Shown one piece after another: positions 1 to 39,818 of a stretch of DNA of 39,818 nt. The notes beneath the pieces are model-generated. The model made no database searches, was not told the DNA's origin, and saw nothing but the letters and a program-made list of their open reading frames with translations. The DNA is from Planctomyces sp. GTDB taxonomy: Bacteria > Planctomycetota > Planctomycetia > Planctomycetales > Planctomycetaceae. How positions within the stretch are numbered: position 1 is the stretch's first letter; every line of letters begins with the position of its first letter. The position numbers and the translations under genes were made by a program. The DNA lies in NCBI GenBank assembly GCA_016795105.1, contig JAEUIH010000066.1:1-39818 (forward strand). The letters run 5' to 3'.

Positions 1-546
1 GCACGAGATTCGGCAGTGTCGAACCGTCATGCAGAACTGGTGACGTTTGAAGAGACACTGTCCGCTCGAAGTGCAGAACAGGAAACGCGTGACGCTGAAT
101 TGGCAGCTCGTGATGCTGAAGTTTCAGCGCGAGAGTCGGCAGTGTCGAACCGTCATGCAGAACTGGTGACGTTTGAAGAGGCACTATCAGCTCGAAGTAC
201 AGAACAGGAAACGCGTGACGCTGAATTGGCAGCTCGTGATACAGAATTGGCTGCCCGCGATGCGGAGCTTGCAGCTCGTGATGCTGAAGTGACAGCACGA
301 GATTCGGCAGTGTCGAACCGTCATGCAGAACTGGTGGCGTTTGAAGAGATACTGTCCGCTCGAAGTGCAGAACAGGAAACGCGTGACGCTGAATTGGCAG
401 CTCGTGATGCTGAAGTTTCAGCACGAGATTCGGCATTGTCTAACCGTCATGCAGACCTGTTGACGTTTGAAGAAACTCTGTCCGCTCGAAGTGCAGAACA
501 GAAAGCTCGCGATGCTGAATTGGCCACCCGCGATGCGGAGCTAGTC
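1..546 (+). repeat. In-gene tandem repeats, 126-bp units (four copies)
   Basis: The four units start at 1, 127, 295 and 421. Units 1, 3 and 4 are 126 bp (42 residues). Unit 2 is 168 bp because it carries two extra seven-residue blocks of the ARDAELA type. Each unit opens with a variant of ARDSAVSNRHAEL and ends with AARDAEVS or similar. Units 1 to 3 are nearly identical at DNA level, including silent positions, which points to recent duplication or ongoing unequal exchange. Unit 4 is more diverged. The array probably continues left of the window. Confidence 0.92.
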
Positions 547-3500
547 GCCCGAGATGCAGAGCTTTGCCGCCGCCACGCAGAGTTGATGACTCGAGAGTCT
601 GAGATTGACGAACGCCTGAACGAACTGGCTGATCGCGAAATCGAGCTTACAGACCGAGTTTCAGACGTTGAAGCATCTCTTGCGGTCTGTGAGCAGACTC
701 AGGCAGAGCTCACTCAAGTTGGGCAGGAACTCGAGCGTCGTTCTCAGGAGACTCATCAGAGGATCATTGCCTTCAAAGATCACTGCCGGAATCGTGCAGA
801 CCGGATGTCTGTTGAATATGATCGGCTGGCAAAGTCAGCGGCCGAACAGCTTCACGCCTCCAACATTCAAACAGCTGAACTGCACAAAGAAATCTCAAAG
901 CTGCGCGATCAGCTCGAGTCAATTGAGGTTGAACTGGATCTCAAGCATGCACGACTTGCTGACGCAGAGGTTGCGATTGACGAACTGCGTATAGAGCGGG
1001 ACGAGTTGCGAGAACAAAACAGACTGGCCACAGAGTGTCATGCTGAGGAACTCGACCGTTTGACCGAGTCCATCGAGAAATCGCGATCGGAGTTCTTTGC
1101 GTTTCAGGCAGAACGAGACCTGTTGATAGCTTCGAGTACGGAGTTAACACAGTCTCAATCTGATGAGATTCTCCGGCTGAATCAGCATATGGAGGAGACT
1201 CGAAGTGAGATTCAGAATCTTCGCTACGAACGCGAATCGATGTTGTCGCAGTCGAATGAACATTTAAAGGCTCAGGCCACGGAACTGGAACGACTCACTC
1301 AGTCACTCTCTGCCTGCGAGGATCGGCTTTCCTTCGTTTCTTTGGAACGCGACGAACTGATCGCCCAGCTCGCAGCAAAGGCTGAAGAAGCTCAGTCGGA
1401 GATCGAAACCCTCCGAGCCTCAATGCTCAACGCAGAGTTTGAAATTGAAACGCTGCGCAAAGAACGTGAAGCGATCGAGGAGTCGAGCAATGATCATGTA
1501 AATTCAATGTCGTCAGAACTGCGTTCTCTCAGCGACCGACTAATTCTCGCTCACGCGGAGAACGAAACACTGCGAACGGATCGCGATCGAATCCTGACGA
1601 CGGGCAGAAGTGCATCAGAGGCATATCTGGTCGACGTCGAGAATCTTCGTTCGGAGCTCTTCAGAGCATCAGAAGCTCATCAGCAGCTTGTGTCGGATCT
1701 GGATCGCTATCGAGCTTCGGCAGAAGAGACGCACGAATCACTCTCAAATACTGAAGCTGAACTGCAGAATGCACATGCTGCTCTTGAGAATTCTCAGATC
1801 AAACTGGAGAGTCTGCAGTCAGAGATCAGGCTGATCAGCAGCGAGAACGAATCACTGCAACTGGAACTGGAAGCTGCGAAACTGGCCAAAATTGCGGCAG
1901 AAGCCGCCGTGCTTGACGCTGAGCAGAATGTCGAACAGAACGCTCAGGACATCGCACGCCTTTCGGCCCTTGATGCTCGTTATCAGTCTCTTGAGGCAGA
2001 ACTGGACGAACTTGCTTCTGAGCGTAAGTTACTGGTCGCAGAGCGTTCGGCTCTCGCAGCTGAACATTCCCGGCTCACCGCAGAGTATTCAGCTCTGTCC
2101 GATGCTCATCAGCAATTGGTGTCCGAAATCAGCCGTCATCGCGTTTCGGCCGAGGAAGCGCATGAATCGCTTTCGAATACCGCCGCAGAACTTCTGGATG
2201 CACATTCTGCTCTGGAGAGCTCTCAAATCAAACTGGAGAGTCTGCAGTCTAAGCTGATGTTGATGAACAGTGAAAATGAATCGCTGCAACAGCAGTTGGA
2301 AGCAGCAAACCTGGCCAGAATTGCGGCAGAGGCGGCAGTCATTGAGGCTGGTCAGAATGCCGCTGACATGGCTCGGCTTTCTACCCTCGAGACCCGCTGC
2401 CATACCCTGGAAGGAGAGCTTAGAGAAGTTGCCTCTGAGCGTTCATCACTGCTCGCAGAGAAGTCTGCTCTTGCTGCCGAAAATTCGCAGTTGAGTACAG
2501 AGCATTCTCGGTTGAGTACTGAGATTGCAGCTCTGTGTGATGTCCAGCAGCAGCTTGTGTCTGAGGCGAGTCGCTATCGTGCTTTGGCTGATGAATCGCA
2601 CGAATCGCGTTCAAACATTGAGACGGAGCTGAAGAACGCAATTTCTGCTCTCGAGAATTCTCAAATCAAACTCGAGAGCCTGCAGTCAGAACACGTGATG
2701 ATTCGCAGTGAAAACGAATCGCTCCAGCAGCAGTTAGAAGCTGCAGGAATTGCAGCAAGAGCGGCAGAGACCGCAATTAGTAATACAGATCAGAACGCAG
2801 CTGACATAGCTCGCCTTTCAGCTCTCGAGGATCGCTGTCAGTCCCTTGAAGCGGAACTTAACGAAGTTGCTTCGGTAAGATCGTCACTGGCCGCTGAACG
2901 GGATGTACTGCTGGAAGCAGTCAAATCTCTAAGTGAAACGTACGACAGTATTCGCAGCGAAGTTGAGTCCGCTCGCGAAGACCGAGAAGCCGCCGAAAAT
3001 CTCCGGAACGAGGTTGCAACTCTGCAGACTCGAATAGGAGAGCTTGAGGCACAGTTGACCGAGTCTTTAATTAATCGATCTGCTTCTTCTGAAGGTGACT
3101 TGTACGATTCAGAAACCGATATGTCTGATGCCAGAACATCAGTTATGTCTGATGCCAGGACATCAATGGGTACTCCTTCGTTCGATGAAACAGAACTGCT
3201 GGCTCAGGTAGAGAGCCTGCGAACGGAGCTTGAGAGTGTGGTATCGGAATCCCGTACTCGACAGGAAGATCTCGAACGCCGGCTATGGGAGAAAGACGAC
3301 GAGCTGCGACAGCACACTGAGTTGTCAAGCACCGATTCAGTGTCGGCAGAAGAATCGGCGAACTCACTTCGAAGAGAACTGGAGCAGCGCGATGAACTCA
3401 TTCAGCGGCTGATGGAGCGGATCGAAGAGATACAGGCTCGAAGTGAACAGATTCAAAGTGAACAGTCGGAGCTAGGGGCAGTCGTTGATCCTGAATCTGC

Positions 3501-4977
3501 TCGTATTCGAAATCAGGAACTCGATAGTCGAGCAGACCTGCTGGATCGACGAGAAGATGAAATTCAGGTTCGAGCTCAACGCATCGAGCAGGCAGAGAAT
3601 GAACTGGAGAACCAGCGACGGCAGATGCTGGAAGCGCGACAGCAGCTGGAACTTGCTCGGGCTGAACTTCAGTTGTCGCTTCAGCAGACGCCTGTACCAT
3701 GGCTGAAGCCTGAGCCGGAACTCACGAAGAGTGAGTCAGCCAGGGCTGGCTACGATGAGGGGGACTACGAGGATCGCGGGCTTCTGGCGAGGACCGATGT
3801 AAACGCGGCCGCGTTTCCGGCCCGAATGAAGAGTGAAGAAGCCAAAGTGTCTAAACCGATTGCACCGGCTGCTGAGTCAACGGAAGAAGACGGAACGGCA
3901 GCGATCGACTTGCGATCTGAGCTGGCAAGCCTGTTTGGGATTCGAAGCCGAAGTCGAAAACTATCTCAGCCAACACCACCGCCGGTTCCAGTGGCGCCCG
4001 TTGATCCGATGGAACCGTCTGCTCCAGGAACGGAACCGGGGATTGCTTTAAAGTTTGGTGCTGAAGCGATTCTTCCAGTGGAACCGCCTCCCGTCCCGCA
4101 GGATGCAGAGAGCAAGACGGAAGAGGACGATTCGACGGACTTTGTTGCGAACTACATGGAGAAACTCCTTGCTCGAAGTCGTCAGGGAGCTGGGAATACG
4201 TTGCCGCTGGAACTGAAGAAGGGCAATAAGTCGGAACCTGAAAAGAAACATCAGCCGAAGTCATTCATTGACCAGTACATGGCAAACGGAATGAGTTTTG
4301 GAGATGCTGAATCATCCAGCAGAGGCGATAGCGGTTCCGGCGGAAACGGCGAAATTCCAAAGCCTCGCCCGAAACTTGACCGAGCGAAGCTTCGAGAGAA
4401 CATGGATTCGTTCCGAGAAGTCTCTGCACACAGCGTTGAGAGTGCTCTGGCTTCTCATGCGATTCGCCAGGAACGGCACAGCATCAACGGACGCATTGCA
4501 TTTGTTGTTGTGCTGGCTGTATTGAGTGTCGCGTCACTGATCGGTCATCTGGTTGGGGTTCTTGATCAGCCAATCTTCGCATGGGGTACATTGATCGCTG
4601 CGATTCTGGCCGGCCTTGAGCTGGCACGGAAACTCCGGAGCGTAAAGAATCGTTTCAAAGGAATCGTACAATCGGAGAAGCGAGGGGCATCGTCCTCAGT
4701 TCAACCGGAGAGGACACAGATTGACGAATTGTCCGGCCACGGGTCGCAGGCAACCACTGATCATCGGGTTGATTCAAGAGAATCTACGGAAGACGATCTA
4801 TTGAAGCAGGCCGAATCCACGCTCAAAGCGTTATCATTCGGCAGGCACGAAAATCCCGGTCAGACTCCACATCCCGAAGTTGAGAAAGCCAGCACGGCAG
4901 CTCCAATGGATGACGAGGCACGTGCGATACGAAGGGCAAGGATGGAGCCTGACGACGAGCATTACTTCGAGATGTAG
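1..4977 (+). CDS. Giant repeat-containing coiled-coil protein with C-terminal membrane anchor (5' end cut by window edge)
   Basis: The frame is open from base 1 and the first codons (A-R-D-S-A) continue a repeat, so the gene begins upstream; the GTG at 16 is only the first start-like codon. Counting from base 1, residues 1-182 are heptad-rich repeats with units such as ARDAELA. Residues about 183-1220 are Glu/Ser/Leu-rich coiled coil, including three copies of a 143-146-residue module (about 559-975). A charged Pro-rich region (about 1230-1480) follows, then two hydrophobic helices (about 1499-1520 and 1524-1543) and a hydrophilic tail ending in HYFEM. I recognise no catalytic domain. A membrane-anchored filament or scaffold is an inference from composition. 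The next gene on the same strand encodes a large membrane protein, which suggests joint work in the envelope. The coding status is secure; the function is unknown. Confidence 0.9.
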   Translation, partial: ARDSAVSNRHAELVTFEETLSARSAEQETRDAELAARDAEVSARESAVSNRHAELVTFEEALSARSTEQETRDAELAARDTELAARDAELAARDAEVTARDSAVSNRHAELVAFEEILSARSAEQETRDAELAARDAEVSARDSALSNRHADLLTFEETLSARSAEQKARDAELATRDAELVARDAELCRRHAELMTRESEIDERLNELADREIELTDRVSDVEASLAVCEQTQAELTQVGQELERRSQETHQRIIAFKDHCRNRADRMSVEYDRLAKSAAEQLHASNIQTAELHKEISKLRDQLESIEVELDLKHARLADAEVAIDELRIERDELREQNRLATECHAEELDRLTESIEKSRSEFFAFQAERDLLIASSTELTQSQSDEILRLNQHMEETRSEIQNLRYERESMLSQSNEHLKAQATELERLTQSLSACEDRLSFVSLERDELIAQLAAKAEEAQSEIETLRASMLNAEFEIETLRKEREAIEESSNDHVNSMSSELRSLSDRLILAHAENETLRTDRDRILTTGRSASEAYLVDVENLRSELFRASEAHQQLVSDLDRYRASAEETHESLSNTEAELQNAHAALENSQIKLESLQSEIRLISSENESLQLELEAAKLAKIAAEAAVLDAEQNVEQNAQDIARLSALDARYQSLEAELDELASERKLLVAERSALAAEHSRLTAEYSALSDAHQQLVSEISRHRVSAEEAHESLSNTAAELLDAHSALESSQIKLESLQSKLMLMNSENESLQQQLEAANLARIAAEAAVIEAGQNAADMARLSTLETRCHTLEGELREVASERSSLLAEKSALAAENSQLSTEHSRLSTEIAALCDVQQQLVSEASRYRALADESHESRSNIETELKNAISALENSQIKLESLQSEHVMIRSENESLQQQLEAAGIAARAAETAISNTDQNAADIARLSALEDRCQSLEAELNEVASVRSSLAAERDVLLEAVKSLSETYDSIRSEVESAREDREAAENLRNEVATLQTRIGELEAQLTESLINRSASSEGDLYDSETDMSDARTSVMSDARTSMGTPSFDETELLAQVESLRTELESVVSESRTRQEDLERRLWEKDDELRQHTELSSTDSVSAEESANSLRRELEQRDELIQRLMERIEEIQARSEQIQSEQSELGAVVDPESARIRNQELDSRADLLDRREDEIQVRAQRIEQAENELENQRRQMLEARQQLELARAELQLSLQQTPVPWLKPEPELTKSESARAGYDEGDYEDRGLLARTDVNAAAFPARMKSEEAKVSKPIAPAAESTEEDGTAAIDLRSELASLFGIRSRSRKLSQPTPPPVPVAPVDPMEPSAPGTEPGIALKFGAEAILPVEPPPVPQDAESKTEEDDSTDFVANYMEKLLARSRQGAGNTLPLELKKGNKSEPEKKHQPKSFIDQYMANGMSFGDAESSSRGDSGSGGNGEIPKPRPKLDRAKLRENMDSFREVSAHSVESALASHAIRQERHSINGRIAFVVVLAVLSVASLIGHLVGVLDQPIFAWGTLIAAILAGLELARKLRSVKNRFKGIVQSEKRGASSSVQPERTQIDELSGHGSQATTDHRVDSRESTEDDLLKQAESTLKALSFGRHENPGQTPHPEVEKASTAAPMDDEARAIRRARMEPDDEHYFEM
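1675..2915 (+). repeat. Three copies of a 143-146-residue coiled-coil module
   Basis: Modules begin near 1675, 2104 and 2542 (steps of 429 and 438 bp). Each starts with a Q-Q-L-V-S motif and carries the conserved stretch NSQIKLESLQS (SSQIKLESLQS in the second), then S-E-N-E-S-L-Q and an A-A-E-A/T segment. The copies are more diverged than the 126-bp units, so this is an older expansion in the same gene. Confidence 0.85.
3121..3168 (+). repeat. 24-bp in-frame tandem duplication
   Basis: The unit at 3121-3144 is repeated at 3145-3168 with few changes and encodes MSDARTS twice (MSDARTSV, MSDARTSM). It lies in a non-heptad interruption of the coiled coil. Confidence 0.85.
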
Positions 4978-5191
4978 GCGGTCGTTGAACCAGACCCGTC
5001 CAACCGAAAACGGATGAACCGACTACGGACCAGCCTGCACCTGACTTCTGTCCGGGGCACTGGTCCGTTAGATTTCCGAAGAATCGCTGGATTGACTCGA
5101 ATCACAGGTCACACACTTGTGACCAGAATTCCGGGCATTCAGGTGAAAACGACGAAAGCACAAATCGGCCAAAACCGGATACGAAGGATAC

Positions 5192-8100
5192 ATGGACGGG
5201 CAAAATCGAATCACGGAACTTCGGAGGGCACTCTCGGCCTCAGATCCAGGCGCGTTTCTGGTTGAGCCGCGTGTAATTCGTCGCATGATTCGAGAGATGT
5301 TTGGGTATGCGCGACTGGCAACTTCTCTGCCCCATTCAGAAAGTCTCGTCGTAGCATCTGCCAGTGTTCGAGAGCTGGCACATCCGGATGAACTCGGGCT
5401 GTCAACGTTTCATGAGATTCCGCCACTTTGCATCCTGATTGCACTTCCGGACGAGTCGGAGCTTCAGAATCGCCCTGTTCAGGAACTGATGCAGTTTGTC
5501 TGGAGGCGACTCTATCATGCAACTATCGACCGAACGCTGGTTCGGGCAAATTCGACAACACTGACACGAGCCGAGATTCAGAAGCGAATCGCAGACGTTG
5601 GTCAGGTTGAATTTGATGAAGCACATTTTGTGTTGAAAGCCGAGCATCGACTCTTCGATTCTGAAAGTCGCGTTGCTGCGTATGGAGAGTTTGTCGCGAC
5701 CTGGCTTGAGCTTCAGAAGTTTGCGCCTGACCAAATCCCGGTCTGGTTTCCATCTCTGGCAGGACGTGAGCATGTGACGCCGGTCGTCAGTGCAGACCTT
5801 GATCCGGAAGCAATCTACCAGCAAACTCGCCTGTACGCGGCCCCGGTTCCGGACTTGACCCCGGGAATCTCCCGCGATGAGATTCAGCTGACGAGCACTC
5901 GGCATAACTGGACACTCGGTATCGGCCTCAAACAATCCGACCGCGCATTTTCTCGACATCTCAGACGACGAGATCGAGCGAATGAAATTGGAAACACGGT
6001 TGGAGCGATGGTGTCCGCCATGCGAGCAGCGGCTGCCGCGACGAGCGACGAGAATCGCCGGCAGGCACGAGAGAAGGCGCTCTCCGATGTGATGCTTTTG
6101 ACGGAGCGACTCAGAAAAGCACTGAACTTTCCGGAAGATGAGCTGCCGAACTGGGCCTCCTGCCTGAGTGAACTGGCAACGAATTCCATTCATGGATTCT
6201 GGAACGCAGACAAGCGTCTGCTCTACGACCTCCAGAAGGTGTGCCTGGCTCACGAACGCGTAACATACAAAGTTGACCTGGTAAAGTGGATCGTGAGTCG
6301 AGGCCGCCGTCCACTGCGAAGACCATTAAACAGCCTTCGTGAAGTGATGATGGCGAAGTACCTTGCAAGCTCTGCGGCTCGACTTGCGAGCGTTACGCTG
6401 AGTGGGGTGGAGAGAGAGCGCCTTGATGGCCTGCTTCATGAAGCAGCTCAGCTGGCGGAAGTTCAGATGCGAAATCGAATGCGGCCCGCGGTGGCCAGCA
6501 CTCTGATTGACGTGGGACTGAAGCCGGACAATATTCCTGAACAGGTTGCGTTCGACAAACTGATCGAGGATTCGCTCGACTGCATCGTCGAACGAGGTTA
6601 CCTCACCATGGGATACCTGCGAGATGCCATTAGCCGAAACGACCTGAAACTCCCCGACCTGAAGCATCCGAAAGAACTGATCCTCGGGGACCATCTACTG
6701 CGAGCTGACGACCGACTCGACGTTGCTCTGGACGGTGTCTATCGTCGAGGTGAATTTTACCTGCGTTGGTTACAGATTGTCAGTTCCCTGTTCTTTGGGA
6801 CTCGCCCAGGGCGATTCGCGTCACTGTTTGTCATCATTCCATTCGGTGGCGCGATTGTCGTCGTTGCCGGCGTTCAGCACCTCGTGCACGTCATTTCGGG
6901 CCTTAATGCTCCCAAAACTGATGTGATCGCTGAGGCACGAACAAAGTCACTCGACGATGTATCCGGTTTGCTCTCGGAAACCGACGCGAATTCCGATGCC
7001 CTGGGTTCGGCGGCTGAACCAACGCCAAACGAACCAACGCCAAACGAACCGGCCCAAAGCCCGCCGATACAAAAAGATTCTGCTCTGAGCGAGTCATCGC
7101 AAAACGGGCAGGCTGAAGTGCAGCAGACGGCAGGGAGTTCCGGGACGACGGCGTCAGCCGTTAAGTCGGCAACTCCGACGACCGATGTGCAGGGAACGCA
7201 GGCTGGAACAGTCGCTTCCGACACTTCTGCGCACCATTCGTTTTCTTTAGTTGATTCTCTGCCACTGGTGTTGACCATTGGTTTTCTTCTTCTGGGACTG
7301 ATTCACCTTGGGAGTTTCAGAAGTCTGGTTCTGCGAGGATTAAAAATCGCGTGGAGGTACTTCCGCGGAGTGGTGGTTGATATTCCATTGAGGATCATGC
7401 GACTCCCTCTTATTCATCGCATCTGGAAGAGCAGGCTTTTTGTTCGCCTGCGACGTGTAGTGATTAACCCGTTTCTGCTTTCGTGGATTGGTTGCGTTGG
7501 AGTTCCGAAGCTGTTGTGGCTTCAGCCGCTGGCGCAGTGGTGGGTTCTTGCAATCGGTGTGCTTTTGAGTTTTGCTCTGAATTCGCGTCTGGGCCGGGAC
7601 GCTGAGGAGCTGACACAAGAGTGGCTGGGGCATATGTGGCACAATCTGACGGCCAGATTTGTGATTGCATTGATCGATTCAATTATGGATCTGTTCAAGA
7701 CGATTCTGGGACTGATCGAGCGCCTGCTGTACGCCGTCGATGAGTGGTTGAGGTTTCATAGCGGTGAGAGCTGGGTGACAGTGATTGTTAAAGCTGTTGT
7801 TGGAGTCCTTTGGTCGTTTGTTGCCTTTCTGATCCGCGTATACATCAACTTGCTTATTGAGCCAACGCTCCACCCTGTAAAGCATTTCCCCGTCGTCACT
7901 GTCGCGCACAAGATTTTCTTTCCAGTGATTACGATCATCGGAAAAATTATGGTTGATACGATGGAGCCGTATCTCGGGATATGGCTTGCCGGTGTTGTCA
8001 CAGGGTTTAATGTGTTTTTCCTACCGGGCATTTTTGGATTTCTGGTGTGGGAGCTCAAAGAGAACTGGCGACTCTATTCATCCAATCGGCAGGTCTTCCT

Positions 8101-8899
8101 TCGTCCCGTGATTGTCGGGGGGCATGGAGAAACCGTACCGCGGCTGATGCGTCCAGGGTTTCATTCGGGAACATTTCCGAAACTCTTTCGCAGGCTTCGT
8201 CGTCTGGAACTCAGTCCAGCCTCACTGAAACGATATCGCACGCGACGAACTCAGCGAAGTCGGCTGGAACATGTTCAGCGAGATGTCCGCAGGTTTGTGG
8301 AGCGGGAGCTCATCCACCTGCTTCAGCTAGTTCCGTGCTGGTCATCCGCCGGACTCAGGTGCGGGCGAGTCCACGTGGCGTCGAACAGCATCCAGCTGGA
8401 TATTCACTGCGATCATGTTGCAGAAGCTCCCATGATTCTTCTGATGCAGGAACAAAGCGGCTGGATCGTCGCGTGCATTGCACAGCGAGGCTGGAGTGAC
8501 TTCGCATCATCTGAGCAGAATCTGTCATTTGCGCACGCACTCGCGGGGTTCTACCGTAAGTGCGGCATCGATCTGGTCCGAGAACAGCTTCGCAGACATC
8601 TGGTATTCAACCATCAATATGACATCAACGCCGAGGGGCTTGCAATCTGGCCTTCAGGTCTGTTTCACCGGGAGATCACGGTGGACCTGCATCGGCGGAT
8701 TCATGTTCGACCGGTCCCAGCATCAGAGGCCGCGATTTATGGTATCGTGCCCACGGAACGCAGTCTCGTCGTATTCTCAGATACTCAAATGCCCTGGGCC
8801 GACTGGACGGCACTCTGGCTGCCGCGAGAAAATGCCGCCGGAGACAGGTCCACACCTGCTGCATGCACAGTCAGGCCTCGAGTTCCTGTCATCGGATGA
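5192..8899 (+). CDS. Large polytopic membrane protein of unknown function (1235 aa)
   Basis: The ATG at 5192 follows a GAAGGA ribosome site by three bases. Residues 1-540 form a mostly helical soluble region rich in Arg, Leu and Glu. A hydrophobic segment lies at about 542-568, then a low-complexity Pro/Thr/Ser/Gln linker (about 575-685) containing two EPTPN repeats. A hydrophobic segment at about 690-710 and several more up to about 965 follow, including IAGVV-like and FLPGIFGF-like helices. The last 270 residues are soluble and Arg-rich. I see no known catalytic motif. It lies 214 bp downstream of the coiled-coil gene and 21 bp upstream of an aldehyde dehydrogenase, all on the same strand. 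A role in the envelope with the coiled-coil protein is inferred from adjacency only. Confidence 0.88.
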   Translation: MDGQNRITELRRALSASDPGAFLVEPRVIRRMIREMFGYARLATSLPHSESLVVASASVRELAHPDELGLSTFHEIPPLCILIALPDESELQNRPVQELMQFVWRRLYHATIDRTLVRANSTTLTRAEIQKRIADVGQVEFDEAHFVLKAEHRLFDSESRVAAYGEFVATWLELQKFAPDQIPVWFPSLAGREHVTPVVSADLDPEAIYQQTRLYAAPVPDLTPGISRDEIQLTSTRHNWTLGIGLKQSDRAFSRHLRRRDRANEIGNTVGAMVSAMRAAAAATSDENRRQAREKALSDVMLLTERLRKALNFPEDELPNWASCLSELATNSIHGFWNADKRLLYDLQKVCLAHERVTYKVDLVKWIVSRGRRPLRRPLNSLREVMMAKYLASSAARLASVTLSGVERERLDGLLHEAAQLAEVQMRNRMRPAVASTLIDVGLKPDNIPEQVAFDKLIEDSLDCIVERGYLTMGYLRDAISRNDLKLPDLKHPKELILGDHLLRADDRLDVALDGVYRRGEFYLRWLQIVSSLFFGTRPGRFASLFVIIPFGGAIVVVAGVQHLVHVISGLNAPKTDVIAEARTKSLDDVSGLLSETDANSDALGSAAEPTPNEPTPNEPAQSPPIQKDSALSESSQNGQAEVQQTAGSSGTTASAVKSATPTTDVQGTQAGTVASDTSAHHSFSLVDSLPLVLTIGFLLLGLIHLGSFRSLVLRGLKIAWRYFRGVVVDIPLRIMRLPLIHRIWKSRLFVRLRRVVINPFLLSWIGCVGVPKLLWLQPLAQWWVLAIGVLLSFALNSRLGRDAEELTQEWLGHMWHNLTARFVIALIDSIMDLFKTILGLIERLLYAVDEWLRFHSGESWVTVIVKAVVGVLWSFVAFLIRVYINLLIEPTLHPVKHFPVVTVAHKIFFPVITIIGKIMVDTMEPYLGIWLAGVVTGFNVFFLPGIFGFLVWELKENWRLYSSNRQVFLRPVIVGGHGETVPRLMRPGFHSGTFPKLFRRLRRLELSPASLKRYRTRRTQRSRLEHVQRDVRRFVERELIHLLQLVPCWSSAGLRCGRVHVASNSIQLDIHCDHVAEAPMILLMQEQSGWIVACIAQRGWSDFASSEQNLSFAHALAGFYRKCGIDLVREQLRRHLVFNHQYDINAEGLAIWPSGLFHREITVDLHRRIHVRPVPASEAAIYGIVPTERSLVVFSDTQMPWADWTALWLPRENAAGDRSTPAACTVRPRVPVIG
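7016..7050 (+). repeat. 15-bp in-frame tandem repeat in linker
   Basis: A 15-bp unit (7016-7030) is repeated exactly at 7031-7045, and its first five bases recur at 7046-7050. It encodes EPTPN twice in the Pro-rich linker of the large membrane protein. Confidence 0.85.
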
Positions 8900-8920
8900 C
8901 TTCCGGAGACTAATTCTGCC

Positions 8921-10345
8921 ATGGAATCTCTTTATCCTTTGTACCTCGGCGGTCAACCTGTTGACAGCGGATCTTATCTTGATGTTCAGCACAAGATTAC
9001 TCGCAGGACTGCCTGCCGAGTCTCCGTTGCAACCAGTGACCTGATCGAGAAGGCAATCGCAACGGCACACGGTGCACGGGAAGTGATGAGAGCCATCAGG
9101 CCTTACGAACGTCAACACATCCTCAATCAGTGCATTGCTCAATTCGAACTTCGCCGTGAAGAACTCGCGCATTGTCTGTGCATTGAGGCCGGTAAGATTA
9201 TTCGTGATGCTCGAAGCGAGGTCACGCGACTCATCGATACGTTTCGGATCGCGTCCGAGGAGGCGGTTCGAATTCATGGGGAGGTCCTGAATCTGGAGAT
9301 TTCGGCACGAGCACGAGGGTATCGCGGTATGACTCAGCGCGTACCAATCGGGGTCTGTACACTGATCTCTCCGTTTAACTTCCCATTAAATCTTGCTGCC
9401 CATAAGGTGGCGCCCGCCATCGCTGCTGGCTGTCCTTTCATTTTGAAACCGGCGTCAAGGACTCCTGTCAGCGCATTGATTCTGGGTGAAATTCTTGGCG
9501 GCACTGACCTGCCCCCATCGGCATTCTCAATCCTGCCCTGCGAGAGATCGGTCGCCAACCCGCTCATTGAAGATGATCGAATTCAGTTGCTGAGTTTTAC
9601 CGGGTCTCCTGCTGCAGGTTGGGACATCAAGGCAAGGTCGGGACGTAAGAAAGTAGTTCTTGAACTCGGAGGAAACGCGGCATGTATCGTCGATGAAGGC
9701 GCAAATCTCGACGATGTGACGAGCCGTTTGATCTTCGGAGCATTCTATCAGGCGGGTCAAAGCTGCATCAGTGTTCAGAGAATCCTGATTCACCGCTCAA
9801 TCTATGCAGAACTGCGTCAACGGCTGGTGGACGCAGCGAATCGCCTCATCTTTGGTAATCCTCTGGATGACACAACACAATTTGGCGCATTGATCGATGA
9901 AGCAGAAGCCTTCCGTGTTGACGATTGGATCGAAGAAGCAGTAGATGGTGGCGCTCGCCTGTTATGTGGTGGGGTGCTTCTTGGGTCATTCCTCACCCCT
10001 ACACTGCTTGAGAATGTTCCGCCTGAGGCAAAAATCTCAAATAACGAAGTCTTTGGACCAGTCGCAGTTTTACAGCCCTTCGATGATTTTCGAGAAGCCA
10101 TTCGTGAAGTGAATCGGTCACGATTCGGACTTCAGGCCGGGGTCTTTACAAACAACCTGTATCACATGCAGATGGCCTGGGATGAACTCGAAGTCGGCGG
10201 AGTGATTGTTGGAGATGTTCCGTCGTGGCGCGTAGACAACATGCCTTACGGCGGCGTTAAGGAAAGCGGTCTGGGGCGTGAAGGGGTTCGCAATGCGATT
10301 GAAGATATGACAGAACCCCGACTGCTCGTTATACGGACCCCATAA
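8921..10345 (+). CDS. NAD(P)-dependent aldehyde dehydrogenase family protein
   Basis: The 474 residues match the usual length of the aldehyde dehydrogenase superfamily, which oxidises aldehydes to acids in the cytoplasm. The expected residues are present: Asn153 in SPFNFP (oxyanion site), the Rossmann stretch with ILKPASRTP, FTGSPAAGW, the general base Glu248 in LELGGNA, the nucleophile Cys282 in AGQSCIS, and EVFGPV near residue 375. The motif order and spacing are intact, so the enzyme should be active. The substrate cannot be told from sequence; the form resembles the lactaldehyde or non-phosphorylating glyceraldehyde-3-phosphate branch, but this is weak. It starts 21 bp after the large membrane gene, and its last 17 bp overlap the convergent DegT gene. 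Confidence 0.95.
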   Translation: MESLYPLYLGGQPVDSGSYLDVQHKITRRTACRVSVATSDLIEKAIATAHGAREVMRAIRPYERQHILNQCIAQFELRREELAHCLCIEAGKIIRDARSEVTRLIDTFRIASEEAVRIHGEVLNLEISARARGYRGMTQRVPIGVCTLISPFNFPLNLAAHKVAPAIAAGCPFILKPASRTPVSALILGEILGGTDLPPSAFSILPCERSVANPLIEDDRIQLLSFTGSPAAGWDIKARSGRKKVVLELGGNAACIVDEGANLDDVTSRLIFGAFYQAGQSCISVQRILIHRSIYAELRQRLVDAANRLIFGNPLDDTTQFGALIDEAEAFRVDDWIEEAVDGGARLLCGGVLLGSFLTPTLLENVPPEAKISNNEVFGPVAVLQPFDDFREAIREVNRSRFGLQAGVFTNNLYHMQMAWDELEVGGVIVGDVPSWRVDNMPYGGVKESGLGREGVRNAIEDMTEPRLLVIRTP

Positions 10346-11462
10346 TCTGAACAATCTCGGCGGCCATGGCATCCAGTCGTTCAGAAGACTCCAGCAATAC
10401 AGGATGGTGCATCACCATCAGTTGCTGATGCAACTGCTCTGCGCCGGACAGTTCACTCGCAATTCGAAATCTCCGACGACTGTGGGTCAGATGTAAGGCC
10501 GGAAACGCCGGATCGAGCGGGATCATTCGTTGTCGCATCAGGCCTGAAAGCTGCTCGAGACGCGACCTGTCCTGCGCATCCACTACAAGGAAAGGCACTT
10601 TGTAATATGAAGCCAGAGCCGGCAGGGCGGATTCGCCGGATGAGCCGCTTGTCTGGCATAACGGGTGGGACAGACATCGCAGGCCACGACAGGTAGTCAT
10701 TCGATCACAAATCCGTCGAACAGCGTCACGTCGCATCGCTTCGTAACGATCCAGCTTGCGAAGCTGTGGCCGAAGGACTGCTGCCTGCAGCTCTGAAAGC
10801 GGATAGGCATCGTTTCCTCGCTGAACATAGAGCCGCATTCGCTGGGCGAGCTGTGAGTCGTGTGTCATCACAGCCCCTCCACGTCCAGCAGTCAGAAGTT
10901 TGCTGCCTCCGAAGCTCAGAACACCAATGTCGCCAAGCGTACCAGCACGACAGCCCCCAATCATTGCTCCTGGAGTCTGGCAGGCATCTTCAATGACCAG
11001 AATACCACGAGCTGATGCAATCTCCCGGAGATCCCGTATCGATGCCATACATCCATGCAGATGTGAGGCAATGATACAGCGAGTCCTGTCTGAGAGAGCC
11101 AATTCAATCTTTGAAGGATCAATCACCGGCTTTTCCGGGAGTGAATCTACCAGTACCGGAATTGCCCCTGTGGTCAAAACATTTATCAGATTCGACTTAA
11201 AGTCATAACCGCAGAGAATCACTTCATCACCCGGAGTGACTCCGCACGCACGCAGGGCGAGTTCCACAGCAGCGGTCCCGCTGCTGCAGAGCAACATATG
11301 CGAGATGTCATAGAAGTCCGAGAGATCGCTGATCAGCCCCACACAGTGTGGACCGTGATACCGCCCCCAGCTTCCATCAGCCCACGCGCGCTGCAGAACG
11401 TCCAGAATCTCCGGGTCGGAAACTGGCCAGTCGGACTCAGCGCGATCGGAGCCATCACTCAT
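10329..11462 (-). CDS. DegT/DnrJ/EryC1/StrS-family PLP-dependent aminotransferase
   Basis: This is a 377-residue fold-type I PLP enzyme; the family transaminates keto-sugars for polysaccharide, glycan or antibiotic sugars. Visible signs are SSGTAAVELAL (phosphate-binding loop, about 60-70), GDEVILCGYDF (about 78-88), Asp159 in VIEDACQ (pyridine nitrogen partner) and the likely Schiff-base Lys188 in SFGGSKLLTAGRGG. The C-terminal part is less typical and lacks motifs I can name. The gene lies 60 bp downstream of the Rieske ferredoxin on the same strand. No other sugar-nucleotide gene is nearby, so the product is unknown. The ATG at 11462 has no clear ribosome site. Confidence 0.92.
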   Translation of the reverse strand: MSDGSDRAESDWPVSDPEILDVLQRAWADGSWGRYHGPHCVGLISDLSDFYDISHMLLCSSGTAAVELALRACGVTPGDEVILCGYDFKSNLINVLTTGAIPVLVDSLPEKPVIDPSKIELALSDRTRCIIASHLHGCMASIRDLREIASARGILVIEDACQTPGAMIGGCRAGTLGDIGVLSFGGSKLLTAGRGGAVMTHDSQLAQRMRLYVQRGNDAYPLSELQAAVLRPQLRKLDRYEAMRRDAVRRICDRMTTCRGLRCLSHPLCQTSGSSGESALPALASYYKVPFLVVDAQDRSRLEQLSGLMRQRMIPLDPAFPALHLTHSRRRFRIASELSGAEQLHQQLMVMHHPVLLESSERLDAMAAEIVQIMGSV

Positions 11463-11522
11463 ATCTGTGTACCATCGTCAATATCGAATGCAAACGCGGG
11501 AACAATGGCGATCCGGGAAGAT

Positions 11523-11876
11523 TCAGGCGGATCCGATTTCACGAGCCAACGGCTTGCCTTCTGAATCAACCCGAAGCTGAATTTCACTTCCCACAATGCG
11601 AAGTTCGTAACTGGCCGAACGAATTCCGCTCTTCGAATTGTCCATCCAGGTGCCGTCACACAATCTGAATCGCCAGGCATGCCATGGACACATCACAAGA
11701 CCATCTTCTACATAGCCCTCAGACAGTGAAGCTCCCATATGAGGACAGAAATCATTGATCGCAAAGTATGTTCCCTGGTCAAAAAATACTCCCACCATCG
11801 TTCCGCCTACAGGAAAACACCGGCCCTGTCCTTGCGGTATCTCCCCGGTCTGCGCAAGCGTGATAAAGTCTGACAT
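11523..11876 (-). CDS. Rieske [2Fe-2S] ferredoxin-like protein
   Basis: The 117-residue protein carries a full Rieske cluster site: Cys44-Pro-His46 in FCPHMG and Cys63-x2-His66 in CPWHAW, spaced 16 residues apart as in NirD-like and oxygenase-type ferredoxins. It has no signal peptide, no membrane segment and no oxygenase catalytic domain, so it is probably a soluble electron carrier. I chose the ATG at 11876, preceded by GGAAG at good spacing, over a TTG one codon upstream. It is followed by the DegT aminotransferase and may be co-transcribed with it. Its redox partner is not evident. Confidence 0.93.
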   Translation of the reverse strand: MSDFITLAQTGEIPQGQGRCFPVGGTMVGVFFDQGTYFAINDFCPHMGASLSEGYVEDGLVMCPWHAWRFRLCDGTWMDNSKSGIRSASYELRIVGSEIQLRVDSEGKPLAREIGSA

Positions 11877-11991
11877 CAATTCTTCCGGTCAACGATACTG
11901 GTAAATCCACACTTATAGACGGAACCACTGAGAGCAAAACGGTCGAGCGCCAAACGGTTGAAAACCGAATCTTTGATCGGCTTCATCACGA

Positions 11992-13104
11992 TTACTGCGA
12001 GACCTGTTCGGGCCACTCTCCATTTACAATTGGAATCGGTTTGAATTGTTGGGGATCCATTTCAACGTGAACGATTTTCTTTCTCTGCCAGGTATAGGTG
12101 ATGTGTACCTTGCCGTCCCGGGACTGAATGACGGCTGGATACGAAAACTCACCACGTGGCGTATTTTCCAGGACTGCAACTGCATTCCAGTGAGTACCGT
12201 CTTTGCTGACAGCCACATTCAGTAACTCGCGTCCCTTCGGAGATTCACCGCCACGTATTGTATGATTGTAGACCAGCAGGAATTGACCGTCGGACAGTGT
12301 TACAGCGTCAATTCCACTATTCGGATTCGGGAGTTCAATGGACTCGAGATTGCTCCAGGACCGGCCCAGGTCACGCGAAATTGTTGACAGAATTTTGCCA
12401 TTTCCGTTCTGATTTCTGCAGAGCGCCTGAAGTGATCCATCAGTATGTTTCAAAATTGTGGGTTGAATGGCACCCACGGACTTTCCGTCATTGACGACGG
12501 GCGTGCGTTCCCACGACTTCCCCTGATCCCGCGTCAATTCAAAATGGACACGCCAGCCGTCATATTCGGTGCTGCTTCCACAAAGAAGCGTTCCGTTTGC
12601 CAATAACAGAGGTTTGTTACGGACGGGGCCATCGATGTGTTCCGGAAGTCGTACCGGCGAAGTCCACGATTCACCGCAGTCGCTGGACTGCATTACCATG
12701 CCCCACCAGGTATCAGGACTTGGTCCGCATTTGTAATACAGCATCAGCGGTCCGTCGGGGTACTGAAACAGCACCGGGTTCCACGTTGGATGTCGCACAA
12801 CAGTGCCATCAGTAAGTGTGTACTGCACTCCGTTTGCAACTTCAACAGATTGTGTCCATTTCCCGTTGATTTGACGGGACACCCAGATACCGACATCCGG
12901 ATGCTTTTCTTCTGTTCCGCCGAACCAAGCTGCCACAAGTCCTCTGGGGGTTTCTTCAATCGTTGACGCATGGCATTCCGGGTACGGCGCCGTATCGTAG
13001 AAGTACTCGCGGAGAACCACTCCGGAACTCTCCCCCGCTTCAGCGAGAGAACAGGTCACAGCAATCCCAAGCAGGATCACAAGTTGAGAAGAAACAGTGT
13101 TCAT
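11992..13104 (-). CDS. Secreted sialidase/BNR-repeat family protein
   Basis: The 370-residue protein has a signal peptide in the first 24 residues (MNTVSSQLVILLGIAVTCSL, cut near AEA-GE). The body shows several Asp-box-type motifs (S-S-D-C-G-E-S-W, T-R-D-Q-G-K-S-W, S-R-D-L-G-R-S-W), which mark a six-bladed sialidase-fold propeller. The segments HPTWNPVL and GPVRNKPLL match the region bearing the catalytic arginines in planctomycete exo-sialidase-like proteins. True sialidase activity is not assured; many members act on other glycans. I chose the ATG at 13104; a TTG nine codons upstream would add residues before the signal peptide. Its product is probably exported to degrade glycans, in keeping with the sulfatase further along. 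Confidence 0.9.
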   Translation of the reverse strand: MNTVSSQLVILLGIAVTCSLAEAGESSGVVLREYFYDTAPYPECHASTIEETPRGLVAAWFGGTEEKHPDVGIWVSRQINGKWTQSVEVANGVQYTLTDGTVVRHPTWNPVLFQYPDGPLMLYYKCGPSPDTWWGMVMQSSDCGESWTSPVRLPEHIDGPVRNKPLLLANGTLLCGSSTEYDGWRVHFELTRDQGKSWERTPVVNDGKSVGAIQPTILKHTDGSLQALCRNQNGNGKILSTISRDLGRSWSNLESIELPNPNSGIDAVTLSDGQFLLVYNHTIRGGESPKGRELLNVAVSKDGTHWNAVAVLENTPRGEFSYPAVIQSRDGKVHITYTWQRKKIVHVEMDPQQFKPIPIVNGEWPEQVSQ

Positions 13105-13200
13105 TATCGATTCCGCTCTGCTGGAGGCCAATCATGAGATATGAATTCGGCCAATTGAAGCATGATCGCCTGGCCGAGGCAATCGAAGCAGCATGACCAA

Positions 13201-15375
13201 CTATCCGTGGACCGCGATCCTCAGGGTTTCTTCGACCCAGTGCCTTCCCGCGCGGTAGAGATATCGCCCGAGAGAAATCTGAGGATGGCCAAGACCGGCT
13301 TGAGCGCGTTCCCCGCAGAAAACCTTCAATGAGTCGGATTCGTCAAGCTGAATGACCCCCTGGAATCGATGTTCAGCAAGAATCATACCTGAATCACGTA
13401 CTTCATCGCCGGGGTCGTCTATGATCGTCAACGGACCTCCGGCAGAAGCTGCCATGGCGGGATGCGGAAGATCTCTCGATGCACCTGGATTGATTCGGGA
13501 GAATATGCCCTTCAGCGACGATCGGGTTCCTACTCGAACGTTGAGCATATTTCCAACCTGAGTCGATGCGACGGGCAGATCCTGCTGTCGAATGGAGATG
13601 CGAACCTCTTTACGAGACTCGGATCCTACCGTCATCAACGGATCGCCCTGCTCGACGAAGCGTCCTCTGAGTTGTTCGAGGTCTCGTCCGATCACTGTGC
13701 CATCACGAGATGCTTTGATATCGAGGGAACTCAGGTTCTTCTGTGTCTCAAGCTGTCGCCGTTGCAGCGATTTCAACGTTGATTCAGCGATACTGATCGC
13801 CGATGACTTGTGTTCGCGGCGGGCTGTTTGAAGTCTTAGTTCTTCCTGGCGGATGGCATAGAGCAGATCTCGACTCTCATTGACAACTTCATCGTTCTGC
13901 AGTTGAAGCAGGATGTCGCCTGCTTTGACAAACTGTCCGTTGCTGACAAATACGCTGCGAACAAAGCCGGAAACACGAGGACGAATGATCTCACCATCGG
14001 TGTATTCAACAATTCCCGGAGCCTGAGTCAGTACAGGCGCTGGCAGTAATGTCAATACGGCAGTGAACGCACTAAATCCCGTGAACAGAACGGTACCGGC
14101 ACGAAGAATCCTGAGCGACCCTTCATCCTGCATCCGCTGCACCGCAGACCATGCACCTGCAAGTGGCCGCCAAAACCATACGACGATCCCTGTGATTGCC
14201 AATACAATTCCGGCACCATGGTAAAGCACCGATGCTGTCAGTATGAGCGTGACACACACAAGGACTCGCCAAAGTATCGCCGCGGAACCGTATGCCAGTA
14301 AGAACCACGATTTTCTGCCTGGTCTTGTCGGCAGGACGCTGAAACCAAGCAAGAGACGCCCTGAAACGCTTTGAACTGCCTGAGTTCCCTGAGTACTCAG
14401 ATTCGGTATGTTCATCACATCTGAAAGAACATAATACCCATCAAACTTCATCAGAGGGTTCAGATTGAAGACCACGGTAGAGACACCCGCCATAATGATG
14501 ACGTTATACAGAATGTGTGATAGTGTCTCGTCCTGTGTATAGTGCCAGAGAATTGCAGCAAATGATGCGATGAGGAGTTCGCTGTAGATTCCCGCGACTG
14601 ACGTGTGGATTCGCTGCCAACGAGATCGAAACGCCCAGCAGGCCGAAGCATCGACATAGGCCATTGGAGTGAATATCGCAAGCACTATTCCCATCTGTCG
14701 AACTGTGCCGCCATATCGATGACAAACGATACCATGAGAGAATTCATGGATCAGCTTCAGTGCGATCCATGCGAGCAATAGCCAGTACCAATTGTCGCCA
14801 GAGAACACTTTTTCAGCGGCGAACGATAATCGTTCTCGATTGTTGTTAAGGATCGAGAGAGCAATTCCTGCGGGAATCAGGGCGGAGAGCATTGAAGGGA
14901 CTGAAAAGACCCAGCCGAACCATGGCTGAAGCAGGGTCAGCAGGTTTTGCGGCTTCCCAAGCGGAATGCGAATCCAGAATGGATTCCAGAGACTCAAACC
15001 TGCTTTGGATTGACCTTGCGGGTGTATGGAACGATGCAAATTCAGCGAACCGCAGGATGGTTGACCTGAGATCGCTCCCAGATTCTTCTCGAGCGCCCAA
15101 AGATAAAGTCGCAGGGCTGCCTGTTGAGTCAACGATCGACTGCCGAGTGCTCGGGAAGAGATCGTTACGGCCTGCGAAAAGCTGCACGACCCGTCAAGGA
15201 TTGAGAGAAATGCATATTCGGAGTGTCCAATGCGGTAGTACTCCCCGGTCTCCTGGTTTTCCACGTGGTAGAGCAGTTCGCTTCCACTGGCCTGAGGAAC
15301 AAATCGAACATGTGAATGGATTTTCAGAGTCGTGGCGGCAACATCCAGTGTCGAGAGATCTGCCTTGCCCTGCAT
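13201..15375 (-). CDS. PqqD-like domain / M50 site-2-type zinc protease / HlyD-lipoyl fusion (YydH-like)
   Basis: The 724-residue protein is the third gene of a tight operon. Residues about 18-100 resemble a PqqD-like peptide-binding domain (EYYRIGHSEYAFLSILDG). A membrane region follows with the zinc motif HEFSH at 210-214 and a second ligand in NPLMKFDGYY (Asp312), the pair typical of YydH-type M50 peptidases. Further membrane helices run to about residue 450. Residues about 455-670 form a periplasmic adaptor arm with a split lipoyl domain (SGFVRSVFVSNGQFVKAG) around a short coiled coil. The family is thought to cleave or handle peptides at the membrane. The catalytic residues are intact. 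The ATG sits one base after the stop of the preceding gene, so translation is probably coupled. Confidence 0.9.
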   Translation of the reverse strand: MQGKADLSTLDVAATTLKIHSHVRFVPQASGSELLYHVENQETGEYYRIGHSEYAFLSILDGSCSFSQAVTISSRALGSRSLTQQAALRLYLWALEKNLGAISGQPSCGSLNLHRSIHPQGQSKAGLSLWNPFWIRIPLGKPQNLLTLLQPWFGWVFSVPSMLSALIPAGIALSILNNNRERLSFAAEKVFSGDNWYWLLLAWIALKLIHEFSHGIVCHRYGGTVRQMGIVLAIFTPMAYVDASACWAFRSRWQRIHTSVAGIYSELLIASFAAILWHYTQDETLSHILYNVIIMAGVSTVVFNLNPLMKFDGYYVLSDVMNIPNLSTQGTQAVQSVSGRLLLGFSVLPTRPGRKSWFLLAYGSAAILWRVLVCVTLILTASVLYHGAGIVLAITGIVVWFWRPLAGAWSAVQRMQDEGSLRILRAGTVLFTGFSAFTAVLTLLPAPVLTQAPGIVEYTDGEIIRPRVSGFVRSVFVSNGQFVKAGDILLQLQNDEVVNESRDLLYAIRQEELRLQTARREHKSSAISIAESTLKSLQRRQLETQKNLSSLDIKASRDGTVIGRDLEQLRGRFVEQGDPLMTVGSESRKEVRISIRQQDLPVASTQVGNMLNVRVGTRSSLKGIFSRINPGASRDLPHPAMAASAGGPLTIIDDPGDEVRDSGMILAEHRFQGVIQLDESDSLKVFCGERAQAGLGHPQISLGRYLYRAGRHWVEETLRIAVHG

Positions 15376-15376
15376 G

Positions 15377-17398
15377 CTACCACCCCATCCATGCAGTAAA
15401 GTAGGCGACGGGCTTATGGAACAGGATCCATCCCAGGCTGCGTCGGTCTGCTATCACTTTTCCTGTGCCTCGCATGCCGGGCCTGAGTATCAGACTGGTG
15501 TTCTCAAGCTCTGCATCGCAAACGAAAACATTCTCCTGATCTCGAAGCTCGGCTCGAGGATGAATGCGAAGAATTTCGGCCTCAAATATCGTCTCAGGAA
15601 ACGCATTCAGCTGAAGCTGGACCACCATACCTTGCCGAACGTGCCGAATATCATCTTCCGGAACTCCGACTTCAATATTCATCACTTCCAGTGGTGCGAT
15701 TTCGAACAATGACTGTCCCACTTCGAGAGCAACACCCTCCTTTTCGTGATGGTCGCCGGAAACGACGATTCCTGCGATCGGAGTTCGAATCTCAAGCTCT
15801 GCATTCCGGGTTTCCAGCAACTCTGTCCGATTCTGAAGCCGTTCCACTTCATGACGAGCAATTTCGGCACTGCCAAACTGATGAGTGTTCAGATGGGTAT
15901 TACGCTCTTTTGTCGCTTTGTGCAGGTCGGCGTTCACACCTGCGAGCTCCCAACGGACCTCTCGGCCATCCATTCGGGCGAGCAGTTGATCAACGTCCAC
16001 AAGATCTCCTGGTTCCACATAGCATTCTTCGAGTGACCCCGCAAACGGGGAAGCAACGTATCGGCGTTCAACCGGTTGAAGCTCACAGTGTGCATCGATT
16101 CTGTATGGAAACGGAATCAACAGCAATAATGAAGTTGTGGCGACTGCGGAGATGATTGTGCGGACACGTCTTACTGTAAACTGTTTGCGACACCAGCGAA
16201 TTGTGTTCAGAATTCGACTGTCAGCCAGTCGCTGAATGATCTCAAGGCACGATGCGATCGGCTGAGAAGCAGCATTGATGAAGCATCGCGTCGCATGCAC
16301 TTGCTGCAAGTGCTGATCGCGAGTTCGCCCCTCAGGTAGAAGAATGACTGCGATCGCTGCGACGAGAGTGCCGTCCAGGGTCGATATAGGGGATGAAATG
16401 ACAATTCCCTGTTCGTACTGATCTGCCAGTTCCTGATGTGACCGCATCGCGACTCTGGCAACAGGATCTTCATTCGGCCATTGCGAGATCGAGTCTTTTG
16501 ATATTGCCTCTTGTAAAGCACCAGCGACCAGTTCTGAAACGGTCACTCGCCTGAGATTGTCCGATGACAGTGTGGCATCTTTTAAGGATGATCCCTTGAG
16601 TTCGGCGAGTCGTGTACCGCGTTTCGTAAGGGAAACAAAGACGCCTGCTGCTTGAAAGTGCTCTCGCAGGAGTTCTGCCAGTCGTTCACAGGCGTCTTCG
16701 GTATTGGCCTCACCCTGAACGCGACTCAGGATTTCGATCAAAGCAGCCAGTTGATGTGCTTCATCCGCTGCCTGTTCCAGTGTTTCACTTGGTGCAGCAG
16801 TGACGTCAGATGAAAGATGTTTCTTTCCCTGCGTCCGATTGCCCGAGGCGCCCGTCACCAGGCTATTAGGAGCCCCGTGTGACTGGATTTTGAGAGCCCC
16901 GTGTGACTGGATTTTGAGAGCTTCGCGTGAACAGCCCTCAACAGCGTCAACAAGTTGTTTGAGCCCCTGCTCACCGATGTTCCCGTTGAGGAACTTGTTG
17001 TAGTCTTCGAGGACCGCGACGATACAACTGGATTCCGGCGACTTCAACGGCATGGCCACGATTGTCAGGTTGCTGTTGTTTGCCAGTGGCAAAGTCTTTC
17101 GATAGCCTGTTCGAACAGCACAAATTGCAGCCTGTTTCATTGCTTCGCGGTATTTATCCGGAAGTCCTGTCGTTGGGCAACACAGACTTTCGACGCTCGT
17201 TGAATCATGTTCCGCGGACCAGGGGAGGTGATACCAGTTTACAATGACGGCCCCGCAGAACGCCCGCAGTATCCGACTTGTTTCTTCTTGTAGTGTTGAA
17301 GGTCCAGGGGGACAGCAGGAAAGCCGCATGACGGCAGCGGCCCAGTGGTATGGCAATTCAGAATCACTGGTTGTCGGATCACCTTGCAGATTCAGCAT
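15377..17398 (-). CDS. GAF-domain protein fused to HlyD-type membrane-fusion adaptor
   Basis: This is a 673-residue protein. Residues 1-160 form a Cys-containing region that may be a diverged GAF domain. Residues about 210-365 look like a GAF domain (ligand-sensing fold). A single membrane helix follows at about 415-432, then a lipoyl-type half (YVASPFAGSLEECYVEPGD), a coiled-coil hairpin (about 485-540), the second half (IRTPIAGIVVSGDHHEKEG) and a beta-barrel. The cytoplasmic part could sense a ligand while the periplasmic part acts as an adaptor. It starts 6 bp after the upstream adaptor gene and ends one base before the protease gene. A 16-residue stretch in the linker holds a duplicated eight-residue unit (see the repeat at 16871). 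Confidence 0.9.
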   Translation of the reverse strand: MLNLQGDPTTSDSELPYHWAAAVMRLSCCPPGPSTLQEETSRILRAFCGAVIVNWYHLPWSAEHDSTSVESLCCPTTGLPDKYREAMKQAAICAVRTGYRKTLPLANNSNLTIVAMPLKSPESSCIVAVLEDYNKFLNGNIGEQGLKQLVDAVEGCSREALKIQSHGALKIQSHGAPNSLVTGASGNRTQGKKHLSSDVTAAPSETLEQAADEAHQLAALIEILSRVQGEANTEDACERLAELLREHFQAAGVFVSLTKRGTRLAELKGSSLKDATLSSDNLRRVTVSELVAGALQEAISKDSISQWPNEDPVARVAMRSHQELADQYEQGIVISSPISTLDGTLVAAIAVILLPEGRTRDQHLQQVHATRCFINAASQPIASCLEIIQRLADSRILNTIRWCRKQFTVRRVRTIISAVATTSLLLLIPFPYRIDAHCELQPVERRYVASPFAGSLEECYVEPGDLVDVDQLLARMDGREVRWELAGVNADLHKATKERNTHLNTHQFGSAEIARHEVERLQNRTELLETRNAELEIRTPIAGIVVSGDHHEKEGVALEVGQSLFEIAPLEVMNIEVGVPEDDIRHVRQGMVVQLQLNAFPETIFEAEILRIHPRAELRDQENVFVCDAELENTSLILRPGMRGTGKVIADRRSLGWILFHKPVAYFTAWMGW
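16871..16918 (-). repeat. Exact 24-bp tandem duplication in linker of GAF-HlyD gene
   Basis: Bases 16871-16894 are repeated without change at 16895-16918. In the minus-strand frame this encodes ALKIQSHG twice. A third, diverged start of the unit (AGCTTCGCGTGA) follows. The perfect match points to a very recent slippage event. Confidence 0.95.
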
Positions 17399-17404
17399 CG
17401 GAGA

Positions 17405-18493
17405 CTACCTTGACTGACCAGCAACCGCATCTTCTGTGATGGCCGGAGAGTTGTGGTTCGTTTTCGAATCGAGCCTCAAAGTGACACGTTCTCCGGACTG
17501 CCACCGGCTGGTGTCATTGGGAAGACGAACCTTAACGCGAACTGATGAGTTCGAAGCGTCGGCAACCGGGGAGACGTATTCAACGAACCCGATGTCCGAG
17601 AGTTGCTCAGCCCCGATCTGCAATTCCACAGAATCGTTTTGTTTCAGCAGGTTTCTGGCAGTCAGAGGGACGGAAAACACAACGAGCAGCGGATCCAGTT
17701 GCACAATTCTGGCGACGACCGGATCCGAAGGAGACACGAACTCACCGGCGTCTTTGAGAACTTCTGTTACGACACCGCGGATGGGTGATCGCACCTGGCG
17801 TTGTTCGAGTTGAACTTCGATTCTCTTCAACTCAAGCCGCCTGACTTCAAGGTCTTCACGAACAGCAAGAAGTCGAGCTTCAGCAAGGGTCAGTTCCATT
17901 TGAATTCGGTCAACTTCATTCTGAGAGGCATGGCTTCGTTCGCGAAGACCATCCAGTTTCTCCAGCTCACTGCGTTTCATCCTGAGATCAGCTTCGGCAG
18001 ACTTCAAAGCTCCCTGAGCCGACATATTTGCCCGTGCAACTTCAATGGCGGCCCGCGGGATCTGAGAGTCCAGCGTCGCTACAACGGCGCCGCTTTCAAT
18101 TACAGCACCTTCCAGAACGTAAACTTCTGAAAGTGACCCCATTTCGGATGCGGCGAGTGCGATTTCACGGTAGGGCTCACTAAACGCTTCAACTGTCTGC
18201 AATTCATCAGTGTTGTTGTTGATCCGATTTTTCGCCGTATTTAGATCTGTAAATTGCTCTGAAGTCGGGCTGGAGTCAAGATCGTGCGCCGATGGAAAGA
18301 GAGTTCCACTGGACGTGACGGACGGTTTCTCTTCAGTGGAGGGATATGCTGCGAGCAGACTGGTTCCCGTCAGCGCGACGATGACAGCCAGCAGGAAGAA
18401 TCGACTATGCGAGTTCATCGCCCATTTGTGTAAGAACATTTTCTGAACAACTCCCGAGCATCGATATGCGAGGATGAGGCAAAAATGCAACAT
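17405..18493 (-). CDS. Periplasmic adaptor (HlyD/RND membrane-fusion protein family)
   Basis: The first gene of the operon encodes about 362 residues. After a hydrophobic export segment (FFLLAVIVALTGTSLLAA) come a lipoyl half (MGSLSEVYVLEGAVIESG), an alpha-helical hairpin of about 70 residues rich in Glu/Arg/Leu, a second lipoyl half (RSPIRGVVTEVLKDAGEFV), and a beta-barrel domain (VVFSVPLTARNLL). This is the standard order for adaptors that link inner-membrane pumps to outer-membrane channels. The start is chosen from AAGGTGG at 18501-18507, seven bases before the ATG at 18493. A start at 18418 would place the signal peptide right at the N-terminus and remains possible. No pump or outer-membrane channel gene is adjacent. 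Confidence 0.9.
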   Translation of the reverse strand: MLHFCLILAYRCSGVVQKMFLHKWAMNSHSRFFLLAVIVALTGTSLLAAYPSTEEKPSVTSSGTLFPSAHDLDSSPTSEQFTDLNTAKNRINNNTDELQTVEAFSEPYREIALAASEMGSLSEVYVLEGAVIESGAVVATLDSQIPRAAIEVARANMSAQGALKSAEADLRMKRSELEKLDGLRERSHASQNEVDRIQMELTLAEARLLAVREDLEVRRLELKRIEVQLEQRQVRSPIRGVVTEVLKDAGEFVSPSDPVVARIVQLDPLLVVFSVPLTARNLLKQNDSVELQIGAEQLSDIGFVEYVSPVADASNSSVRVKVRLPNDTSRWQSGERVTLRLDSKTNHNSPAITEDAVAGQSR

Positions 18494-18500
18494 CTGCATT

Positions 18501-18507
18501 CCACCTT
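18501..18507 (-). promoter_or_regulatory. Shine-Dalgarno site deciding start of adaptor operon
   Basis: AAGGTGG on the minus strand lies seven bases before the ATG at 18493 and only one base before the ATG at 18499, favouring the former. Strong sites like this are rare in this window. Confidence 0.6.
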
Positions 18508-19037
18508 AGTTCAGGCTGCTCAGGGGAGATTCGGGTTTTTCCTGTAGCAAAAAGACAACACGAGTCGAATCCGGCCGATTAGACAATCCGTGACGGACAT
18601 TCTGATTGTAATGCCGATCCAGCAGACCCACGGAATCAGAACGACAATGCAAGCTGTGCGATTCAGGCCCGGAGGGCTGACACTTTGCGACTGATCTGCG
18701 TTTTGCATCTATAAACCGCCGGGTGTTGACGTATCGGCCCGCTGGGCCTGGACCAACAATCCTGTTTCAAACGACGACCCGGACTTCGATGACCAGGATC
18801 ACTGCATCTGTTCGCCCCACCGAATCTACTGAAGAAACCGGATTTCGCTAATCGGTACAGGAATCAAAGTTGATTGTTGAAGTTACAATAAAGCCGAAGG
18901 CAGAAATCGAAGTGCCGGAAAAAAGCGGCTACAATTTCGTAGTGTGGAAATCGCGGCCTTGACCACGAGACGAATGTGCTGAGAATACAGACGATATCCG
19001 GCGATGCGGGACGGGAAACGTGATTGGGAGATGTTCA
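18508..19037. other. Gene-poor spacer between divergent genes
   Basis: About 530 bp lie between the divergent adaptor operon and the hydrolase gene. A 62-codon minus-strand frame (18520-18708) has no ribosome site and no recognisable product, so I do not call it. The promoters of both flanking genes should lie here, but I cannot place them with confidence. Confidence 0.5.
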
Positions 19038-19973
19038 ATGATGAATCCAAAGTGGTTTCATGTTTTTTGTTTGACGGCGTCTGCGCTTTTGAGTGCGGAG
19101 TTGATTTGCCAGTCCCCCGCGCAGGCGCAGGCCGCCAAGAGCGGCGGCGTTGATCGCATTTTGACGACTCGCGATAACTTCCCACTGCACATTACTTATT
19201 TTGAAGCATCAACCGGTGGAAAAGAGGCGGCCGTGGCGATTCTGCTGCCGGCTGCTGAAGGTGCCGATGCAAAAGACGCACGGACTCGCCGAGTCTGGGA
19301 CAAGACTGCGGCGTTACTTCAGAAAAGTGGCTTCGCGGTGGTTTCGGTCGACCTGAGAAAACATGGCGATAGTGTCCTGCCAGCGGAATCAACAACTCCC
19401 GCCGCTGCCAAGGTCTCGGGAAATGACTACACCGCGATGGCGGCGATTGACCTCGAAGCCGTTAAGGAATTCCTGCTGCTTGAACACCAAAACGAAAAGC
19501 TGAATATCCGCAAAACAGGTATCGTGGCGGCTGGTTCCAGCGCGATGATCGCTTCTGCCTTTGCTGTCGCAGACTGGGATAAGAAACCATTCCCTGATGC
19601 ACCCACACTCGACCTCAGAACTCCTCGAGGTCAGGACGTCCGGTCTCTCATGATGATTAGCCCCAGGACAACCGTGAAAGGAATTAACGGTGTCGCAGCT
19701 TTGAAGATCATCAAGGCGCTCGATATCCGGGTCTTCGTGCTGGCTTCAAAGAAAGACGAAAAGGACGCCGAAAAGGTTTTCAAGGCGGTTGAACTGAAGG
19801 GTGAGCAGTATGCAGAGTTTCGAAAGATGACGATTACCAATGTTGAAGCTCGCGCTGAACAATTCGTCGAAGGCCCCGAAGCAGCGAAGACGAACGAGCT
19901 GATTCTGGAGTTTATGAAGAAAAGCGTTCAGGAACTCGATATGCCATGGAGAACTCGAAAGAGTAACCTCTGA
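19038..19973 (+). CDS. Secreted alpha/beta-hydrolase-like protein with atypical nucleophile elbow
   Basis: The 311-residue protein has a signal peptide (cut near SPAQAQA, residue 30). The ATG at 19038 follows GGGAG by nine bases; a GTG six codons upstream is less likely. The order of elements fits an alpha/beta hydrolase: a strand with VAILLPAAEG (about 66-75, oxyanion region), GFAVVSVDLRKHGDS (about 99-112), and an elbow-like GIVAAGSSAM (about 161-170). The elbow reads G-S-S-A-M rather than G-x-S-x-G, so catalysis by Ser168 is uncertain. No clear Asp/His pair follows. It may be a non-enzymatic or diverged member. It has no operon partner. Confidence 0.82.
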   Translation: MMNPKWFHVFCLTASALLSAELICQSPAQAQAAKSGGVDRILTTRDNFPLHITYFEASTGGKEAAVAILLPAAEGADAKDARTRRVWDKTAALLQKSGFAVVSVDLRKHGDSVLPAESTTPAAAKVSGNDYTAMAAIDLEAVKEFLLLEHQNEKLNIRKTGIVAAGSSAMIASAFAVADWDKKPFPDAPTLDLRTPRGQDVRSLMMISPRTTVKGINGVAALKIIKALDIRVFVLASKKDEKDAEKVFKAVELKGEQYAEFRKMTITNVEARAEQFVEGPEAAKTNELILEFMKKSVQELDMPWRTRKSNL

Positions 19974-19987
19974 AATTCACCATCTGA

Positions 19988-20039
19988 CATGGACGGTGCG
20001 GCCGCCTATTCACCATGTACAGTGCGGCCATCTATTCAC
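19988..20039. repeat. 26-bp imperfect tandem repeat
   Basis: Two 26-bp units lie at 19988-20013 and 20014-20039. Each has the form CATG-x-AC-x-GTGCGGCC-x2-CTATTCAC. They sit between the ends of the convergent hydrolase and sulfatase genes. Confidence 0.88.
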
Positions 20040-20059
20040 AAAGTGTTGCTCGATTGATG

Positions 20060-21679
20060 CTACTCAAGCGGAGCCGGTTCAAAGTCAGTCTCATTGACCC
20101 AACCGGCTGCCGGTTTCCGGCCTTCAAGATACTGTTGATAAAATCCCGCACCGTTGGTAGGAACATATAAGTCAAAGACAGATCCGTTGCCCGACATTCG
20201 TGGATCGTTTTGCTTTCGCAGTTCGTTCTCCATTCGGGTTCGAAGTTGATCTGCAGTGCCGCGAGACGACTGCTGTTCCATCAGGTTCTGGCAGCAGTCT
20301 CGATCTGTTCTGAGATCAAACAATTCCTCAGCGGGACGTTTACCAAAGTTCAGATTCCACCAGCGGTCTGATCGATCGACCCTGCCAAGCTGGAGGATCA
20401 GCGTTTTTGTGGGGCTGCCGTCGGTGTCCAGATAACCGGTCTCAGGGTTCCCGGCCGGCCACCGAGTCGGCTCATAGTTGTGCAGGTAGAGATACTCGGC
20501 CGTCACCAGCCCTCGAATAGGATAACCAACGTCATTCGGTCGGCCGACATCGGTGCGTTCCTTACCGATGAGCACATGGTCTCGCTCGGGTTCAATGAAG
20601 CCATGTTGGTTGCTGACCATTTGAGTTCGGAGAGACCTGCCGGTGATGGGCATCATCTGTGTCTGGTCCGCACGGAGACCAGCGATATCAAGGATCGTCG
20701 GGGCGATATCGGTGAAATCAACAAAGTCTGCAATCCGCCGTCCTGTTGATTTAATTCCGACAGGCCAGTGCATCGCCAGTGGGATGTGGTTGGAGTCATG
20801 ATATGCATAGCCCTTGACTCGAGGGAACGGCATTCCATGATCGCTGGTTACAATAAGCAACGTGTTATCAAGGGCCCCCCGAATCCGAAGTTCTGCGACA
20901 ATGCGTCCCAGCTGCGCATCAACAGACTCGACCTCGTAGGCATAGTCGAGCATATCGTGTCGGACGATATCGTTGTCGGGCCAGTATGCCGGTACACGAT
21001 CGATCTCGGAAAGAGCCTTGCCTCCTTTGGAGACTCCCGATTGATATTCATAGGCTCTATGCGGTTCCAGAGTTCCGCACCAGAAACACCATGGTCGATC
21101 GGCTGGAGCTGCTTTGAGGAAGTCTGCAAAATTCGCGGCGTAATCGATGTTGGAGATGCTCTGAGTGGCCGGGGTTGTCTTCCGGGAATTCCAAACTCTT
21201 CCAACCATCTCCCTGGGCTTCCCCTGTTCATCGTTTGCAATACCAGGCCCCCAGCCTTTTCCGGTACTGCCGACAGTCCAGCCTGCTGATACAAGCGTCT
21301 CCGGCCACGTTCGGAGCTGTTCCGGAAAACGCGACATGTGGTTACCGGCTTCGGCGTTTTGCCATGCATGTCGACCTGTGAGCAGAATTGCTCTCGAAGG
21401 TGCACATTTTGCGACAGGCGTATATGCATTTTCAAACAGAATTCCGTTCCGGGCGACTTGATCAAACGCAGGAGTCTGAACCCAGTCTGTACCGTAAACA
21501 CCCGCATGTAGTCCCCAGTCGTCCGCGATAAACAGCAGGATGTTTGGTCGAGTGGTTTCCTGAGCTGAACATGAACGAAGGGCCGACCCGTCGGTGAATG
21601 GAAGAGCAATCCACAGAAGCAGGGTTGAGAATCCGCAGAGCCGTCTGTTTCGCATTGGAGTGTCCAAAGAGTATGCCAT
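20060..21679 (-). CDS. Secreted sulfatase (type I, formylglycine-dependent)
   Basis: The 539-residue protein belongs to the alkaline phosphatase/sulfatase superfamily, which hydrolyses sulfate esters. The N-terminal strand [12 protein letters not shown] supplies metal ligands (Asp53, Asp54). Cys92 in [13 protein letters not shown] fits C-x-P-S-R and would be converted to formylglycine. TSDHGMPFP supplies further metal ligands. The signal peptide is hydrophobic ([14 protein letters not shown]). Either the ATG at 21679 or the one at 21655 could start it; the latter gives a more ordinary signal sequence. Expanded sulfatase sets are typical of marine planctomycetes degrading algal polysaccharides, and the sialidase-fold gene nearby fits that lifestyle. 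The substrate is unknown. The gene is divergent from the methyltransferase, with 211 bp between. Confidence 0.95.
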
Positions 21680-21890
21680 GACCTGAACATCAGTCCCACT
21701 GGGTAACTCGACGACAAGTCATAGCACATCGAGTTTTCAATCCAAAGTGTCGCGATTCCGATTGTCAATCAGGCACCAGACCGTCATGCTCCCTGAGCTG
21801 GTGGAGTTCCGCACTCCGGTAAACTTCTCAAAGCTCATAGACATCTGCTGCGCTACACATTCCCGCAATGTACAGTCACATGGTTCCTGA

Positions 21891-22718
21891 ATGCACCGCT
21901 ACAACATTCTGAAATCAGTTCCCTTCATGGGCCTGCTGTTCGTGATGGGTTGCACGGAGGAGACTCCAGCGACAAATCAGAAGAAGGATGATGGCGAATC
22001 GCCAAACAGTATCGCCACTTCCGGAGCCCTTCCTCTGCCCTCCACTGAAAACGAACCGGCGATTGTGGCCTGGGTTGAAGTCTCTGAGTTGCCACGGTCA
22101 ATCGCTGTTTGTGAAGACGTCTTCTGGGAACCGGATGATACTCTGAGCCTGCGACGGTTGATCGACGGTTCGGACCTCGTACCTGGTCGTCACCTCCTGG
22201 AAATAGGCACAGGGACAGGACTGGTCTCGCTATGCTGTCTGGATGCTGGTGCAGAAAAAGTGGTTGCCACTGACATCAACCCGAAGGCCGCGGCAAACGC
22301 AGCGATTAACGCTGAATTGCTGGGATTCAGCAGTCGATTGGATGTGCGAATTGTTCCGCGTCGTGATCCATCAGCGTATACCGTTATCAAGCCCGACGAG
22401 AGATTTGATCTGATCATTTCAAATCCTCCCTGGGAGAACCAGAAGCCAACGACTGTTGCTGATTTTGCCCTTTACGATCCTGGCTTTCAGCTGATGCGTT
22501 CACTCATCGAAAATGGTCAGCAGCACTTGAAGCCGAACGGACGCATTCTGCTGGCATATGGGTGCGTGACAGCCATTCACGAAATTGAACGGCTGGCGAA
22601 ACAGAATGGGCTTCAATTCCGGATTCTGGACGATCGGTCGCTGGATTCACTGAATGAGGTCTTCCTTCCCGGGATGTTGATTGAGCTGACTCCCGGAGTC
22701 GACAACCTGCCACGCTGA
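21891..22718 (+). CDS. SAM-dependent methyltransferase with lipoprotein-type N-terminus
   Basis: In this 275-residue protein, residues 1-21 form a signal peptide ending LLFVMGC, which fits a lipobox with Cys21. A Ser/Pro/Glu-rich spacer of about 45 residues follows, then a class I methyltransferase domain: motif I EIGTGTG (104-110), acidic end of strand two at Asp128 in VVATDIN, and motif IV NPPW (178-181). The NPPW form is shared with N5-glutamine, 16S rRNA guanine-N2 and adenine-N6 methyltransferases. An exported SAM enzyme would be odd, since SAM is cytoplasmic. The domain may instead stay on the cytoplasmic face, or the N-terminus may be misread. The 3' end overlaps the convergent MEKHLA gene by 72 bp. 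Confidence 0.87.
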   Translation: MHRYNILKSVPFMGLLFVMGCTEETPATNQKKDDGESPNSIATSGALPLPSTENEPAIVAWVEVSELPRSIAVCEDVFWEPDDTLSLRRLIDGSDLVPGRHLLEIGTGTGLVSLCCLDAGAEKVVATDINPKAAANAAINAELLGFSSRLDVRIVPRRDPSAYTVIKPDERFDLIISNPPWENQKPTTVADFALYDPGFQLMRSLIENGQQHLKPNGRILLAYGCVTAIHEIERLAKQNGLQFRILDDRSLDSLNEVFLPGMLIELTPGVDNLPR

Positions 22719-23186
22719 GAATGTTGCGGCCTGCCCTGCGAACTGTCCGCCTTGGCCTCGCAGGTTCCAGACGATGGCCTGCTCGATCAGGAATCGGCAC
22801 CCCGTGGAGCTGATCCTCACCCCTCGATAATCGTCCACAAAGCCGTTTCGAGTCGTTCGTTCGAGCAGTTGGGCTCTTTCATCGCGGTGCATTGGTTCCG
22901 CGGTCAGCCTTGACGGCATCTGGAGAAATGTCCGGAGATCTGTTTCCCAGAGTTTCAGAGCGGCTCGATTGCCGTAGTTCAGGACTGGATCGGATTGTGT
23001 TCCGTGTGAAACCACAACGAATGGAGCCTCGTAGAGCATTCTGGATTCATTCATCGCATCACCCGATCGTTCCAGAAGTTCTCGTCCGAGCCAGTGTCGA
23101 AAGGAATTCAGGAGCATTTGAGTATGCTGGATCCACGCGGGGTCGCTCCAGATGGTGTTATCCCCATCCTGAGGTGTGTAAGTCAT
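22647..23186 (-). CDS. MEKHLA (PAS-like) domain protein
   Basis: The 179-residue protein shows the hallmarks of the MEKHLA domain: HTQMLLNSFRHWLGREL near residue 20, LYEAPFVVVSHGTQSDPVLNYGN near residue 50, and LKLWETD. The domain was first described in plant HD-ZIP III factors and also occurs as free-standing bacterial proteins; it is PAS-related and may bind a ligand. I chose the ATG at 23186 because it overlaps the ftsW stop as ATGA, while the longer frame upstream reads through ftsW. The C-terminal 24 codons overlap the end of the methyltransferase on the other strand. Its role is unknown. Confidence 0.88.
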   Translation of the reverse strand: MTYTPQDGDNTIWSDPAWIQHTQMLLNSFRHWLGRELLERSGDAMNESRMLYEAPFVVVSHGTQSDPVLNYGNRAALKLWETDLRTFLQMPSRLTAEPMHRDERAQLLERTTRNGFVDDYRGVRISSTGCRFLIEQAIVWNLRGQGGQFAGQAATFSAWQVVDSGSQLNQHPGKEDLIQ

Positions 23187-24397
23187 AGTTGCTGGCTTTC
23201 TCGATCGGTACGTAGAGCCGGTGGTCCATTGCGAGAGAGTCCGATCAATAGGCCAACGGCGACAACATTCACCAGCAGGTTGGTGCCGCCATAGCTGATG
23301 AATGGGTGCGGAACACCTTTTGGCGGAACCATTGCAGTGACAACCGCCACGTTGGCGAAGGCCTGAAATACGAGTTGAAAAAGAAGTGTATTTCCCAGGA
23401 CCCACTCGAATGAATTTCGATCCAGGTGCCTGAGTGATGCTCGGCCCGTCACGAAGATTCCGAGCCAGATAACGATAATAGTGACTGTTCCGAGCAGCCC
23501 AAGTTCTTCACCTATGACAGCGAACACAAAGTCCGTATTTGCCTCGGGAAGGTAACTCAGCTTTTGCCAGCCGCTGCCAACACCTGTCCCCTCGAGTCCA
23601 CCCGACCCCAGTGACAGGAGGGACTGCCGAATCTGCCATGGGGCTTTGCTCAGATCCTGCCAGGCGTCCATGAATCCGGTGATGCGTTTAAGTTGATAGG
23701 GTCTCAGAATAAGCAATGATGCGGCTGCGGGAGCCGCAAGCAACAGTGAGCCAAAGAAGTATCTGAGTGGCCACCCTCCAATAAAGAGAGCCAGAATGTA
23801 GCCGAGAGCAAGAAAGGCCGTTGCCCCAAGATCTGGCTCGGCAATCACCAGCGGAATGACAAGTAGAAGAGGCAGTACAACTGCGGGCACAGTTTTGAGA
23901 GTCATGCGGCCGGACTGACGGAGCGACACAACCATGGTAGAAGCGACGAGCGGCAGCACCAGACGACCGAATTCGGAAGGCTGCATTGACAGACCTCCAA
24001 GTCGTAACCACCTTTGAGATCCATTGACCCGCGTTCCAATCCCGGGAATCAGGACGAGAATCAACAGCAAAATCAGTACCTTCAGCATCAGAGACGCGTG
24101 CTTACGAAGCAGTCCGGACGGGACTTTGGCAGCTAGTAATCCGCACCCGAGAGAAATCGCCAAATACGCCAGATGCCTCGAAACAAACGTGCGATCGGAC
24201 TCACTGGGCATCGACGTCAGACTCGCGCTCTGGACCATTTGGATCCCAACGGCAATCAGAACACAGACCAGCCCGGCAAACAGATGTCTAAGGTCGGCGC
24301 GTTCTCGCAGACGCTGATCAGGTTGAATGGCTCCTGCGGCCGGAGATTCAGCTTCGCTTAGCACAGGATTCGGTATCACATTGAATGTGTGATTCAT
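23183..24397 (-). CDS. ftsW: SEDS-family peptidoglycan glycosyltransferase FtsW
   Basis: The 404-residue, ten-helix-type protein belongs to the SEDS family, which polymerises lipid II at the membrane with a partner penicillin-binding protein. Family signatures are GIGTRVNGSQRWLRLGG (about 119-135), MQPSEF (138-143), the catalytic-loop motif KLSYLPEANTDFVFAVIGEE with Asp289, and PKGVPHPFISYGGTN near the C-terminus. Serine in PFISYGG and the overall form favour FtsW over RodA. A good ribosome site (AGGA) lies five bases before the ATG. There is no division-cluster gene nearby; instead it is coupled to a MEKHLA gene. A working SEDS enzyme implies peptidoglycan synthesis in this organism. Confidence 0.94.
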   Translation of the reverse strand: MNHTFNVIPNPVLSEAESPAAGAIQPDQRLRERADLRHLFAGLVCVLIAVGIQMVQSASLTSMPSESDRTFVSRHLAYLAISLGCGLLAAKVPSGLLRKHASLMLKVLILLLILVLIPGIGTRVNGSQRWLRLGGLSMQPSEFGRLVLPLVASTMVVSLRQSGRMTLKTVPAVVLPLLLVIPLVIAEPDLGATAFLALGYILALFIGGWPLRYFFGSLLLAAPAAASLLILRPYQLKRITGFMDAWQDLSKAPWQIRQSLLSLGSGGLEGTGVGSGWQKLSYLPEANTDFVFAVIGEELGLLGTVTIIVIWLGIFVTGRASLRHLDRNSFEWVLGNTLLFQLVFQAFANVAVVTAMVPPKGVPHPFISYGGTNLLVNVVAVGLLIGLSRNGPPALRTDRESQQL

Positions 24398-24589
24398 GGA
24401 ATCCTACTCAGTCATTTGCGGCAGATCTCAGAAATTCGTTACTCTTCACAGAATCAAAGTGCATTCAGTGTGAAATCGACGGAAACGATTGATGAACTCA
24501 AGGGTTTCCAAAAACTGCCGACAATGACGACGGTCCGGAAAATTCCGGGTCCGGGAGAACTCAGCGAACATCAGCTGGAGCGACAGGAA

Positions 24590-25435
24590 ATGCGGGACAA
24601 TTCGAGTACTTTCAAGCGAATTCCACACGGAAAATGGCGTGGCCTGAAAAACGGCCGATTCATGATGATTTGCGTGTTCCTGATCCTCACCTCCGGCGAC
24701 ACGGCAATTTCTGATGAAGGTTGGGGAAGCATCAAAGGGAAGATTTCCTTTGAAGGCAGTCCACCGCCCGTCACCCCCATCGAGATTACGAGGGATGAAG
24801 AAGTGTGCGGCAAATTCGGGCTGGTGGACGAGTCCCTTGTTGTGCATCCGGATTCTCGCGGGATTCGCTATATTGCCATCTGGATCGAATCTCGTGACAA
24901 AATCCCTGTGCACCCGGACCTTCAGGCCACGAGCAAAAAATTGGCAGAAATCGATAATAAGGACTGTCGATTTGAGCCGCACATGCTGACACTTCGCACC
25001 AAAGAGCCACTCCTTCTAAAGAATTCCGATCCAGTGGCCCACAATGCCGCCATTTATGCTCGTCGGAATACCCCATCCAGTGAAGTCATTGCTGCAAACC
25101 AGCCATCAAAAAAGAGTTTCCCAAAGGCTGAACTGATGCCAGTTCGAGTCGACTGCTCGATTCACTCGTGGATGAAAGCCTGGATCCTGATACTCGACCA
25201 TCCTTATGCGGCGATCACCAATGAACATGGCGAATTCAGTATCAAACAGATCCCGCCAGGGAAATGGAAATTCAGGTTTTGGCACGAAAGACCTCAATGG
25301 ATCAAGCAACTGAAAGCAAGTGGAGTTGCCACGCCGCTTGAAAAGGGAGCCTGGGAGATCACAATCACGGCAGATGAGGAACTCGATCTTGGAGAACTCA
25401 CAATGTCGCCTGAACAGTTTTCCGGTTCAAAATAG
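24590..25435 (+). CDS. Exported cupredoxin-like protein with possible type 1 copper site
   Basis: The 281-residue protein starts at the ATG at 24590, nine bases after GGAG and just before a signal segment (MMICVFLILTSG, about 25-36); an earlier GTG at 24389 would bury it. The mature part has a KGKISFEG strand (carboxypeptidase-regulatory-like start), then ligands in plastocyanin order: His151 in VAHNA, Cys189, His192 and Met195 in CSIHSWM. A second beta-rich part with EHGEFSIKQIPPGKWKFRFWHE (about 212-233) follows. Similar two-part proteins are frequent in planctomycetes. Copper binding and electron transfer are inferred. It lies 125 bp upstream of the sugar dehydrogenase gene. Confidence 0.85.
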   Translation: MRDNSSTFKRIPHGKWRGLKNGRFMMICVFLILTSGDTAISDEGWGSIKGKISFEGSPPPVTPIEITRDEEVCGKFGLVDESLVVHPDSRGIRYIAIWIESRDKIPVHPDLQATSKKLAEIDNKDCRFEPHMLTLRTKEPLLLKNSDPVAHNAAIYARRNTPSSEVIAANQPSKKSFPKAELMPVRVDCSIHSWMKAWILILDHPYAAITNEHGEFSIKQIPPGKWKFRFWHERPQWIKQLKASGVATPLEKGAWEITITADEELDLGELTMSPEQFSGSK

Positions 25436-25548
25436 CCCCATCCGCTTAGTTGCAATTGTTTTGCATGTTTTTACGAAATGTGTTGTCGTTTTCTGGTGTG
25501 AGATGCGTAGATCAGTTGAAGCTGATCCGCCATCAGTCGCCTTGTCCT

Positions 25549-25554
25549 AAGGAG
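25549..25554 (+). promoter_or_regulatory. Shine-Dalgarno site deciding a GTG start
   Basis: AAGGAG lies six bases before the GTG at 25561 and fixes that codon as the start of the sugar dehydrogenase, in place of a start-like codon 111 bp upstream. Confidence 0.75.
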
Positions 25555-25560
25555 CGAACG

Positions 25561-26793
25561 GTGAGACGAACTGGAATGATTGCGGGAATTTTGTCCGCAG
25601 CTGTATTGATGACCGGAATTGCAGGGAGCTCAGCAGCTACTGCAGAAGACGTGGAACTGAATGTTGGTACTGAACCAGCATTCGAGAATCTGACATTCGA
25701 ACGCCCGATTGTGGTGACACACGCAGGCGACGGCACGAACCGCGTCTTCGTGGCAGAGCAGGACGGGATTATTAAAGTATTCCCCAATGCTCAGGATGTG
25801 GAAGAAGCCAGCGTCTTTCTGGACATCGATGAACGCTGTGTTTATCAGGACAACCAGAACGAAGAGGGACTTCTTGGATTTGCATTCCATCCGAAGTTTC
25901 GTGAGAACGGCCAGTTCTTTTTGTATTACACAACTGCGACCGCAGAACACACATCAGTGATTTCACGGTTTCGGGTTTCGAAAGAGAACCCGAATGTGGC
26001 AGACCCGGCCTCTGAAGAAGAGATCCTGAGGATTCCGCAGCCATTCTGGAATCACAATGGCGGGACCATTTGTTTTGGTCCCGACGGATATCTTTACATT
26101 GGACTTGGTGACGGTGGAAGCGGAAATGACCCTGAAGGTAACGGTCAGAATCTAACAACTCTTCTGGGTTCAATTCTTCGAATTGATGTGGACCATAAGG
26201 CCGACGGAAAGGCGTATGCGATTCCCAAAGACAATCCGTTCATCGGCAAAACGGTCCCTCGTGGCCCACGCGGGCAGATGGTTCCTGCACGACCGGAAAT
26301 TTATGCGTATGGACTGCGAAACGTTTGGCGGATGTCATTTGACCGAGCCAATGGAACTTTGTGGGCCGCTGATGTCGGTCAGAACCTTTGGGAAGAAATC
26401 AATATCGTCACCAGGGGTGGAAACTATGGCTGGAATATCCGTGAATCAAAGCACTGGTTCCGACCTGATGGAAATGACGTCGATCGCAAAGACCTGATCG
26501 ATCCGATCCATGAATACCATCATGACATTGGAAAGTCGATTACCGGGGGCCACGTCTATCGAGGGAAATTGCTGCCTGAACTGGTTGGAAAGTATCTCTA
26601 CGCAGACTACGTCACGGGACGGCTCTGGGCTCTCGAATATGATTCAGACAAGGGAACTGTCCGCAATTATTCGATCCAGGACAAGAAAATGCCTGTGATG
26701 AGTTTTGGAGAAGATGAAGCCGGCGAAGTGTACTTTACAACGACGTTTGGGAATCTCTATCGATTCCGATCCGGACGTGAGGCAGCCGAGTAA
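25561..26793 (+). CDS. Exported PQQ-dependent sugar dehydrogenase-fold protein (glucose/sorbosone dehydrogenase family)
   Basis: The 410-residue protein starts at GTG with a signal peptide (cut near SSAATAE, residue 28). The six-bladed soluble glucose dehydrogenase fold is shown by RPIVVTHAGDGTNRVFVAEQ, EEGLLGFAFHPKF, the active-site His165 in WNHNGGTI, calcium-loop GLGDGGSGND, YGLRNVWRMSFD with its conserved Arg, and the late GGHVYRG. PQQ as cofactor is known for characterised members, but many homologues are only predicted. It acts in the periplasm or outside the cell. It lies between a cupredoxin-like gene, a possible electron acceptor, and an ABC transporter pair 80 bp downstream. Confidence 0.93.
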   Translation: MRRTGMIAGILSAAVLMTGIAGSSAATAEDVELNVGTEPAFENLTFERPIVVTHAGDGTNRVFVAEQDGIIKVFPNAQDVEEASVFLDIDERCVYQDNQNEEGLLGFAFHPKFRENGQFFLYYTTATAEHTSVISRFRVSKENPNVADPASEEEILRIPQPFWNHNGGTICFGPDGYLYIGLGDGGSGNDPEGNGQNLTTLLGSILRIDVDHKADGKAYAIPKDNPFIGKTVPRGPRGQMVPARPEIYAYGLRNVWRMSFDRANGTLWAADVGQNLWEEINIVTRGGNYGWNIRESKHWFRPDGNDVDRKDLIDPIHEYHHDIGKSITGGHVYRGKLLPELVGKYLYADYVTGRLWALEYDSDKGTVRNYSIQDKKMPVMSFGEDEAGEVYFTTTFGNLYRFRSGREAAE

Positions 26794-26873
26794 GTCCGTT
26801 GAGTTGTACTGGCGAACAGAAACTCTGAGCCGCTCAGTCATTCGGTAACAGAACAGTTTTTGATTGAGGTGTC

Positions 26874-27566
26874 ATGTCACTTCTGCTTCAGGATGTCACT
26901 AAGTCTTATCGCGAGCCCGGGGGCCGAGTGCTCCCGGTGCTCTCGATCGAGAAATACGAACTTGTTCAGGGTGAACAGGCAGTTCTGGTTGGTTCAAGCG
27001 GAGGCGGCAAAACGACGCTTCTGAATATCATCTCAGGAATTCTTCTGCCGGACTCAGGCAAGGTTGTGATCGATGGTCGAAACATTGTTGAGATGCCGGA
27101 AGCGATCCGCGATCGTTACCGAGCCATCAGAATTGGTATCGTGTTTCAGACATTCAATCTCCTCCCGGCCTTTACCGCACTTGAAAATGTTCTGCTGGGG
27201 ATGTCGTTCTCTGGCCGAAAGGTCGATCGGCCGTTCGCCGAGAACCTGCTGCAGCGAGTCGGACTGGCACACCGCCTGAATCACTCGCCGTCTAAGATGT
27301 CCGTCGGCGAACAGCAGCGAGTGGCCGTTGCCCGTGCACTCGCGAATAAACCCGTCCTGCTGCTCGCTGATGAGCCAACTGCGAACGTCGATTCAGACAA
27401 CCAGTCTTTGATACTGAACCTGATTCGAGACACCTGCCGGGAGAATAATGTCACGCTTCTGATGGTGACGCACTCGCCTGAAGTTGCTGGTGCATTCAGT
27501 CGAGTGGACCGGCTCCGCGATTTCAATCGAGTCGTTGCGGGACGCAAACAGGAGGTGTCGAAATGA
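26874..27566 (+). CDS. ABC transporter ATP-binding protein (LolD/MacB-like)
   Basis: The 230-residue ATPase has Walker A GSSGGGKT (40-47), a Q-loop in VFQTFNLLPAFTALEN, the signature MSVGEQQRVAVARA (the usual LSGG replaced by MSVGE), Walker B LLLADEPTANVD and the switch His in MVTHSPE. Its size and motifs fit the MacB/LolD/FtsE type, which moves lipoproteins, peptides or drugs by mechanotransmission rather than classic transport. GAGGTG precedes the ATG. It overlaps the permease gene by ATGA, so the two are translated together. Confidence 0.96.
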   Translation: MSLLLQDVTKSYREPGGRVLPVLSIEKYELVQGEQAVLVGSSGGGKTTLLNIISGILLPDSGKVVIDGRNIVEMPEAIRDRYRAIRIGIVFQTFNLLPAFTALENVLLGMSFSGRKVDRPFAENLLQRVGLAHRLNHSPSKMSVGEQQRVAVARALANKPVLLLADEPTANVDSDNQSLILNLIRDTCRENNVTLLMVTHSPEVAGAFSRVDRLRDFNRVVAGRKQEVSK

Positions 27567-28906
27567 ATCTGTTCACGATTGCATGGAAGAGTGTTCGCCA
27601 GCGCAGGCTGGCTTCGGGCCTCACCGCTCTCAGTATTGCGCTGGGTGTGATGCTGATGGTTCTTGTGCTTGTCATTTCGGGCGCTGTGGAGCAGGCCTTC
27701 GGACAGAGATCCATCGGTTACCAGTTGCTTGTAGGACCGAAGGGCAGCGATTTACAGCTCGTACTGAGCGCTGTTTATCGGATTCAGCCACCGATTGAGA
27801 ATCTGCCGTATATGTACTACGAGCAGTTGAAAAAAGATCGACGAGTTCAGGTTGCTGTGCCGCTGGCGTTCGGAGATGTTACAGAAGTTGGCGGGTTTCC
27901 GATCGTGGGGACGACGGCCGAGTACTTTGAACACCCGTATGCGCCGGAACGAAAATTTCGGATGCGAGGAAAACAGATCGTTCAGCTGTTTGATGCCATT
28001 GTCGGTGCAGAGGTTGCAAGGTTCAACAACTGGGATGTTGGCTCGCAGTTCTCAATCAAACACGGGGGAGCGGACAGCGAAGACGTTCATGACGAAAAAT
28101 TCACTGTTGTGGCAGTGCTCGAAGCCACTGGTACCGCAAATGATCGAACGGTATTTCTGAATCTCGAAGGGTTTTACGCCATCGAAGGGCACGAGAAACC
28201 GATTGATGAAGCCGAAAAACGTCTTCGCGATTTCTATGCATCCGAGCCCGATGTCCTGGACAATGCAATCGCCCAGCTGGAAGAATATCGCCGACATCAG
28301 GCTGAGTCTGCTTCTGCCCCGGAAGACCATGCACATGAACACGAAAAGACGCCCGTGGCGATGAAGGAAGTCACAGCGATTCTGGTTCGAACGCGATCCG
28401 ATTTCGATGCGATTAACCTGCAGTCGGACTTGAAGAAGGGCTTCCAGGCGATGGCCGTCAATCCAATTGCGCCGATCAACCGCCTCATGACCAACGTTCT
28501 CGGAAATGTTCAAAAAGCACTGGTCGTGCTGACTGGTATGATCATTCTGGTATCAGGGATCAGTATCTTTGTCAGCATCTACAATTCGATGTCCGATCGC
28601 AAAAAGGAAATCGGCATCATGCGGGCTTTGGGAGCCCAGCGAACCAGTGTGTTCGCAATTGTTCTCGCAGAATCTGCTGTTCTGTGTTTTGGCGGTGGCG
28701 TGATCGGATGGCTGCTCGGACACGGAATTGCGGTTGTTGCTTCACCGACCGTTTCGATGAAAACCGGACTTCTGCTGAATCCCTGGGCTGTCAATCCGTG
28801 GGAATTCGTACTGTTTCCAGTGATGCTGATCCTTGCGGTTCTCGTCGGGTTCCTTCCAGGGATGACAGCTTACAAAACGAATGTAGCAGATGCACTTCAA
28901 TCCTGA
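27563..28906 (+). CDS. ABC transporter permease, MacB/FtsX type
   Basis: The 447-residue protein has one N-terminal membrane helix (about 20-45), a large extracytoplasmic MacB-type domain (about 50-310) and three C-terminal helices of the FtsX fold (about 315-340, 365-390 and 410-435), with the usual cytoplasmic motif KKEIGIMRALGAQR between the first two. Unusual is a His-rich stretch in the outer domain (His256, His258 and His260 in EDHAHEHEK) that could bind metal. Its cargo is unknown. The ATGA overlap with the ATPase gene shows they form one transporter. Confidence 0.95.
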   Translation: MNLFTIAWKSVRQRRLASGLTALSIALGVMLMVLVLVISGAVEQAFGQRSIGYQLLVGPKGSDLQLVLSAVYRIQPPIENLPYMYYEQLKKDRRVQVAVPLAFGDVTEVGGFPIVGTTAEYFEHPYAPERKFRMRGKQIVQLFDAIVGAEVARFNNWDVGSQFSIKHGGADSEDVHDEKFTVVAVLEATGTANDRTVFLNLEGFYAIEGHEKPIDEAEKRLRDFYASEPDVLDNAIAQLEEYRRHQAESASAPEDHAHEHEKTPVAMKEVTAILVRTRSDFDAINLQSDLKKGFQAMAVNPIAPINRLMTNVLGNVQKALVVLTGMIILVSGISIFVSIYNSMSDRKKEIGIMRALGAQRTSVFAIVLAESAVLCFGGGVIGWLLGHGIAVVASPTVSMKTGLLLNPWAVNPWEFVLFPVMLILAVLVGFLPGMTAYKTNVADALQS

Positions 28907-28927
28907 TTCGACTCGATTTGTGTTCGT

Positions 28928-29734
28928 CTAAGACGGATTTGCAGGAGATGAAGCTGGCTTAATCCCGAAAATCCGCTGTGCATTCTCCGTGGACTGCCTT
29001 GCAAATTCGTCTTCAGAGATCCCGAAGACTTCGGCTAGACAATTCGAAGTGAAACGGACCCATGCCGGTTCATTTCTCTTGCCGCGATTGGGGTGCGGTG
29101 CAAGGTATGGGGAGTCCGTTTCGATCAGGATACGGTCCAGTGGAACATTGCGGGCAATCTCGCGCAAGGCGTCGTTCTTTCGGAACGTGACCATGCCAGC
29201 GAAGGAGATGTACATGCCGAGTTCCAGGCACTGGCGAAGCGATTCCGCCGAGCCACAGAATGAATGCATAATGCCGTTCAGAGGTCGCCCGGATGCAAAC
29301 TTCTGCATCACGGCAATGACCTCGGCTTCTGCCTCCCGACAATGAACGACAAACGGCTTTTGAATCCGCTGCGATAAGTCCAGATGACGAATAAAGTAAT
29401 CGGTCTGTACATCCAGTGGTGCGAAGTCCCAGTACTTGTCGAGTCCGGTTTCTCCAATGCCGACGACTCTGGGATGAGTTGCAAGGTCAGCGACTCTGTC
29501 CCAGTCTCCCGCTTTCGCCTCCGATGCGTAGTTTGGCTGAATTCCCACAACGGCTGAGATCAACGTTGGATATCGGTTCGCCAGCATCACCGCTGCCTCG
29601 CTGGTTTCCAGCGTGATACCGATTGAAAGCATATGAGCCACGCCAGCCTGTTGCGCGTTCTGAAGGACATCAGGAAGGTCCTGATGAAAGGCCTCTGCGT
29701 CGAGGTGACAATGTGTGTCAATGAGGGGCGTCAT
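28928..29734 (-). CDS. tatD: TatD-family metal-dependent deoxyribonuclease
   Basis: The 268-residue TIM-barrel hydrolase has metal ligands in IDTHCHLD (His8, His10), VVGIGETGLD (Glu), VVHCREAE (His), GIMHSFCGS (His) and IETDSPYLAPHPNRGKRNEP (Asp). These are the standard TatD signatures at the usual length. The family comprises Mg-dependent 3'-5' exonucleases in DNA repair and turnover. It is convergent to the ABC permease with 21 bp between stops, too little for an obvious terminator. Confidence 0.96.
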   Translation of the reverse strand: MTPLIDTHCHLDAEAFHQDLPDVLQNAQQAGVAHMLSIGITLETSEAAVMLANRYPTLISAVVGIQPNYASEAKAGDWDRVADLATHPRVVGIGETGLDKYWDFAPLDVQTDYFIRHLDLSQRIQKPFVVHCREAEAEVIAVMQKFASGRPLNGIMHSFCGSAESLRQCLELGMYISFAGMVTFRKNDALREIARNVPLDRILIETDSPYLAPHPNRGKRNEPAWVRFTSNCLAEVFGISEDEFARQSTENAQRIFGIKPASSPANPS

Positions 29735-30070
29735 ACCGAATCACCCGTGAATAATGTCGGCAAAAACACGTACATAGAACGCCTTCCCGGCTACGGATCG
29801 GAGGCTGAAAGTCAGAAGGTGGTCTGATTTTTAGCAGGACAACCGGAATGCCCAAAGTCACCACCCTTGAATAGTGGGGGAAAACCTGACATGATCCGAG
29901 GCGTTGCTTACTCCGACAACCACCCTTCGATTCCGCTTCTGTGAGCTTCCGATGCCTATAGTGGGGCAGACCAGCGTCGCCTGATGTGATCGATTTTCGG
30001 CACTCGATTCGCATCCTCCTGCCCAGGACTTCATTCTCGTGAGCCGCTCTGACTGAAGGGGTAAGTTGAT
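29735..30070. other. Intergenic region without recognisable features
   Basis: About 336 bp lie between the start of the tatD gene and the small gene at 30071. A long minus-strand frame (29718-30095) overlaps the tatD start and has no family signs, so it is not called. Promoters of both divergent genes are expected here, but none stands out. Confidence 0.5.
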
Positions 30071-30379
30071 ATGCCGAGAGGTTTGTCATTTCCACGCGCG
30101 AGTCGTGGTGATTCTTTATATCGTGTCGAATGGGCGAAGGGGAAACCTCAGATTGCTGAGTACACAGTAATCACGGGTGCCGCATCTTCTGTTGTTGTGA
30201 CAAATGCTGCAGGTAAAGAACAGATTCTTGTCGGCAAGGTCATTCTGTCGCATTTCGATGTGACTCCGGAAGGGGCCGTAGCAAAAGACTTTCGGCGAAT
30301 CGCGTTCGAAGTTTCGAAGATGCGTGCAGACGCGATGAAGGCTCTGCAACAGGTTCGAATGCTAAGCGATCTTGTCTAG
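30071..30379 (+). CDS. Small conserved-looking protein of unknown function
   Basis: The 102-residue protein has an Arg-rich N-terminus (MPRGLSFPRASRGDSLYRVEW), a beta-rich middle (TVITGAASSVVVTNAAGKEQILVGKVIL) and a C-terminal helix (AFEVSKMRADAMKALQQVRML). It has no signal peptide, no membrane helix and no known motif. AAGGGG lies about ten bases before the ATG. The ECF sigma factor gene begins 98 bp downstream, but a hairpin lies between them. I do not recognise the family. Confidence 0.68.
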   Translation: MPRGLSFPRASRGDSLYRVEWAKGKPQIAEYTVITGAASSVVVTNAAGKEQILVGKVILSHFDVTPEGAVAKDFRRIAFEVSKMRADAMKALQQVRMLSDLV

Positions 30380-30410
30380 GAATCCTCCCAGCCATCTACG
30401 ATCCTTCCTC

Positions 30411-30448
30411 ACGGGTCAACGATGTCGCTTCGCGACGTTGTCGCCCGT
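30411..30448. terminator. Imperfect 38-bp palindrome between genes
   Basis: ACGGG...CCCGT, CAAC...GTTG and GTCGC-TTC-GCGAC nest as one interrupted stem. There is no T-run after it, so it is either a Rho-independent-like hairpin or a dispersed palindromic repeat rather than a proven terminator. Confidence 0.45.
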
Positions 30449-30477
30449 TGATTCCCGCCTCAATGAGCTGACGCTCT

Positions 30478-31038
30478 ATGAACTCATCAGACGACCACTT
30501 TCACGATGACATCCATGGTAACCGACCTGCAAGTGTCGTGTTTCAGCGTGTTTATTCAGAGCTGCTGACACGCATGCCGCTGGGCGAGACCGAGCTCGAC
30601 AAAGTGAAGATCTCACTGAGTGTTTTACTTCATGAAGTCTGGCTCAATCTTCGATTCGAATCAGACTTCCGGCAATCATCTGGAAGACGGCTTTTCTTCC
30701 TGGCAGCCGGTGAAGCTATGCAGCGGATCCTGACCAGTTGTGCGCGAAGACATGGATGTCGGATTCTGAACTGTTCCGGAGAAATCCTGATCGGTGCCGG
30801 TTCGAGACTGAAAAAGGCCGAGGAGTGCGTGGATCTTCTTGTGATTGATGAAGCCATCTCCAGTCTTGAGCTGCGCGATCCCGAAAAGGCAGTCGTCCTG
30901 AGGCTGCGATTCTTCGCGGGGCTGGAACTGCTGGAGATTGCTGCTGTGCTCTCCGTGTCACTTCGGACGGTAACTCGTCAATGGAATGAAACGCGGAACT
31001 GGCTGGCTGAAGACGCATCCATCAGCCTTTTGGAATAA
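30478..31038 (+). CDS. ECF-type RNA polymerase sigma factor (TIGR02999-like)
   Basis: The 186-residue protein has the layout of the ECF-like family common in planctomycetes and acidobacteria. LLHEVWLNL (about 50) and RRLFFLAAGEAMQRILTSCA (about 65-84) mark the region 2 equivalent. VVLRLRFFAGLELLEIAAVL, then VSLRTVTRQWNETRNWL (about 138-175), form the region 4 helix-turn-helix for the -35 element. There is no adjacent anti-sigma or protein-kinase gene, so its regulation is not visible. The ATG at 30478 lacks a clear ribosome site and follows closely on a palindrome. Confidence 0.9.
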   Translation: MNSSDDHFHDDIHGNRPASVVFQRVYSELLTRMPLGETELDKVKISLSVLLHEVWLNLRFESDFRQSSGRRLFFLAAGEAMQRILTSCARRHGCRILNCSGEILIGAGSRLKKAEECVDLLVIDEAISSLELRDPEKAVVLRLRFFAGLELLEIAAVLSVSLRTVTRQWNETRNWLAEDASISLLE

Positions 31039-31054
31039 TCCATCGCATTGAATG

Positions 31055-31093
31055 AAAGTACTCATCACGCACCGCCGTGATGATGAGTACTTT
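31055..31093 (+). terminator. Long perfect-stem hairpin after sigma factor gene
   Basis: AAAGTACTCATCA (31055-31067) pairs perfectly with TGATGAGTACTTT (31081-31093) around a 13-base GC-rich loop. It lies 17 bp after the stop at 31038. It could end transcription from either side. Its core recurs at 33205, so it may also be a dispersed palindromic element. Confidence 0.7.
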
Positions 31094-31130
31094 GGGAGCA
31101 ACCTTCATTCATACACAGTCACAGCGATAG

Positions 31131-31440
31131 GTGCCCGCAACTCTCCAATCTGCTGGCCTCCCTGAATCTGCTGGATAACAAAAGTTGAATTCTTTTCGGG
31201 CCGCAAAGATTTCAAACGTCGAGTTGCGTAAGTTGTTTGACGTTGGAGTTTTGTGTAGCGAGGATTGCAGTGAGTTGATTCCGACTGTATTCAGCGCGTA
31301 GCCAAGGTGATTGGTAACCACGAAATACACGAACCACACGAAAAAACACAATCCCGTACTTTTGCAATTCTTCCGTCACTTCCGTGTCTTCCGTGGTTAA
31401 ACCGCCACCCCTGCCCGCTCTTTTTTCGTGGTTAAACCGC
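31131..31440. repeat. Dispersed element, copy 1
   Basis: From about 31183 this copy runs AGTTGAATTCTTTTCG..., then GCGAGGATTGC, GGTAACCACGAAATACACGAA and TTCCGTGTCTTCCGTGGTT. The same order is found at 36637-36890. A 28-bp block (31146-31173) precedes the body here but follows it in copy 2. The AACCACG...CGTGGTT pair forms a long inverted repeat around a variable centre. Confidence 0.82.
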
Positions 31441-31490
31441 CAGGCGTTGACGCTCGGGACTCATTTACAGCTTCGTGCTCCTGGCTGAAA

Positions 31491-33008
31491 TCAGGGACGG
31501 ACTTTGGCAGTGCCGTTGAAGTACTCTTCGTACTTCGGCCAGCTCCAGACAGCAATTTCTCTTCCAACTTTCAGACCGATGTCGTTGTCGTAAGGAATGT
31601 GGTAGCCACCCAGCGCCCGAGACAACGCGGCTAACTCTGCGGTCGCGCTCCATGTCGGAAGGTCCAGAGTCATTTCGGTGCCAGCGTTGATTTCAGTGAG
31701 CTCACAGTGTTTCCGCTTTTCGACAAATCCGAAGACATCTGACCCTGTGAACAGTTCCAGTGTCTTCGAGCATGCTCCGCTGACAGTTGCGTGTCCGCTG
31801 GTGTATCCGGGAAACGGAGGAGTAATGAAGGAATACGGTGAATACGGATGCCACTCCTCTGCCAACATTTCCTTCACTCCGCCTTCCGGTCCGGCCCAGC
31901 CCTTGATCATCTGCCCCTTGTAATAGTGTCGGATCAGCGTCCATGGACGGGAAGAGTCATAGAATCTTTTGGTTTCCCAGCACGAAATGAAGGCGTCGGA
32001 AGCGACATTTGCAATTGCAAAATACAGTTTGACGTCCTGATCCAGAGTGTGATGATCTCTGCGGGAGACGTCCTGCGCGAATCGCAGCCAGTGACCACTC
32101 TGTCCCGTGGAGCGAGGTCCATCCCGCATGAATTCCACAATTGCTTTTTGCTCGTTGGAAAGCGAAATATTGTAGTTGAGAACCTGATCTGTTTGTTCTT
32201 TCAGAGCTGCATCGTCAGTGGTCGTTTTTGGAGGTGGACCAGGTCGAAACTGATCACTCCGCTCCATGACAGATGGCTTTACTCGATACCATTGTGGAGT
32301 CAGGAATCCGGGAGTCAGTTTGCTCCCATCCGGCATTGTAAACTCGATTGGCTGCCATCGGTCGGGATCAATGATTCTGTCCGGAGGATTGACGGGCTGA
32401 TAATACGTGTAGTCAGAGTACGGAGAACCATCTCCGCCCGCTTCATCGCCCAGCTGATTTGCTCCATCGTGTGCTCGATATTCCATCACAGCCTGAGCAG
32501 CACGAATGCCAACACCAATGGGAGTGCGGACGTCGGTGGTGATGATTGCCGGGTTGTATCCCAGAGCTTTCATCTGCTCTGTCAGCCATTCTTTTGATTC
32601 CGGGTAGACAAATACGAGAGCATGGTATGAAGCATAGCTGATCGCCATTTCCTTGTTCTTCTGAGTATGCTCGTTGCTCGGTCGGCGAAGTGTTGCACCC
32701 AGTCGAGTCCCCACAGCTTTTGAATCGTATGCAGCCCATGCGTCGTACATTGATGTCGCCCAGATCGCGAGTGTTCGAGCGACAACCGTAGGACGTGCGG
32801 AGAACTTGTCGACGTTCCTGGCTGTCGCTTCTTCCGCAATGTCGAGCCACTTGTAGGCGAGAGTGACATCCGACTGTTCATCTGTGCTGAGAAAGCGATG
32901 AACCGGGCGGTCATCAGCGACCTTCTCATCGAGTCGTCCGGCAACACCTGTGCGCGAAACTACTATGAGGGAAATGAAAATCCCGAAGAGCCAGGCAGTC
33001 ACCTTCAT
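31491..33008 (-). CDS. Exported vanadium-dependent haloperoxidase / PAP2-type phosphatase
   Basis: The 505-residue protein has a signal segment (WLFGIFISLIVVSRTGVAG). The vanadate/phosphate site is complete: K-x6-R-P in KRFYDSSRP (Lys347, Arg354), the S-G-H motif in GYTSGH (His406), and S-R-x5-H-x3-D in SRALGGYHIPYD (Arg464, His470, Asp474). The same residues hold vanadate in haloperoxidases and phosphate in acid phosphatases, so sequence alone does not decide. The length and the large N-terminal helical part fit the haloperoxidase-like group common in planctomycetes. I chose the ATG at 33008; a TTG ten codons upstream is less likely. Confidence 0.93.
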   Translation of the reverse strand: MKVTAWLFGIFISLIVVSRTGVAGRLDEKVADDRPVHRFLSTDEQSDVTLAYKWLDIAEEATARNVDKFSARPTVVARTLAIWATSMYDAWAAYDSKAVGTRLGATLRRPSNEHTQKNKEMAISYASYHALVFVYPESKEWLTEQMKALGYNPAIITTDVRTPIGVGIRAAQAVMEYRAHDGANQLGDEAGGDGSPYSDYTYYQPVNPPDRIIDPDRWQPIEFTMPDGSKLTPGFLTPQWYRVKPSVMERSDQFRPGPPPKTTTDDAALKEQTDQVLNYNISLSNEQKAIVEFMRDGPRSTGQSGHWLRFAQDVSRRDHHTLDQDVKLYFAIANVASDAFISCWETKRFYDSSRPWTLIRHYYKGQMIKGWAGPEGGVKEMLAEEWHPYSPYSFITPPFPGYTSGHATVSGACSKTLELFTGSDVFGFVEKRKHCELTEINAGTEMTLDLPTWSATAELAALSRALGGYHIPYDNDIGLKVGREIAVWSWPKYEEYFNGTAKVRP

Positions 33009-33204
33009 GCGACGAATCCTCAATTTAGAAATCTTCAATAAGATAATTTAATATAACCGGCCTTTTGCACGATGCGATATCCACGAACACTCTTTGGAAG
33101 AACTCTGAAAAATCATCTGCCAATACAGGTGACGATTGGGCAAATCAGGCGAACTTCTCCAGCTCGTTTGTATTCAATCCTGTTCACCATATCCCGGTCA
33201 ATTG

Positions 33205-33228
33205 TACTCATCACGCTCCGCCGTGATG
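33205..33228. repeat. Second copy of TACTCATCACG palindrome core
   Basis: TACTCATCACGCTCCGCCGT and the following GATG match the 31059 copy except for one base (T for A in the loop). The inner stem CATCACG...CGTGATG is preserved. The outer arm is lost on the right side. Confidence 0.75.
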
Positions 33229-33261
33229 TCGAGCACCTGGCTGCGATTCCAACCCTGTCAG

Positions 33262-33283
33262 GGTCGCTTCGCCGCCTGCGACC
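33262..33283. repeat. Short GC-rich hairpin
   Basis: GGTCGC (33262-33267) pairs with GCGACC (33278-33283) around a ten-base loop. It resembles the TCGCTTCGC core of the 30411 palindrome. Confidence 0.5.
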
Positions 33284-33556
33284 AGCCGTGAAACTGGAAT
33301 TCTTTGGGGAGGGGTGTTCCCGCGTCGGAGACACAGACAACATATAGAACGATTGAACGCCGCCGATCCCCAGCCGGGTTTCGCAGCATTTCTTTGAGAA
33401 CGAAATCTCAGATTGGTGGTCAGTAGCCATAATATTCCGGGAAGAACTCATCATCCAGCGGCAAATATGCGTCCAAAGTTGTGATCCGTACAGTTGCTGA
33501 GTACGATGTCATGTGGCGGTAGTGGCGGGAGTACTTGGATTCGGCGAGGGCCTTCG

Positions 33557-34285
33557 ATGTCAAGGTTGCTGAAGCTTTTTGGTCTATTAGCTGTTGCTGT
33601 TTTCACCGTGAACGGGTTTGCACAACTTGCGAACCCTCAATGGGCTCGATGGTCGGTGATGAGTGACCCGACGCTTTGGGACAATCGTGTTCAATATGGT
33701 GCGACGGGGTATTCGTACTACCCGGTCAATGGAGATACAGCGTACAGTACAGCGCTTCGTGCTCAGGCTGATTTCGCATTGGCTCAGTCACAGGCAGCAG
33801 AAGCCAACGCCAGAGCCGCTGCCGCAAATGAAGAAGCTCGTCGCCAATACCTCGAAAACAAAGCTCAATATAACGAGATGCGCCGCCAGCAACGCGCTGC
33901 CGCCGAAGCCAAACGAGCTGCCGAACGCGAAGAAATGAAAGCCAGAGCGGCGAATCGTCCTGCCCCAAAAAAGCCGACGGAAGTCTATCCGAGGCTCTCT
34001 TCAGATCAGCTCGACCCGATCACTGGTACCATTCACTGGCCGGAAACGCTGATGACTGCGGCCTACATGGAAGATCGCACGAGTGTAGAAGCTGCTCTCA
34101 AGGAACAGGCTGAACACGGTCCAAATGCTCGAACTGCCTCGATCATCTATTCGGCTGCTCGAAGCATGCGTACAAACCTCAGCAAAGACATGAACCGGAT
34201 CGGCTTTGAGGCGTATTCTGCAAATCGCAAGTTTCTCAACAGCCTGGCGCTTGAAGGTGACCATGCGATGGAGGCGTTGAAATGA
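33557..34285 (+). CDS. Secreted Ala-rich helical protein, partner of HEAT-repeat gene
   Basis: The 242-residue protein starts at the ATG at 33557 with a signal peptide (LLKLFGLLAVAVFTVNGFAQ); an earlier start at 33494 would place 21 residues before it. After a Tyr/Trp-containing segment comes a long charged helix of about 65 residues (about 73-138) rich in Ala, Arg, Glu and Gln with little heptad pattern. A conserved-looking C-terminal domain follows (YPRLSSDQLDPITGTIHWP onward). I know no family for it. The last four bases (ATGA) overlap the next gene, so the two products are made together and probably interact outside the cytoplasm. Confidence 0.85.
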   Translation: MSRLLKLFGLLAVAVFTVNGFAQLANPQWARWSVMSDPTLWDNRVQYGATGYSYYPVNGDTAYSTALRAQADFALAQSQAAEANARAAAANEEARRQYLENKAQYNEMRRQQRAAAEAKRAAEREEMKARAANRPAPKKPTEVYPRLSSDQLDPITGTIHWPETLMTAAYMEDRTSVEAALKEQAEHGPNARTASIIYSAARSMRTNLSKDMNRIGFEAYSANRKFLNSLALEGDHAMEALK

Positions 34286-36369
34286 ATCGTCTACTGAATC
34301 TGTTCACTCAATCGCTGTGCATCGCAGGCTTGACCTGTGGAGTCGCGGAGCATACTACGTTCGCCCAGGAAAATTCGTCGCTGCCGACCCTCCGTCAACA
34401 ACTTTTATCTGCTGACTCGGAATCACAGATTGAAGCGGCGGCAGAGATTGGCAGTCTGGGTCCGTATGCGTTTCCTGCAATTGCCGACCTTGTCGCACAA
34501 CTAAAATCTGAAAATCCTGCCGTTCAGTACGAGTGCATTTCAGCGATCGGTGAGATTGGCCCGTTGGCCCATGAAGTCACTGGTTCAATTGAGGCGTTTT
34601 TATCGAACGAGTCTCCGACCTTCCAGGCTGCTGCACTCGAAGCCTTGCAGAGAATTGGTGTCGCCAGTCCTGCTGGTCAGGAGACAATACGACAGCTTTG
34701 CGGCAATCCCGATGCGGCTCTCAGAGTTCCCGCGGTGCGTTGTTTGTTGTCAATCACTGGAGACACCGACCCAGTCGTTGCAGCGGCAATTCCTCAGGTC
34801 GCTGCGGCACTCGGAGATGAAAGAGATGCTGTCAGGAATGAAGCGGCATTGTGTCTGATCGAAATGGGGCCGCTCGCTATTCCCATTGTCGGAGGAGAGC
34901 TTGCCAGCCCGGACACTGAGGCGAGAATTAAAGCCTGTGAGATTCTGGGACGAGCCGGAAAGAGTTCCTCATCGATCGTCCCGGAACTGTTCAAGCGACT
35001 AAAAGATGATGATGAACTCGTCGTGCGTGCGGCCGCTTCTGCGCTCGGAGAAATCCAAAGTTCTCCGGAGTCAGTATTGCCTGCGCTCGAACAACTGTTG
35101 ACTGGAAAATCAACTGCCGTCAAAGTTGCTGCGATTCGTGCAATTGGGGAGTTTGGAGCGGAAGCCAGTTCCTCCGCCACGAAGATTCAGTCCTTCCTGA
35201 ACGATACAGATATCTCCGTTCGTTCTGCTGCGGTACACACGATCGGTCGGCTTGGTGTGAGCGATCCGAAAGTTATCTCGGCGCTTGTCTCAATGCTGAA
35301 AGAAGAGGATGGTTCCGTTGTGATCAACGCGGCCAATGCAATTTCGCTGATCGGAGAACCCGCAGTTGGGCCACTGATGAAGGAATTGGGGGCGCATGGC
35401 AGAGAAGCTCTGATTGTCGAGATCCTCGGTGAAATTGGTCCCCCAGCGTCTGAGTCTGCTGACGAACTCGTCCGGCTTCTGTCCACGACTGATGATGTTG
35501 AACTTCAGAGGGAAATCTTCGTGGCTCTATCCTCAATGGGCCATGTGTCGGATGAAGTGTTGGCGTCCTTGCGAGGAATTCTGCAAGATACCAAAGCTGG
35601 AGATCGCAGAGCGGGAGCAGTCTATGTGCTTGCAAATCTAGGCGATCAGCAAGTCGTTCCGATACTCAAGGAACTGGTTTCAAAAGACACAAGTCCAAGG
35701 GTCGTTCGAGCATCCGCATGGGCGCTTGTTAAGCTTTCGCCGCATGATTCGGCCGTCGCGGAACTTGCTCTCCCACATCTTCAGAAAGCTCTTTCAGCCG
35801 AAGATGCGTTGGCACGCCGAGAAGCAGCGTCTGCAATCGCATCTATTGGGCCAAACGCTAAAGGGGCAACTCAAAAGCTTGTCGAGCTTGCGTCGTCTGA
35901 TCCGGACAGCATGGTTCGAGCAACATCGCTCCGAGCCATTGCGGAGATTCGTAGTGAAACTCAGGCTGTACTACCTGTTGCATTGGCTTCGCTGAAGGAT
36001 CCGGATTCGTCCGTCAGAAATGCGGCTCGCTTTGTCATCGGCCGAATCGGCCCGGATGCACACGCCGCGACTCCTGCTCTGCGACAGGCAGTTCGAACAG
36101 ACCTGGAATTTGATCAGATCATTGCCGCCTGGGCTTTGGTGCGAGTTTCCCCGGACGCGGAGTCGATGAAGGTTGCGGCACCATTCATGCTTCTGGGCCT
36201 GAAACATCAGAATCCCCTCGTCCGAGAAGAGGCCGCCACTATTCTCGGCTTGATCAGGCCCAGTACGCCAGAAATCCAAACAGCTCTCGAAGCCGCTTCG
36301 GCTGACGAATCGCAAAAAGTCCGATCCGCTGCTGACAATTCACTTAAGGCAATACGGTCTGGAAAATGA
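34282..36369 (+). CDS. Secreted HEAT-repeat protein
   Basis: The 695-residue protein has a signal peptide (first about 29 residues, ending TTFAQ). The remainder consists almost wholly of roughly 37-residue HEAT-like units of the PBS-lyase type, with recurring motifs such as VRSAAVHTIGRLG, AAIRAIGEFG, VRNAARFVIGRIGP and EAATILGLI. No catalytic domain is present. Such solenoids bind other proteins. Its start overlaps the Ala-rich gene by ATGA and has GGAGG nearby. A periplasmic scaffold or binding role is inferred. Confidence 0.94.
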   Translation: MNRLLNLFTQSLCIAGLTCGVAEHTTFAQENSSLPTLRQQLLSADSESQIEAAAEIGSLGPYAFPAIADLVAQLKSENPAVQYECISAIGEIGPLAHEVTGSIEAFLSNESPTFQAAALEALQRIGVASPAGQETIRQLCGNPDAALRVPAVRCLLSITGDTDPVVAAAIPQVAAALGDERDAVRNEAALCLIEMGPLAIPIVGGELASPDTEARIKACEILGRAGKSSSSIVPELFKRLKDDDELVVRAAASALGEIQSSPESVLPALEQLLTGKSTAVKVAAIRAIGEFGAEASSSATKIQSFLNDTDISVRSAAVHTIGRLGVSDPKVISALVSMLKEEDGSVVINAANAISLIGEPAVGPLMKELGAHGREALIVEILGEIGPPASESADELVRLLSTTDDVELQREIFVALSSMGHVSDEVLASLRGILQDTKAGDRRAGAVYVLANLGDQQVVPILKELVSKDTSPRVVRASAWALVKLSPHDSAVAELALPHLQKALSAEDALARREAASAIASIGPNAKGATQKLVELASSDPDSMVRATSLRAIAEIRSETQAVLPVALASLKDPDSSVRNAARFVIGRIGPDAHAATPALRQAVRTDLEFDQIIAAWALVRVSPDAESMKVAAPFMLLGLKHQNPLVREEAATILGLIRPSTPEIQTALEAASADESQKVRSAADNSLKAIRSGK

Positions 36370-36966
36370 TTGGCAGGTGTGGGCTTTCCGATGTGCAGGC
36401 AACTCAGGCCATTGAGACCCATCTGTTGAGCTTCTGTACGACTCGGAATTCGCCAGCGAGTGCTTCGGCCGGACTGATGACCATTGCGGAATTTGGGTTG
36501 CCTCTTCCAGGTGGTTGAGTCTTCGTTTGCGGCTTCACACCGCCGGATACCAAACCCAAATCTCAGGAGCTCTACGTCGGCACAAAAGTTGACGCAGATT
36601 CTCCTGAAATTTTTTCGTGTGGTTCGTACTCCTAACAGTTGAATTCTTTTCGAGCTGCAGAGGTTTTCTGGGGCTAGTGGTGTAAGGTGTTTGGTTGCTG
36701 GCGTGTTGCACAGCGAGGATTGCGGTGAGTTGTTTTCGATTGCATCCAGCGCGCAGCCAGTGTGATGGGTAACCACGGAATACACGGAATACACGGAATA
36801 CACAAACAAGGCACAATCGAGCACTTCTGCGATTCTTCCGTCCCTTCCGCGTCTTCCGTGGTCAAATCGCCAGCCCTGCTCGCGGCTCCTCAATCTGCTG
36901 GCCTCCCTGAATCTGCTGCAGACAATGCACGCTTGATATCCTTCGCTTCGCACCAACCTCACTGCA
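36370..36966. other. Repeat-filled intergenic region
   Basis: About 600 bp lie between the ends of the convergent HEAT and nuclease genes. The right half is the second copy of the dispersed element. The left part (36370-36630) holds no recognisable gene; one short minus-strand frame of about 50 codons ends near 36400 and cannot be assigned. Confidence 0.65.
36633..36918. repeat. Dispersed element, copy 2
   Basis: This copy is homologous to 31177-31410: AGTTGAATTCTTTTCG at its left, GCGAGGATTGC in the middle, then GGTAACCACGG with three tandem AATACACGG-type units, and TTCCGCGTCTTCCGTGGT. It ends with the 28-bp block (36891-36918) identical to 31146-31173. Confidence 0.85.
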
Positions 36967-38040
36967 TCATTTGGGCCAGTGTCGCAACGGGCGTCGAAGT
37001 CCTGCGATGGCACATCGGAGTACTCCATGGGGAAATTCTCCCTGGAGTTTCTCACTCAATGACTTCATCGGCGTCCATTGATCGTCGGCCAACTGATCCC
37101 ATACGAATGCGATCGCTGCCAGTCGATCGGAGGGCACCAGTTCGGTAATGGAAAGAGCTCCACAACGAATGGCTTCTTCGAGATCTTCATAGACGTTCTG
37201 AAGCGACATTTGTCGCAGCTCAGCAGTCTCCCGTACCGTTTTCTTCTGTGTAGAGAATAAATGCCAGGTCATGACGCTGGATGCGGACATGGCAGGATGA
37301 GGGGATTTGATTCCAAGCGCCTTCAAATTGGCGGTCGGTCCTGGAACGCGGCTGGCTGATGGATTGATATGAACGGATCCAGGTTGGTCTGCGACCGAAA
37401 CCATCGTCATTTGCTCCAAATCGTTCTGGTTCGGAGTAAACTCGATGACGTGTGTAGCATCGAAGTAGCCACAGCGAAACTGATGAAGTGGAATGGATGT
37501 CATGTGAGACAGCATCAAAGCGTACAATGCCACTTGAACGCTGGCATACTGTTCGTGCTTTGCATCGGGTTTGTAGTCCCATATGCAGATGGAGTTTCCT
37601 TCGACTGCGAGTAGGTCAATATGCCCACTCAGAAATTCCTTGTCCCGGATTGGAACCGGAATATTGGCAAGCCTCTCCGCCGACGTCCAGACGGGGACTT
37701 CCACAGCAACTGTGGTTTGATCGTGTTCCAGCATGTAACACTCAACCTGGCTATGTGCGGTTGAGTACTTCGCGGAATTGACTCTCAGTCCTATCGATGC
37801 GTTTCGACATCGCTCATGTCGTGAATCCAGAAGCATCTCTGTGTAGAGCACGTGACGCTGCTTTGAAGCTCGGGGGCCTGTCTCGAACGGATGTTCAGGG
37901 CAATTCTGGTGCAGTGTCGTGAGAAGTGTTGCGAGTGATGAAAAGCCTCCCTGACAGAGTTGCTCGATTTTGGCTGTATGAGTTCTGTAGTCATAAGTCT
38001 GAAGGTGCTGAAATCTGGTTGCACGAATGCCGGAGTTCAT
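36967..38040 (-). CDS. PD-(D/E)XK (RecB/Cas4-like) nuclease with C-terminal RecQ-type HTH domain
   Basis: In this 357-residue protein the nuclease core is visible at residues about 112-175: Glu114 in VAVEVPVW, Asp142 in SGHIDLL, the Asp155-x-Lys157 pair in IWDYKPD, and the RecB-family Q-x3-Y motif in QVALYAL (169-173). No four-Cys iron-sulfur pattern is evident, unlike Cas4 and AddB. Residues about 258-320 (TWHLFSTQKKTVRETAELRQ, then MSLQNVYEDLEEAIRCGA) match the helix-turn-helix domain at the C-terminus of RecQ helicases (HTH_40). No helicase, cas gene or methylase is adjacent. It is probably a DNA-acting nuclease; repair and defence are both possible. Confidence 0.87.
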   Translation of the reverse strand: MNSGIRATRFQHLQTYDYRTHTAKIEQLCQGGFSSLATLLTTLHQNCPEHPFETGPRASKQRHVLYTEMLLDSRHERCRNASIGLRVNSAKYSTAHSQVECYMLEHDQTTVAVEVPVWTSAERLANIPVPIRDKEFLSGHIDLLAVEGNSICIWDYKPDAKHEQYASVQVALYALMLSHMTSIPLHQFRCGYFDATHVIEFTPNQNDLEQMTMVSVADQPGSVHINPSASRVPGPTANLKALGIKSPHPAMSASSVMTWHLFSTQKKTVRETAELRQMSLQNVYEDLEEAIRCGALSITELVPSDRLAAIAFVWDQLADDQWTPMKSLSEKLQGEFPHGVLRCAIAGLRRPLRHWPK

Positions 38041-38165
38041 TGGTCATCATTCAATTCAGATGTCTGAGTGCTTCAGGGCTTGTCAAAAGTCTATAGAGCC
38101 GAAACAATTCGGAAAGAGCGTTTTTGGTTGCAGAAATCGATTCAGTCAATTGAGAGAAGTTCGTT

Positions 38166-38948
38166 ATGCGATGGATGCTGTTGGCCGCTGTGTTGGGAGT
38201 TGGAATGTCTTCCGTGAATGCAGAAATTCGAACAGAAGTCGTTGAATACCGCGACGGGGATGTCACTCTGGAAGGCTATGTGGCATGGGATCCCGAGAAA
38301 ACGACTGCATCGGCACCCGGGATACTGGTTGTCCATCAGTGGATGGGACTGACAGACTATGAAAAATTGCGTTGCAGACAACTTGCTGAGCTGGGCTATA
38401 CCGCATTTGCACTGGATATCTATGGCAAAGGGATTCGCCCGGGAACTCCTCAGGAAGCGGCAAAGCAGGCAGGGATCTACAAGACCGACCGAAAACTCTA
38501 TCGTCAACGCCTGAATCTTGGGCTGTCACAATTGAAAAGTCGCCCCGGTGTTTCTGCGAATCAACTGGGAGCGGTTGGATACTGTTTTGGAGGCACCGGC
38601 GTTCTTGAACTTGCTCGCAGCGGTGCGAAGGTGTCTGGCGTGGTAAGTTTCCATGGAGGCCTGGATTCACCTGAACCAGAAGCCGGCAAAAACATTAAAT
38701 GCTCGATCCTCGTTTGCCATGGTGCAGATGATCCGTTTATTCCCGTTAAGGATATCGAAGCATTTCAGAGCGAACTCAACAACGCAAAGGTCGACTGGCA
38801 GATGGATATTTACTCAGGCGCAGTTCATTCATTTACTCAGCCGATGGCCGGGAACGATAACTCAAAAGGTGCTGCATACAACGAAAAAGCAGACAAGCGA
38901 TCGTGGACCGCGATGAAGTCGTTCTTTGAAGAAGTGTTCTCGAAGTAG
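38166..38948 (+). CDS. Exported dienelactone hydrolase family protein
   Basis: The 260-residue protein has a short signal peptide (MLLAAVLGVGMSSVNA). The alpha/beta-hydrolase triad of dienelactone hydrolases is present: nucleophile Cys140 in GYCFGGTG, acid in HGADDPF (Asp188 or Asp189) and His221 in GAVHSFT. The N-terminal VVHQWMGL contributes to the oxyanion region. The family hydrolyses dienelactones and other esters; exported members in planctomycetes have unknown substrates. The ATG follows GAGAGAAG. It is transcribed alone, divergent from the nuclease gene, with 125 bp between. Confidence 0.94.
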   Translation: MRWMLLAAVLGVGMSSVNAEIRTEVVEYRDGDVTLEGYVAWDPEKTTASAPGILVVHQWMGLTDYEKLRCRQLAELGYTAFALDIYGKGIRPGTPQEAAKQAGIYKTDRKLYRQRLNLGLSQLKSRPGVSANQLGAVGYCFGGTGVLELARSGAKVSGVVSFHGGLDSPEPEAGKNIKCSILVCHGADDPFIPVKDIEAFQSELNNAKVDWQMDIYSGAVHSFTQPMAGNDNSKGAAYNEKADKRSWTAMKSFFEEVFSK

Positions 38949-39100
38949 CCTTGGTCATTGATCGAGACGCTGTTGTGAAACCTCGTCGGCCTTGAGTCGC
39001 ACGTGGACAGTCCTTGCGCCTCTGCGTTCACTTTTTGCGAAACGTGCAGGACCACGGTTCCGAGTTCGTTTCCGACGTGTTGACGTGACGTGAGAAATTG

Positions 39101-39204
39101 AACGCAAAGACGGGGAGGCGCAGAGACGCAGAGAGTGAATCCGTCGTTGACTTGTCTTCTTTGCGTCCTTGCGTCCTTGCGTCCTTGCGCCTCTGCGTTA
39201 CCTT
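39101..39204. repeat. Inverted arrangement of CGCAGAGACGCAGAG-type repeats
   Basis: AACGCAAAGACGG...GGCGCAGAGACGCAGAG (39101-39135) faces TTTGCGTCCTTGCGTCCTTG...CGCCTCTGCGTTA (39160-39200), its approximate reverse complement. Three tandem TTGCGTCC units lie in the right arm. Related pieces occur at 39012-39035 and 39601-39645. Confidence 0.8.
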
Positions 39205-39354
39205 TTCCAACAGCCCGTCCTCAGCGCATGATGGAAAACTAGTTCGTTCGTCAGTGTCTTTTCGATTACGAGTACGAGTACCGTTTCACTGAGTACCGGG
39301 AACGGCCGGAGATGGGGCAATTGGTTGGCGAGGTTCAGGTCGCGGAATTTAGGC

Positions 39355-39439
39355 TGCCCCTTCAGGGCGGGTGCGGTTGTTTTCGGACGATTCCCTGGGG
39401 CGTTGCCCCAGGCTGCCTTAGTTTGCCCCTTCAGGGCGG
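39355..39439. repeat. Cluster of three small hairpins
   Basis: TGCCCCTTCAGGGCGG occurs at 39355-39370 and again at 39424-39439, each folding by GCCC/GGGC. Between them CCTGGGGC and GCCCCAGG (39394-39412) form a perfect eight-base stem with a three-base loop. Confidence 0.85.
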
Positions 39440-39600
39440 TTGTGCGTGACGTTCTCTTAGTTTGATGTGACTAGGGTGGGCTGTTTGGCGGCGACCCCAA
39501 GGCTTTGTTGTGAAACCCAGTTGGGGTTGAATCACATTGCAACTCCAAAAATGCAGCCTTCGTACTCGTACTGAGCATCGCGGTACTCGATTTTTGGCAG

Positions 39601-39645
39601 GACTTCTCTGCGTCCTTGCGCCTTTGCGTCTCTGTGTACTCTTTG
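39601..39645. repeat. Further copy of TGCGTCCTTGCGCC-type repeat
   Basis: CTGCGTCCTTGCGCCTTTGC and the following GTCTCTGTGT match the right arm at 39161-39200 with few changes, in the same orientation. Confidence 0.75.
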
Positions 39646-39818
39646 ACGGCAGTGTGCAATGTCATGGAGTGATGATCACATTCCTCTTCATCCTGCAGAT
39701 GGGCGAGTCCGAGTGCTGCGAGGCTCCGACGCCCGCGGCTCGCCGTTAAACTCAATACCGTTCAATGAAGCATAACTATTGTCTGTTCAAAGGTTTTCGT
39801 TAACGGTTTTCGCTTGCG

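Follow-up and report, generated by a model that had tools for sequence, protein, structure and literature searches.

Three tightly packed genes in a Planctomyces sp. contig rather probably encode the inner-membrane and periplasmic part of a type-I-like exporter driven by a SecA-like ATPase, a machine that would be genetically split, with its motor, TolC-family channel and probable leader-bearing giant cargo encoded on a second contig (C358) of the same genome. The cargo is probably a giant that lacks a Sec-type signal and starts with a LEPR-XLL-type leader. Genes for huge proteins are more numerous in Planctomycetota than in most bacteria (PMC11573180), and our literature search found no paper on how these giants leave the cell; the trio and the leader are a candidate machine and a candidate sorting signal for them. 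If this reading is true, the power for a TolC-type duct comes from a SecA relative rather than from an ABC exporter, and leader recognition known from ribosomal peptides also sorts very large proteins.

Within the window (the whole 39,818-nucleotide stretch analysed), the trio consists of three co-directional minus-strand open reading frames (ORFs) separated by gaps of 6 and 1 bp (from ORF coordinates, the 6-bp gap also read from the sequence). Pfam places HlyD domains in all three products, in agreement with the original prediction of two packed adaptors and a protease-adaptor fusion, and the proposed export-type set with a protease part likewise stands. P0003 (364 aa; 17405..18499, minus strand) is a periplasmic HlyD/RND-type adaptor by ORF and Pfam, its HlyD part spanning ~17420-18199; its true start is probably M28 (18418), after which comes a hydrophobic stretch resembling a signal peptide. 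P0002 (673 aa; 15377..17398, minus strand) is the second adaptor, in which ORF, Pfam and model together give two GAF-like modules, one transmembrane helix and an HlyD arm whose closest fold among the best 50 Foldseek rows is MacA. Pfam finds no GAF domain in P0002 itself; it does so in 28 of the 50 relatives in alignment A3 (E <= 0.05), and the AlphaFold2 model of P0002 has two alpha/beta modules in places comparable to the relatives' GAF domains (by general position, not column by column), then a transmembrane helix. The first module covers residues ~16-165 (16904..17353, minus strand, at lower model confidence), the second residues ~204-395 (16214..16789, minus strand) and the probable helix residues 409-426 (16121..16174, minus strand). 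The GAF-type adaptor of the original prediction is thus upheld through relatives and model, and not by Pfam on P0002.

The third protein, P0001 (724 aa; 13201..15375, minus strand), joins a PqqD-like region, an M50 intramembrane metalloprotease and an HlyD arm according to its ORF, profile matches and model. It is a predicted M50 site-2-type protease, with both characteristic motifs present in sequence and alignments: HExxH as HEFSH (residues 210-214; 14734..14748, minus strand) and NPxxxxDG as NPLMKFDG (residues 306-313; 14437..14460, minus strand). Alignments A1 (19 rows) and A4 (42 rows), P0001 included, show no variation at either H, at the E or in NPL and DG, and the second H of HExxH is only nearly invariant in the 70-row alignment A2; the Pfam Peptidase_M50 match lies just below its cut-off (E 9e-6; 25.6 against 27.2 bits). 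The HlyD barrel-sandwich/hairpin arm occupies 13456..14037 (minus strand) by Pfam, model and fold comparison. At the start of the protein lies a putative PqqD-like domain that the original prediction had missed (residues ~16-102; 15070..15330, minus strand), placed by the model and by PF05402 in relatives (residues ~37-107): the profile matches 18 of 42 A4 members at E <= 0.05 and exceeds its cut-off in two of eight M50 proteins scanned singly, P0001 itself having no match. Alignments A2, A3 and A4 drew on ORFs of set length and score (69 M50, 50 GAF-HlyD), A4 taking in 41 of the 69 M50 ORFs and A3 omitting L107; the Foldseek comparisons of P0001 and P0002 cover adaptor arms, which fill the best 50 rows of each, and not the PqqD and GAF parts.

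Among the 20 of 32 picked window ORFs scanned with Pfam (all neighbours except small ORFs, a 118-aa ORF at 11523 and a sulfatase-like ORF at 20060), none next to the trio encodes a pump or channel, and no RND or MFS pump gene lies by the adaptors. The absence of pump and channel noted in the original prediction holds only locally: a SecA-like ATPase and a channel of the TolC family recur as partners and occur in this genome, at C358. Of the 14 closest relative loci (L039-L052), 12 preserve the order HlyD, GAF-HlyD, M50-HlyD and two are truncated by contig ends, and the suggested survey for a recurring fourth gene yielded two: a short SecA-like ATPase gene adjoins the trio in 7/14 and a TolC-family channel gene in 6/14. 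Across 80 wider loci, SecA-like genes occur in 37, TolC-like in 17 and GAF-HlyD in 65. A standard pump as constant partner, which would have told against the original prediction, did not appear: no classical ABC, RND or MFS pump recurs in the loci looked at. The parts of the machine often sit apart in genomes, and carrier genomes hold several machine paralogues; among the matches listed for 61 genomes, a short SecA gene lies at most 12 kb away at 30 of 150 M50-HlyD sites, and an M50-HlyD site does so at 31 of 96 SecA sites. The short SecA-like proteins measure ~630-680 aa, with Pfam SecA_SW absent in 4/4 scanned. A promoter/terminator scan gave no signal (6 sites against 3.6 +- 1.9; 5 against 5.9 +- 2.5).

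The trio's own genome encodes secondary SecA_DEAD proteins at C358 and C22, neither adjoining the trio. On C358, genes for a 664-aa SecA-like protein and an 880-aa TolC-family protein are direct neighbours and diverge from a DUF4347/cadherin giant gene whose product begins TLEERLLMSATP. The SecA-like protein has no Pfam match to the wing/scaffold domain (SecA_SW), and its best NCBIfam match is a SecA2 model, below that model's cut-off. Genome G053 has the same layout. Of the four nearest SecA genes of the C358 type among the matches listed, three belong to G053, G047 and G042, the genomes whose trios are also the nearest. This channel and motor are, judging from gene content and layout, probable candidate partners of the trio.

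The leader of the giants is non-hydrophobic and follows LxLxxLE(P/E/D)RxL(L/F/M)(S/D)A ('LEPR-XLL'); in all 33 of 33 leaders the 15 consecutive residues of highest hydrophobicity have a mean of <=1.15, against 2.38 in one signal peptide. The NCBIfam model NF012209 was too insensitive as sole detector (11 of 61 genomes matched, the trio's not among them), and we therefore built our own profile. With it, 42 of 294 Planctomycetota genomes are positive and all 42 also carry an M50-HlyD protein, that is, 42/101 carriers against 0/193 non-carriers (p 3e-23, uncorrected for kinship, which inflates all p-values; 17 families). The profile's sources G000, G042, G053 and G029 are among the positives, and without them the figures are 38/97 against 0/193; three candidates were scored per genome in one run and up to 27 in another. 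The runs over the 294 genomes were treated as one and the same draw, on the strength of identical settings, count and handles. DUF4347 was tried as a cargo marker and not kept: of 30 sites, taken from 32 listed after removal of a duplicate match within one G006 frame and a weak G060 match, 8 lie at most 15 kb from a machine gene among the matches listed (0.8 expected), and 22 of 24 genomes with any DUF4347 match, or 18 of 18 at E below 1e-20, carry M50-HlyD in the set of 294. It is present in 13/13 own-clade genomes (M50-HlyD E below 1e-88, a cut chosen after the list was seen) against 5/48, among the matches listed; G031, just under that cut, lacks DUF4347 and has a fragmented protease gene, and its inclusion gives 13/14.

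Plasmids were compared as well. From 31 records, 18 with partial matches were left out, and in 12 of the 13 full-length matches a giant same-strand ORF lies upstream of the machine genes, an adjacency found in Alphaproteobacteria. All six plasmid giant starts read (of the 12 giants) bear the leader, five with the strict motif. The annotated plasmid stretches list no RND or MFS pump by the machine, and the Thalassospira stretch has no short SecA gene. Might leader and machine nonetheless be linked only indirectly, both marking large-genome, surface-attached lineages whose giants exit by another route? Kinship is uncorrected beyond a crude family collapse (68 families assumed in all), of 103 machine loci read only 24 show the leader motif (among wider loci at least 20 kb long, 12 of 37), and 59 of 101 carriers lack a leader match, through either an insensitive profile or other cargo. 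Set against this are the absence of leader matches from the 193 non-carriers and from 20 control stretches of 20 kb (a small control, from two carrier genomes), and the fact that leader-bearing giants adjoin machine genes in Verrucomicrobiota and Planctomycetota as well as on the alphaproteobacterial plasmids; we consider such an indirect link improbable.

A maturation and export machine for a small ribosomal peptide, close to the original prediction, is held to be equally improbable: here the PqqD-like domain would bind a leader, the M50 site cut it and the adaptors export the product. The PqqD matches among A4 members speak for it, as do the NCBIfam daptide intramembrane metalloprotease model (NF041824), which matches P0001 residues 36-395 at E 1e-46, and an epipeptide metalloprotease model at 1.5e-7. 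The daptide score, however, is 159.8 bits against a curated cut-off of 300; the recurrent plasmid neighbours are giants, with a small DUF3467 gene, a possible cargo, in 5 of 13 plasmid loci, and the leader sits on giants and co-occurs with the machine. With a giant leader-bearing protein as the recurrent neighbour, the 'peptide' of the original prediction finds no support.

Less probable still is regulated proteolysis without any export role, in which the M50-HlyD protein would act as a protease in signalling, its HlyD arm sensing the envelope and the GAF-like modules supplying a second input. M50 proteases frequently act in signalling and the GAF-like modules are present, but TolC-family and separate adaptor genes recur, and the machine clusters with genes for giant proteins of extracellular type. 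A conventional pump at another locus as the adaptors' partner, with the protease incidental, is the least likely reading: the MacA-like arm of P0002 and an ABC ATPase plus MacB/FtsX-type permease pair at 26874-28906 (~8 kb from the trio, opposite strand) favour it, but SecA-like genes recur beside the trio, and the pair was set aside as its pump because it does not recur in 102 other loci compared, the permease having no match at E 1e-10 in their ORFs and the ATPase matching seven ORFs in six of them.

Returning to the SecA-driven exporter, we infer from the observed genes, predicted folds, conserved gene association and genome-level pairing of leader and machine how recognition, cutting and transport might proceed. 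PqqD/RRE domains bind peptide leaders, and by analogy the PqqD-like domain would bind the giant's leader in the cytoplasm. The short SecA-like ATPase, lacking a Pfam wing/scaffold match, would then drive the chain across the membrane, via the membrane part of the M50 protein or SecYEG, and the M50 site would trim the leader close to the conserved L(L/F/M)(S/D)A at its end, a cut that would license release. The three HlyD arms, judging by their folds, may form a duct docking on the TolC-family channel, with the GAF-like modules gating the machine through a cytoplasmic ligand. Somewhat more tentatively, at a little under even chances, this would constitute a separate pathway for giant proteins, in which LEPR-XLL cargo is picked out by a leader-recognition domain of RiPP style, joined in one protein to an intramembrane protease and a periplasmic adaptor, and a SecA-derived motor with mixed HlyD adaptors and TolC exports up to ~13,000 residues in one step, the GAF sensor acting as gate.

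Such a machine would resemble type I secretion (HlyB-HlyD-TolC) in its HlyD-type adaptors, its TolC-family channel (on C358) and its large, repeat-rich candidate cargo (cadherin, RTX); it differs in having no recurrent ABC exporter, a SecA-like ATPase, an N-terminal leader and a protease fused to an adaptor. With the accessory Sec system of SecA2 it shares a second SecA-like ATPase in the genome, one of ~630-680 aa, without the SecA_SW match, and partnered by HlyD, M50 and TolC proteins. The daptide and epipeptide M50 proteases match the M50 part by profile (for daptide also the region before it), whereas scores here fall far under curated cut-offs, an HlyD arm is fused and the neighbours are giants. 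The leader equals the LEPR-XLL motif of NF012209 or a variant (LEER, LEDR); that entry names a motif, and the accessible parts of papers using the term (PMC10868602, PMC9611531) draw no link to an export machine, PMC10868602 describing there a ~8000-aa Vibrio protein with an N-terminal LEPR-XLL and RTX parts and containing neither the term SecA nor HlyD. The closest precedent is the comparative genomics of Kamneva, Poudel and Ward (2015), which reported a secondary SecA_DEAD / HlyD / GAF-HlyD / Peptidase_M50 module, sometimes with an OEP channel (PMC4452313). An already characterised exporter, which would have told against the original prediction, is thereby found in part: the gene set had been reported computationally, and our literature search found no experimental work on it. 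In the accessible text its authors proposed SecA as the ATPase and the M50 protein as a possible pore, remarked that module parts can sit apart in a genome, listed Methylobacterium extorquens AM1 among the carriers and gave the broader role as unknown; the terms DUF4347 (as 4347), cadherin, adhesin, PqqD and LEPR are absent from its main text, as far as accessible. The same four protein kinds are present here, the M50-like membrane protein carrying an HlyD domain; the GAF-HlyD protein is matched by P0002 through relatives and model, not by Pfam on P0002 itself, and the secondary SecA_DEAD protein is encoded at C358, in a copy without a SecA_SW match, and at C22 rather than beside the trio. What is likely new beyond that report is the placing of motor, channel and candidate cargo at a second locus and the proposal of the leader as a cargo tag.

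The three genes lie on the minus strand of contig C354 of an 8.9 Mb genome, where gaps of 6 and 1 bp bear out the tight packing of the original prediction: the product of gene 1 (17405-18499) is a periplasmic adaptor, that of gene 2 (15377-17398) a further adaptor whose transmembrane (TM) helix follows a large N-terminal region, and that of gene 3 (13201-15375) an M50-type membrane metalloprotease with a fused adaptor arm. Named near relatives come from Fuerstiella and other Planctomycetota. The AlphaFold2 model of gene 3, built on a 70-row alignment, is confident (mean pLDDT 90.7) and predicts an N-terminal alpha/beta domain at residues 16-102, a HlyD arm, and HEFSH and NPLMKFDG within membrane-type helices. 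PqqD (PF05402) is matched at E ≤ 0.05 in 18 of 42 family members, falls at residues ~37-107 in four of the eight scanned singly, and gives the M50-HlyD protein its annotated name ('PqqD family') in four of 25 plasmid rows listed. In the AlphaFold2 model of gene 2 (pLDDT 84.5), a pair of alpha/beta modules is predicted together with a single TM helix and an arm resembling MacA; 28 of 50 family members match Pfam GAF, but the window's own protein does not.

The trio had also been thought to lack a pump and channel. Since SecA-like and TolC-family genes recur beside the trios of some relatives and occur on a second contig of the window's genome, C358, the machine appears to be split over two loci instead of pump-less. 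Of 61 family genomes, 59 have matches to gene 3 (E ≤ 0.001), most of them several, and the association is conserved: trio order is retained in 12 of the 14 closest loci (contig ends interrupt the other two), with a SecA-like gene adjoining in seven and a TolC-family gene in six. The SecA-like proteins carry SecA_DEAD and preprotein-binding domains; Pfam found no SecA_SW in the four scanned. Two short SecA-like genes (C358, C22) and one long SecA (C51) are present in the window's genome. At C358 the short gene adjoins a TolC-family gene, and a giant gene divergent from it has an open frame of 2292 residues, with DUF4347, laminin-G, PKD, Ig and cadherin domains within the first 1952. A TolC-family gene is adjacent in three of the four nearest relatives of this SecA-like gene, and one of these three (L183) also has the giant. 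Splitting of machine genes is common; many loci have no adjoining SecA-like gene and, among the matches listed from 61 genomes, a short SecA gene lies ≤12 kb from 30 of 150 M50-HlyD sites.

The window's genome holds several such machines, not one (C354, C44, C111, C222), and because these paralogues coexist, the probable pairing of the window's trio and the C358 motor is based on the two showing parallel kinship in the same genomes. The three further M50-HlyD loci (L056, L057, L058) each have another adaptor, two with a TolC-family gene nearby. Locus L053 of genome G031, with a protease gene in three pieces (8854-10709), a 1051-aa TolC-family ORF and a short SecA-like piece, may represent a degenerating copy of this machinery; DUF4347 was sought in that genome without a match. 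Elsewhere in the window, on the plus strand and ~8 kb from the trio, an ABC ATPase (26874-27566) overlaps by 4 bp a MacB/FtsX-type permease (27563-28906), the latter unmatched among the loci compared. Two adjoining plus-strand ORFs of 1653 aa (16-4977) and 1235 aa (5192-8899) gave no convincing match in a Pfam scan.

Amongst the best 80 loci of 561 confirmed relatives, drawn from Planctomycetota, Verrucomicrobiota, Pseudomonadota, Nitrospirota, Bacteroidota and others, profiles matched M50-HlyD ORFs in 70 loci, GAF-HlyD in 65, HlyD in 44, SecA-like in 37 and TolC-like in 17, and a non-component ORF of at least 1500 aa occurred in 21; these are low estimates, since antisense ORFs in GC-rich DNA displace genuine ones during ORF picking and many of the contigs are short. 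Plasmids gave 31 matching records, 13 with full-length M50-HlyD. In 12 of these a giant same-strand ORF (>2100 aa of it inside the stretch) is encoded upstream of the machine, either immediately or separated from it by a DUF3467 or HlyD gene; in the thirteenth, the match begins 1.3 kb from the origin of the record. Genes annotated 'LEPR-XLL domain-containing protein' reach 38.7 kb (Pseudosulfitobacter), 31.8 kb (Pontibrevibacter) and 12.1 kb (Thalassospira). In five plasmid loci a ~100-residue DUF3467 protein, which may act as chaperone or adaptor to the cargo, is encoded between giant and machine (L223 12726-13046; L224 7641-7985; L225 12687-12983; L226 12884-13165; L232 11775-12080). SecA-profile matches at L222 18086-20110, L223 17204-19120 and L226 17160-19145 fall on SecA-like motors that the plasmid annotation calls 'prepilin peptidase' or 'DEAD/DEAH box helicase'.

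Many giant ORFs adjoining machine genes start with a common leader, and a hydrophobic core is absent from all 33 of 33 leaders. The motif [LIM]E.R.[LM][LFYM][SDN][AG] occurs 24 times in 1.08 million residues of six-frame segments, 23 times ≤130 residues from the segment start; none was found in reversed or once-shuffled segments, or in a small control of 20 stretches (400 kb, two carrier genomes). Of the 12 plasmid giants, six were read at their start: five show the strict motif, and in the sixth a variant, LEPRLLLAA, precedes the annotated start. Beside a paralogous trio, L054 14927-18190 encodes an RTX and cadherin protein with the leader LEPRILLSA; the leader-bearing cargo may thus include RTX-type proteins as well. 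When a profile built from 38 leaders was run on 294 genomes already scored for M50-HlyD, 101 of them carriers (E ≤ 1e-30), all 42 genomes with a leader proved to be carriers (p 3e-23, kinship uncorrected). Both tables may miss some because scoring was limited to the three best candidates per genome for M50-HlyD and to at most 27 for the leader. The C358 giant is the sole leader match in the window's genome (27 of 39 candidates scored). G191, one of the phylum genomes, gave 15 leader matches, the longest of their open frames running to 10,951 residues. Several results count against leader-guided export: only 24 of 103 loci read carry the motif, the leader profile found nothing in 59 of 101 carriers, many loci have no SecA-like gene alongside, and paralogous machines coexist in one genome.

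The best reading is nonetheless a leader-guided exporter of giants. The SecA-like motor would power export of leader-bearing giants, for which the PqqD/M50/HlyD protein would serve as gate, and mixed HlyD adaptors would form a duct to TolC; the analysis shows the genes present, their conserved association, the predicted folds, leaders that lack a hydrophobic signal and the co-occurrence of leader and machine, whereas we infer that the leader is bound and trimmed, that transport runs outwards and that the GAF part gates it. No paper was found linking cargo, leader and PqqD domain with the machine (few subscription papers and no preprints were covered), and terms for these are absent from the main text of PMC4452313. 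The machine itself had already been described there by comparative genomics, as a system whose parts may lie apart in the genome.
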